Made by a program: the position numbers and the translations under genes | The notes under the pieces: generated by a model | Database searches by the model: none | Seen by the model: only the letters and a program-made list of their open reading frames with translations | What the model was told of the DNA's origin: nothing | Origin: a virus | Reading direction: 5' to 3' (one strand) | Length of the DNA stretch: 41,626 bases | Virus record (IMG/VR): IMGVR_UViG_3300042301_003361 | Location: 1 to 41,626 of that record | Shown here: in pieces, positions 1 to 41,626 of the stretch | How the letters are laid out: each line of letters starts with the position of its first letter | Numbering within the stretch: position 1 is the first letter of the stretch

Positions 1-327
1 CGCTATTAATCTATCTGCTATTTTTAATTGAGCAGACCAATTTATATTCGGAGTATTTCTTAGAAAATGTTCTACTATTAATTTAGAACTGGGATAATCT
101 TTTATTACTTTTTTCTTTTCTACTTTCTCTTTTTTAAATACTATTTTATGACTTAAATATAGATACTCTCTTAATTCAAGAAGGGACTTGTCTCCAAGTC
201 CCTCCAATGATTTTAATTTATCTAATGATAATGATTTTAGGTCGTCAATAGTAAATATATTATTTTCATATAAAGCATTTTTAATTCTTTTGCTTAAAGG
301 AAAATCAGATACTAAGGATGTTGCCAT
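1..327 (-). CDS. Helix-hairpin-helix (RpoA-CTD-like) protein, 3' end outside window
   Basis: The reading frame opens at an ATG (327-325) and stays open for 109 codons to the window edge, so the C-terminus is missing. Residues about 8-54 resemble the C-terminal domain of RNA polymerase alpha: a helix, a turn, then LKSLEGLGDKSLLELREYL, which has the spacing of the helix-hairpin-helix in RpoA (LxxxxxLGxKSLxEI). In RpoA this fold binds UP-element DNA and activators. Here it sits at the N-terminus, followed by a Lys-rich stretch and a second helical part. The start overlaps the end of the nuclease-like gene upstream by 23 nt, so the two are probably co-transcribed. It could be a DNA-binding accessory factor or the start of a larger DNA-processing enzyme; the fold is supported, the role is not. 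Confidence 0.6.
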   Translation of the reverse strand, partial: MATSLVSDFPLSKRIKNALYENNIFTIDDLKSLSLDKLKSLEGLGDKSLLELREYLYLSHKIVFKKEKVEKKKVIKDYPSSKLIVEHFLRNTPNINWSAQLKIADRLIA

Positions 328-721
328 GTTTTTCAATTATTTTTTCTATAGATAGTGGTAGATCTTTTGGATATATTTCTATTAACTTTATTTGATTTTT
401 TTCACACCAAATTTCCTTAACTCTATCTCGCGTTATGGCGTCAAAGAAATCCTGGGAATCTTTGTGGAAGAATTTATTCAATCTAACATGTTGGTCGCCA
501 TGAGCTTCCACAGCTATCCTCTTTGTTAGATTGAATATATCTATCCTAAGTTTTGTCCCAGCGCAAGGAAATTCTTCAAAGCAAAAATGATTACTCCAGA
601 ATTCTTTGAAAAATTGCTTTACGGCAAATTGAAACTTGCTAGGCGACTTTCCATCCCAATCAATATTATATTTACCTATAGAGCATTTTACTTTCTTACC
701 CTTTAGATTGTAGAATATCAT
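305..721 (-). CDS. Putative PD-(D/E)XK-type endonuclease (Vsr/DUF559-like)
   Basis: A 138-residue protein starting at ATG 721, overlapping the end of uvsX by 26 nt. The central part has the pattern RIDIFNLTKRIAVEAHGDQH: an Asp at a strand end, then a strand ending in E-A-H-G-xx-H. This is the D-x(n)-E-x-H layout of very-short-patch-repair-like and DUF559-like nucleases. It is followed by a helix with FFDAITRDRVKEIWCEKN and a strand (IKLIEIYP), also typical of that fold, in which the helix after the active site carries D/R/K residues. No catalytic assignment is certain. Its position between uvsX and a helix-hairpin-helix gene fits a role in recombination, repair or host DNA breakdown. It could also be a relict of a homing endonuclease. 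Confidence 0.5.
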   Translation of the reverse strand: MIFYNLKGKKVKCSIGKYNIDWDGKSPSKFQFAVKQFFKEFWSNHFCFEEFPCAGTKLRIDIFNLTKRIAVEAHGDQHVRLNKFFHKDSQDFFDAITRDRVKEIWCEKNQIKLIEIYPKDLPLSIEKIIEKHGNILSI

Positions 722-1844
722 CTTTTTTATTTAAGGAACTCAAGATATTTGAATAGTAATCTAACCAGAAGTTAGTTATATCCTGTCTATCATCAAGTAA
801 TTTTTGTAGAGCTTTCATTCCATTTACTTTAGATGGAACGTCTTGCAATCCAGCCTCAACCATCTTATTAATGGCCGCTTCTGAAAAATTCATCCAAGCC
901 CCACCTTTTACTACGAACTCAAACTCTTTTAAGAATTCTCCAACTTCATATTCATTCCATACAGCGGACTTTCCTACGACCCCTCTTCTAACTGGATATT
1001 TGACTTTATAACCACTAGATTCATTACTAGATTTCTTGATTATAACTTTGGCCCAATGTCCTAGAATTGGATTCGTATTTGGGTTAATTTGATTTTCAGA
1101 TGTTTCACCAGACAATGTAATATAATCACTTTGTAATGTTGGCTCCATTTGTAATATCCAATCTGGAAAGTGAATAGCTGCATTACCGCCGCTACCAGCA
1201 ACAGTCTTTTGCGTTTCTTTTGCATACCCAATCTTAATATCAGCACTTATTTGTGTTATTAAGAACAACATGTGTCTAAGCTCTGTTATTGGTAATGACA
1301 TTCTCTTGCAGAATATCTTTAATAGTAATGGAGTCCCTGCTACTTGATTTGCTTCGTTATAATTCTTGAAGATATCTTCCGATCTATTTAGACCGTCAAC
1401 ACTATCAACAATAAATATAATTACTGTGTCGCTAGATTCTTTTATTAGATCAGTTATGATTTGAAGTGTTGGTTCAAATACATTCGACTTGTAAACGAAT
1501 ACTGTATGATTATCCCACTCATCCGCAGATGTAACAAATTTCAATCCACGGCGACTTTGTATATTTTCACTTAATCTTCCCTCAGCTTTGATATAGAAAC
1601 ATTTGCAATTTGGTATTGTTTCAAAAGCATTTGCTACAACGTCAATACATAGACTTGTTTTACCACCCTCGGAAGCTCCACCAATACGATGAATACCTGG
1701 GCCAAAACCACCACCCATTCTTATATCAAGTCTTTTAGAACCTGTTGATACTTTGTAATTTGGTAATTCTTTTTTAGAATTAAAGTGGTGATCTTTATTT
1801 TTAGTTAGGAAATTTTTTAATACGCTTGAAGATACGTCAGACAT
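696..1844 (-). CDS. uvsX: UvsX/RecA-family recombinase
   Basis: A RecA-fold strand-exchange ATPase of 382 residues from the ATG at 1844. The Walker A motif GASEGGKTS lies at residues 56-64 and the Walker B strand VIIFIVDSVDGL ends in Asp147. After it come a conserved ITQISAD segment and a GSGGNAAIHFPDW loop, the DNA-binding loop region seen in phage UvsX proteins. A GTG at 1877 would add 11 residues, but the ATG at 1844 overlaps the stop of the upstream Cys-rich gene and gives a more usual N-terminus. The family coats ssDNA and drives recombination-dependent replication and repair. It heads a group with a nuclease-like and a helix-hairpin-helix gene. Its length is normal for the family. Confidence 0.9.
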   Translation of the reverse strand: MSDVSSSVLKNFLTKNKDHHFNSKKELPNYKVSTGSKRLDIRMGGGFGPGIHRIGGASEGGKTSLCIDVVANAFETIPNCKCFYIKAEGRLSENIQSRRGLKFVTSADEWDNHTVFVYKSNVFEPTLQIITDLIKESSDTVIIFIVDSVDGLNRSEDIFKNYNEANQVAGTPLLLKIFCKRMSLPITELRHMLFLITQISADIKIGYAKETQKTVAGSGGNAAIHFPDWILQMEPTLQSDYITLSGETSENQINPNTNPILGHWAKVIIKKSSNESSGYKVKYPVRRGVVGKSAVWNEYEVGEFLKEFEFVVKGGAWMNFSEAAINKMVEAGLQDVPSKVNGMKALQKLLDDRQDITNFWLDYYSNILSSLNKKDDILQSKG

Positions 1845-2025
1845 TGTTTTTTTGTTGGTAGTAGATACATAACTCACATATTTCTGGAGTTACATCTTCT
1901 ATTTGTTTTTTGAAGCAAAGATACCCTTCTGCTTGTTCTTTGCCGCAACAGCGGCGAGTTTCAAATGAAAAGTGTTTTTCTGCTGATCGGTACATACAGG
2001 TATCAAATTTTTCTTGACCGTCCAT
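1837..2025 (-). CDS. Small cysteine-rich protein, possible zinc binder
   Basis: A 62-residue protein from ATG 2025. It has seven Cys: a lone Cys near residue 10, a CC pair, a single Cys, and a C-terminal CxxC (CELC). The arrangement suggests a small metal-binding domain, but I do not recognise the family. Its stop overlaps the preferred uvsX start by 8 nt, which argues for translational coupling and for its being real. It lies downstream of the hairpin at 2036-2070. Role unknown; the neighbours suggest replication or recombination. Confidence 0.5.
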   Translation of the reverse strand: MDGQEKFDTCMYRSAEKHFSFETRRCCGKEQAEGYLCFKKQIEDVTPEICELCIYYQQKNNV

Positions 2026-2035
2026 AGAATAAATT

Positions 2036-2070
2036 GGCAGCGTTACTTTAACGAATTATTTCACGCTGCC
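2036..2070. terminator. Inverted repeat with 8-bp perfect arms (hairpin)
   Basis: Arms GGCAGCGT (2036-2043) and ACGCTGCC (2063-2070) are exact reverse complements around a 19-nt A/T-rich loop. On the plus strand the repeat is followed by GTTTTTGTT; on the minus strand, the direction of the flanking genes, it is followed by AATTTATT. It occupies the gap between the 116-residue gene and the Cys-rich gene upstream of uvsX. It may be a weak terminator or an mRNA-stability or attenuation hairpin; the T-tract is better placed for the plus strand, where no upstream gene exists. Confidence 0.5.
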
Positions 2071-2081
2071 GTTTTTGTTAA

Positions 2082-2432
2082 TTACGATACGCTCACAATA
2101 TTAGCGAGCATTACAGATAGATTTTGCTTTGACTTCATATCTGTGAAGAATAGCATTTTATCTGTTATATTTTTTACCTTTGCGCAGTACGATGTATTAC
2201 CCGACTTGACTCGATTAACTGAGATACCTATAAAGCGACCTTTATGACTCTTTAGTTTTGATACAATTTCATTTATATCGTTTCCTTCTGCTAGTTTCCT
2301 AGAATTAGGAATTGGTAGATCTAGCGCGATTGCTTTTTCAACTGTCTTCTTAATTGTTTCCTTTTTAACTGGCATTGTCTTTACTTTCGATCCTTCCTTA
2401 CTTTCCTTCTTTGTCTTATTATTTGGTTTCAT
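2082..2432 (-). CDS. Unknown protein with basic N-terminus
   Basis: 116 residues from ATG 2432. The first 30 residues are dominated by Lys, Thr and Glu and are probably disordered. A helix follows (residues about 52-66), then a likely beta-rich C-terminal half with the pattern GRFIGISVNRVKSG...SYCAKVKNITDKMLFFTD. No enzymatic motif is visible and I do not recognise the family. The gene lies 11 nt downstream of a 54-residue gene and upstream of a stable hairpin. A basic tail with a small beta domain would suit nucleic-acid binding, but that is a guess. Confidence 0.5.
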   Translation of the reverse strand: MKPNNKTKKESKEGSKVKTMPVKKETIKKTVEKAIALDLPIPNSRKLAEGNDINEIVSKLKSHKGRFIGISVNRVKSGNTSYCAKVKNITDKMLFFTDMKSKQNLSVMLANIVSVS

Positions 2433-2443
2433 TTCTTTATTAT

Positions 2444-2608
2444 TTAAATATTTACTTGTCCTGTTAGGGCTTGCATCAACTCCAATTTAATGCACTTTTT
2501 GAGTATGTCAACCTCTTCTTGTGACATATTTACAGATTTTGTAAACCTAACGATAATTTCCTTGGTCACATCTTCTGTTAGTTCCTTCGCTTGATCTTTG
2601 TCAAACAT
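2444..2608 (-). CDS. Small helical protein of unknown function (54 aa)
   Basis: An ATG at 2608 opens 54 codons to a TAA at 2444, filling an otherwise empty gap between the MazG-like gene (stop at 2612) and the 116-residue gene (start at 2432). The product begins MFDKDQAKEL and contains the stretch MSQEEVDILKKCIKLELMQ; it is charged and looks entirely alpha-helical. The close packing with both neighbours (3 and 11 nt) on the same strand supports it as a real gene. No family recognised. Confidence 0.55.
   Translation of the reverse strand: MFDKDQAKELTEDVTKEIIVRFTKSVNMSQEEVDILKKCIKLELMQALTGQVNI
2484..2511 (-). promoter_or_regulatory. Promoter-like site inside the 54-aa gene
   Basis: On the minus strand TTGACA (2511-2506) is followed after exactly 16 bp by TAAATT (2489-2484), the same design as the intergenic promoters at 3674, 16922, 20252 and 21032. 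It would start an RNA near 2477, about 45 nt upstream of the 116-residue gene. It lies in coding sequence, so it may be chance. Confidence 0.3.
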
Positions 2609-2611
2609 ATA

Positions 2612-3061
2612 TTACTTATTTCTTTGCTCTTCTAGTATAGCCTCTATATTTGGCGCTTGCCAAAGTAAAGGTTTGATCCACTTACCATCATCTCTCATAT
2701 ATCCACCTGGACCGAATTTAGCCATATTTGTATTATAAACTTCTACATCTATAGGCTCCATATCAACTCCACATGAATTAGCTGTGCCATTTACTATCAC
2801 TTTGATATCTGCGATGCCATCAACAATTTCAATTAGATCTGGTTCTTGGTCTGCGACAAATGTTAAATTATCTAGTATAACTTGATTACCATTTTCATCA
2901 AGTACAGATAAACCTAATCCATTTACATGCTCGCAAACTTCCTCTAATAAAAGTCTTGCTCTAAGTTTTCGTATTTCTACTGATGGAACTACTGGCTTAT
3001 TAGGAAGTTCCTGTTTAGCCGCAACCATAAAATCTAACGCTCTTTTCTGTTCTATCTCCAT
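2612..3061 (-). CDS. MazG-like nucleotide pyrophosphohydrolase (PRA-PH-like domain)
   Basis: 149 residues from ATG 3061. The all-alpha NTP-pyrophosphatase signature is present: an EExxE motif at residues 40-44 (LLLEEVCE) and a second acidic motif, EIVDGIAD, at 78-85. The stretch VNGTANSCGVD...VEVYNTNMAKFGPGG and the C-terminal WQAPNIEAILEEQ match the phage and bacterial group usually annotated as phosphoribosyl-ATP pyrophosphohydrolase-like. Such enzymes hydrolyse (d)NTPs or alarmones to monophosphates with Mg2+. In phages they are thought to clean the nucleotide pool or lower ppGpp. The gene starts the minus-strand group that leads to uvsX. Confidence 0.75.
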   Translation of the reverse strand: MEIEQKRALDFMVAAKQELPNKPVVPSVEIRKLRARLLLEEVCEHVNGLGLSVLDENGNQVILDNLTFVADQEPDLIEIVDGIADIKVIVNGTANSCGVDMEPIDVEVYNTNMAKFGPGGYMRDDGKWIKPLLWQAPNIEAILEEQRNK

Positions 3062-3122
3062 ATAAAAAAATATGTAGTCTCTCCCACTGTCACGCCATTA
3101 AGGTGACGTTCCGTTTTTATCA

Positions 3123-3614
3123 TTAGAATTTGAATCCAACACCAGCACGAATAGATACCGCACCATCATTGTCTTCATCTTCAACTGTAAAGTTATAAGC
3201 CGCGTCGGCAAATAGACTTACAGTTTGGGTGAGGGCGACTTTAACACCACCGCCAGTTCTAACTACCCATTGGTCTGATTCAAACTCATAGGCACCACCA
3301 GCAAGAGCGTATAGAGATACAGTCTCTGCAACTGGTAGGTAATAAAGAGCATTAGCTCCAACTCCATAAACCTCGTCTTCTAAAACTGTGGCAAATACTT
3401 CACCATATAGGTCGCCAACTAGCTTTGATTCGAGAGCTAAACCACCACCATAAACTTCATTACTGTCGTCAAGAACTACAGAGGCGAAAGCCTTAGCGGT
3501 TAATTCAGATAGTGGTGAAGGAGGTGTGACCGTGGTAACGGCGGGGGTGCCAGCGAATACTGGACTTATAAATGCGACCATCGCAGCTAACATAGATTTA
3601 GTTTTATTCATCAT
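3123..3614 (-). CDS. Secreted outer-membrane beta-barrel-like protein
   Basis: 163 residues. The N-terminus is a classical signal peptide: basic MMNKTKS, a hydrophobic core, and an AxA-type site (SPVFA before GTPA). The mature part is an alternation of short amphipathic strands rich in Gly, Ala, Val and Tyr (YGGGLALESKL, YGEVFATVL, SLYALAGGAYEF, VRTGGGVKVAL) and ends in GVGFKF. A C-terminal Phe is the recognition signal for outer-membrane barrel assembly. Length suits an 8-stranded barrel. It stands alone with its own promoter and leader hairpin, and its wording is more GC-rich than neighbouring genes, suggesting acquisition from a bacterium. A likely job is altering the infected cell surface, for example blocking superinfection; that is inference. 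Confidence 0.7.
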   Translation of the reverse strand: MMNKTKSMLAAMVAFISPVFAGTPAVTTVTPPSPLSELTAKAFASVVLDDSNEVYGGGLALESKLVGDLYGEVFATVLEDEVYGVGANALYYLPVAETVSLYALAGGAYEFESDQWVVRTGGGVKVALTQTVSLFADAAYNFTVEDEDNDGAVSIRAGVGFKF

Positions 3615-3648
3615 ACTTATTATTTTGTTTTTGTTTTGTTTGTTTTTC

Positions 3649-3668
3649 TGTAGCGATTTCTTGCTACA
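3649..3668 (-). promoter_or_regulatory. Leader hairpin upstream of the beta-barrel gene
   Basis: TGTAGC and GCTACA (3649-3654, 3663-3668) are perfect 6-bp arms around an 8-nt spacer. In the minus-strand transcript the hairpin would lie at the very 5' end of a leader of about 55 nt, just after the -10 at 3674. A 5'-terminal hairpin commonly stabilises mRNA; no SD-like motif precedes the ATG. Confidence 0.45.
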
Positions 3669-3673
3669 TGTCT

Positions 3674-3701
3674 ATCTTACTCACCTCTTGAGAGATGTCA
3701 A
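3674..3701 (-). promoter_or_regulatory. Sigma-70-like promoter for the beta-barrel gene
   Basis: On the minus strand TTGACA (3701-3696), 16 bp, TAAGAT (3679-3674). The predicted start near 3667 gives a leader of about 55 nt before ATG 3614. Same geometry as the other promoters in this window. Confidence 0.65.
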
Positions 3702-3750
3702 GAACTTTTTTTTCTCTTTTTCTATTTTGCTGTACAATTATATAGTAACT

Positions 3751-4713
3751 ATGAAAAAGGATAAATTTTTAATTTGGTTCATTTGTTTCGGAAATCAACT
3801 CCACAAAGAGATGACATTCTTCTCTATTTTATCTATAATAAACTATACTAACTACAGTGGGGAAATAGTAGTTCTATCTGATACAGATGAGTTTACCACA
3901 AATATTGATCGTGTCAAGATAATAAATGTAAAAAAAAGATATAAAGCTGAAAGTAAGTTTAATATATATTGTATTAAGCCAAAGATAACAGATTTTATTA
4001 ATATTACTGATTATAAGTTTTGTCTTTATTTAGACTCTGATGTTCTAATTAACTATAAAAACTTCGATCAACTAATGAATTTTTGGGGGGACTGTAATCA
4101 GATATTATTAATGGATAATGAGGGGTGGAAAGTTCATAGAAATATACCTAATGTTGGTTCAGAAGTGCTAACTGATTATGAAAAAAATGAATACAAAGAT
4201 TTTGAAGTATGTGCTGGTATATTCGGAGTACCAGGTAATCAAAAAGGTTTAGATTTTCTAAAAGCTTGGGATGATATGAATGCTTTGGATTACAACGCGG
4301 ATGACCAGGGTAATTTACACGCTGTATTAATTAGAAATAATTTTGACACTAAATATTGTGAACAAATAAATAAAGATAAATGGAAGTTTGAAAATATAAC
4401 TCACCATCATTCAAAACATAGAGATATTTTTTGGATGCACTGTAAATTCTTGCTAAGAAAATTAATAGCAGAGCCTAAATTTAAAGGTATATATTATATG
4501 GAAAAACCCGTGGAAAATATATCGAATATATGGGAATTTAAAGATGGTATAGTTTACGCAGAAAATCCTAGAGTAGTAGGTTATACACAAGATACTATTT
4601 TCGGAACTTATATATGGTGGACTACAGGTGGATTTGAAAAAATTAATGAAAAGGGCTGTTTTAGCAGCAATCAATCTTATAGTTGCTTTAAATTAAGTAA
4701 GAGTTCTAAATAA
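3751..4713 (+). CDS. GT-A fold glycosyltransferase (GT8-like)
   Basis: 320 residues from ATG 3751; the frame is open further upstream, but that part overlaps the divergent promoter region and the opposite-strand signal peptide. Key features are an N-terminal Rossmann-like half with VVLSDTDEF, the metal-binding DxD motif in CLYLDSDVLI (Asp95-Asp97), then a CAGIFGVPG loop and DDQGNLHAV, as in nucleotide-sugar transferases related to GT8. It should transfer a sugar from a nucleotide donor to an unknown acceptor in the cytoplasm. It is the only plus-strand member of the glycan cassette and runs convergently into the next gene, overlapping it by 21 nt. The promoter is unclear; TATAGT at 3741-3746 lies 4 nt before the start, but no good -35 is visible. 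Confidence 0.7.
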   Translation: MKKDKFLIWFICFGNQLHKEMTFFSILSIINYTNYSGEIVVLSDTDEFTTNIDRVKIINVKKRYKAESKFNIYCIKPKITDFINITDYKFCLYLDSDVLINYKNFDQLMNFWGDCNQILLMDNEGWKVHRNIPNVGSEVLTDYEKNEYKDFEVCAGIFGVPGNQKGLDFLKAWDDMNALDYNADDQGNLHAVLIRNNFDTKYCEQINKDKWKFENITHHHSKHRDIFWMHCKFLLRKLIAEPKFKGIYYMEKPVENISNIWEFKDGIVYAENPRVVGYTQDTIFGTYIWWTTGGFEKINEKGCFSSNQSYSCFKLSKSSK

Positions 4714-5460
4714 TAATTCTCTATCAACTTTTTTATTATACGATCTAAGAAACTTATCAAGATTGTAAGCTATTAATGGATTAAAATCATATAAATTAAA
4801 TGTATTTGTATGGTTAAATCTTAAAGTTTTTTGACCAGGACTTTCGAGAGAAATCGTTGGTATATTCATCGACTGTGCTAAAGCTAATGTTCCAGTTGGG
4901 TTTCCTATGACCATTTTTGCGTTGGCTACTATTTCAGCTAAATGATTAAAATCTCTTGCTATAATTATATCTTCAAATCTATATTTAGATCTTAATCTAA
5001 AATGATCGTAGTCTTCTTCGATACCTATAAAAGAGGGGCTATTAAATAAATATGGAAGATTCCAAAATGATTGCTTATTAAATTCAAATCTTCTTGTATA
5101 TGCAAATAAAATCCTACTATCCTCCTTTGATTCTATATCTAGCCATTTTTTGTTTAAAAATTCTAAGGCACTTTCTCTTGATACTCCGTAGGCATACATG
5201 TGGGATTCTGGTAATGAGAACCATCCAAGCCAATGTCTAAACGTGTCAAGTGGAGTTTCTGAATTTTCTTCTGTAAATCTTACATCTTGAATATAATTTT
5301 GTTTTGATATTAATTCATATATCAGATCAAATATCCTTTTATTAAAAATAATTCTAGTTTTTAGTGACGGATATAAAACTAACTCTCCCCCACCAAGATA
5401 TTTTATAGTAGCTAAAGAATATATTATATCTTTAAAATCTCCAGAATGAGAAAAGACCAT
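4693..5460 (-). CDS. Glycosyltransferase-like protein (GT9/heptosyltransferase-like fold)
   Basis: 255 residues from ATG 5460. The N-terminus (FSHSGDFKDIIYSLATIKYLGGG) resembles the start of heptosyltransferase-like GT-B proteins, where a loop after the first strand binds the acceptor. The C-terminal half has KMVIGNPTGTLALAQSMNIPTISLESPG, matching the nucleotide-sugar-binding segment (xxxGNxSGxxxLAxxxxxPTI) of that group. It is shorter than ADP-heptose:LPS heptosyltransferases (about 320-350 residues), as phage versions often are. The C-terminus overlaps the convergent GT8-like gene by 21 nt. Likely acts on a surface glycan; donor and acceptor unknown. Confidence 0.55.
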   Translation of the reverse strand: MVFSHSGDFKDIIYSLATIKYLGGGELVLYPSLKTRIIFNKRIFDLIYELISKQNYIQDVRFTEENSETPLDTFRHWLGWFSLPESHMYAYGVSRESALEFLNKKWLDIESKEDSRILFAYTRRFEFNKQSFWNLPYLFNSPSFIGIEEDYDHFRLRSKYRFEDIIIARDFNHLAEIVANAKMVIGNPTGTLALAQSMNIPTISLESPGQKTLRFNHTNTFNLYDFNPLIAYNLDKFLRSYNKKVDRELLFRTLT

Positions 5461-5466
5461 TTTCTT

Positions 5467-5682
5467 TTATATTTTCCAGGCATTAAATCTATAAGACGGC
5501 TCTATTTGAAAATAGCTATCCTCTATGTCCGGCTTTGTATTTAGTATATTTTTTATGTTTTGATCGTCTAAAACTAGATCGTCAATATCAACTGGACTAT
5601 GTTTTACTATATAGTTATTTTCATCTAAAGTTACATAGTAACAATCTAGGTCGTCATCAGTGCTTTGTATTAAATATCTCAT
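5467..5682 (-). CDS. Small acidic protein of unknown function
   Basis: 71 residues from ATG 5682, ending 6 nt before the next gene. It is Asp-rich (STDDDLDCYYVTLDEN; SPVDIDDLVLDDQ) with no signal peptide or membrane segment. No known family recognised. Tight packing within the glycan cassette suggests co-expression with its neighbours. Confidence 0.5.
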   Translation of the reverse strand: MRYLIQSTDDDLDCYYVTLDENNYIVKHSPVDIDDLVLDDQNIKNILNTKPDIEDSYFQIEPSYRFNAWKI

Positions 5683-5711
5683 AACTAATTCTACTTAATT
5701 TAAGAAATTAA

Positions 5712-6128
5712 TTACTGAGATATGAATTGTTTATCTAATTTTTGACCTTCGTATGGTCCAGTTTTATACTCATAGACTATAGTATTATCTTCTAGTATTA
5801 AATATGTATGACCACCATAAAGTGTAAAACTCGCGTCACCTGGTAAAAGTATCTCTTCACTAATTATAGTATCATCTATGTCATAAAGAAAACATTTAAC
5901 GCTGCCTTTTATTACAACCCAAGACTCTTGAGCTATCTGATTCTCGTAAGTTCTTTTTTTTGTTATATGTTTGTGAGGTGGAAATGTTTTACCTTTTGGC
6001 ATATTTAAAGTTGCACATTGTATAAAATTATCCTCTGGAACTATTTCTCTTCTTGATTCGATCTCACTTAATCTATTTATTATATGAAGCAACTTAGTTG
6101 GCTCTACTTTTGAATATATTTTTTTCAT
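5712..6128 (-). CDS. WbuC-like cupin
   Basis: The single-domain cupin shows FPPHKHITKKRT...QESWVVIKGSVKCFLYDIDD, then LLPGDASFTLYGGHTYLIL, where the paired His and the later Gly-rich strand form the usual metal-binding barrel. This pattern is close to the WbuC family found in O-antigen and capsule loci. I placed the start at ATG 6128 because it makes an ATGA overlap with the gmd stop, a coupling used repeatedly in this window; an in-frame ATG at 6155 would add nine residues. It probably acts on, or binds, a sugar intermediate; the biochemical role of WbuC is not settled. Confidence 0.65.
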   Translation of the reverse strand: MKKIYSKVEPTKLLHIINRLSEIESRREIVPEDNFIQCATLNMPKGKTFPPHKHITKKRTYENQIAQESWVVIKGSVKCFLYDIDDTIISEEILLPGDASFTLYGGHTYLILEDNTIVYEYKTGPYEGQKLDKQFISQ

Positions 6129-8110
6129 ATCTTTTTCTGTAAAGTATTCATCCATCCATTAATCATATCATCCATAAGAGTTTCAAAACTATACTCAGGT
6201 TTCCAGCCTAATGTTTCTCTTATTTTTGTTGAATCACCTTTTAAATATTTCAACTCTTCTGCTCTTAAAAATTTCTGATCCTGGTATACATATTTTGTAT
6301 AGTCTAAATCTAATTTTCCAAACACATACTCTACCATTTCTCTAACTGAGTGTGTTGTCATTGTCGATACAACAAAATCGTCTGGTATATCATGATTTAT
6401 TATCATGTGCATTGCTTTACAATTGCCAGATATAAATCTACCTTTAATACCTTCTGTTATTATTGTTTTATTTTTTTGAGTTTCTACGCACCAAATATTT
6501 TCTTCAACATATTCAACAGATACGTCTGTAATGTATTGATGAACTGATTTCTTCGCTTTTGAGAAAACGCTTACATCATATGTCCCAGATTTTCTTTTAA
6601 CTATTTTACAGCGATAATTAGCTAAATTGGCAATATCATAAAATTGTTTAGCTAGTTTTAAGCGTGTTGATATGTATGTCATAGAACTCCAGCATCCATC
6701 ACAATTCATCATTGTTTCAAATAATAACTGAGCCTGTCTTTTAGAAAAATTATATATATACGATGGTAATTCATGAATATCAAATCCATCAAAATAATCT
6801 ATTATTAAGTCCCTAGATTCTGCGTTAAATATAAATTCATTAACACCATCCTCTCTAACTCTTTTATTATATTTTAATTTCAAAGCGTTGATACAATCAA
6901 CTAATTGATTTAGATATTTTTTGCTACTCTGACTAACAGATAATTGCATTCCGCCACCTATAGTTTTAGATTTTGACAAACATCCTTCAGTTGCCAAATA
7001 ACCAATAAGTATTATCATATTATCATTTATATCGTAATCTTTATTATTTATTCCTACGAATCCTGGGAATCTATAGTTATATTTAGCTCTTAATTTAGTA
7101 TCATTAAGTGCAGCGTACATATTCTCTGCTGTTGTTTCTAACCACCCTCCCCAATTCTTGCTATTGCTAGATTTTCTTTGATAAATAATTCTATGGTTTG
7201 GTGAAAATCTATGACTAAAACCATTTCCAGAAAATACATACATATTACCCTTATGCTCTACATCATATATCTTTTCAATAATATCTTTCTCCCATATATC
7301 TTTATCCGTATTATAATTTATTATCTCGTCCCCTATATTAAGTTCGTGTCTAAATTTATATCCAGATGGTGTTAGTAATTTTGAATCTAAGTCGATGCAA
7401 TAATCTTTGGAATGTCCCCAGTCACGATAAGAGTCCATATTTCCTAATACTAATTTATCAGTTAGTCCCAGTTTTATTTCAACTGCGGTTTTTACAACTT
7501 TATTAGTTACAAAGTTAGATCCTCTTCGTGGAGACTCGTGATTGAATAATATCCCATTACAGGTATGTAATTTATAAGCGTTTCTATAATTCCTAACAAT
7601 ATTATAGCCAAAAACTTTAGAACATCCATAAGGACTAACTGGATTCATAGGAGTTGTTTCTCTTTGAAAACCATCTAAATCTACGGAATTACCAAACATT
7701 TCAGAAGAACTTGCTTGATAAAATCTAGCTTTTGGACATGAACGTCTGTACGCTTCTAAAACATTAAGAACGCCAATTGCATTTGTTTGAACTGTAAATT
7801 GAGGTATATCAAAACTAATTCTAACATGGCTTTGAGCCGCAAGGTTGTAAATTTCGTCTGGCTGTATCTGGTCAAATAATCTTTCAATACCACCTTGGTC
7901 TAGTAAATCCCCGTAGTGAATATTAAGTTTATGTCTAATGTCTTCGCTGAATCTACTTTGTTGCGATTCTACTGTTGAATTTCTTCTTATAATCCCATGA
8001 ACTTCGTAGCCTAAGCTCAATAGATACTCCGATAAGTAACTTCCGTCCTGTCCATTAATACCTGTAATAAAAGCCTTACGACCTTTATAATTTATTTTCT
8101 CCTTTTCCAT
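6125..8110 (-). CDS. gmd: GDP-mannose 4,6-dehydratase with in-frame intein
   Basis: 661 residues, of which 335 are enzyme and 326 are intein. The extein is a short-chain dehydrogenase/reductase: TGINGQDGSYL near residue 16 binds NADP, SSSEMFG (134-140) holds the catalytic Ser/Glu, and YGCSK (161-165) is the YxxxK pair. The enzyme converts GDP-D-mannose to GDP-4-keto-6-deoxymannose, the branch point to GDP-fucose, GDP-rhamnose and GDP-perosamine. The intein splits the conserved RDWGHxKDY block. Without it the protein has normal family length. Downstream genes for an aminotransferase-like and an acyltransferase-like protein lie just upstream in transcription order, and a GT11 fucosyltransferase is in the same cassette. 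Confidence 0.9.
   Translation of the reverse strand: MEKEKINYKGRKAFITGINGQDGSYLSEYLLSLGYEVHGIIRRNSTVESQQSRFSEDIRHKLNIHYGDLLDQGGIERLFDQIQPDEIYNLAAQSHVRISFDIPQFTVQTNAIGVLNVLEAYRRSCPKARFYQASSSEMFGNSVDLDGFQRETTPMNPVSPYGCSKVFGYNIVRNYRNAYKLHTCNGILFNHESPRRGSNFVTNKVVKTAVEIKLGLTDKLVLGNMDSYRDWGHSKDYCIDLDSKLLTPSGYKFRHELNIGDEIINYNTDKDIWEKDIIEKIYDVEHKGNMYVFSGNGFSHRFSPNHRIIYQRKSSNSKNWGGWLETTAENMYAALNDTKLRAKYNYRFPGFVGINNKDYDINDNMIILIGYLATEGCLSKSKTIGGGMQLSVSQSSKKYLNQLVDCINALKLKYNKRVREDGVNEFIFNAESRDLIIDYFDGFDIHELPSYIYNFSKRQAQLLFETMMNCDGCWSSMTYISTRLKLAKQFYDIANLANYRCKIVKRKSGTYDVSVFSKAKKSVHQYITDVSVEYVEENIWCVETQKNKTIITEGIKGRFISGNCKAMHMIINHDIPDDFVVSTMTTHSVREMVEYVFGKLDLDYTKYVYQDQKFLRAEELKYLKGDSTKIRETLGWKPEYSFETLMDDMINGWMNTLQKKI
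6422..7399 (-). other. LAGLIDADG intein in gmd
   Basis: Residues 238-563 of the gmd product. It begins with Cys (CIDLDSKLLTPSGY), the usual first splicing residue and block A, and ends in ...GRFISGN followed by Cys as the +1 extein residue, so the penultimate residue is Gly, not the common His. A homing endonuclease domain is inserted: ILIGYLATEGCLS and LLFETMMNCDGCW have the positions of the two LAGLIDADG helices. Removing it rejoins WGHSKDY to CKAMHM and restores the conserved dehydratase block. Such inteins spread by cutting intein-free alleles at the insertion point. Confidence 0.88.
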
Positions 8111-8113
8111 ATT

Positions 8114-8710
8114 TTATTTAAATATTTCCATTTTTGTTAAATCAGGCCAATCAGTAACTACCCATTTTCTAGGTGGTGTGTTAATAGCTTTTTCTAATTT
8201 TTTTAATCCTAATTCAGCAGTTTCAGGAGTCATATAGTAATGATACCCGATTGTATCAATATTTTGATCTCTCCATGGAATGTTTGGTAATCTACCATCA
8301 TAAGACATTTTTTTTAGTATAGTATAGTCATCTTTATTGTCAAGTAAAATTACGCCGCCCCTACCTAATGAAAGATGTTTTTGATACTGAAAACTAATAC
8401 ACATAAATGTGTTTGGTATATAGCTATCCCTTTTCCAAAGAACAGCGGCATCTATTATCTTTTTATTACCAAAATTAAGAATATAATAATCTTCCCATTC
8501 TTCATCTCTCCATTCTCTCTCCAATCCCATTTTTTCTGCTAAAAAGGGAACTGAAAGATACGTTCTTTTAGGCACGGTTATTTTAATCTCTCCTGTGTAT
8601 CTTAAACATAATTCAATACCATGGGTGCAACTATCAACTGCAACAGCAAAAGTCGCACCAAAGAAATTGGCCACTTCTTCTTCAAATTTACTAATAATTT
8701 CAAATGACAT
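8114..8710 (-). CDS. Short DegT/DnrJ/EryC1-type PLP aminotransferase
   Basis: 198 residues from ATG 8710, about half the usual 370-400. The large-domain landmarks are present: FEEEVANFFGATFAVAVDSCTHG at the N-terminus, IIDAAVLW (Asp87, which contacts the PLP ring nitrogen), and SFQYQKHLSLGRGG, where Lys111 is the Schiff-base lysine. The protein ends soon after YHYYMTPETAELGLKKLEKA, where full-length relatives continue into the small C-terminal domain. It would aminate a keto sugar if active; the obvious substrate from the neighbouring gene is GDP-4-keto-6-deoxymannose, which would make GDP-perosamine. Truncation makes activity uncertain. Confidence 0.7.
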   Translation of the reverse strand: MSFEIISKFEEEVANFFGATFAVAVDSCTHGIELCLRYTGEIKITVPKRTYLSVPFLAEKMGLEREWRDEEWEDYYILNFGNKKIIDAAVLWKRDSYIPNTFMCISFQYQKHLSLGRGGVILLDNKDDYTILKKMSYDGRLPNIPWRDQNIDTIGYHYYMTPETAELGLKKLEKAINTPPRKWVVTDWPDLTKMEIFK

Positions 8711-8717
8711 ATTTATT

Positions 8718-9248
8718 TTAATTTTCGTTATAACCTATTTTTTTCGCATTCTCTATTATCTTTGTTGGGTCAATTTTCTTTACCAATACTGCTGGATTTC
8801 CTTTGTAAATTCCCCACTCTTCGGTATCCCCTATTAATAAGCTACCGGCAGTTAATAAAACACCCTTTCTAAGGATTGAGCCTGGCAATACAATAGCATT
8901 AGTCCCTATATTAGAAAATTCTTCCATAACAATTGGTTTTATTATTTGCGTACCCTTTAAGTCGCTTGGTATCATAGCTCCAAATAAACCAGAGTCATCA
9001 AATCTATCCGAGCCACAAACGATCCTAGCCCCGGCCATTACATTATTAAAACCCTTAGCCGTGAATGAACTATTACTACCTCCTATTATAGTAACGTAAG
9101 GCCCAATATGAACATAGCTACCAATAGTAGCATTTACTGTGCAATAAAATCCCTTATCTATAGCAACATGTGAGCCATTTATTATCAACTCTTGTTTTGT
9201 TGTAATATCTTCATCAAGGATTATATCGTCACCTATTTTTTTTATCAT
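8718..9248 (-). CDS. Hexapeptide-repeat acyltransferase (left-handed beta-helix)
   Basis: 176 residues. A run of imperfect hexapeptides with I/V/G at the turn positions starts near residue 35 (VNATIGSYVHIGPYVTIIGG) and resumes after an insertion (MEEFSNIGTNAIVLPGSILRKGVLLTAG), ending in GNPAVLVKKI, the standard C-terminus of sugar O- or N-acetyltransferases. These are trimeric and use acetyl-CoA. Placed next to gmd and a DegT-type gene, an N-acetyltransferase step on a 4-amino-6-deoxy sugar (PerB-like) is the simplest reading; O-acetylation of a polysaccharide is the alternative. Confidence 0.75.
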   Translation of the reverse strand: MIKKIGDDIILDEDITTKQELIINGSHVAIDKGFYCTVNATIGSYVHIGPYVTIIGGSNSSFTAKGFNNVMAGARIVCGSDRFDDSGLFGAMIPSDLKGTQIIKPIVMEEFSNIGTNAIVLPGSILRKGVLLTAGSLLIGDTEEWGIYKGNPAVLVKKIDPTKIIENAKKIGYNEN

Positions 9249-9249
9249 A

Positions 9250-10107
9250 TTATTTTTTGAAAATTTCTTTTATATTTTCTCCCCATAATACAGCCCCGGC
9301 AAAAACACCACTATGAATACCAAATAAATAATCACATTTACCTAGTAATTTTGTTTGTATTATTGTTTCTTCACCCAAAAGTTTGTTTTGATTTTCGCGT
9401 TTAGTGCTTACATTTGGCCATAGAAAAACTCTATTCATATATTCTGTTGTCTCATCAGTTCTTCTAAAAACATCTGGAATAAAATATGAATTTGGAAAAC
9501 TTTCTTTTAAAAGTTTAATGTAATTAGAGTCTTCACTAACTAAAAATAATTTAGTTATGTTTGGATTATTTTCTAATATTGATTTGATAGATTGGATATA
9601 TTCGTAAATAGAATAAACGCCGTAATTTGGATGATGGAAGTTAAATTCGCAACCCCTAGCTATAACGCCTAAAACAGTATGATTTTTTAGTTCATTATTA
9701 TAGATTTCATCTATTCTATCTAATATTGGTTGTTTTATTTTTAAATACTTTCTTTCAATTTCGCGCTGTTTTTCTAAATTATACTTATCGTGAAAATAAT
9801 CATACGCATGGTTAATTAGTGTTAACCTATCTTGATTTACTGGGTTAGTTATTATATCATCACTTATTGGTATTATTTGGTCAAACCAATAATCAAATGG
9901 ATTTTCTTTTTTAACTAATACATCTCCGTCGAATGGATTGAATCCTTCTACCCAGGCAGTTTCACCCCAATCAATATATGGTATGCCGTGTATATTACCA
10001 TCATTCAACATCAAGCTTTCCAATACAATTCTATAATTTGAAAAGAAGCCAGATCCAAAAGAATTTGGACTGTTGTCATTAGGTTTAAATCTTGTAAATT
10101 TTTTCAT
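9250..10107 (-). CDS. Putative glycosyltransferase (fucosyltransferase-like GT-B)
   Basis: 285 residues from ATG 10107. The C-terminal half resembles alpha-fucosyltransferases of the GT11/GT23 type: HTVLGVIARGCEFN takes the place of the Gx(H)xRGxD strand, ITKLFLVSEDSNYIKLLKESFPN is the predicted nucleotide-binding strand, and IIQTKLLGKCDYLFGIHSGVFAGAVLWG resembles the late donor-binding loop. The His and the second Arg of the canonical HxRRGD motif are not present, so the assignment is tentative. The gene is tightly packed with a TylF-type methyltransferase upstream. Confidence 0.5.
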   Translation of the reverse strand: MKKFTRFKPNDNSPNSFGSGFFSNYRIVLESLMLNDGNIHGIPYIDWGETAWVEGFNPFDGDVLVKKENPFDYWFDQIIPISDDIITNPVNQDRLTLINHAYDYFHDKYNLEKQREIERKYLKIKQPILDRIDEIYNNELKNHTVLGVIARGCEFNFHHPNYGVYSIYEYIQSIKSILENNPNITKLFLVSEDSNYIKLLKESFPNSYFIPDVFRRTDETTEYMNRVFLWPNVSTKRENQNKLLGEETIIQTKLLGKCDYLFGIHSGVFAGAVLWGENIKEIFKK

Positions 10108-10868
10108 TATTTATTTTTTGTTTTCTTCCAATATATAGAAGATGAGTCTATTTTTATCATTTCATCTACTATGCCATTATCTCTTCTAAAATCATTAACA
10201 GCATCAGAACAAGCTATGAACGAAAAATCATCAATAATTACATACCCATTGATAGATAACTTATCATATAAATTTGTTAAAGCATCCATAGTTGATTCAT
10301 ACATATCGCCATCTAATCTAATAATTGCAAATTTATCATCAACCTTCGGTAATGTTTCAGAAAACCATCCTTTTAAGAAAATAACATTATCATCTAACAA
10401 ATTGAATTTAGAAAAATTATTTTTGACATCTTTTTGTGATATTTTCAAAAAATCATAAGTATGATGTATATCATTTAAATCTTTTGGATATTTATCTGGA
10501 TTTGGTATTGGTAATCCTTGAAATGAATCAGCAACATATACTTTTTTATTTACATTATATTTATTGAATAAATACTTTACAAACATACATGCGCCACCTT
10601 TCCAAACACCAGTTTCTATAAAAGAGCCTTCTACTTTATTATTAACAATATCTGTAACTAAATGCTCTAAATTTGTAAGTCTTTTGTATCCAATCATTGA
10701 TAAGGCTGGTCCCAAATCTTTGAATTCAACCCACTCTGCTAAATCATTTGGTATTTCAGCGTCGCTTAAATTTTTAATTTCTTCTTCGTTTAATTCATTG
10801 TTAATGAATTTTCTTACATTATCGTTAGAAACAGCACCTAATAAAATTTTTTTTAATATTTCAGTCAT
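10107..10868 (-). CDS. TylF/MycF-family O-methyltransferase
   Basis: 253 residues from ATG 10868. The family signature is clear throughout: ETGVWKGGACMF (85-96, SAM loop), ADSFQGLP (113-120), VIFLKGWFSETLP, RLDGDMYEST (185-194) and IIDDF (211-215), where the Asp residues bind Mg2+ and the sugar hydroxyls. These SAM-dependent enzymes methylate hydroxyls on deoxysugars (macrocin O-methyltransferase is the type member) and are common in glycan loci of phages and bacteria. Its stop overlaps the next gene's start by one base. Confidence 0.85.
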   Translation of the reverse strand: MTEILKKILLGAVSNDNVRKFINNELNEEEIKNLSDAEIPNDLAEWVEFKDLGPALSMIGYKRLTNLEHLVTDIVNNKVEGSFIETGVWKGGACMFVKYLFNKYNVNKKVYVADSFQGLPIPNPDKYPKDLNDIHHTYDFLKISQKDVKNNFSKFNLLDDNVIFLKGWFSETLPKVDDKFAIIRLDGDMYESTMDALTNLYDKLSINGYVIIDDFSFIACSDAVNDFRRDNGIVDEMIKIDSSSIYWKKTKNK

Positions 10869-10878
10869 TTTTATTTTT

Positions 10879-11499
10879 TTAATTTATTTTATACCAAGAT
10901 TCCCAAACAAACGGATAATCAAATTTTACCGCAAAATTATTCTTTTCTAAACCTTTTCTAATTTTATCTCGTCTTTCTAAATCATTTTCAATTCCTAGAT
11001 GAAACTGAACTTGTATGTTTTTAAATTTATTTATAGAGCCAGTTTCTAACATATTTTCTAAAAGTGGGTACTCATCGCCTTCAATATTAATTTGTAATAA
11101 ATCAACATTATCTAACCCCCATTTATTTAAAATTGTATCAATAGTATTGAATTCAACCTCTATACACTTGCCTTTAGTTAAATTAGATGATGTTCTGTCA
11201 CCATCTATAAAAATAAATCCATTTTTATTTTCAGTAGAAATCCCAACATTTAATAAATGGATCTTATTGTTATTTGAAAACTTGTCAATTATTTTTTCAT
11301 AAAAATCAATTACCGGCTCTACTATATATATATTTGGATTATATTTATCTATAATTTGCTCTGCCCAAATCCCTGTATAACCACCAAGGTCAACTACAAT
11401 TGAATTTTCATTCAAATCATAAGTTATATTATGTGTGTAGTCGCCTTTATCAGCAATCCATCTACTCAATTCTTTCTCATCTAAAAATAAATTACTCAT
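10879..11499 (-). CDS. FkbM-family methyltransferase
   Basis: 206 residues from ATG 11499; the frame continues upstream to 11583 but that part lies inside the fucosyltransferase gene, which stops at 11504. SAM-binding features are VVDLGGYTG (35-43), an acidic strand end in IYIVEP, and later NVDLLQINIEGDEYPLL, the conserved K/NxDxEGxE-like segment of FkbM. C-terminal strands with VQFHLG complete the Rossmann fold. FkbM enzymes methylate sugar or polyketide hydroxyls. Neighbour order (GT11, FkbM, TylF, GT) suggests it decorates the same glycan. Confidence 0.75.
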   Translation of the reverse strand: MSNLFLDEKELSRWIADKGDYTHNITYDLNENSIVVDLGGYTGIWAEQIIDKYNPNIYIVEPVIDFYEKIIDKFSNNNKIHLLNVGISTENKNGFIFIDGDRTSSNLTKGKCIEVEFNTIDTILNKWGLDNVDLLQINIEGDEYPLLENMLETGSINKFKNIQVQFHLGIENDLERRDKIRKGLEKNNFAVKFDYPFVWESWYKIN

Positions 11500-11503
11500 T
11501 TTT

Positions 11504-12304
11504 TTAAATTTTATGCCATGTTTCTGGCAGTATGTCACTAGAATTATACTGCAAGTTACTACCGAACCATATTTTTGGACCAATAACTATTTTATTTTCA
11601 TTTCTATTTAACCAAGCGCCCCACCAAGAAAACGACGAATTGCATACAATATTATTTTTACACAAAGACATTAAATAAAGTTCAATGTAGTCTTTTTCAT
11701 TTTCAATGCAAACTGCATTTTTAATTTTTATATTATTCTTGCACCATTCAATGTCATCACTGAAAATTAAAAATAATTCAGTTTCATACTTTAGAATTTC
11801 GATACAAGATAAATAATATTGCAAAGACTGTACTGGATGATGGTTTGGATATTTTAAATAATCACCCCTTCTAATATGTATGCTTGTGCATTTAATATCT
11901 CTAACGAAAGCGTATTTCTGATTTATAACAGTATCGTAAATTGAAAAATCATAAAAATACTCTAAAATAGCTTTTCTATTATGTTTGAAATATTTTTCAC
12001 TTTGAAAAAATCCATCTATAAAAAATGTATTGTCTAATATATTATAATTTATATACTCAAATGGATATACATAAGTTTTTAATGGAGTTGTTGGAACTTG
12101 CGTTTTTAAATTTTGTAAAAAATTTAGGTATTCAAAACTATGTTTTAAATTTGGATTGTAGATACTATCCTCATTAAGTTTATTTAGATGTTCAATTAAA
12201 TTAGGAAATGAGCAATCAGTATTTCTATCAATAGACATTGATTTAGTCGCTGCTATCTGAAATAAAATATTACCAAGTCCGCCCTTTAAATTGCAATATA
12301 TCAT
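11504..12304 (-). CDS. GT11-family alpha-1,2-fucosyltransferase-like protein
   Basis: 266 residues. Motif I, SIHIRRGDYL (141-150), is the HxRRGDY signature that binds the GDP part of GDP-fucose, and CNSSFSWWGAWLN (221-233) is the highly conserved late motif of GT11. The N-terminus (LKGGLGNILFQIAA) is also typical. Length is slightly below the bacterial average of about 290. It would add L-fucose in alpha-1,2 linkage if GDP-fucose is available; gmd supplies the first step, but no GDP-fucose synthase (fcl/wcaG) is seen in this window, so the second step would have to come from the host or another part of the genome. Confidence 0.85.
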   Translation of the reverse strand: MIYCNLKGGLGNILFQIAATKSMSIDRNTDCSFPNLIEHLNKLNEDSIYNPNLKHSFEYLNFLQNLKTQVPTTPLKTYVYPFEYINYNILDNTFFIDGFFQSEKYFKHNRKAILEYFYDFSIYDTVINQKYAFVRDIKCTSIHIRRGDYLKYPNHHPVQSLQYYLSCIEILKYETELFLIFSDDIEWCKNNIKIKNAVCIENEKDYIELYLMSLCKNNIVCNSSFSWWGAWLNRNENKIVIGPKIWFGSNLQYNSSDILPETWHKI

Positions 12305-12310
12305 ATCTAA

Positions 12311-13030
12311 TTAGATTTTATTATATCTAGGGTAGGGTTTCTTACTCATTACTTTTCGGCCTATATGCGCGACATTGTAACCATCTACTTTATATTCATT
12401 CAACGGATTCGTATCATTGTAAACATAATTAATATCTTCTAAAAAATGATAATGTTCTTCCCCGGCCATTTCCAGCATTGGAAACATAAAAGACGTATCG
12501 CCAGCCGCTGACCAGTAAGTGCCAGTCTCATCTTTAAGATCGTCTTCTTTGATATTTCTCCAAAGAAAAGCTCTCCATGTTCTCATGTGCGAGGCGCTAA
12601 ATGATGATACCCTTAAATAAGGTATATCTTGTTTTCTTGAAAATCCCTGTGAGCCATTGCTAAAAACAAAGCTACCATTAGTGATCCACACGTCGTCATT
12701 TTTATATACATCATGTATTCTTTTAAAAACATCTTCATCTGGCAACCAGTCATCACCATCTACCTCAACAATAATATCATTATCATTTATATTTGGATTA
12801 TTTCTAATAACTTGATCGTAATTACCAACTTGATAATGCTTTTCTTTATTTTCAATTAATATAAATCTATCATCATCTTTGATAAGCTCTTTTACGATAG
12901 CTACTGAATTATCAGTTGAAAGATCATCTGTAATATAGCATTTAAAATCTTTATAACTTTGATTCATAATACTATATAAACATAATGCAATATATTTTTC
13001 AGCATTATATAGAGTTGTGACTATTATCAT
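12311..13030 (-). CDS. GT2-family glycosyltransferase
   Basis: 239 residues from ATG 13030; an in-frame TTG nine bases upstream overlaps the previous gene and is less likely. GT-A features: IIVTTLYNAEKYI at the N-terminus, DDLSTD (35-40), and VEVDGDDWL with the DxD motif (91-94). A C-terminal segment with RAFLWR and TYWSAAGDTSFMFPMLEMAG corresponds to the ED-like catalytic base region. It transfers a sugar from a nucleotide donor by inversion. No membrane segment is present. Confidence 0.8.
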   Translation of the reverse strand: MIIVTTLYNAEKYIALCLYSIMNQSYKDFKCYITDDLSTDNSVAIVKELIKDDDRFILIENKEKHYQVGNYDQVIRNNPNINDNDIIVEVDGDDWLPDEDVFKRIHDVYKNDDVWITNGSFVFSNGSQGFSRKQDIPYLRVSSFSASHMRTWRAFLWRNIKEDDLKDETGTYWSAAGDTSFMFPMLEMAGEEHYHFLEDINYVYNDTNPLNEYKVDGYNVAHIGRKVMSKKPYPRYNKI

Positions 13031-13031
13031 A

Positions 13032-13856
13032 TTATTCAAATATATCTATTATTTTTTGAGTATTCTCTCTTGCGAGATCTATCAATTCATCACCTTTTAA
13101 ATGTGACGACTCTTCATATAGAAATGCAATATTTTCATTTCCTATTATTTGCAGTCCTAAACATCTAGCTTCAAAAGAAATTCTGCTGAAAGTTTCAAAA
13201 ACAGTAGGTAGAAATATCAACCCTTTATATTTTGTTAGTTCCAGTAAAAACTCTGCATGTGGCCTAAGACTTATTAACCTTATATCAAGGTTATTAGTTC
13301 GCGCAAATTCTAAGGTGCCAATTGTATTTTTAATTGGATTTGAATAGTTTAGTATAGCATACACATCTTCTTTTTCAACTTTGGATAATTTAGATAATAA
13401 ATCCAAAGAATCATTATTCCATGGATTGCCTTTCGCCGATATCAAATTATCTAATTGTAAATTTCTATTTATAATTTCAAGATGCTTATCGCATTGAGCA
13501 ATTACTTTATCAGCTTTTTTATAAAAATCTTCGTTTATTATATGCTCTTTTGGCGCTGTAAGTAAAGGATAATTACATGGATTTCTTGTAGAAATCATTT
13601 TGAAATCATGTTCGTAAATACTATAATTTCCATACTCCATTATTTTGTTCTTAGCGTCTTCCGATAGTAATGTAAAATTACATACAAATAATTTCGAGTT
13701 AGATTGTAATATACTATCGTTGAATTTATTTGCATGTATCTTGGTAACATTTTTGCCACGATCTTTTAATCCGTTTATTACAACTTCTACGGCAATCTCT
13801 GAACCGCCCTTTGGATACTGCTCTTGAAAATAATCTGATATAAAAAAATAATTCAT
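13032..13856 (-). CDS. GT-B glycosyltransferase (GT4-like)
   Basis: 274 residues. The N-terminal half starts with YFFISDYFQEQYPKGGSEIA, the acceptor-side Rossmann strand with a Gly-rich loop. The C-terminal half has VYAILNYSNPIKNTIGTLEFA, LISLRPHAEFL, and KGLIFLPTVFETFSRISFEA, where the ETFSRISFE stretch has the E-x7-E spacing of GT4 retaining enzymes, followed by GLQIIGNEN. It is shorter than bacterial GT4 enzymes (about 370) but has both domains. It begins the minus-strand glycan run after a hairpin that separates it from nrdA. Confidence 0.65.
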   Translation of the reverse strand: MNYFFISDYFQEQYPKGGSEIAVEVVINGLKDRGKNVTKIHANKFNDSILQSNSKLFVCNFTLLSEDAKNKIMEYGNYSIYEHDFKMISTRNPCNYPLLTAPKEHIINEDFYKKADKVIAQCDKHLEIINRNLQLDNLISAKGNPWNNDSLDLLSKLSKVEKEDVYAILNYSNPIKNTIGTLEFARTNNLDIRLISLRPHAEFLLELTKYKGLIFLPTVFETFSRISFEARCLGLQIIGNENIAFLYEESSHLKGDELIDLARENTQKIIDIFE

Positions 13857-13866
13857 TATAAGAATA

Positions 13867-13895
13867 CTCTCCAGCAGGAATTACCTACTGGAGAG
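13867..13895 (-). terminator. Hairpin between nrdA and the glycan genes
   Basis: CTCTCCAGCAGG, loop AATTA, CCTACTGGAGAG: a 12-bp stem with one mismatch. It fills most of the 61-bp gap between the nrdA stop (13918) and the next start (13856). On the minus strand no run of T follows, so it may be a processing or stabilising hairpin, or a leaky terminator that lowers glycan gene expression relative to nrdAB. Its left arm also places GGAGAG about 10 nt before ATG 13856, so the structure could mask one of the few SD-like sequences here. Confidence 0.55.
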
Positions 13896-13917
13896 ATTTT
13901 GGGGTTTGACAACTGTA

Positions 13918-15573
13918 TTAAGCTTCACAGCTTGTGCAAGATAATATATCTCTTAGCAACTTCTGAGATGGACTTGCATTTCTTTGATAATAGAAAGTTT
14001 TCACTCCAATTTTCCATCCTTCAATTAATAATTGACTTACTTGCTTTGCTTCCGTTTTTAATGGAATCATTAAATTTAAACTTTGCGATTGGTCTATGAA
14101 TTTTTGTCTTTGAGAGGCTTGAATAACAATTTCTTTTTGACTTATTTCTCCAAATGTCTTGAAAACACTTTTCTCTAATTCAGATAAGAAGTCTAAATGT
14201 TGAACAGAACCGCCGTGAACAAGAATTGACTGCCACACTTCGTCTATATCTTTATTATACTTGATAAGCAATTCTTTTAGATATGGATTTTGATATGTAA
14301 ATGAACCTTTTGCAGTTTTTTTAATATAATAGCATGAATTTTCAGGTTCTATACTCTGCGATACCTGTCCAAGTATAAATGAAGACGATACAGTTGGAGC
14401 TATCGCTAGTGTTGTTGCGTTACGTCTTCCATAGCCTTTTAGTAATTCTGGCTCGCCAAGTAATTCTGCAAGATACTTAGTTGTTTCATCTGCTACTGAT
14501 CTTATAGTCTTCCATATTTGATTGTTCAACATTTTAGCTTCGATTGATTCAAATGGAATCATCTTGCTTTGTAACAATGAGTGCCATCCTAATCCACCTA
14601 GACCCAAAGCTCTTTGCTGCTTCGCAAAGTTATGAGCGGATTCCATGTGTTTAAGATTAGCAGATCTTTGAATAAACTCTTCACATACGCAATCTAATAT
14701 TATTATTGCATTTTTAATTATATTAGGATTAGCTTTAATTTTATCCCAGTGTAATAAATTAAGAGACATTAAAACACAAACAAAAGAGTTATCCTCATCT
14801 GAGGATAAACAGATTTCAGAACACAAATTACTAGCTTTAATATCTAAACCTTTATCTTTATAAACTTTAGGTTTATTATTATTAACGGTATCAGTAAAAA
14901 AGATATAAGGATAACCAGATTCAAATCTTTTACGAATTATAGATCCCCATATTTTTCTTTTAGCTGAGTCCCCTTCTTCCATTTCTTTCATCCATTGGTC
15001 AGAAATAGTAACTCCAAAACTCATATTCTGTATAGGATTTCCAACAGCGCGTATTTGAAGAAATTCTTCGATATCTGGATGCTCAACAGGAAGATAAGCT
15101 GCAAACGCTCCTCTTCTAGCAGAACCTTGACTAATAATATCAGCGGTCTTATCGAATAACTCCATGAACCTTACAGGTCCCTCTGTATTACCAGAAGTAC
15201 CTTTAACCTCACTACCTCTTTTTCTTAAATCACCAAAATACCCTGATGTACCACCAGCGAATTTAGACATCATTGCAACTTCACTTACCTTACTGAAAAT
15301 CTTAGCTGTGTCGTCTGGTATATAACTACCAAAGCAACTTACAGGAAGTCCTCTCTGTAAACCAAAGTTTGTCCAAACGGGCGTAGAGAAACTATAACAA
15401 CCTTCTGCTACATATTCTTCCGTTTCGTCTGCAAAACCTTTTATTCCACTATATTCCTCTACTTTATCTAGGATTTGTCTAATTCTACTTTCCGGCGAAA
15501 TACCGTCAAGTAAAACTCCTCTACTCAAGAAATCTCTTGAATCCTTATTCAACCATTTATACTTCTCTGTCAT
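13918..15573 (-). CDS. nrdA: Class I ribonucleotide reductase, alpha subunit
   Basis: 551 residues. Catalytic landmarks are complete: Cys80 (LPVSCFGSY) and Cys266 as the redox pair, NLCSE at 249-253 with the thiyl-radical Cys251 and the Asn/Glu, the Tyr528-Tyr529 pair in VKTFYYQ for radical transfer, and a C-terminal CTSC (546-549) that is re-reduced by thioredoxin/glutaredoxin. There is no N-terminal ATP-cone, so overall activity control by dATP through that domain is absent. It reduces ribonucleoside diphosphates to deoxy forms with the beta subunit encoded immediately upstream (1-bp gap). Probably transcribed from the promoter at 16922. Confidence 0.95.
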   Translation of the reverse strand: MTEKYKWLNKDSRDFLSRGVLLDGISPESRIRQILDKVEEYSGIKGFADETEEYVAEGCYSFSTPVWTNFGLQRGLPVSCFGSYIPDDTAKIFSKVSEVAMMSKFAGGTSGYFGDLRKRGSEVKGTSGNTEGPVRFMELFDKTADIISQGSARRGAFAAYLPVEHPDIEEFLQIRAVGNPIQNMSFGVTISDQWMKEMEEGDSAKRKIWGSIIRKRFESGYPYIFFTDTVNNNKPKVYKDKGLDIKASNLCSEICLSSDEDNSFVCVLMSLNLLHWDKIKANPNIIKNAIIILDCVCEEFIQRSANLKHMESAHNFAKQQRALGLGGLGWHSLLQSKMIPFESIEAKMLNNQIWKTIRSVADETTKYLAELLGEPELLKGYGRRNATTLAIAPTVSSSFILGQVSQSIEPENSCYYIKKTAKGSFTYQNPYLKELLIKYNKDIDEVWQSILVHGGSVQHLDFLSELEKSVFKTFGEISQKEIVIQASQRQKFIDQSQSLNLMIPLKTEAKQVSQLLIEGWKIGVKTFYYQRNASPSQKLLRDILSCTSCEA

Positions 15574-15574
15574 A

Positions 15575-16552
15575 TTAAAATAAATCTTCTTCGTTAAAAC
15601 TTTGATCTTTCATTGAGTATTCCGACGCTCTGTTTGCAAAGAAGTCTGTCATACCCTCCCCAATTATCTCTTCATTAAACCATGATGTTTTCTTTAGCTC
15701 ATTTTGATCTACTTCAAAAATACTCTTATATCCTATATCATTCAATGATGAATTCATACGATTTTTAATAAATTGTTCTAGTAAATAACAATTCAAGTTT
15801 TCATGGTAGAAATCACCAACTATCCATTTGATAATCTCACACTCGTATTTTACGGCCTGTTCTGCCTCGTGGCAAATCTTATTTTCAAGATCTTCATCAA
15901 ATAATTCAGGATATTCAGTTCTCAATTCATTGATTATCCTTATGCCAACAAATGCGTGCAGATACTCTTCCCTACTTGTGTATTCGACTTGTTTTGTTGT
16001 ATTCTTGAGGCAATCGTTTTTGAATTTTCTAAACCAAAGAATAGTATAGAATTGAGAAAACAACGCGATATTTTCAACAAAAAGAGTAAACAATATTAAA
16101 GAATATATAAATTGTTTCTTATTATCTGAATGGAATTTATGTAAATGTTTCTTTAGATACTGAACTCTTCCCTTTATTATATCTAATTTTAGAATATCGT
16201 CGAAAGCCTCTTCTAATCCAAGCACTTCAAGAAGTCTTTCATAAGCATTGCCATGAATAACCTCTGTATTCGCCATTACATAACCAAGATCATTTATGCT
16301 AGGGTGCGGAAGATTATCTCCAAGTTTAGACCAGAATTTCTTAACTGAAATTTCTAACTGACCTATCGTTGATAGAGATTTAACTATCATCTCTCTTTCA
16401 GCTTCGCTTAGATATATCTTAAAGTCTTGTACATCGCTACTAAAGCTAAATTCCTTATCTGTCCAGAAGCTGCCATGTAATGCTTCAATAAATGTTCTTG
16501 TCCACGGATATAAATCCGGCTTTCTACTAATCTGTTCGTCAAATAGTCCCAT
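15575..16552 (-). CDS. nrdB: Class I ribonucleotide reductase, beta subunit
   Basis: 325 residues, ferritin-like. Metal ligands follow the family spacing: Glu67 as the probable first ligand, Glu97 and His100 (NTEVIH), Glu160 (FVENI), Glu196 and His199 (EYLH). Tyr104 follows His100 by four residues, exactly where E. coli NrdB has its radical Tyr122, so a tyrosyl radical is expected. The acidic C-terminus (SFNEEDLF) is the tail that docks into the alpha subunit. Starts one base after the stop of the FmdB-like gene. Confidence 0.95.
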   Translation of the reverse strand: MGLFDEQISRKPDLYPWTRTFIEALHGSFWTDKEFSFSSDVQDFKIYLSEAEREMIVKSLSTIGQLEISVKKFWSKLGDNLPHPSINDLGYVMANTEVIHGNAYERLLEVLGLEEAFDDILKLDIIKGRVQYLKKHLHKFHSDNKKQFIYSLILFTLFVENIALFSQFYTILWFRKFKNDCLKNTTKQVEYTSREEYLHAFVGIRIINELRTEYPELFDEDLENKICHEAEQAVKYECEIIKWIVGDFYHENLNCYLLEQFIKNRMNSSLNDIGYKSIFEVDQNELKKTSWFNEEIIGEGMTDFFANRASEYSMKDQSFNEEDLF

Positions 16553-16553
16553 A

Positions 16554-16913
16554 TTAGACTTCTATCGGTTTGTTTTTATTTTCCTCAGGGTGTCTTTTTC
16601 CACCACGTTTTTTTGCATAATCATCAAAATACTTTTGCTTAACGGGGTCAACACCACCATTTTTTTCTGCTCTTTTTTCTGATAATTCTGCTGAACGATC
16701 CATTAGATCCCCATACGTTCCTTGTTTATTTGTTTTATTTACGAATTGTTTAGATGAAAAAGGATCGACTTTGGTATCCATCCCTATTTGCGGACTTGAC
16801 CAAACTCGATCCCATTCTTCACCATCTTCGGAGTATTCATGAACTTCATTCATACCCTGTAAAACATCTTTTATCTCCCCTGTTTTGGGGTTCTTATACA
16901 TGTATATTGGCAT
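16554..16913 (-). CDS. FmdB-like small protein without zinc ribbon cysteines
   Basis: 119 residues from ATG 16913. The N-terminus, MPIYMYKNPKTGEIKDVLQGM, has the shape of FmdB-type regulators (MPxYxYxCxxCGxxxExxQ) but the Cys residues are replaced, as in several phage versions. The rest is charged and probably disordered, with a Lys/Arg-rich end (DDYAKKRGGKRHPEENKNKP). The start is fixed by the promoter: an in-frame ATG at 16961 would lie upstream of the -10, inside the end of the clpP-like gene. First gene of the nrdB-nrdA transcript. Function unknown. Confidence 0.65.
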   Translation of the reverse strand: MPIYMYKNPKTGEIKDVLQGMNEVHEYSEDGEEWDRVWSSPQIGMDTKVDPFSSKQFVNKTNKQGTYGDLMDRSAELSEKRAEKNGGVDPVKQKYFDDYAKKRGGKRHPEENKNKPIEV

Positions 16914-16921
16914 AGTGAGAC

Positions 16922-16949
16922 ATTTTACACTTCCCAGATGGAAAGTCAA
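16922..16949 (-). promoter_or_regulatory. Promoter of the FmdB-like/nrdB/nrdA operon (leaderless)
   Basis: Minus strand: TTGACT (16949-16944), 16 bp, TAAAAT (16927-16922). Only 8 nt separate the -10 from ATG 16913, so transcription should begin within about two bases of the start codon. It sits directly after the stop of the ClpP-like gene at 16958. Confidence 0.7.
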
Positions 16950-16957
16950 GTTTTTTT

Positions 16958-17563
16958 TCAAACAATAAGTATCTCTGCCTTTATATCAACTCTAAATGTT
17001 GGAATGTGAATATGATTTACTATTCCTTCTACTTTAGCTTCTTCTGGAGTTAAGAACCAGTCACAATCTTTTCTCTTTGATAAATTTTTAACAAGCCAGT
17101 CTTTACGTTTCCCAAGATGGGAGCTAATTTTCTCAAAGAAAGAGTGTTCACTGTTATTTAAATTATCAACTAAAGACTTAACATCTCCTAAGTTTCCGTT
17201 AATACCACCCAACTGCATCCCATGGATCATTATAGTGGCGCTAGAACCCGCAAATCTAAGACCTTTGTCTCCATAGCAGAATACATACGCACCCGCGCTC
17301 ATAGCCTGTCCTGCGACGATTGTGGCTAATTGTAGGCCATTCTTACGAGCAGCATCCATTACGGATAACATACCATTTAAAGAATAGATATCGCCGCCAG
17401 ATGATTCTATATAAATCGGTAAGACTTCCTGCCCAAGAGTTAAAGCATCTGTTACTGTTGAACTAAATGCCCTTACTGTTCTAGGTGTGAAATCTTCCAA
17501 AAAGAATGTCTTTGGGGAAGATACGTTATTTACAAAACTATTTCCATTTATAATCCACTTCAT
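16958..17563 (-). CDS. ClpP-like serine protease
   Basis: 201 residues. The ClpP/crotonase fold shows YIESSGGDIYSLNGML (oxyanion region), GQAMSAGAYVF with nucleophile Ser89, IMIHGM with His114, and a probable Asp168 in CDWFLTPEEAKVEGIV, aligned with the family's third residue. Phage ClpP-like proteases often mature capsid or cleave scaffolding, but this one lies among nucleotide-metabolism genes, so proteolysis of host or regulatory proteins is as likely. No adjacent Clp ATPase gene is seen. Confidence 0.85.
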   Translation of the reverse strand: MKWIINGNSFVNNVSSPKTFFLEDFTPRTVRAFSSTVTDALTLGQEVLPIYIESSGGDIYSLNGMLSVMDAARKNGLQLATIVAGQAMSAGAYVFCYGDKGLRFAGSSATIMIHGMQLGGINGNLGDVKSLVDNLNNSEHSFFEKISSHLGKRKDWLVKNLSKRKDCDWFLTPEEAKVEGIVNHIHIPTFRVDIKAEILIV

Positions 17564-17564
17564 A

Positions 17565-18653
17565 TTATATTACTGATGATAACAATATATCTACTGTATT
17601 TGCTGCTGTAAATTTATTTACTAGGTTACTATTATCAACAACAAAATTATTTTTCTTCCACTCAACTGCTTCATCAAGAGCACTTAAACAATCCTCGTGT
17701 GAGAACATATACATATTGCCTTGATTAAATATATCACCTTTCTTGAAGAAGAAGTTGTCATAGATTTCAACTTTCTTAGAAGGTTTCACTTTTATACACT
17801 GAGCTTCATCTATATAACTCTTGTGACCGTGTGCGTCAAGGAATATTCCTATTTTTCCAAGACATAGATTTTGGAAAGCCGGGAGGTTCCATCCCTCAGC
17901 ACCACTTAACCCACTCAAATCAATATCTATGGAATTTAGAATATCATTATAAACTTCATTCTTTTGTTGGAATGGTATGAAGCTAATATTCCACGGCACC
18001 TTACCATTGAAAAGTATATTTATATTTTTGACCTGCCAGTCTTCTGCAACGTGAGGATTCGTAATGCAACAATTCAATCTGTACTTATCATTGTTGCCAA
18101 ATTTCTTAGCCCAAAGTGATAGTATTTCGCTGGTCAACTTCCTTCTCTCAAATTTCCCGAACAAACCAAATGTTATAACATCTTCCTGGGTTTTCTTCTG
18201 AACTTCCTTTTTATAGAAATGAGTCGAGTCAAAAAAGTTTGGGCAGTATTCAACATTATTAACACCATAACTAGAAAATATTTCTTTTGAATATTGGGAT
18301 GTTACAAATACTTTACTTTTCGTAGATAAGATATTCTTCTCGGTTTCTGTTATTGAGTCGGTTTCGTGTGCGGTAAATAAAACTTGATTCTTTGCATGTA
18401 TATTACTCCACGATCCAGCTATATGCCATAGCTTTATATTAGTGTCAACTTTATGAAACTCTCTTGGACCTTTCTGAATACAAAAAGATAACCAATCAAT
18501 AAAGTTTTGATCGGTTTTATATGATGAAAGATCTACATTTCCAGAGATAGGAAATATATTCGGAAAAATCTTTCTATTGTAAAGCTCTCTAAGTATCCCA
18601 ACTGATACTTGTCCCAAACTGAGAGAATTTATTGGTACTTCTAAATTAAACAT
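17565..18653 (-). CDS. GT4-like glycosyltransferase
   Basis: 362 residues, normal for GT-B. The N-terminal domain has LSLGQVSVGILRELYNR and later KVFVTSQYSKEIFSSYGV with VEYCPNFFD, the interdomain crossing. The C-terminal domain has ITFGLFGKFERRKL (donor-side strand and basic residues), then IDIDLSGLSGAEGWNLPAFQNLCLG, where SGAEGWNLPAFQ fills the E-x7-E region. It is separated from the main glycan cassette by nrdAB and clpP, and lies 1 bp upstream of the ClpP-like gene. Confidence 0.75.
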   Translation of the reverse strand: MFNLEVPINSLSLGQVSVGILRELYNRKIFPNIFPISGNVDLSSYKTDQNFIDWLSFCIQKGPREFHKVDTNIKLWHIAGSWSNIHAKNQVLFTAHETDSITETEKNILSTKSKVFVTSQYSKEIFSSYGVNNVEYCPNFFDSTHFYKKEVQKKTQEDVITFGLFGKFERRKLTSEILSLWAKKFGNNDKYRLNCCITNPHVAEDWQVKNINILFNGKVPWNISFIPFQQKNEVYNDILNSIDIDLSGLSGAEGWNLPAFQNLCLGKIGIFLDAHGHKSYIDEAQCIKVKPSKKVEIYDNFFFKKGDIFNQGNMYMFSHEDCLSALDEAVEWKKNNFVVDNSNLVNKFTAANTVDILLSSVI

Positions 18654-18662
18654 ATTTTTATT

Positions 18663-18986
18663 TTACTTGCTTTCAATCCACTTATCAAGAGTAGAGTTTA
18701 CAAACTCCACCGGATACTCCTCATCAAAACACAGTAATTTTATCGTGAATGTCTTGAATTTTGATATAACTGAACCAACGAATCTAAAGCAGGATTTTTC
18801 GTTGTCAAATACTTTTTCGTTTTTTGTGTAGATTTTGTTTATATTACTCTTATTAAATACAGAGGTTTCAAGAACCCATAAGTTGTCTCTGAAATTGACC
18901 GAGAATAATATATTTATGTCATCGCCTTTTGGTGATTTTATATATTCCTCGACATGTGTTATGTAGGTTGGTCGAGCATTTTCCAT
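18663..18986 (-). CDS. Unknown small protein
   Basis: 107 residues from ATG 18986, overlapping the end of the membrane-protein gene by 28 nt. Predicted mainly beta (INILFSVNFRDNLWVLETSVF, TFTIKLLCFDEEYPVEF) with a short C-terminal helix. No motif or family recognised. Tight packing between the membrane protein and the GT4-like gene supports it as a real gene. Confidence 0.55.
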   Translation of the reverse strand: MENARPTYITHVEEYIKSPKGDDINILFSVNFRDNLWVLETSVFNKSNINKIYTKNEKVFDNEKSCFRFVGSVISKFKTFTIKLLCFDEEYPVEFVNSTLDKWIESK

Positions 18987-19252
18987 AGTAAAAGTGACGT
19001 TACTGGATATATGAAGATATACTCAAATTGAAGTGTAGAAAATACAAACAGAAATAAAGATATCCAAAATGTTATACAAAATGGACATTTTATTAATTCT
19101 AATGTGAAGTTCTCAATACGTGCCTTTTCTTTTGAAACTATTCTCTTTTTAAGAAAATTTATAAATGGCTTTCTTAAAAAATCTAATATAGAAGCCCTTA
19201 TAATCATATAATTTATAAAGGTAAATATTAAAGAAGCTATAATTATTTCCAT
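18959..19252 (-). CDS. Small membrane protein with CPFC motif (DUF1360-like)
   Basis: 97 residues. Hydrophobic helices lie at residues about 1-21 and 62-93, with a basic loop between them. LIKCPFCITFWISL at the start of the second hydrophobic stretch resembles the CxxCxGFW motif of DUF1360-type phage and bacterial membrane proteins. Function of that group is not known. Overlaps the dNMP kinase gene by 10 nt. Confidence 0.6.
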   Translation of the reverse strand: MEIIIASLIFTFINYMIIRASILDFLRKPFINFLKKRIVSKEKARIENFTLELIKCPFCITFWISLFLFVFSTLQFEYIFIYPVTSLLLWKMLDQPT

Positions 19253-19839
19253 ATTGTTTCTTTAGATTTTAGAAATTCAATTACTTGATTTCGAGCCTGG
19301 ACTTTCTTAATTTCATCATCTCCAAATCTATTCCAAGAAAATTGAGAATCTGACAATTCTTTTAGTTTTGAAGATCTTTTGGCTTCATCTTCATTTGCTG
19401 GCTGAACTATAGATCCATCTGGATTTATCAAACTTATATTTATTAGATGACCATTCATTGTATTTTTCAGCCAATAGACTTCATCATCTTCGTAGTCGCA
19501 AAACCTAACATCTGTTATTACTGCAACATCTGTAAATTCTTGGACAGATTGTAGAGATTTTTCTATATTTTCTATCCAATACCTTCCTTTTGAAACTTCT
19601 CTTTTCGCGCAGCCATAAGCCACCATTATAGGCCTTAATATATTCTTATTTTCTTTATTGTTAGTAAAAGATGAGAAGCCAAAATTATTAAAAATAAATG
19701 AACTTAATTCATGCTTTAACAAATCTGCAAATGCAAATCTTTTACATTTTAAATTTTCTGCTACAAAAAATTCTTTAGCAAATTCGTAGAATGAATCCTT
19801 TCCGCTAGTAGCCGAACCGGTTAAACCAATTACTTTCAT
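19243..19839 (-). CDS. Deoxynucleoside monophosphate kinase
   Basis: 198 residues. P-loop at the N-terminus (IGLTGSATSGKDSF, residues 4-17), then RFAFADLLKHELS, the substrate-binding helix pattern of phage T4 gp1-type kinases, and VITDVRFCDYEDDEV, a Walker-B-like strand with the DVR motif. The family phosphorylates dNMPs (in T4: dTMP, dGMP and 5-hydroxymethyl-dCMP). The ATG overlaps the RNase HI stop (ATGA), so the two are translated together and share the promoter at 20252. Confidence 0.85.
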   Translation of the reverse strand: MKVIGLTGSATSGKDSFYEFAKEFFVAENLKCKRFAFADLLKHELSSFIFNNFGFSSFTNNKENKNILRPIMVAYGCAKREVSKGRYWIENIEKSLQSVQEFTDVAVITDVRFCDYEDDEVYWLKNTMNGHLINISLINPDGSIVQPANEDEAKRSSKLKELSDSQFSWNRFGDDEIKKVQARNQVIEFLKSKETIWK

Positions 19840-20246
19840 TTTGAAGATGCTAGATTATCTGCCAACTCGTTATACTCATTTCCGTTATGTCCCTTAACCC
19901 ATTCAAAGTCAACACACTTCATTCTCTGAACTTCTTTGTCCAGAAGAGACCATAGATCAGTATTTTTATTCCTCTTCCAATTTTTTGTCATCGTTCCGAT
20001 AACGTACTGCGAGTCGGTGATTACCTTAACCAAGGAGTTGTTAGGACAGCGTTTTAACGCTTCTAAAACCGCAGTAATTTCCATTCTGTTATTAGTTGTG
20101 TTCGTAGCTTTGCCGGAAGACATAGTATGTCCTGGGATGGCTGAATTTATCAAAACGTAACCCCACCCGCCTCGGTTATTTTTGTCTCCATTATTCATGC
20201 AAGAACCATCAGTGTAAACTGTAAAATCGTAAAAAATATTCTTCAT
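19836..20246 (-). CDS. rnhA: Ribonuclease HI
   Basis: 136 residues from ATG 20246. The four catalytic carboxylates are Asp13 (YTDGSC), Glu56 (NNRMEITAV), Asp78 (ITDSQYV) and Asp130 (NELADNLA), with His120 in KGHNG nearby. It degrades the RNA strand of RNA-DNA hybrids, for example primers. The frame is open to 20303, but the well-formed promoter at 20252-20279 ends 5 nt before ATG 20246, so the upstream codons are unlikely to be used. First gene of the RNase H-dNMP kinase transcript. Confidence 0.92.
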   Translation of the reverse strand: MKNIFYDFTVYTDGSCMNNGDKNNRGGWGYVLINSAIPGHTMSSGKATNTTNNRMEITAVLEALKRCPNNSLVKVITDSQYVIGTMTKNWKRNKNTDLWSLLDKEVQRMKCVDFEWVKGHNGNEYNELADNLASSK

Positions 20247-20251
20247 TCCAA

Positions 20252-20279
20252 AATATAAATTATTTAACATGAAAGTCAA
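20252..20279 (-). promoter_or_regulatory. Promoter of rnhA (leaderless)
   Basis: Minus strand: TTGACT (20279-20274), 16 bp, TATATT (20257-20252). The start codon lies 5 nt beyond the -10, so the mRNA should begin at or beside the ATG. A second TTGACT occurs 22 nt further upstream in the same orientation. Confidence 0.7.
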
Positions 20280-20303
20280 GATGTTTTTCGGAAAGTCAAT
20301 CAT

Positions 20304-21031
20304 GTTTTATAAATTATTTTACTATTAAGAGATATCTAAATCTGAAAGATTTGGTTATCTCAAGAGGATCGTGAGATCCTCTTAACTGTAACGCTATATA
20401 GCGTGTTAGCTATAATAGCGTAAGCTACAAGGCGTATTAGCTAATATAAGCGTATTCGCTATATAGCGTTATTGATAAATACTTCGTATTTCTCAGGAAG
20501 CGCTTAATCTTTCAGATTAATCACTTCCTTAATAATAATTAAAATTATTATCAGGAAGAAATAGAGAGCGCCGTTGGCGCTATCTATGCCCTTCTCTCGT
20601 TGCCTCGTTCAGGGCAGGGGGTTTCTTGCCCCTGATAGATTTTTATCTAATAGAGTTCAGTGAGCCAGAGCCAATTTATGTAATCTACCTTTCCTCTCTA
20701 GCCTGTCGGCAGTTCGGTTTAGACGTGAGTCTAATGCAGAAACTTCACTACCCTGTGGGGGACTTGGCGGAGATTCGTTACCAAGCAACCGATCAGTCTG
20801 CCCAGCCAGTTTATTAGACTTTCGGCCTGTAGATACTACCCAATCGGTTTATTCGTTTCTAATCTCGGCGGCTTTGAGAATTTCTTCTCTCGGCTGTGCG
20901 TTGTCAAACCCCTGAAGACAGAGCGCCGCGATTACAATTTGGATCAACTCCCGGAATTGAAGCTTCCCGGAGCTTTGAACTTGGAGTACCAAGTTCCTAT
21001 GTCTTGCCCGCAAATACATGCGTTCATCATA
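20304..21031 (-). ncRNA. Candidate large structured RNA (gene-free, many hairpins)
   Basis: About 730 bp with no credible gene, visibly richer in G+C than its flanks. Perfect stem-loops include 20338-20352 (6 bp), 20362-20383 (9 bp, 4-nt loop), 20477-20491, 20504-20520, 20524-20558 (about 15 bp in two segments), 20567-20581, 20636-20649, 20876-20889 and 20977-20996 (8 bp, 4-nt loop); 20609-20635 is a stem with one bulge. A promoter at 21032-21059 points into it on the minus strand, which is why I give that strand; the hairpins themselves do not fix it. Size and a setting in a phage recall the GOLLD and ROOL classes of giant ornate RNAs, but I cannot match it to either by eye. No clear terminator precedes the rnhA promoter. 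Confidence 0.6.
20389..20472. repeat. Cluster of short GCGTA/TAGCT repeats
   Basis: Five degenerate units of roughly 14-18 bp, each centred on AGCGT followed by TATT or T(T)AGCT. The outer units contain the palindromes ACGCTATATAGCGT (20391-20404) and CGCTATATAGCG (20457-20468). They could be the arms of a multi-hairpin RNA or iteron-like protein-binding sites. Confidence 0.55.
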
Positions 21032-21059
21032 ATTCTACTCTGTATGTAAAATAAATCAA
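21032..21059 (-). promoter_or_regulatory. Promoter reading into the structured region
   Basis: Minus strand: TTGATT (21059-21054), 16 bp, TAGAAT (21037-21032). The predicted start is near 21025, just before the first hairpins. Its -35 lies 8 bp from the -35 of the divergent promoter at 21068. Confidence 0.55.
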
Positions 21060-21067
21060 GAAAAAAG

Positions 21068-21095
21068 TTGACATTTTTTCAAAAAAAACTATAGT
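21068..21095 (+). promoter_or_regulatory. Promoter of the phosphatase/lipoprotein operon (leaderless)
   Basis: Plus strand: TTGACA (21068-21073), 16 bp made of T6-C-A8-C, TATAGT (21090-21095). ATG 21101 lies 5 nt beyond the -10, the same distance as at rnhA, so a leaderless mRNA is expected. This is the closest match to consensus in the window. Confidence 0.75.
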
Positions 21096-21100
21096 TCGAC

Positions 21101-21574
21101 ATGAATATAACAGAACTAATCATTTCAGAGACATTTAGGAACTCTCAGAAAAACGTCTGCAACGTAAAAAGAAGGGACGTTGCCTACTGGGCAACAGAAC
21201 TAAATCCAGAAACAGATATCTGGATTTCGATTGGCGAGCCAGAATTACTAGAAAGTGTAATAACTAATCCAATATTAAATAAAGTACCATCTTTACATAT
21301 TCAATTTTGGGATGTTGAAATAGATACTTTTGGAGTATTAAATGAAAAATACCCTGTCGCCTCAGATGAGGAGATAAAAACTATATTTGATTTTATTTTA
21401 AAACATAAAGATAAAAACATTTTAGTTAATTGCGCGGCTGGAATATCAAGATCAGGGGCTATTGCCGCCTTTTGTTCTGATATTCTCGGATATAATTGGA
21501 TTGGAGTTGGCTTGGAAAGAGCAGTTCCAAATAAATACATATATAACAAATTGATAAAATATCATGAAAACTAA
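21101..21574 (+). CDS. Tyrosine/dual-specificity phosphatase-like protein
   Basis: 157 residues. The P-loop VNCAAGISRSG (109-119) has the C-x5-R signature with nucleophile Cys111 and Arg117, preceded by a strand and followed by a helix as in dual-specificity phosphatases; an upstream acidic stretch (QFWDVEIDTFG) could hold the general-acid Asp. It is compact, like other phage and poxvirus DSPs. Substrate unknown: phosphoproteins, RNA 5' ends or sugar phosphates are all possible in this superfamily. Transcribed from its own near-consensus promoter with the lipoprotein gene, which it overlaps by 11 nt. Confidence 0.75.
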   Translation: MNITELIISETFRNSQKNVCNVKRRDVAYWATELNPETDIWISIGEPELLESVITNPILNKVPSLHIQFWDVEIDTFGVLNEKYPVASDEEIKTIFDFILKHKDKNILVNCAAGISRSGAIAAFCSDILGYNWIGVGLERAVPNKYIYNKLIKYHEN

Positions 21575-22013
21575 ATTAATACTATTACCATTCCTGTTGC
21601 TATGCTCGTGTTCGTCAATAAAAACAATCAAAAATACGCAAAGTAAAACTCTCGTAGCGCAACAAAACCACAACACATCGTTAAAGAGGCAGATTATGGC
21701 CAGGATAACGGCTTACTGGCCCGGGGAGGATAAGTGGACATCCAGAGGTCAAACCTCAACAGGAGCGCCCCTGGTGCATAAAACAACCGCTGCTATAGAT
21801 CCAAGATTAATACCTTATGGTTCAAGGATAAATATACCTGATTTAAATATGAATTTAATTGCGGCTGATACTGGAAGTGCAGTTAAAAAAAGAACAGCCT
21901 CAAGAAAAAGAGGTGGGAATGAACCTATAGTAGATATTTATTTTAAAAGTAAGAAAGAGGCTAAACTATTTTTAGCTAGAATGGATGCGCCAGTATTTAA
22001 AATAAATTATTGA
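21564..22013 (+). CDS. 3D-domain lipoprotein, probable cell-wall enzyme
   Basis: 149 residues. The N-terminus is a lipoprotein signal: MKTK, hydrophobic LILLPFLLL, and a CSC lipobox with Cys16 as the lipidated residue. The mature part is a double-psi beta-barrel of the 3D type, named for three conserved Asp, here Asp79 (AAIDPRLIPYGS), Asp102 (AADTGS) and Asp124 (IVDIYF). This is the catalytic fold of MltA-type lytic transglycosylases and related peptidoglycan-active proteins. An outer-membrane-anchored wall enzyme would suit lysis or envelope remodelling. Its TGA directly abuts the stop codon of the convergent tail gene. Confidence 0.75.
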   Translation: MKTKLILLPFLLLCSCSSIKTIKNTQSKTLVAQQNHNTSLKRQIMARITAYWPGEDKWTSRGQTSTGAPLVHKTTAAIDPRLIPYGSRINIPDLNMNLIAADTGSAVKKRTASRKRGGNEPIVDIYFKSKKEAKLFLARMDAPVFKINY

Positions 22014-22892
22014 TTAAGGAATTAAAGAAGATGATGACGAGGACGATCCGCTTATATCAATTCCGCTTCCACTAATTCCACCACCACTTCCTGTTATATC
22101 AAAAGAACTATCCGATGCAAAGTCTGAGGTATAATCAGAATTGTAATCTGAGTTATAATCCGATGCAAAGTCTGAAGCGTAATCAGATGTATATTCAGAA
22201 GTATAGTATGACGGATCGTAATCTGACGAATCATAAGAACTGAGATAATAATCAGATGATTGATCCTGAGAATCTTGGGAATCTTGGGAATCCTCGGAAC
22301 TATCATCAGAGCTTTCGTAAGAACTATAATCGCTACTATCAGATTCGTCTGACGATTCTTCACTTGAAAAATTACTATCGTCACCTATAAATGTCGGATA
22401 AAAGAATATATCAGATTTCAATTTTTGATTTATATCAACATAATCAGAAGAGAATATAATCTCTGCTAATTCTATACAAGTTTCACTTTCATTATATTCT
22501 GGGACTTCGCTATCTGCATAAACTTTAGCGTTTAAAACAGTAACCATCGCTTTATTTGATGTGTAATCACCGGTTCCCATTTTCTTATTTAAGAAACCTT
22601 GTTTATAATGTTCTTTTTCTGGTTCAGTTAAATCTTCATAAATAGTTCTATTATTATGATTTATCTTAACAAAAATTTTATTAGTTTTTTCAGTGACTTC
22701 TAATATAGTCAAGTTACTCTCTAAAATATCTTTTTCGGCGCCTTCTACATCTATATAACTTTTATTTAAGTTAGTAGGATCTAAAAAATGAAGCTTACCT
22801 TCACTAACTAATAATTTGCATTTTTTACTATCTTTATTAAACCCAGCGGAATGAATAGAGAAAGGTTTTTTTTCTAAATAGTAATATTCCAT
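22014..22892 (-). CDS. Tail-associated protein with Ser/Asp/Tyr repeat tail
   Basis: 292 residues. Residues 1-172 form an ordered part whose C-terminal half (VLNAKVYADSEV...ETCIELAEIIF...DINQKLKSDIFF) resembles the end of the next gene upstream, so the two are paralogues. From about residue 173 the sequence is low complexity: SSD/SSE runs, SQDSQDSQD, then repeats of Y-x-SD and F-A-SD, ending in Gly/Ser. At DNA level TCCGATGCAAAGTCTGA occurs twice (22111-22127, 22159-22175). The tail is strongly acidic and could bind Ca2+ or act as a flexible spacer. Last gene of the tail run, so a fibre or adaptor role is likely but not shown. Confidence 0.65.
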   Translation of the reverse strand: MEYYYLEKKPFSIHSAGFNKDSKKCKLLVSEGKLHFLDPTNLNKSYIDVEGAEKDILESNLTILEVTEKTNKIFVKINHNNRTIYEDLTEPEKEHYKQGFLNKKMGTGDYTSNKAMVTVLNAKVYADSEVPEYNESETCIELAEIIFSSDYVDINQKLKSDIFFYPTFIGDDSNFSSEESSDESDSSDYSSYESSDDSSEDSQDSQDSQDQSSDYYLSSYDSSDYDPSYYTSEYTSDYASDFASDYNSDYNSDYTSDFASDSSFDITGSGGGISGSGIDISGSSSSSSSLIP

Positions 22893-22893
22893 A

Positions 22894-23355
22894 TTAGGCG
22901 GATTCTTTAGTACCCCAAACTAAAATATAAATATCGGAGCTTAGTTTTTGCTTAACAGATAAAACACTTTTATTTATATCGTAATCTAATTCAGCTAAAT
23001 TTATATATGAATAAGATTCCGCGTCAGATGAGGATTCGCCAGCAGCTTTTTCACCATCTGTTATAACTTTTGCGCTCAATATATTACAGCTTCTTAAAAA
23101 ACTAACTTCACTAGGTTTTTCATGCTCAACTCTTATATATAAGGACATTGGCCCTTCTATAGTAAATATAAGATCCTGGAGATTGTCAGTTACAGTTGAC
23201 CATATTGGTTTCAAGAAACCCTCCTCAGAACTTATTGGCTTAACATCTGTTCTTTCTAACGTATCGGCTTTGTACACAAAACCTTCATTAATAGATAACG
23301 CCTGTTTACCTACTTGAATTATCTCAAATGCGTGTGGCTTTCTATTTAAGGTCAT
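22894..23355 (-). CDS. Tail-associated protein, paralogue of its downstream neighbour
   Basis: 153 residues from ATG 23355, which overlaps the upstream stop as ATGA. Its segment ILSAKVITDGEKA...YSYINLAELDYDINKSVLSVKQKLSSDIYI can be laid over the matching part of the 292-residue gene product next to it. No enzymatic motif. Position at the distal end of a tail operon and all-beta character suggest a structural virion protein. Confidence 0.6.
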   Translation of the reverse strand: MTLNRKPHAFEIIQVGKQALSINEGFVYKADTLERTDVKPISSEEGFLKPIWSTVTDNLQDLIFTIEGPMSLYIRVEHEKPSEVSFLRSCNILSAKVITDGEKAAGESSSDAESYSYINLAELDYDINKSVLSVKQKLSSDIYILVWGTKESA

Positions 23356-24836
23356 GTTGCGAAAAAGTCGTATTCTAAACTTTCAATACCATTTGATATT
23401 CTTAAAACACCTTTGTCGGCGGATTTTGGATTTAATGGAGTATAATATATTCTTCCATAAAAATCATAATACCCATTTATATCTCCGCTATTATAATAAC
23501 CGGAAGCATCTACATAACCTTCAAGAGAGAAATCTTTAGAAACGCTAAAATCTTCATTTCCTGTTATTAGATTAAAATTAGCTTTATCCAATAAATAGTC
23601 ACTATCATAACCAGATGCAGAAGCCATAAATCCAGTTGATTCAATAGACATGTATTTGCTAAGAATTATTCCAGTATTAACCTGGCCTGAATAAGTTCCA
23701 GTTGGAGACGAAACTATTCCAAGATAATTATATGATAAAGTTGGTGTTCCAGTTAGTGTTTGATTAAATAAATACTTTCCACTATTACTAAGATTCAATA
23801 TTCCTGTTAATGAGAACTGAATTACTCCAGTTGACATAACTCCACCTTCAAGACCACTAACTGTTACAAACGGCTCGTAAACCAATTCTCCGGTTGTAAA
23901 GAAATACCCAGATGAAGATCCAGTTGCGATAACAACAGGACTTATTAGATATCCTACCATATTCTCGGAATATAAAGTTCCGCTTCCGACTAGATATCCA
24001 GTAAAAGTGCCTGTTCCAATTCCGCTGCCAGTTACCATAACTTCACTATCAGACTGAGTATGATAAAGTCCTATTGTTAGTGGTTTCTCTTTTGTCCAAA
24101 AATAAGAAACATTAAACGAGAGATAATCTCCAGCGCCGGTTGTTAATACCCTATTATCTCCGTAGAAATTCAAATACCCTGTATCAACATCGTCATTTAC
24201 TTCGGTCGATACATATTCGATGAAATCGCCGAAATTTGTTTTTATTTGAACCGGAATTGAATCATCGTTGCCAAAATAATCTCCAGAAACAACATAGTTG
24301 TATGAGTAACTAGATACTCCAGTAGATGATACCCCAGATCCATTTAGTAAATTATTATATCCAGATATGGAATATATATTTGCATATTTATTATCTATAA
24401 TTATCGAGCCGCTATATAATACTTGATCTGATGTTGATATTGGACTAAATGTTATATTTGGTTTTTTTAGCTCCATAGATAAACTAATATCCATTGGAAT
24501 ACTTTTATTATCTATTACAAATTTGTCGAAATATTCACCTGTACTAAAAAATGAACCTGTGTTTTTAATAGCTCCTATTATATTGTCGTCTATATAGTAT
24601 GATATATTTTTATTAGACTTACTATAAATAGCTTTGAAATTAAACGAATCACCATGTGAATATACAAATTTATTTGTATTGTCAAATAGTGCTTTATTTT
24701 TAGATGTAAACTTGAAATTATTGTTACCGCTTACATAAAAAGAAAATTCGTTAGAAGTGTTTTGAAAATCAACTTCAAAAGAGAAATCTCCAGATTGTCT
24801 AAAAAATGATTTTGTATGTTTTCCGGTAATATTCAT
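23352..24836 (-). CDS. Gly/Ser/Thr-rich tail fibre-like protein
   Basis: 494 residues, ATGA overlap with both neighbours. Nearly all-beta, with a very high content of Gly, Ser, Thr, Tyr and Asn and many TG/SG turns at short intervals (VTGSGIGTGTFTGYLVGSGT; STGVIQFSLTGILNLSNSG). The N-terminal 110 residues (FSFEVDFQNTSNEFSFYVSGN...SYYIDDNIIGAI) look like a lectin-like beta-sandwich. Such turn-rich sequences are usual in fibre and appendage proteins. Exact role unknown. Confidence 0.65.
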   Translation of the reverse strand: MNITGKHTKSFFRQSGDFSFEVDFQNTSNEFSFYVSGNNNFKFTSKNKALFDNTNKFVYSHGDSFNFKAIYSKSNKNISYYIDDNIIGAIKNTGSFFSTGEYFDKFVIDNKSIPMDISLSMELKKPNITFSPISTSDQVLYSGSIIIDNKYANIYSISGYNNLLNGSGVSSTGVSSYSYNYVVSGDYFGNDDSIPVQIKTNFGDFIEYVSTEVNDDVDTGYLNFYGDNRVLTTGAGDYLSFNVSYFWTKEKPLTIGLYHTQSDSEVMVTGSGIGTGTFTGYLVGSGTLYSENMVGYLISPVVIATGSSSGYFFTTGELVYEPFVTVSGLEGGVMSTGVIQFSLTGILNLSNSGKYLFNQTLTGTPTLSYNYLGIVSSPTGTYSGQVNTGIILSKYMSIESTGFMASASGYDSDYLLDKANFNLITGNEDFSVSKDFSLEGYVDASGYYNSGDINGYYDFYGRIYYTPLNPKSADKGVLRISNGIESLEYDFFAT

Positions 24837-27388
24837 AGTATATTTTTTAATCCAGATCTAAATATTTTATTTCCATAGCTTCTTATCCAGTTTATTTCAA
24901 AATCTTTGTTTAATATATTCTCCGATTTTCTTATTTTTGGAATAGACGAGAATGATAGTTGTGTTGACCATCCATCATTGCCGTCAAATCGTATAGATAT
25001 TGATTGAAGACCATCGGATACAGTAAAAGTTTTAGCCGGGAACCCTGACAAGGAATAATCTTTTCTAAGTAATACTTTATTCTTGGGATTAAAAGGCGGA
25101 TCAAAAACCTGTCTTGAGAAATCTTTAACTAAATCTCTTATCGACTCTATATTATATTGACATTTTTTAATTATTCCTTTTTCTAATAAAGAAACGAATT
25201 GCTGAGTTACATCTCTGTAATTTATAGATAGAGATAAACTTAAATCATCAAAAATAGGAATTTTTGTTAAGACAAACTGTTGTTTTTCTAAACCTACATT
25301 AATTGTATTTCCTGAAGATGTTCCAGTTCTTATTACTGTATATCCAGCAAATTCACTACCATAATCCCAGGACTGGACCGGTGTATAAAATCTCATTTTC
25401 CCTTTGGCAACTGTAAATGATTTACATAGTGTAGATCTTAAACCATAGGTTGTTGTGTAGTCATTTTGCGAAACTGTTATATTTTTGTTTTCAAATGGAT
25501 GATCCTTCAATTCCATTCCAGCGTCGAGTTCTATAGATCTCAATTCATTTGCTGTAGGAACCTTAAATGCGAAGTACATATATTTAACACCTGACTTATC
25601 TTCTAGTAGCTGGTCCTCTTCTGTTAAAACTTCAGCATTTGAATCAAATTCAATATAAGGGGCTCTTATTTTTTCAAGAACCTCTTCAAAGACATCAATA
25701 ACATCCCCAACTGGCGATACAGCCCAAGCTCCAGTTCTTTCTAGTACAATTGCACTTTTTTCTTTTCTAACATTTTTTATAGTAGTTTCGTCTTCTGGAG
25801 TTTCTGGATCATCAACTGTATCAACCTCTGTTTTCAAGAATCTATTCACTAAACCGTTCCATTGAGTAGGTAATATATTACCTATATCAAGAGCAAATCC
25901 ACTATTAGGCTCATCTGTAGAAGATTGATAAACCTTAACTCCTCCATCTGGACTTGAGTATTGAACATTCGCGCTATTGATAGTTCTTAACCAATATTTT
26001 CCAATAAAGTCATTTATTAAACTTTCTTCAAACTTCAAATATCTATCTTTAGAATAGAGTTTTCTATATCCTCTGAAAAATACAAAATCTTCTATTTTTA
26101 ATCCTTTTTTAGATAGAGCTTTTTGACTCATATCTGGAGATGATTCTAATATTTTAACCAAATCTGAATTATCTGGTTCTATAGACTTTTCTAAGACTAT
26201 ACCAAGTTCTTTATATTCTCTACATTTAGAATCTGGATTATCTTTTAAATCATTAAAGAAATTATATAGATATCTTAATATAAATAGATCTCTAGCTAAT
26301 AATGAAACTTTTTCTAAAGCCAATAGAGCTAAAAAGAATTCTATTTTTTGTAATTCGTTTGATAATAAAGGAGAAGAAGCTATTCCTGTGTATCCTAACG
26401 CTTCCCAATTTATGACACTACTTGTTCCGGTGTTATTTGACGTTCCTAAAATATCTCTTATAGTAAGAGGTAATAAAGATAAACGATAAACATTGTTAGA
26501 CTGGGCGCTATCGTATTGTTTAATTTCGCCCTGCGCGCCAAAATATGTTATAGCTCCGTATGTAGAGTTGTCTTCTATAGTTTCGGTTTCTGAATAGTCT
26601 CTCATCTGGCATCCATTTGTTATACCAGAATCGTTAATATCTATTCCATTTTTCAAGTCTATAAATCTTACAACACCGTTGTCCCAAACGAATGTTATAT
26701 TATAATCTGCGCACCATTGATTTAAAACCTCTCTTAACGAACCTGTGGTTCTATTATAGTATGTATTATTTTCTATGAATCTAGGTAAATTCGAAAATAC
26801 GATATTCTTAGCCCTTGCGGCGGTCAGTAAATCCTGGAATTTATAAACAACATCAAGTATTTGAATCTTTTTTTGTTGCTCACAATCTATTCTTTTTTCC
26901 AATCCCTCTTGGCTTACAATATCTCCAGATACTTGTAAACCAGTAGAACTTGACTGGAATGGGTTACATGGATCTTCAAAATTACTTTGAATACCGGCAC
27001 ATGGATCAACTTGTTCACCAAGTAGAATTACATTTTGAGAAGTTCCTTCATAAACAGTATCAAATCCCGCTCCATGAATACCCTTTAATCCAACAAATAT
27101 TTTATCTAAGATAATACTTGTATCCATATATTTTATGGAAAGAATATTACCTTCGCTACTATTTGATATTGTTGACGATACTGGATACCCCTTGAATGTA
27201 AAGAAATTACCTATTTTAATTACTGTCGGGCTGGAAGTTTGTTTAGTTGGATGTTTATAATCACCCGTTTGATTGACTAATTTGATTTCTAATACAGACG
27301 GTTCCTTGCCGCCATTGTTACTAAAATCAATAGAATAGACTGGCATTACACTTCCATTTATGTAAATCTTTTCGGCATTTATTATCAT
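24833..27388 (-). CDS. Baseplate hub-like tail protein
   Basis: 851 residues. The N-terminus (MIINAEKIYINGSVMPVYSIDFSN) and a segment near residue 205-235 (TTGSLREVLNQWCADYNITFVWDNGVVRFIDL) resemble phage hub/tail proteins of the gp27/gpD kind, in which a short helix-strand unit binds the tail tube. The C-terminal part is beta-rich with SLSGFPAKTFTVSDGLQSISIRFDGNDGWSTQLSFS, a pattern common in baseplate components. It follows the tape-measure and distal tail genes, in the usual order for a hub. Homology at this distance needs profile search. Confidence 0.6.
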   Translation of the reverse strand: MIINAEKIYINGSVMPVYSIDFSNNGGKEPSVLEIKLVNQTGDYKHPTKQTSSPTVIKIGNFFTFKGYPVSSTISNSSEGNILSIKYMDTSIILDKIFVGLKGIHGAGFDTVYEGTSQNVILLGEQVDPCAGIQSNFEDPCNPFQSSSTGLQVSGDIVSQEGLEKRIDCEQQKKIQILDVVYKFQDLLTAARAKNIVFSNLPRFIENNTYYNRTTGSLREVLNQWCADYNITFVWDNGVVRFIDLKNGIDINDSGITNGCQMRDYSETETIEDNSTYGAITYFGAQGEIKQYDSAQSNNVYRLSLLPLTIRDILGTSNNTGTSSVINWEALGYTGIASSPLLSNELQKIEFFLALLALEKVSLLARDLFILRYLYNFFNDLKDNPDSKCREYKELGIVLEKSIEPDNSDLVKILESSPDMSQKALSKKGLKIEDFVFFRGYRKLYSKDRYLKFEESLINDFIGKYWLRTINSANVQYSSPDGGVKVYQSSTDEPNSGFALDIGNILPTQWNGLVNRFLKTEVDTVDDPETPEDETTIKNVRKEKSAIVLERTGAWAVSPVGDVIDVFEEVLEKIRAPYIEFDSNAEVLTEEDQLLEDKSGVKYMYFAFKVPTANELRSIELDAGMELKDHPFENKNITVSQNDYTTTYGLRSTLCKSFTVAKGKMRFYTPVQSWDYGSEFAGYTVIRTGTSSGNTINVGLEKQQFVLTKIPIFDDLSLSLSINYRDVTQQFVSLLEKGIIKKCQYNIESIRDLVKDFSRQVFDPPFNPKNKVLLRKDYSLSGFPAKTFTVSDGLQSISIRFDGNDGWSTQLSFSSIPKIRKSENILNKDFEINWIRSYGNKIFRSGLKNIL

Positions 27389-27389
27389 A

Positions 27390-29063
27390 TTAATTCCAGT
27401 TCTCCTCTATTGCACTCCAAATTTGATTTTGTATATTAGGTATATCTACGTTATGATATGAATCTAATACAGATGTTTCTATAAAAGAATCTTTTGGTAT
27501 TCTTCTAAATGGGCCGTATGAATTTACACCAGTAAAACATATCGAATTGCCCGGCCAAAACTTTCCTGTTGCAGATGTTTTTAATGATAGATTTAATAAT
27601 GTCATTGATCTATTTGTATCATCATATATCAAATAATCATCAAAACTTTCATTATATGGCGCTATATCAATATAGCTATTATTTATTGTATAGTCTAAAG
27701 GATTTAATAGTTGTCCATTGTAGTACATTCTACCGGAATCTTGAACTTTAAATAATCCAGAAATTGAATTAAATGAAGCTATTAAATTCATATTATAAAA
27801 ATTCTCTTCTGGTATTGTTCCGAGTATAGTTGATTGATATGAATCTGTAGATAATATACCGTCCATTTCAAATCCACTATAATATCCGCTATCTATAGTT
27901 ATTGCTTCACTTGAAGTAATTCCAGATATATTATAGATATAATCTAAATCCAAAGCCACGTTATCAGAACTAAATAGACTAGGTTTATTTATAGTTAGAT
28001 TATGAGATATAAATAGTTTATTATTTGAATCTCTTGAAATTCTGCAAGATCCGTTAAATGAAAAGTTTCCGCTAGTTCCTGTTGATAATGGAGAAGTTAA
28101 TGTAAAAGGCGACGGTATATAAATAACCGCTCCTGTATTGGAACAGAATCTTTGATCTATACCTGTTTTAACTACATAAGTTTCAGAACTTACTATTCCT
28201 CCTGGGAGAGATGGATTTCCAGATGAATAACCATATCCAATATTTCCAGTTACGCTCGCAATATAATTGCCTTTCTGTATAGACTGATTTATTAAATATG
28301 AGTTAAAATTCATTGCACCTGAATTAAACATATTTATAAAATTAGAAGGAATCTTATCTAAAGACGGATTTCTTATACTGTAAGAATCTAATATTCCGGT
28401 TAATACAGTAGTTGTGCTAACAGTTTCTGGACAAAAACCCTGGAATAGATAATCTACATAGTAATCATCAATCGGGGCATTTATTATTGCATACTGATCG
28501 AATATACCTTTGAATGGCTTGCCAAGAGACTGCCCCGAGTATAGATAAGTTTTATTTCTTGAATAGTAATCTCCTAGTGGTAAATCATCATAGGCAACAT
28601 ATAACTCGCCGCTTACTGATACTCTTATATCACTATCAAATAGAAAGGTTTCACTTTCTTGAATCTTTTTTGAATAAATATCATATTTATATATGGTGAA
28701 AAAATTATCAGTTTGCTTAAATGCTAGACAGTTTTTCTGTCCAAGATTTATATCAAACGTGTGGATATAACCTGTATTCGGCGCGAAACCCTCAACAAAA
28801 AGTTTATTATTATCATTTATTCCAAGTATCCAGCCACCATCAAATCCTTCTTCTCTTTTAGAAAATAAAACTGCATTATCAGAAGTGGTTCGACTGTATG
28901 TAAAAAATACAGTTAAATCATTAGATATATCATGATGAAGATTACCACTTGGAGATACTATACTATTTGTTGAAAAATTACCAATTGGACTAGGATACGG
29001 AGTTATAAAATTTAACAACTCGGCATCCAATTTACTTTTCTGGTAATAATAATTAAATTCCAT
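27390..29063 (-). CDS. Tail protein with LamG-like N-terminal domain
   Basis: 557 residues from ATG 29063. Residues about 45-205 read like a concanavalin/LamG beta-sandwich: LTVFFTYSRTTSDNAVLFSK, GGWILGINDNNKLFVEGF, then GKPFKGIFDQYAIINAPI, the typical last strands of that fold. The remainder is Ser/Gly/Tyr-rich and all-beta. A glycan-binding role in host attachment is plausible. Before the IS200/IS605 insertion this gene lay directly behind the 540-residue tail gene; it is now separated from it by about 1.75 kb. Confidence 0.6.
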   Translation of the reverse strand: MEFNYYYQKSKLDAELLNFITPYPSPIGNFSTNSIVSPSGNLHHDISNDLTVFFTYSRTTSDNAVLFSKREEGFDGGWILGINDNNKLFVEGFAPNTGYIHTFDINLGQKNCLAFKQTDNFFTIYKYDIYSKKIQESETFLFDSDIRVSVSGELYVAYDDLPLGDYYSRNKTYLYSGQSLGKPFKGIFDQYAIINAPIDDYYVDYLFQGFCPETVSTTTVLTGILDSYSIRNPSLDKIPSNFINMFNSGAMNFNSYLINQSIQKGNYIASVTGNIGYGYSSGNPSLPGGIVSSETYVVKTGIDQRFCSNTGAVIYIPSPFTLTSPLSTGTSGNFSFNGSCRISRDSNNKLFISHNLTINKPSLFSSDNVALDLDYIYNISGITSSEAITIDSGYYSGFEMDGILSTDSYQSTILGTIPEENFYNMNLIASFNSISGLFKVQDSGRMYYNGQLLNPLDYTINNSYIDIAPYNESFDDYLIYDDTNRSMTLLNLSLKTSATGKFWPGNSICFTGVNSYGPFRRIPKDSFIETSVLDSYHNVDIPNIQNQIWSAIEENWN

Positions 29064-29178
29064 TCCTTTTATCCCCGTACCTAAAGTATTTTACACTAAG
29101 TTAAGAAAAGAAAGCTCAATTAAAATAATTTGAAAAAAAATTTCAACTTTGAATAATTATGTTGTAATAAAATATATA

Positions 29179-29592
29179 ATGAATTTAGAATCTATAAGCA
29201 AGCAGTATAACTTTGATGGCGGAATGGTTTATTCATGTCAATATCATGTGATTTTTGCGACTAAGTATCGTAGAAAAGTTTTAATAGATGGGGTTGATAC
29301 TGAATTTAAACGTATTTGCCTAGAAAACCAAGAGAAATTGCACTTCAAAATTTTGGAAATGGAAGTGATGCCTGACCATATTCATCTTTTAGTTGAGTCG
29401 AACCCTAAAATTGGCATCTACGATCAAGTAAATAGAATTAAGGGTTTGACAAGTCATGAGCTAAGAAATAAATTCCCCTGGCTCAAAAAGCGCATTCCAA
29501 CGCTTTGGACTCGTTCTAAATTTATCTCTACTGTCGGTGCTGTTTCATTGGAAGTTGTTAAAAAATATATAGAGGATCAAAAAAAAGTTTAA
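29179..29592 (+). CDS. tnpA: IS200/IS605 TnpA transposase (HUH, Y1)
   Basis: 137 residues from ATG 29179; a TTG at 29149 would add ten residues and is less likely. The HUH motif is MPDHIHLLVE with His67 and His69, and the single catalytic Tyr is Tyr130 in VVKKYIEDQ. Length is standard. TnpA nicks and rejoins single-stranded element ends recognised as hairpins. All catalytic residues are present, so it may be active. Its TAA overlaps the tnpB ATG by one base. Confidence 0.92.
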   Translation: MNLESISKQYNFDGGMVYSCQYHVIFATKYRRKVLIDGVDTEFKRICLENQEKLHFKILEMEVMPDHIHLLVESNPKIGIYDQVNRIKGLTSHELRNKFPWLKKRIPTLWTRSKFISTVGAVSLEVVKKYIEDQKKV

Positions 29593-30827
29593 TGAACGAG
29601 CAAAAGAAATACCAGATTAAGAAAACGCTACTTGAAACTAAGTCGCGCCGTAAAGGTATGTCTTGTAAGGTTTTTGAACTAAAAGTTGATGAAAGTAAAT
29701 TATCAAAAAAGAAAGATGAATCATTAGAACAAATTTTCAAAGAGGCGAAGTGGATTTACAATGCGGCGCTGGATTCTGATGATGTTTTTAAATTTGAAGT
29801 TGGCTCGGCTATAAAAGTTAAAGTTTTCAACCCGGAGACAAATCTATGTGATGTTGAAGAAATTCGCCCATTATCTATTGGTAGTCAAATTAAGCAATCT
29901 ATAGTTCAGAGAATAAAACAAAATATTATAAATTTGTCAAAGGCTAAAGCTAAAGGGGTGAGGGTCGGCGCTTTAAAATTTAAAAAAGAGATCAACTCTA
30001 TCCACCTTAAACAATTTGGAACGACTTTTAAAATTGGGAAGAGCTTCGTTTCGGTTCAAAATATTGGCAAAATAAAAGTTAATGGTTTACATCAAATTCG
30101 CGCAGGATATGAAATAGCTAACGCTACATTGGTAAAAAAAGCCTCTGGATATTATATCTTGATTACAATATTTGAACCAAAATCTCAGATTGAAACTTCT
30201 GGGCAAATTGGTTTAGATTTTGGGATTAAAGATGCGATTGTTGATTCAAACGGTAATAAATTTAATTGGAAGTTTAATACAAATAAGATCAAGCGTGATT
30301 GTCGTAGATTCTCAAAGAAGAAAAAAGGCTCTAAAAACAAAATAAAAGCTCAGAAACGTCTTGGGAAATCTTATGAAAAAATCACTCGTCAAAAAGATGA
30401 TGCAGCAAATAAATTTGTATCAACTCTTAAAAAGTATGAAAAAGTTGTAATTCAAGATGAGAATTTAAAAGGCTGGCAAGCAGGATTATTCGGAAAGCAA
30501 GTTCAAGAATCAATTTTGGGAAGAATAAAGGCTAAGATTAAAAACTTAGAGACTTCTCAAGTTATAAATAGATTTTTTCCGACTACCCAATTATGTCCAA
30601 AATGCGAAATTAAAAATAAAATTCCATTAAGCCAACGAGATTATTCGTGTTGTTGTGGTTTCTATCATTTTGATAGAGACGTAAAGGCAGCTCAAGTAAT
30701 TTTAACTTATGGAACAATTCTTGGGGAACCCAAGACTAAGCCTGCGGAGAAAGCGACCTCTTTTTATAACACTTTTAGTGTTTTATTTAAGTCGAATTCA
30801 TTGAAACAGGAAGCCTCAATCCTTTAG
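29592..30827 (+). CDS. tnpB: TnpB RNA-guided nuclease
   Basis: 411 residues. RuvC residues: Asp209 (IGLDFGIKDAI), Glu290 (VVIQDENLKGW) and the HFDRDVKAAQ motif (Asp361/Asp363). The zinc finger is formed by CPKC (335-338) and the CCCGF cluster (353-355). The N-terminal WED/REC-like part is complete, and the length is normal for the family. TnpB is the ancestor of Cas12 and uses an RNA from the element's right end to cut the empty site, which helps retain the element. The 3' part of the gene overlaps that RNA. Confidence 0.92.
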   Translation: MNEQKKYQIKKTLLETKSRRKGMSCKVFELKVDESKLSKKKDESLEQIFKEAKWIYNAALDSDDVFKFEVGSAIKVKVFNPETNLCDVEEIRPLSIGSQIKQSIVQRIKQNIINLSKAKAKGVRVGALKFKKEINSIHLKQFGTTFKIGKSFVSVQNIGKIKVNGLHQIRAGYEIANATLVKKASGYYILITIFEPKSQIETSGQIGLDFGIKDAIVDSNGNKFNWKFNTNKIKRDCRRFSKKKKGSKNKIKAQKRLGKSYEKITRQKDDAANKFVSTLKKYEKVVIQDENLKGWQAGLFGKQVQESILGRIKAKIKNLETSQVINRFFPTTQLCPKCEIKNKIPLSQRDYSCCCGFYHFDRDVKAAQVILTYGTILGEPKTKPAEKATSFYNTFSVLFKSNSLKQEASIL

Positions 30828-30842
30828 GGCGAGGTAGTTCAC
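30700..30842 (+). ncRNA. Omega-RNA (reRNA) scaffold of TnpB
   Basis: The end of tnpB and the right end of the element fold into AACACT-ttt-AGTGTT (near 30769-30783) and CCTC-aat-CCT-tt-AGG-gc-GAGG (near 30814-30834), ending in GTAGTTCAC at 30842. In TnpB systems the guide is the sequence just beyond, here beginning ACGATTAGTTATTTTAGG (30843 on). The 5' limit is approximate. Confidence 0.6.
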
Positions 30843-30850
30843 ACGATTAG

Positions 30851-32473
30851 TTATTTTAGGTAAGAAGGAATGTAATTTTCCTGTTTCCCAGACCATGAAA
30901 ATTGGAAAGATACCTCACTGGCATTTTCTTGGTAATCTACAGTATCTTCCTCTAAGACTTTATTTTCAGCCTGGAAGTAGTACGAGCAATAGAAGTTTAA
31001 TCTACTCTTTAAATCAGATATAGACTCCTCTATAGTACAACATTTAGATGGTCTAAAACTTCCATTGATGCTAAATTTGGCTCTCTTATTATATTGTAAA
31101 TTTTGAATGTAGTAACATCCCTCGCCCTGTAGTCCCGGCGTTTCAACATAAACATCTATAGATGGACTAAAGTTCATAGTATATGTAAACATTTCTAAGC
31201 ATCCGCAATCCTCAGATGTATCAGTACAATATTGCTCAGATAAGCTGATAGTTCCATTCTGTTGCAGCATTGAAACAGATTTACTTTTCGGAACTCGTCC
31301 TAGTGGTTTGCCATTTCCAAATTCAGCCCATTTTGCGGCTATAAAGCTTTTTATATAGTCTTGCTGAGTATTATAATAATTTAATACTTTATCCCATCTT
31401 TCTGATAAAGTGCCGTAATCATATTTAATATCTAGTTTAACAGATATACAGTCGATATTGCTTTCAAAATCTTTAGTTATACTTGTTGTATCTACTAAAT
31501 AAACATCATTTCTAACTTTATTTGAATATGATATTGTAAAATTTATAGTATTGGTTGTATTATCTTCGGTTACAGAAAATGATTTAGGATTATCTGATAT
31601 AGAATAATCTGTATAAGAAATAGCTTTTGAATACCAATTTATCCCATTGAAAACTGATCTAAATGAACTAATAGATTTATCTATCCCGCCGGTCATAGTT
31701 CCATTTATAGAAACTATAACTTCATCGTTTTGTTCGCTTGTTTCGACTGAGTAATTTAGAACCGCAAGAGAACTATTAGATGTATTATAAGGATCGCATA
31801 AAAAGTTTAGATTAGCAGAGTATGTGCCCTGTAATCTATCTACTCTTCTTTCTATAGATATTAGTTTTGATTTAGCGAGAGTTATATCTGCAAATAATGG
31901 ATTATCACTTGGAAATCTATTTATATCAGATGATATTCTATTTTCTACAAACGCTTTAGCATACTCTATAGCTGTTCCAGTTGGTCCGGTATTAACCGCT
32001 GTTGCAGAGATATTTCTAGTTATAGATACGGTTCTATTGTCATTTTCTTGATAAGTAGCTTCGTCACTAGCATCTACAACTCCATTCGATAGAAAGAAAT
32101 CATCATAACAATCAAATTCTAATGTAAATGGAACTAAATTATAGTAAGCACTTTCATCAAATGATAATGACCTGTATATAGCCCTTTCACACGAGAAAAG
32201 ACTATTAACAGTTGCGGCTAGATTATTTTCAACTTCATAAACCTCTAATTTTCCAAAATTAGTTCTAAGTCTATCTAATAATACCTTCTGGACATCCTGA
32301 TACTCAGCCCAAGTCCCGCATCTTGGATTTCTTATAAGCCTACCCGTAAGTGTTATCTTTTTATATCCAGATAAAAATCTATTAGAATAATTAAATGATT
32401 GATCCAAAGATATTAAAGGAGTGTACGCTACTCCACTAAATAAATCTGAGTTCTGATACTTAATAGTTATCAT
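30851..32473 (-). CDS. Structural tail protein
   Basis: 540 residues, start overlapping the upstream stop as ATGA. N-terminal part (LISLDQSFNYSNRFLSGYKKITLTGRL...GTWAEYQDVQKVLLDRLRTNFGKLEVYEVEN) is a mixed domain; the rest is long beta repeats with SYSN/SYTD wording. Several Cys clusters (DTSEDCGCLEM, PSKCCTIEE) are unusual for an intracellular phage protein. It appears architecturally related to the gene upstream: both have an early enzymatic-looking globular part, repeated beta hairpins and an SFQF/SFQL-type last strand. No precise role recognised. Confidence 0.6.
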   Translation of the reverse strand: MITIKYQNSDLFSGVAYTPLISLDQSFNYSNRFLSGYKKITLTGRLIRNPRCGTWAEYQDVQKVLLDRLRTNFGKLEVYEVENNLAATVNSLFSCERAIYRSLSFDESAYYNLVPFTLEFDCYDDFFLSNGVVDASDEATYQENDNRTVSITRNISATAVNTGPTGTAIEYAKAFVENRISSDINRFPSDNPLFADITLAKSKLISIERRVDRLQGTYSANLNFLCDPYNTSNSSLAVLNYSVETSEQNDEVIVSINGTMTGGIDKSISSFRSVFNGINWYSKAISYTDYSISDNPKSFSVTEDNTTNTINFTISYSNKVRNDVYLVDTTSITKDFESNIDCISVKLDIKYDYGTLSERWDKVLNYYNTQQDYIKSFIAAKWAEFGNGKPLGRVPKSKSVSMLQQNGTISLSEQYCTDTSEDCGCLEMFTYTMNFSPSIDVYVETPGLQGEGCYYIQNLQYNKRAKFSINGSFRPSKCCTIEESISDLKSRLNFYCSYYFQAENKVLEEDTVDYQENASEVSFQFSWSGKQENYIPSYLK

Positions 32474-34119
32474 AGTAAATATTCCCCCATTTCTTTATAA
32501 TTTGAGTATGAATATCCAAGCTGGAAACTTAATGAGTTTGCCTGCGGAGAATACGAATATGTAAACTCATTAACGTAAATATCTGAACCATTTGGTTTTA
32601 TAACTCTAGCAAAAGCTGCGTCTAGCATATCATCCATAGTTACCCCAGTTTTTGAGATAATATCAACTTTATTTGTGAATGACCCTCTAGTAGATTGTTT
32701 CGTAGACTGAACTATTTCATCAAAATGAGCTATAGAATAAGTTACAGCAGAGTGGACCGGAGCGGTATCTGATCTTGAAACAGTTATTTTATAAAAATCG
32801 CCTGATGGTTGATTATTAATATCAGTTGAATATGTATAAGAGTATGATATGTTACTATTGTATTCGCTGTAAGTTTCCTGGGATTGAGTAAGTATTCCAG
32901 AATTAAAATTTGAACATTCCTCGCCCGAGCTATAGCTATTTAAATACGATTGTATTCTCGGCTCAATTCCAGATTTAGAAGACAACCATACATTTTTAAT
33001 GTTATTATAATTGCCTGTGTTGTTTTTTAAGAAACCTTGTAATTGTCCATTCTCACTCACTGTAAGATAGCCATTTTCATTTACTGATATCTCATCCTCA
33101 TAACTATATGAATATCCGCTGTATAATGCCGGGTTATTTGAATATGAATAGTTATAATCTATTGTCCCTGCGTATATATTTTTAGTTAGACTAGATTCAA
33201 CAGGCTGCGGCGATATAAAAACATTACCACTAAAATATAATTGACCTGAGGTATTTTTAAAGTAACCACTACAAGTATCTGAGACTCTATTGTATATCCC
33301 TGTAGAAACTGATAACCAGCCATTTGAAGCTGAGGTGTATTTATCCCCTGATACTATCTTAGTCGATATTATATTTCCATTTTCAGATACTGATACCGTA
33401 CCATCAACATCATAATTTAATGAATGTGTATATTTCCAGGTATAAAATCCACTAGGAGTTGTTGATATATTTTGAGAAAAGGAATACCTTTGATTGATAT
33501 TATCATAACTCTCGGTATTATAATACAATCCCTGGCCGCTATTCAAATAAGGATCTCCAACAGTTAAGCCAATTAAATTTAAGAATGGGTAGTTATATAT
33601 TAATCCAGATGCAATAGTTTTAGCTAATGATTTAGCATCACCAGAATAAAAACTATCAACTTCAATAGAGATATCTCTATTTATATCGTATATTCCAGAA
33701 TTTACCTGATTAAAAGAAGAGTTCTCTTGTATTGTAGTTAAAAATGGAAAGTAAGGTTTAGCGTAACCACTTATGTCCTGGAAGAACACCCCTGACAATA
33801 CATTGTAACTATCAGCATCTTTTACTACTTGTATTTCGGCTCTATATGTTTTGAATCTAGTATCTGTCCCTTCATCAAAAGTTAATGAAACCATTCTGCC
33901 AGTTCCAAATAAAACACCATTTAATATAACCGGCTCGTATCCAGTGATATTAGTTAATTGATCTATTCCGCTCCATATCGGCGCGACAGTTATATCAGTT
34001 TGAGTATTTGTTAATCTAGCTTTAATTCCTATATTTTGAATAGTTCTTAAAGCTAATGTATTTCCAAGAAGCTCAGATGTTTGTGATAGGGATAGTAATT
34101 CAACTCCACTGAAATTCAT
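32470..34119 (-). CDS. Structural tail protein with internal beta repeats
   Basis: 549 residues from ATG 34119, directly behind the tape-measure gene. The sequence alternates Tyr/Ser strands and Asn/Gly turns. Two copies of a unit are visible: DGTVSVSENGNIIS...NGWLSVSTGIYNRV and DEISVNENGYLTVSENG...NVWLSSKSGIEPRI. The end is SLSFQLGYSYSNYKEMGEYLL. Position suggests a distal-tail or baseplate component. No family recognised with confidence. Confidence 0.6.
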   Translation of the reverse strand: MNFSGVELLSLSQTSELLGNTLALRTIQNIGIKARLTNTQTDITVAPIWSGIDQLTNITGYEPVILNGVLFGTGRMVSLTFDEGTDTRFKTYRAEIQVVKDADSYNVLSGVFFQDISGYAKPYFPFLTTIQENSSFNQVNSGIYDINRDISIEVDSFYSGDAKSLAKTIASGLIYNYPFLNLIGLTVGDPYLNSGQGLYYNTESYDNINQRYSFSQNISTTPSGFYTWKYTHSLNYDVDGTVSVSENGNIISTKIVSGDKYTSASNGWLSVSTGIYNRVSDTCSGYFKNTSGQLYFSGNVFISPQPVESSLTKNIYAGTIDYNYSYSNNPALYSGYSYSYEDEISVNENGYLTVSENGQLQGFLKNNTGNYNNIKNVWLSSKSGIEPRIQSYLNSYSSGEECSNFNSGILTQSQETYSEYNSNISYSYTYSTDINNQPSGDFYKITVSRSDTAPVHSAVTYSIAHFDEIVQSTKQSTRGSFTNKVDIISKTGVTMDDMLDAAFARVIKPNGSDIYVNEFTYSYSPQANSLSFQLGYSYSNYKEMGEYLL

Positions 34120-34123
34120 ATTA

Positions 34124-37100
34124 TTAAGCGACTAGAGTATTTGACACTGGTCTTTGTATTGGTGGTGGTAGATTATTTTCTCTATTTATATTTGCTAGTG
34201 CTGAGTAAACTGCGTCTCTTACTTTATTTGGATCAACAGAACCTACCCCGTTGAAAGATATATTAACAGTTGGAGCAACTTGTGTTGTAGTTGGAGTAAC
34301 TGGAGTTGTATTATTAGATTGTACATTTGTATTAGAATTTAATTTTTCTAATTCTTTTTTCAATTCTTCGATTTTCTTAGTATTATTAAGTATATCTGCG
34401 TTCAATACATCCCTATTTCTTTCAATCCCTCCTTCAAATAAGCCACTATCTCTTGAGACTCCAGATAGTAGCCCTTGGTAAGATGAATTTTTGGAATATT
34501 TTTGAAAAATTTTCTCCTTGTCTTCTAAACTAGATTCGGGAAATTTCTTTTCTATATATACCTTTAAAGCCTCGTTTAGTTCGGATGGCGACGATGGTAA
34601 TTTACTAGCACCCTCGAATTTTAAAAATTCACGCATCCTAGCTCCTCCCATTTCATTTCCAGCGCCATATAGTCCTAGAGGGTTATCTTTATTAGATAGA
34701 GATGGGAATAATGATGTTGCTCCTAATGAATAGATTTTTTCTCTACTTGTATCTGAATCCGCATCTAACTCTGCTTTTTTTACAGCACCTCCAAGAATAA
34801 GACTAGCATCTGTAGCTTTTTGTAAATTATTTGCCTTGAAAGTTGTATCTGTTTGTAGAGCCTGCATTTGACTTGATAAACTAAACGCCTTTACTTGATC
34901 GTCACTTTTAGTTCTTAGATCATTAATTTTAGACGGAAGATCATTTAATACAGTTTGGAGTGCATCTAATGATAATGTATTTTGTAATAAAACTGTAGTA
35001 TTGCTTCCTATAGCGTCTATTTGTGCATCAAATTCAGGTGGTAATTTATCACCTTTTATAGTCTTATCAGCCAGTACCTTAGCGGATTTTTCTGCCGAAA
35101 GAAATACCTCTTGAACAATTCCAGTTTCATCTAATATAACGTCTAATGCCCTTTGCATTGCACCATCCTTGCCAGCCTGCGGCATTAAACTCTGCATGGT
35201 TTTAACAAATTCCGCGGTAATAACTGGAATTTGGCCAAGATCAAATGATTTCTTTACAGATTCTAACTGTCTATCTATAGCTTTTCTACCGATACTACCA
35301 GTATCCTTTCCTGCTATTTTATTTTTAAGAATATCAAATTGAGGTAATATTTCGCTTTGACCGAAAGCTAATGCTCTATTTTCAACATTAGATTTTCCAG
35401 CAAGATATAAATCTTTATAATTTCTTTCATTTATCTTCTCTCTTGTTACTTTTGGTAATTCTATATCAGCAAAGTAACTAGCTCTATTTGTAGCTATTTC
35501 AATATTTCTCTGAGATCTATCTACAGCATCCATAGATCCAGGTTTAGCTGATCCAATATTTGAAATCTCTCCAAATTGAAAATTATTAGCCTTTTCACCT
35601 CTTGCTACAGTAGTTAAACTACCTTTAGGTTGTTTTATAGATCGTAAAACATCTCTAAAATTAGAATTAAAACCACCTAATATATTAAGTAACTTTGTAT
35701 CAGCTAATTGTTTTTGTTGTACTTCTGTTTGATTTTTTAATTCTTCGTTAGCCTCTTTAGATTTATTATCTATATCTTGCAATTTAGACGCCATCTCAAT
35801 ATTAGTTTTTAATAATTGAGATTGTAGACTTTTAGATACATCTGGATCAAGTATTTTTTGAATCTCATCAGTTAATTTTAATGGATCGAATGGAGATTCA
35901 CCTGTTATAGATTTGTTTAGAACATCTTGAATTTTTATCTGATCCTCAAGTGAAGTTCCACTAGCCTGAGACATTATATCTTCAAGAACTTTGTTTGTAT
36001 ATTCATTTCCTAGAGATGTTTTTTCTATAGCAGTTTGCTGCCCTATTCTAGCCTGTTTTATTCTAGTAGAACCTTTTAACAATTCTTCAGGTGAAAGTGA
36101 TTCAGATGATTTAGCTAGAATCGCCTCGGCGTTAGAAAATCCTATTTCATTACCAGAAATTATATTTTTGTTTACAGATTGATTTTGCGCAAATGTACTT
36201 GTTAGTATATTTAAGAAGGAGTCTTTTGTAGAGGCAAATATTTTGGCTGTATCAATTTGCTGCGAAGATAATTGATCTAAAGATTTTTGAGCAACAATTA
36301 AAGATTGTGCAAATTTTAGAATCTGTTCCGAAGCGCCAGTTTGGTTCTTTGATCCGTCATTAAAAAATGTATTTATATTATCAAATACTTTACCAACTTC
36401 AGCATTATCTAATCCAAGATCTTTTAGAGAGGCTTTACCACTTTTAGCTTTGGATACAGCTTCATCTGATATTTTAGATAGATCAATAGTTTTAACTAAT
36501 TCACTGGCAATGGTTTGACTATCGGAACTATCTAAAAATTTCCTACTACCACCTAGTATTCTACTTATATTTGCAGATACACCGGAAGCTTTTTCATTAA
36601 TAATACTGCCAGCAAGCAAACCACTATCAGTTAAGGATTGCTTTCTTTGATTAGTTAATGTTACATCCTGAATTATAGAGGCCCTCTCTTCATCAGTTTT
36701 AGCTTTTAATAATCTTGCCCCAGCATTTCCAGAAAGACCTCTTGTAGATTCGGAAAGAGCGGTTTTGGCTTGAGCTACTGTACTTGGTGAAGAGTTACTA
36801 TCAATTAGTGATTTTAATTGACTTGAAGTTTGAACAAAGGCTTGTAAAGAAGATATTTCTTTTTCGTTGGCAGCGGTTACTTCTCTTGATTTTTTTGAAA
36901 GCTCATTTAAATCAGGTGTTAATTCCTTTACAACTGTGGACAATACTTGGAATGAACCAACAGCAGCACCAGCAGCAACACCCCAAGGCCCAAATTGTGA
37001 TAATAACAAGCCCGTTCCCAAAGCTTCACCAATACCAGATGTGACTCTACCAGTAGAAGTATCCTGTCCACCTAGTGTATTCGCTATACCACCAGCGACA

Positions 37101-40100
37101 AAAGGTAAGGCAAACGCGCCTGTTTGAATAGCAGTTTGTTTATTTGATCTAACTTTCTCTCTTTTATCTATGAACTCCTGACTTGATGTAGATATATTTA
37201 ACTTCTTTGCTATTGATTTTAATTTTTTATCACTTGTAAAGAAACCGGATTGAGCGGAAAAAGCTTCAAAAGCTTTAGCCTCTTTATCTTTAAAACGCTT
37301 CTCTATTTTCGACGCACCTTCTTTACCAAGAGATTTTTCAGCCCTTTCAATTAAACTCTTGAGATTCTGTTCTGGCCCGCCAAATTGTAGATTAGAAACT
37401 CTACCTTCAATTATAGACGCAATTTGCCCTTGGCGACCTCTTACACGCTTATCTCTTGCAAACTGCTTTTCACGAGAAGCTTTATCTTTCTCATATTGAT
37501 TTATATTTTTTTCTCGATTAGCCTCTGCTTTCTCTCGTTCTTTTTGAGCTTTATTCCTAGATTTTATATCCTTTTCAATAGCCTCATTATTCTCTTTCAT
37601 GAGATCGGCTTCTCTTTTCGCTTCATCATTTGATAAAGACGGATATGGCACCCAAGGTCCGGCTTTTGGAGGAGGTGGCTGCCAAGGTGAACTTAAAATT
37701 GGTGGCTTTGCTTTTGCACCAGCTTTTGTTATTTTTTCAGTCACCGGCCCGGGGACGGGCACCCCAAGTCTTTTTAATAGTTCTTTTACTGTTTCTCTAG
37801 GTGATGTTTGAGTATCTTCTACTTTATTTCTTAGTATTGGTGGCAACTCAACAGTAGGTGATCCTAGACCCCCGTTAAGAATTGGAGTTGGAAACGGTAC
37901 TCCAAGTTTTGTTACAGTTTCGAGTTGTTTAAGATTTGGAGTAAAGTTTCCTCCTTTTCTAACCGTTTGTATATTACCATAAGTAGCTGATCCAGTTAAA
38001 GTCTTTTGTATATTTTTTTCAATATACTCGTCGGACTTCTTCCTAGCCTCAGTATCTCTTAATCTCTCAATCATTGTTGAATCAAAAGATATTTTTGCTA
38101 AATCTCTATAATTTACAGACTTTCCTGTATTAAATGAGGCTGGAAGACCAACTATATTTGATGAAATTGCCTTTTGAGCAATAGGCCCCGGAACTGGTAA
38201 ACCAAGTCTTCTTGCAGTTTCGCTTTTACCATAAGGCTGACCAGTTGGATCAACTAAAGCAGCATTTTTATTAGAAGGAATATTTGTCGGATCTATTATT
38301 CCTTTAAACTTTTTATTAGTTGTGTCGGTTATATCTATTATAGATCCTGTAGTCCTCCTTAAAGACGATAAGAAGGATGTGCTTAGGTAATCCCCTAAAT
38401 AAGAGAAGCTATTAGATAATCTCTTTGTTGAAATTATCAATAAACCTAAATTCTTAGATGAAACCTTTTCAGTTGATGTTTTTAGATCTGCGAAATTTGG
38501 AATAATGCCGCTTGAGAGAGATTGCCCGGCATGTTGTCCGAGAGCTTGACCTAGTGACATTTGACCCTGGGCGGTATTGTAAACACCTAACCCGCGTGGA
38601 TTCTTATCACTTTTTAATCTATCATGAGATCCAACCTTGATTGAATTTTTGGCAATATAAGATGGATAACCCATACTTAATAGAGAGGACATCTCCCTTC
38701 CCATTGATTGTGACAATAATTCTCCTAATGATAATGCTTTTAATTTACCTTTTTTAGATTCATCGTATTTCAAGATAGTTCTAATATCAGAATCAAATAT
38801 ATCCCCGGAAATGGCCATATTTGTAGAGGTTCCACCCATTCTATGTGAAATTCTTCTTTCTCTATTCTCGCCAGCAATATTTTTTCTAAAAGCAAGCATA
38901 TAACCCTCACCCTTATTTTTATTAGCCTGTTCTGAATACCCCCTTGCATGATTTATAGATGAGGAAACAAATGTTCCCCTATCACCGCTATAATTATCAG
39001 TCCAATTACTCGCAAAACTACCCTTATTTAATATAGATTCAACTTCGCCTCGATCAGTACCTCTATACAAAGTCGTGGATTTGTTGTATTTACCCATGCT
39101 ATCCCAAAAACCATAACCAGAAAGATCATTTATAGCCCTAGAACTTCTTAACTGTCTTTTTAATTGCTTATAATAATGTCTATAAACTGATTTATCTATA
39201 GCAAAGTTAGGAATAATTCCATCTGCATAATTTAAATCTCTTTTAGCGGCAAGCTTATCTTTTAGTTTACCGTAATCTGGATTTGTTACTATACCAGATT
39301 CTTTCTGCATAAATAATCCTGGATCAATAAGTGATATTCTACCACCTCTTCTTGCGAAAGCGGAGGCTATCGTATCTAAATTTCCATCTCGTATAAGCTT
39401 GGAACCTTCATTACTATCTGGATTTAGAAGTTTACGGTATCTATTTAATAATTCTATACCCTTCTCATTAACCATTAAATTCCCTTGATGTAGATCACTC
39501 GCACGTATGCCAATTTTATCCATAGCCTTACTTACGACACTTCTTATAACTGAATATTCGCCTTCATTCAGTTTATTTTGATAAAATGTTTGTTCGAAAG
39601 TCTTCCCATTTACAATCTCTTTACCTATTCTTAATTTAGCTCCTGCTTTTTCTAAAGATCCATATACCCTTGGTGCGTGAAGTCCTGGTAATAATTTTGG
39701 ATGATCTCCAAGAGTCTTGGCAATTGGGTATTCATAACGTAACTCCTTCTCACTAATAACTTTCGATGGATTTAAGAATCTTTTAACTCCCACATTACCT
39801 CTTAATTTATAAAAAGCTCCATAAGCACCTCTACCTAGAATTTTTTCTTTTTTATATTTACCAAGGGGGGTATAAGGTTCTGGAGGTAAAGGCTTTCCTG
39901 CTTTTTTTTCTTTAAAAGCGCGTAATCTTTCTTTAAGTGTTGGATTCACTATAGGTTCTTTATCTCTTTTTTTAAATCTTTCTGTTGTTTTCTTTATATA
40001 GCCATCTGTTCTTGATCCCAGATCCATTAAAGATTCATCATCAAAAAAACCAGTCAAATCAACCTCAGACCCGTCTTTAGTAGTTATTTTTTTAAGTCCG

Positions 40101-41626
40101 CCTAAATCTGCTAAAGCAAGTTTCGTTTCTATTGCGTATAGGAAATCTTGAGCTTTTTGAGATTTTTGTTCTAAAAAGTTTTTAACATTCGAGCCCGCTT
40201 TACTAGCGCGACGACCTTGGTGAAGTACAGATTCACGCACTCGCTCTGGATTTCTGCCTCTTTCAATAAAATTATTTAAAAATTCTTTTTTATCAGATCC
40301 TATATAATTAGTATCAAAAAATTCTGGATTGACATTATAATTAATGTTATCTAATACGCTTCTATTCCTATAATTATCATCTTTAATAGTTTCGTAACTA
40401 CCATTTCGGTGTCTAATAGTCTGTACATTTGATTTATTATAATATCCATCTGAATCATCATTCTTTAAAAAGTCCGCGCCCCTTTCAGAAATATAAAGAT
40501 CTATCATCTTCCTTTTTCTCTCGGCCTTCATATCTCTCTTACTCTTCGGCATTGCAAAATTAGGAATCAAGCCGCCCGCAAAGTTATCTTGAATCTGACT
40601 AAATTTAGATATTTTTCTTATATCACTATCTGGTAACTGACCTATCTGACTCTTTAAATCATGGAGACTAGAAAATTTCTTTTCAGATTCACCTATATGA
40701 TATTTACCAGATGTATTTTTTGTAATACCATCCCTATATCTTAACTGCGGGAAAAGTTTATAAAGTAGATCTATTCCCTTATCTTTTGTATTATCTCTTG
40801 ATCTTTGTTTTACAAGAGCCGAGCTTTTTATAATAAAATCTTTTCTCTTTGCGAAATCAGCTAAAGCAGAGTAATTCTTAAACGCATCTCCTTTTTTATA
40901 AGATTCTGTATCTTCAATTTTTATTATTCTATTTTTTCTGTCAGCAGTGAATCGAGTGAAACTCTCCCAATTGGAACCTCTCCTAACTGATCTATCGGAA
41001 AGAAACTGGCCGCCAGGTATATAGCCCAAATTATCTAAATCAAGGTCATCTAATAAATCTAAAAGTTCATCATCCTTTTCCTGAAATCTATTTCTTCTAG
41101 CAAAATTCGGAACAAAACCATTTGCCTTAGATTTAACTGGAATATTCTTCATTATTAATTCCCTCATTAAATCAGACATAGCTCTGCCGCCAAGAATTGA
41201 ATTTCTATCACCGCGATCTAAGAATGAATAAGCAAAAGTATCAGCAAATGATTCTGAAAAATAATCCCTTTTAGGATAAGTTTGAATAAAATTATTTCTT
41301 GTATATTTTTGATTTAATAAAGAACCCTTCTTTTTTACATCAAATTTATGAGCCGATTTGAATAGATCCATTAAAGCTGGATCAGAGTTGTATTCTACAA
41401 AATGTCCATACTCATGAGCCGGGGTGCTATAACCACCATAATACGGACTTTTATTAGATATAACATCTGGATGCACAAATACATTATTATTGTTTGGCCA
41501 AAATTCCCCATAATCTTGAAGATCTTTTCTAAATCTAACTGGTTTAGTCCTAGCACCACTTATATTTTCCGCTATTTGTCTTATGAAATCTATTTTTTGG
41601 GGATTTAATCCATATGTATTTCCAGT
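34124..41626 (-). CDS. Giant tape-measure protein with metallopeptidase, kinase-like and ART-like modules (5' end outside window)
   Basis: 2500 residues are visible and the frame is open to the window edge, so the N-terminus is missing. Numbering here starts at the GTG at 41476; 50 more residues precede it. Order: HEYGH (21-25) with a later ESFADTFA (75-82), a zincin pattern; a kinase-like module with GRGAYG (548-553), Lys565, DLHQGN (661-666) and IDPG (717-720); an ADP-ribosyltransferase-like module with YRG (804-806) and TFVSSS (835-840). Four GxxPNFA motifs separate these blocks. Then come three LGxPxPxP motifs, a charged coiled coil (about 1290-1400), a Gly/Ala-rich hydrophobic stretch (about 1445-1520) and about 900 helical residues, as in tape-measure proteins. 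It precedes the distal tail genes, the usual place. Confidence 0.8.
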   Translation of the reverse strand, partial: TGNTYGLNPQKIDFIRQIAENISGARTKPVRFRKDLQDYGEFWPNNNNVFVHPDVISNKSPYYGGYSTPAHEYGHFVEYNSDPALMDLFKSAHKFDVKKKGSLLNQKYTRNNFIQTYPKRDYFSESFADTFAYSFLDRGDRNSILGGRAMSDLMRELIMKNIPVKSKANGFVPNFARRNRFQEKDDELLDLLDDLDLDNLGYIPGGQFLSDRSVRRGSNWESFTRFTADRKNRIIKIEDTESYKKGDAFKNYSALADFAKRKDFIIKSSALVKQRSRDNTKDKGIDLLYKLFPQLRYRDGITKNTSGKYHIGESEKKFSSLHDLKSQIGQLPDSDIRKISKFSQIQDNFAGGLIPNFAMPKSKRDMKAERKRKMIDLYISERGADFLKNDDSDGYYNKSNVQTIRHRNGSYETIKDDNYRNRSVLDNINYNVNPEFFDTNYIGSDKKEFLNNFIERGRNPERVRESVLHQGRRASKAGSNVKNFLEQKSQKAQDFLYAIETKLALADLGGLKKITTKDGSEVDLTGFFDDESLMDLGSRTDGYIKKTTERFKKRDKEPIVNPTLKERLRAFKEKKAGKPLPPEPYTPLGKYKKEKILGRGAYGAFYKLRGNVGVKRFLNPSKVISEKELRYEYPIAKTLGDHPKLLPGLHAPRVYGSLEKAGAKLRIGKEIVNGKTFEQTFYQNKLNEGEYSVIRSVVSKAMDKIGIRASDLHQGNLMVNEKGIELLNRYRKLLNPDSNEGSKLIRDGNLDTIASAFARRGGRISLIDPGLFMQKESGIVTNPDYGKLKDKLAAKRDLNYADGIIPNFAIDKSVYRHYYKQLKRQLRSSRAINDLSGYGFWDSMGKYNKSTTLYRGTDRGEVESILNKGSFASNWTDNYSGDRGTFVSSSINHARGYSEQANKNKGEGYMLAFRKNIAGENRERRISHRMGGTSTNMAISGDIFDSDIRTILKYDESKKGKLKALSLGELLSQSMGREMSSLLSMGYPSYIAKNSIKVGSHDRLKSDKNPRGLGVYNTAQGQMSLGQALGQHAGQSLSSGIIPNFADLKTSTEKVSSKNLGLLIISTKRLSNSFSYLGDYLSTSFLSSLRRTTGSIIDITDTTNKKFKGIIDPTNIPSNKNAALVDPTGQPYGKSETARRLGLPVPGPIAQKAISSNIVGLPASFNTGKSVNYRDLAKISFDSTMIERLRDTEARKKSDEYIEKNIQKTLTGSATYGNIQTVRKGGNFTPNLKQLETVTKLGVPFPTPILNGGLGSPTVELPPILRNKVEDTQTSPRETVKELLKRLGVPVPGPVTEKITKAGAKAKPPILSSPWQPPPPKAGPWVPYPSLSNDEAKREADLMKENNEAIEKDIKSRNKAQKEREKAEANREKNINQYEKDKASREKQFARDKRVRGRQGQIASIIEGRVSNLQFGGPEQNLKSLIERAEKSLGKEGASKIEKRFKDKEAKAFEAFSAQSGFFTSDKKLKSIAKKLNISTSSQEFIDKREKVRSNKQTAIQTGAFALPFVAGGIANTLGGQDTSTGRVTSGIGEALGTGLLLSQFGPWGVAAGAAVGSFQVLSTVVKELTPDLNELSKKSREVTAANEKEISSLQAFVQTSSQLKSLIDSNSSPSTVAQAKTALSESTRGLSGNAGARLLKAKTDEERASIIQDVTLTNQRKQSLTDSGLLAGSIINEKASGVSANISRILGGSRKFLDSSDSQTIASELVKTIDLSKISDEAVSKAKSGKASLKDLGLDNAEVGKVFDNINTFFNDGSKNQTGASEQILKFAQSLIVAQKSLDQLSSQQIDTAKIFASTKDSFLNILTSTFAQNQSVNKNIISGNEIGFSNAEAILAKSSESLSPEELLKGSTRIKQARIGQQTAIEKTSLGNEYTNKVLEDIMSQASGTSLEDQIKIQDVLNKSITGESPFDPLKLTDEIQKILDPDVSKSLQSQLLKTNIEMASKLQDIDNKSKEANEELKNQTEVQQKQLADTKLLNILGGFNSNFRDVLRSIKQPKGSLTTVARGEKANNFQFGEISNIGSAKPGSMDAVDRSQRNIEIATNRASYFADIELPKVTREKINERNYKDLYLAGKSNVENRALAFGQSEILPQFDILKNKIAGKDTGSIGRKAIDRQLESVKKSFDLGQIPVITAEFVKTMQSLMPQAGKDGAMQRALDVILDETGIVQEVFLSAEKSAKVLADKTIKGDKLPPEFDAQIDAIGSNTTVLLQNTLSLDALQTVLNDLPSKINDLRTKSDDQVKAFSLSSQMQALQTDTTFKANNLQKATDASLILGGAVKKAELDADSDTSREKIYSLGATSLFPSLSNKDNPLGLYGAGNEMGGARMREFLKFEGASKLPSSPSELNEALKVYIEKKFPESSLEDKEKIFQKYSKNSSYQGLLSGVSRDSGLFEGGIERNRDVLNADILNNTKKIEELKKELEKLNSNTNVQSNNTTPVTPTTTQVAPTVNISFNGVGSVDPNKVRDAVYSALANINRENNLPPPIQRPVSNTLVA
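37745..38206 (-). repeat. Three LG-(V/L)-P-(V/F)-P-(G/T)-P motifs in the tape-measure protein
   Basis: LGLPVPGP (38183-38206), LGVPFPTP (37883-37906) and LGVPVPGP (37745-37768), each preceded by a charged helix end (ARR, TVTK, LKR) and spaced about 45-100 residues. They lie in the Pro-rich linker between the enzyme-like modules and the coiled coil. Confidence 0.7.
38489..41119 (-). repeat. Four G-(F/L/I)-(V/I)-P-N-F-A motifs in the tape-measure protein
   Basis: GFVPNFA (41099-41119), GLIPNFA (40553-40573), GIIPNFA (39200-39220) and GIIPNFA (38489-38509). Each follows a small/polar residue pair and precedes a charged segment, and each falls at a boundary between predicted modules. The codons differ between copies, so the motif is kept at protein level. 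Confidence 0.8.

Follow-up and report, generated by a model that had tools for sequence, protein, structure and literature searches.

The window, by which we mean the whole stretch of DNA analyzed, is a linear viral record of 41,626 bases and is probably a piece of a larger phage. Its gene content includes a class I ribonucleotide reductase, a UvsX-like recombinase, sugar-modifying enzymes, and an IS605-type transposase pair; a number of large proteins that matched no family were taken as structural. The ribonucleotide reductase showed 60–68% identity to many viral contigs. Relatives of an 851-aa protein and of the phosphatase-like protein described below were absent from the viral contigs and named phages searched, and two further large proteins were without relatives among the named phages; the phage lineage of the window is poorly sampled. 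The IS605-type pair lies at 29149–30827 (+) and consists of a TnpB-like protein (PF01385, PF07282) and a small protein resembling TnpA by eye.

Between two divergent transcription units lies a gene-free island (20304–21060, not assigned to a strand) that has no credible ORF and, folded as a whole stretch, gives z-scores of −8.6 on the plus strand and −8.3 on the minus strand. The island spans about 750–850 bases and is bordered on the left by an RNase H gene on the minus strand (19836–20246, with the long ORF extending to 20303; PF00075, E = 1.1e-32) and on the right by a dual-specificity/tyrosine phosphatase-like gene on the plus strand (21101–21574), of which the match to PF00782 (E = 1.2e-5) is below the Pfam cut-off and that to PF13350 (E = 7.8e-5) is just above its own. 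The left edge is probably 20247 and not 20304, with RNase H starting at an internal ATG (20246), because the RNase H domain starts only with residue 27 in the long ORF and because a promoter-like site at 20279–20252 sits inside that ORF; with this start, the gap is therefore closer to 850 bases. Beyond the phosphatase-like gene, the gene at 22014–22892 holds degenerate 12/24-bp tandem repeats at 22110–22205.

The longest start-to-stop ORFs in 20304–21031 have 63, 56, and 52 aa. These three had no Pfam or PHROG family and scored poorly on the codon usage of the phage itself, a test that is weak because some antisense ORFs score well too, and the stop-to-stop frames of the island also matched no Pfam family. 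The claim of the initial annotation that 20304–21031 contains no credible gene was thus borne out.

Composition and predicted structure of the island

The island contains 10 perfect stem-loops (arms of at least 6 bp, loops of 3–8 bases) compared with a mean of 1.1 (sd 1.0) and a maximum of 5 in 500 shuffles, in agreement with the count of at least nine given initially. Its GC content is the maximum of the window at scales of 200 and 400 bases (0.505 and 0.492, compared with at most 0.485 and 0.468 elsewhere), so that the G+C enrichment reported at first holds at these scales, whereas at 730 bases it is equaled by a region near 2834–3600 (0.418). This second GC-rich patch (about 2834–3600, 0.42 across 730 bases) overlies a small gene at 3123–3614 (−) for a putative secreted or outer-membrane protein. 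Folding of 277 tiles across the window placed the lowest z-score, −6.1, in the island, the remaining tiles having a mean of −0.3 (sd 1.2). The initial description of the island was therefore right in substance, although not in its uniformity, as the structure excess is confined to 20320–20640.

The left half is a chain of seven abutting stem-loops joined by linkers of 0–5 bases (20320–20640), which gave z-scores of −10.9 on the plus strand and −8.3 on the minus strand, with none of the 100 shuffles reaching as low. The folding predictions place hairpin 1 at 20329–20361, with an apical AATCT-GAA-AGATT, the 13 bases of which reappear inverted in hairpin 5 (20506–20518), and hairpin 2 at 20362–20383, with a perfect 9-bp stem and a GTGA loop on the plus strand. 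Hairpin 3 (20388–20472) is a long arm with a perfect outer stem of 15 bp, and it houses about 4.8 imperfect copies of a palindromic, iteron-like 16-bp unit, GCTATATAGCGTATTA (20393–20469; TRF score of 78). Near-exact 8-mer recurrences numbered 31 compared with 9.3 in shuffles (P < 0.001); the array is imperfect, and one long hairpin explains it equally. Hairpin 4 (20474–20494) has the core AAATAC-TTC-GTATTT, hairpin 5 (20495–20529) is formed by AGGAAG..TTAATCT-TTC-AGATTAA..CTTCCT, the AT-rich hairpin 6 (20531–20552) has a stem of 8–9 bp, and hairpin 7 (20554–20595) has the tip AGCGCC-GTT-GGCGCT. Several hairpins of the chain have three-base loops, and G-U pairs are sparse, at 9 of 117 pairs on the plus strand and 4 of 115 on the minus strand.

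The right half is a GC-rich domain of about 390 bases (20640–21031; GC of 0.468 compared with 0.322 for the window), which folds near the expectation from its composition, with z-scores of −1.1 on the plus strand and −1.8 on the minus strand. Its best-defined subdomain lies at 20763–20873 on the minus strand, with the arms 20767–20793 and 20843–20869, and a perfect 8-bp hairpin, GAACTTGG-AGTA-CCAAGTTC, is predicted at 20977–20996. Folding better than composition predicts, which is taken as a criterion for structured RNA, was thus found in the left half and not clearly in the right half. Two tmRNA genes from distantly related phages served as a yardstick; their GC content is also above that of their surroundings, and their z-scores were −2.9 and −3.4. 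Compared with these real RNA genes, the hairpin half is in excess and the GC-rich one does not quite reach their level. The plus-strand fold of the island is closed by a pairing of 20314–20322 with 21046–21054, which is weak (P = 0.06), and the ends of the island are near-inverted (TTATTTTAC/GTAAAATAA, P = 0.06).

Promoter-like sites and indications of the transcribed strand

The initial annotation had described a promoter pointing into the island. Such a site does exist, but weakly and on the minus strand (TTGATT-16-TAGAAT, 21059–21032, predicted start at about 21025), and with 9 of 12 matches it may have arisen by chance. In the region, 10 promoter-like sites of this grade were found compared with about 3 expected by chance. 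Both flanking genes have better promoter-like sites of their own 5 bases before the ATG, which are the strong TTGACA-16-TATAGT (21068–21095, +, 11 of 12 matches) for the phosphatase gene and TTGACT-16-TATATT (20279–20252, −, 10 of 12 matches, ahead of the internal ATG) for RNase H. The island therefore lies beyond the two units, and a leader role is improbable. The −10 box located exactly 5 bases before the ATG in both genes (20252–20246 and 21095–21101) would yield leaderless mRNAs, and most other genes in the window have A/T-rich sequence upstream and no obvious Shine-Dalgarno motif.

With respect to the strand, folding of both strands, as proposed initially, indicated strong structure in the left half on plus and minus alike, although the right half was near the shuffle level; the plus strand was more stable on the left and the minus strand on the right, and neither was favored overall. 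Among unpaired bases, 46% are A on the minus strand compared with 28% on the plus strand. A-rich unpaired positions are common in many structured RNAs, and the bias here may reflect the strand skew that the region shows in general. The hints of the minus strand, which are the A-rich unpaired bases and the inward promoter-like site, are weak.

Search for homologues and for known RNA classes

No credible match to the island was found by blastn against phage, plasmid, and E. coli records (E. coli with the right half only), and exact and back-translated patterns detected no island homologue in viral contigs. A 17-base pattern match in one viral contig was a chance word in an unrelated GC-rich phage (L126), and a single 20-base match in bacterial genomes was also attributed to chance, its flanks being dissimilar. 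Exact-pattern scans are blind to homologues below about 90% identity, and the absence of homologues is therefore unproven. Relatives were recruited via the ribonucleotide reductase and RNase H; the phosphatase and a structural gene gave none. Only chance matches were obtained by nhmmer across 2.6 Mb of DNA of the relatives and by blastn across 36 whole viral records, and a single-sequence covariance model (R1) of the best subdomain (20763–20873) matched only itself in 47 viral records. Overall, no island homologue was detected in about 50 whole viral records, and the window itself contains no other copy. At the corresponding divergent junction, beside the same kinase gene, two distant relatives (G003 and G006) have an unremarkable AT-rich spacer of 260–300 bp. 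Judging from the sequences compared, the island appears to be an orphan at present.

Rfam scans of the window at the gathering threshold and at E up to 10 gave only sub-threshold chance matches (such as atoC, SAH, and BTnc231). Membership in the GOLLD, ROOL, OLE, or HEARO classes, raised initially, found no match with the Rfam covariance models. The GOLLD model, which represents the conserved 3′ region and has a cut-off of 150 bits, did not match the window even at E of 10, and its direct search was one in which the control genomes gave nothing over the cut-off and thus provided no positive control. The ROOL model (RF03087) matched the window neither in the Rfam scans, on which the weight rests, nor in a direct search that was likewise without a control match. 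OLE and HEARO were unmatched in the window at the gathering threshold and at E up to 10. Neither ARAGORN nor Rfam found a tRNA or tmRNA in the 41.6-kb window, and a tmRNA identity of the island, which would call for a tRNA-like domain and a tag frame, was rejected accordingly. The island is not GOLLD, ROOL, OLE, or HEARO as modeled in Rfam, and the results do not support placing it in a known class of giant RNAs.

Discussion

The island is gene-free, strongly non-randomly palindromic, GC-rich, and outside both neighboring promoter–ATG units. We tentatively favor, with somewhat less than even confidence, the explanation that an orphan non-coding RNA, structured and probably read from the minus strand, is encoded here, has its own promoter, and acts in trans. 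Its transcription, strand, ends, and action, as we infer them, would be as follows. The RNA would be transcribed from a promoter near 21059–21032, arranged back to back with that of the phosphatase gene, and would end ahead of the RNase H promoter; its 5′ domain would be the GC-rich part of about 400 nt, and the chain of abutting hairpins, seven in number and about 320 nt long, would follow on the 3′ side. These hairpins might stack into a compact, nuclease-resistant body. During infection, this body could act in trans, either as a scaffold or as a decoy, on the ribosome or on a protein of the host or phage. Consistent with this explanation are the hairpin excess and folding z-scores far past those of shuffles, the raised GC within an AT-rich genome together with the absence of coding evidence, and the tmRNA yardsticks, which are outdone by the hairpin half and are likewise GC-elevated. 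The A-rich unpaired bases and the sole inward promoter-like site at the edge point to the minus strand, and the promoter-like sites of the neighbors lie beyond the island, so that it is not obviously a leader. On the other hand, no homologue and hence no covariation was found, folding picks no strand, G-U pairs are few on both strands in the left half, the GC-rich half lacks significant structure, the promoter pointing inward is weak, a minus-strand RNA would have no clear terminator, and the A bias may mirror the regional skew.

It is rather doubtful that the island represents a large phage RNA of a new class, built from a chain of abutting hairpins and a GC-rich domain, unrelated to GOLLD and ROOL, and acting as a folded body in infection. 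To our knowledge, the large structured phage RNAs described so far are few and have no settled function; a further independent class, if true, would help to reveal the purpose of such RNAs. The island is a genuine oddity with strong statistics behind it and no relative known so far; it is not yet evidence for a new giant RNA, and its present status is that of an orphan candidate.

The main rival, which we consider less probable in itself yet nearly as likely as an RNA gene, is a cis-acting DNA site at the junction of the divergent operons, such as a replication origin or a regulator-binding region, in which the palindromes and the iteron-like array would matter as DNA, with the duplex being melted or cruciforms being bound. 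The strength of the structure on plus and minus alike, the scarcity of G-U pairs, the confinement of the structure to the left 320 bases, as a palindrome cluster would also give, the three-base loops, and the about 4.8 copies of the palindromic 16-bp unit, far above shuffles, all fit such a site, as does its position between divergent promoters. The 16-bp palindromic tandem repeats beside AT-rich hairpins are also a trait shared with iteron-type replication origins, and an RNase H gene adjoins the island and a UvsX-like recombinase is encoded in the window, both being enzymes relevant to origin R-loops in other phages. Unlike iteron-type origins, however, the island has neither a GC-skew switch nor an adjoining initiator gene; a DNA site leaves the 390 GC-rich bases of the right half unaccounted for, and there is no similar cluster at the corresponding junction of the relatives. 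If the island is a DNA site, it would mark a likely origin or control hub of a lineage of phages that has hardly any characterized relatives.

Foreign or decaying DNA without selected function is improbable. According to this explanation, a GC-rich fragment and palindromic debris, perhaps of a non-autonomous mobile element, would have settled at a permissive divergent junction, which agrees with the lack of any match to the island in the relatives and in all collections searched, with a base composition unlike that of the phage, with the near-inverted ends, despite their P of 0.06, and with the IS605-type element in the same window. However, seven intact, near-perfect hairpins in series would decay if unselected, no known element or gene remnant was matched, and the window holds no second copy. 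A long structured leader acting as a cis-regulator of the minus-strand RNase H–kinase operon is very unlikely, since a better promoter-like site precedes the internal ATG of RNase H by 5 bases and no Rfam riboswitch or leader reached the threshold, although the weak minus-strand promoter at 21059 would read into RNase H.

Hardly credible is the idea that the island belongs, as a strongly diverged member, to GOLLD, ROOL, or some other known class of giant RNA. The size and two-part build of the island do recall GOLLD RNA (RF02032), which is phage-borne, about 800 nt long, and non-coding, with a less conserved 5′ part (residues 1–420) and a universally conserved 3′ part (421–833), and the genes of which are often, though not always, near tRNA islands (PMC12286853). 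In contrast, the island has no match to the GOLLD model and no tRNA island nearby, and its extreme structure is a simple hairpin chain, the other half being not significantly folded. It resembles ROOL RNA in phage setting and similar length, and again differs in the lack of a model match and of tRNA neighbors. OLE and HEARO are comparable as large structured bacterial RNAs, the models of which the island does not match.

Phage tmRNA is similar to the island as a long GC-elevated RNA gene, and distant relatives of the window phage have one. Such genes were observed at L091:2822–3260 (−), L100:1898–2311 (−), and L109:9119–9188 (−); two of them encode near-identical 25-aa tags (EAEYIFNNADEFLAGFEEES[Y/C]ALAA), and in the third the match to the Rfam tmRNA model spans an oddly short 70 bases.

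What the first reader, a model, noticed from the sequence alone, without database searches (positions are those of the whole stretch)
38489..41626. Tape-measure protein carrying a chain of effector-like modules split by PNFA motifs
The N-terminal 1000 residues seen here read like a cargo polyprotein: a zincin-like part, a module of unknown type, a kinase-like module and an ADP-ribosyltransferase-like module, divided by four G-x-x-P-N-F-A motifs. The rest looks like a normal tape measure. The motif could be a processing site, an anchoring ligand or a shared domain end. Delivery of enzymes with the DNA would give the phage activities at the first moment of infection.
Basis: partly seen in the sequence, partly recalled or inferred. 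Interest (0 to 1): 0.85.

Follow-up and report, generated by a model that had tools for sequence, protein, structure and literature searches.

The report
Phage tape-measure protein carrying enzyme modules
The longest protein of this uncultured virus, which sets tail length and is probably injected into the host with the DNA, carries a row of enzyme-like domains, each ending in the same nine-residue motif, and hundreds of other uncultured phages build theirs the same way with shuffled domains.

Summary
The 2,500-residue ORF (34124-41626, minus strand, open at the window end) contains four A/S-x-G-[FLI]-[VI]-P-N-F-A motifs at 41099, 40553, 39200 and 38489; shuffles give 0.007. The motif is widespread: one DNA pattern for it hits 117 viral stretches, a scrambled control hits 2, and 313 ORFs carry at least two copies. 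Full-length relatives are tape-measure proteins: a 550-645-residue N-terminal core (PhageMin_Tail, E to 3e-28), then 0-2,300 residues of modules each ending in the motif, then a C-terminal part. The window lacks the core, so its ORF start is not the true N-terminus. Most recur in other order in other phages, homology tending to stop at the motif, which sits in a predicted disordered linker. Most likely this is a tape measure that also carries cytoplasm-acting effectors, like polyvalent proteins but in a different vehicle. Whether the motif is cut, bound or structural is open; no activity or virion incorporation is shown. No description was found in the papers held, and the marker block matches none of 50,697 phage records.

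The parts
34124..41626 (-). tape-measure protein gene, 2500 codons, 5' end outside the window
   Evidence: open frame; C-part and modules homologous to tape-measure relatives; next two downstream genes (549 and 540 aa) have homologues in motif-bearing loci, E to 4.5e-54
41147..41626 (-). module 1 (truncated), zincin-like: HEYGH at 41402-41416, second acidic motif SESFAD downstream
   Evidence: Pfam ATLF E 1.3e-4, below curated cut-off; HExxH also in tape measures L045, L111/L004, L132 group
41099..41125 (-). motif 1, ANGFVPNFA
40586..40969 (-). module 2, GNAT acetyltransferase-like fold (residues 220-347)
   Evidence: AlphaFold2 pLDDT about 70-95, mostly above 82; first 14 Foldseek hits are acetyltransferases; 12 homologues in other tape measures
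40553..40579 (-). motif 2, AGGLIPNFA; predicted disordered (pLDDT about 34)
39857..40552 (-). segment without homologues or assignment (residues 359-590)
   Evidence: no hits
39227..39856 (-). module 3, kinase-like: GRGAYGAF, VGVK, DLHQGN, IDPG
   Evidence: homologues in L012, L135, L077, L132, L039; Pfam Pkinase E 0.023
39200..39226 (-). motif 3, ADGIIPNFA
38711..39199 (-). module 4, ART-like by motif (LYRGT, TFVSSS)
   Evidence: one homologue, L234, 42% identical; no Pfam hit
38489..38710 (-). conserved 75-residue terminal block, ending in motif 4 (38489-38515)
   Evidence: 97 nonredundant homologues, mostly the last block before the C-part
34127..38488 (-). C-terminal tape-measure part
   Evidence: residues 1451-1750 align with 122 nonredundant relatives

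Best explanation
This is a tape-measure protein of a large, uncultured, probably non-contractile-tailed phage. Between its conserved N-terminal core and C-terminal part it carries exchangeable enzyme-like cassettes (zincin, GNAT-like, kinase-like, ART-like). Each cassette ends in a short linear motif, A-x-G-[FY]-[IV]-P-N-F-A, lying in a flexible linker. Inferred mechanism: the modules are assembled into the tail as part of the tape measure, leave with it when it is ejected ahead of the DNA, and act in the cytoplasm, where ATP, acetyl-CoA and NAD are found, to modify host proteins at the first moment of infection. The motif is a recognition site for a partner, either a protease that frees the modules (slightly preferred) or a tail component that holds them. 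Shown: motif, modularity, shuffling, tape-measure context, one confident enzyme-like fold. Inferred: packaging, delivery, activity, role of the motif.
For: Motif 117 versus 2 control stretches. 313 ORFs with two or more motifs, 233 nonredundant, 734 copies. N-core is PhageMin_Tail and matches tape measures in 251 phage records. Modules shared in different order. With motifs masked, homology crosses a motif in 12.7% of alignments against 26.8% for random placement. GNAT-like fold at high confidence with the motif disordered just outside it. Kinase catalytic residues conserved. Module range overlaps that of polyvalent proteins (PMC5512222). Module-region length, 0 to 2,300 residues, is not offset by C-part length (rho 0.03).
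Against: No protein data exist. The kinase/ART model has mean pLDDT 42.6 and is useless. ART lacks a clear catalytic Glu and the GNAT-like module lacks the canonical RxxGxG loop, so some modules may be inactive. Folded domains of this size would not obviously fit in a tail tube beside several tape-measure copies. The motif also occurs once in tape measures with no recognised further modules (L023, L103), so it is not only a cargo separator.
Confidence: 0.6

Rival explanations
1. The motif is a docking or anchoring ligand rather than a cleavage site: it pins linkers of the tape measure to the tube, a chaperone or the tip, and modules stay attached throughout.
For: Motif is sharply bounded at nine residues and lies in a disordered linker; it occurs once even without further modules; the copy after the 75-residue block tolerates F to Y and loss of the final A while G, P and N stay invariant, which suits binding better than one fixed scissile bond.
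Against: No partner identified; in the other copies F is followed by small A/S/T, as a protease might require, although my search pattern itself selected for this.
Confidence: 0.35
2. The modules are structural inserts or decayed domains with no catalytic role, retained as spacers or tail-lumen filler.
For: ART-like module has Asp where Glu is expected; GNAT-like loop is non-canonical; some nuclease-like modules of relatives lack parts of the ExK signature.
Against: Kinase catalytic Asp, Asn and metal-binding Asp are conserved across six divergent copies; HExxH occurs in at least four distinct architectures; enzyme-like modules of many different kinds recur.
Confidence: 0.2
3. The modules act on phage or host proteins in the producing cell during assembly, not in the newly infected cell.
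For: They are parts of a late tail protein and are made in the cytoplasm with all cofactors (inference).
Against: Fusion to the ejected tape measure would be unnecessary for this; tail-like injectors deliver effectors by such fusions (PMC11126660, PMC13277306).
Confidence: 0.12

Closest known systems
Polyvalent proteins of phages and conjugative elements (Iyer et al. 2017, PMC5512222)
   Same: Large multidomain proteins with zincin peptidases, kinases, GNATs, ARTs and NTases, proposed to enter the host with the DNA
   Different: Vehicle here is the tape-measure protein (the word 'tape' does not occur in that paper); modules are punctuated by one short motif; no polyvalent Pfam family is matched
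Tape-measure-related effectors of contractile injection systems (Tme, PMC11126660; Sle1, PMC13277306)
   Same: Effector domain fused to a tape-measure-like protein that is loaded into a tail-like particle; functional domains exchangeable
   Different: Those have a C-terminal effector domain in a contractile bacterial particle; here several modules lie inside a phage tape measure, and no sheath family was found in 16 relative records
Tape measures with a TP901-like core in large siphophages (Bacillus FADO, vB_BcoS-136, Lactococcus 949)
   Same: N-terminal core homologous, E to about 1e-27; terminase of relative L400 is nearest to the same group
   Different: The 75-residue block and a module stretch of relative L082 have no match in any of 50,697 phage records
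T4 Alt, head-packaged ADP-ribosyltransferase (discussed in PMC5512222 and PMC9503650)
   Same: Works like it in principle: a protein-modifying enzyme delivered with the DNA
   Different: Separate head protein, not part of the tape measure

Membership tests
Tape-measure protein | N-terminal PhageMin_Tail/TP901-type core | tested here: inconclusive
   Present in full-length relatives L017, L058, L082; the window lacks this part of the gene
Tape-measure protein | longest ORF, next to tail genes of the family, with homologous C-part | tested here: met
Polyvalent proteins | several effector-type domains in one polypeptide | tested here: met
   zincin-, GNAT- and kinase-like modules; PolyA_pol head E 1.6e-14 in a relative's module
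Polyvalent proteins | domains belong to the described polyvalent Pfam families | tested here: not met
   no such family listed for the window modules nor among the 25 families shown for 98 modules
Polyvalent proteins | packaged in the virion and injected | not testable with these tools
   no virion data
GNAT acetyltransferase (module 2) | GNAT fold | tested here: met
   pLDDT mostly 82-95; first 14 Foldseek hits acetyltransferases, best E 0.03, prob up to 0.93; E is modest, so a divergent member
GNAT acetyltransferase (module 2) | canonical [QR]xxGx[GA] acetyl-CoA loop | tested here: inconclusive
   KKGDA in the window; RGKGIG in possibly related modules of L021/L111, where Pfam finds Acetyltransf_1 at E 0.0014
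Protein kinase (module 3) | ATP-binding and phosphotransfer residues | tested here: met
   glycine-rich loop, VGVK lysine, Glu, D-x-H-x-x-N and D-x-G; E42, D121, N126, D178 invariant in six sequences
Protein kinase (module 3) | Pfam cut-off or predicted fold | tested here: inconclusive
   Pkinase 14.6 bits against 31.7; model pLDDT too low, Foldseek hits mostly kinases but E of 1 or more
ADP-ribosyltransferase (module 4) | R-S-E triad | tested here: inconclusive
   R and STS-like motif present; third acid seems to be Asp; no Pfam hit
Zincin metallopeptidase (module 1) | HExxH plus downstream Glu | tested here: met
   HEYGH and SESFAD; ATLF E 1.3e-4 but below cut-off; fold not confirmed
Contractile injection system effector | contractile sheath in the same particle | tested here: not met
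   PF04984 absent from 16 relative records, ten of them 134 kb or more; the window itself is a fragment

The most novel reading that the evidence does not exclude
PNFA is a cargo code of a large uncultured siphophage group: a short linear motif that lets any effector cassette be inserted into the tape measure and be released or positioned on ejection, making the tail a multi-payload protein injector with interchangeable enzymes.
Probability: 0.35. Interest if true: 0.9.

Novelty: new variant of a known kind. Interest (0 to 1): 0.76.

Why it matters
Phage-delivered effectors are known mainly as head proteins. A tape-measure route with a recurring separator motif would explain the extreme length and mosaicism of many environmental tape measures, give a simple sequence handle for finding hundreds of new early-infection enzymes, and suggest a natural grammar for loading protein cargo into phage tails.

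Tried and rejected
Single-sequence relative search with the N-terminal part found nothing; motif-pattern scans worked instead. tblastn of the whole protein against phage records: none. T4-like contractile origin: rejected as unsupported (the Gp23 search had no positive control). PDB profile searches of the kinase, GNAT and block families: nothing. The first lenient profile iteration of module 2 drifted into the tape-measure core because of the shared motif; discarded and repeated with motifs masked. A 7-row kinase/ART structure model was too poor to use. Relatives of the ART module in viral contigs: none found. The 1,829-1,832-residue proteins with a single match (L046 group) are a different family and were excluded. 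Genome-contig motif hits other than L227 and L234 carry a single motif, mostly in short frames, and were taken as chance. Literature searches for the motif gave nothing relevant. A structure search of module 2 in the viral library gave only weak mixed hits.

Full report
What is there. The window is an IMG/VR virus record of 41,626 bases. Its last ORF on the minus strand, 34124-41626, is 2,500 codons, open at the window edge. It holds four copies of [AS]-x-G-[FLI]-[VI]-P-N-F-A at residues 168-176, 350-358, 801-809 and 1038-1046, far above chance.

The motif elsewhere. A back-translated pattern hit 117 stretches of viral contigs; the same pattern with the Gly and Pro codons swapped hit 2. In a collection of one genome for each of 84,980 bacterial and archaeal species, a slightly narrower pattern gave 9 hits, of which only two, the short phage-like contigs L227 and L234, carry repeated motifs. 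With three further scans there are 313 ORFs of at least 300 residues with two or more motifs, 233 nonredundant, 734 copies; controls the first pattern only. The logo of 277 copies is A-x-G-[FY]-[IV]-P-N-F-A with little information outside nine residues; the G, P, N and F positions were fixed by the search itself. A less biased view comes from the 75-residue block, found by its own homology: there G, P and N are invariant, F may be Y and the last A is free.

These are tape measures. In 45 nonredundant complete relatives the first motif usually follows a core of about 550-645 residues, the module region is 0-2,300 residues and the C-part mostly 1,000-1,800. The core carries PhageMin_Tail at 1.7e-24 to 2.6e-28 and matches tape measures in 251 phage records. 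The window's C-part aligns with 122 nonredundant relatives, and its two next genes have homologues in the same loci.

Modules. Segments between motifs fall into families shared by different tape measures in different order. With motifs masked, homologous alignments run across a motif in 12.7% of cases against 26.8% under random placement, and end a median of 17 residues before the motif end against 62. In the window: residues 1-160 zincin-like (Pfam ATLF 1.3e-4, below cut-off; HEYGH); 220-347 GNAT-like (pLDDT mostly 82-95; first 14 structural hits are acetyltransferases, best E 0.03; that OrfE and At1g77540 belong here is my knowledge); 359-590 unassigned; 591-800 kinase-like; 810-972 ART-like by motif only; 973-1046 a conserved block of unknown role. 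Relatives add PolyA_pol head (1.6e-14), AAA and GNAT hits, and modules that by eye resemble PD-(D/E)xK nucleases.

The motif is outside the fold. In the module-2 model the domain ends at residue 347 and residues 349-358, which hold the second motif, have pLDDT of about 34.

How it may work. Tape measures of several phages are released on infection and are implicated in genome entry (discussion in PMC11126660). Kinases, GNATs and ARTs need ATP, acetyl-CoA and NAD, which are cytoplasmic (established biochemistry), so if active they must reach the cytoplasm. I therefore infer delivery with the tape measure and early modification of host proteins. For the motif, cleavage and docking are about equally open; none of my data separates them.

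Lineage. No sheath family was found in 16 relative records, ten of them 134-211 kb, and a terminase from one relative is closest to large phages of Bacillus, Mammaliicoccus, Lactococcus and Clostridioides, overlapping the group that the tape-measure core resembles. The window's own hub-like and RecA-like proteins match no phage record. Host unknown.

Comparison. Functionally closest are polyvalent proteins (PMC5512222) and tape-measure-related effectors of contractile injection systems (PMC11126660, PMC13277306). It is not filed as a member of either: no described polyvalent Pfam family matches, and there is no sign of a contractile particle. It is a new variant: multi-effector cassettes inside a phage tape measure, with a shared separator motif, not found described in the papers held. 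A study of phage protein mosaicism (PMC10684548) found sequence mosaicism in tape measures but could not confirm genuine recent cases; this family looks like one.

Noticed in passing
6125-8110 (-): GDP-mannose 4,6-dehydratase interrupted by an apparent intein with a LAGLIDADG domain (starts CIDLDSKLL, ends GN before C).
   Followed up: partly
29149-30827 (+): IS200/IS605-type element (Y1 transposase plus TnpB-like protein with Cas12f-like TNB domain) inserted within the tail gene cluster on the opposite strand.
   Followed up: partly
1-336 (-): Small protein with an RNA polymerase alpha C-terminal domain (Pfam E 3e-9), a possible host-transcription factor mimic.
   Followed up: no
3123-3614 (-): Protein resembling an outer-membrane beta-barrel (weak Pfam hit 5.6e-5), unusual for a phage.
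   Followed up: no
6125-13856 (-): Cluster of sugar-nucleotide, aminotransferase, glycosyltransferase and TylF/FkbM methyltransferase genes, suggesting glycan synthesis or modification.
   Followed up: no
38489-38710 and relatives (alignment A4): 75-residue block before the C-part, conserved in 97 nonredundant tape measures (RE..AG...NPmGl.V.N..DEP), no known fold or function.
   Followed up: partly
L058 aa 575-636 and equivalents: End of the tape-measure core has further PNF/PNY variants (IPNFAFGGGKRG, EYIVPNYAGGG), so the motif may derive from the core itself.
   Followed up: no
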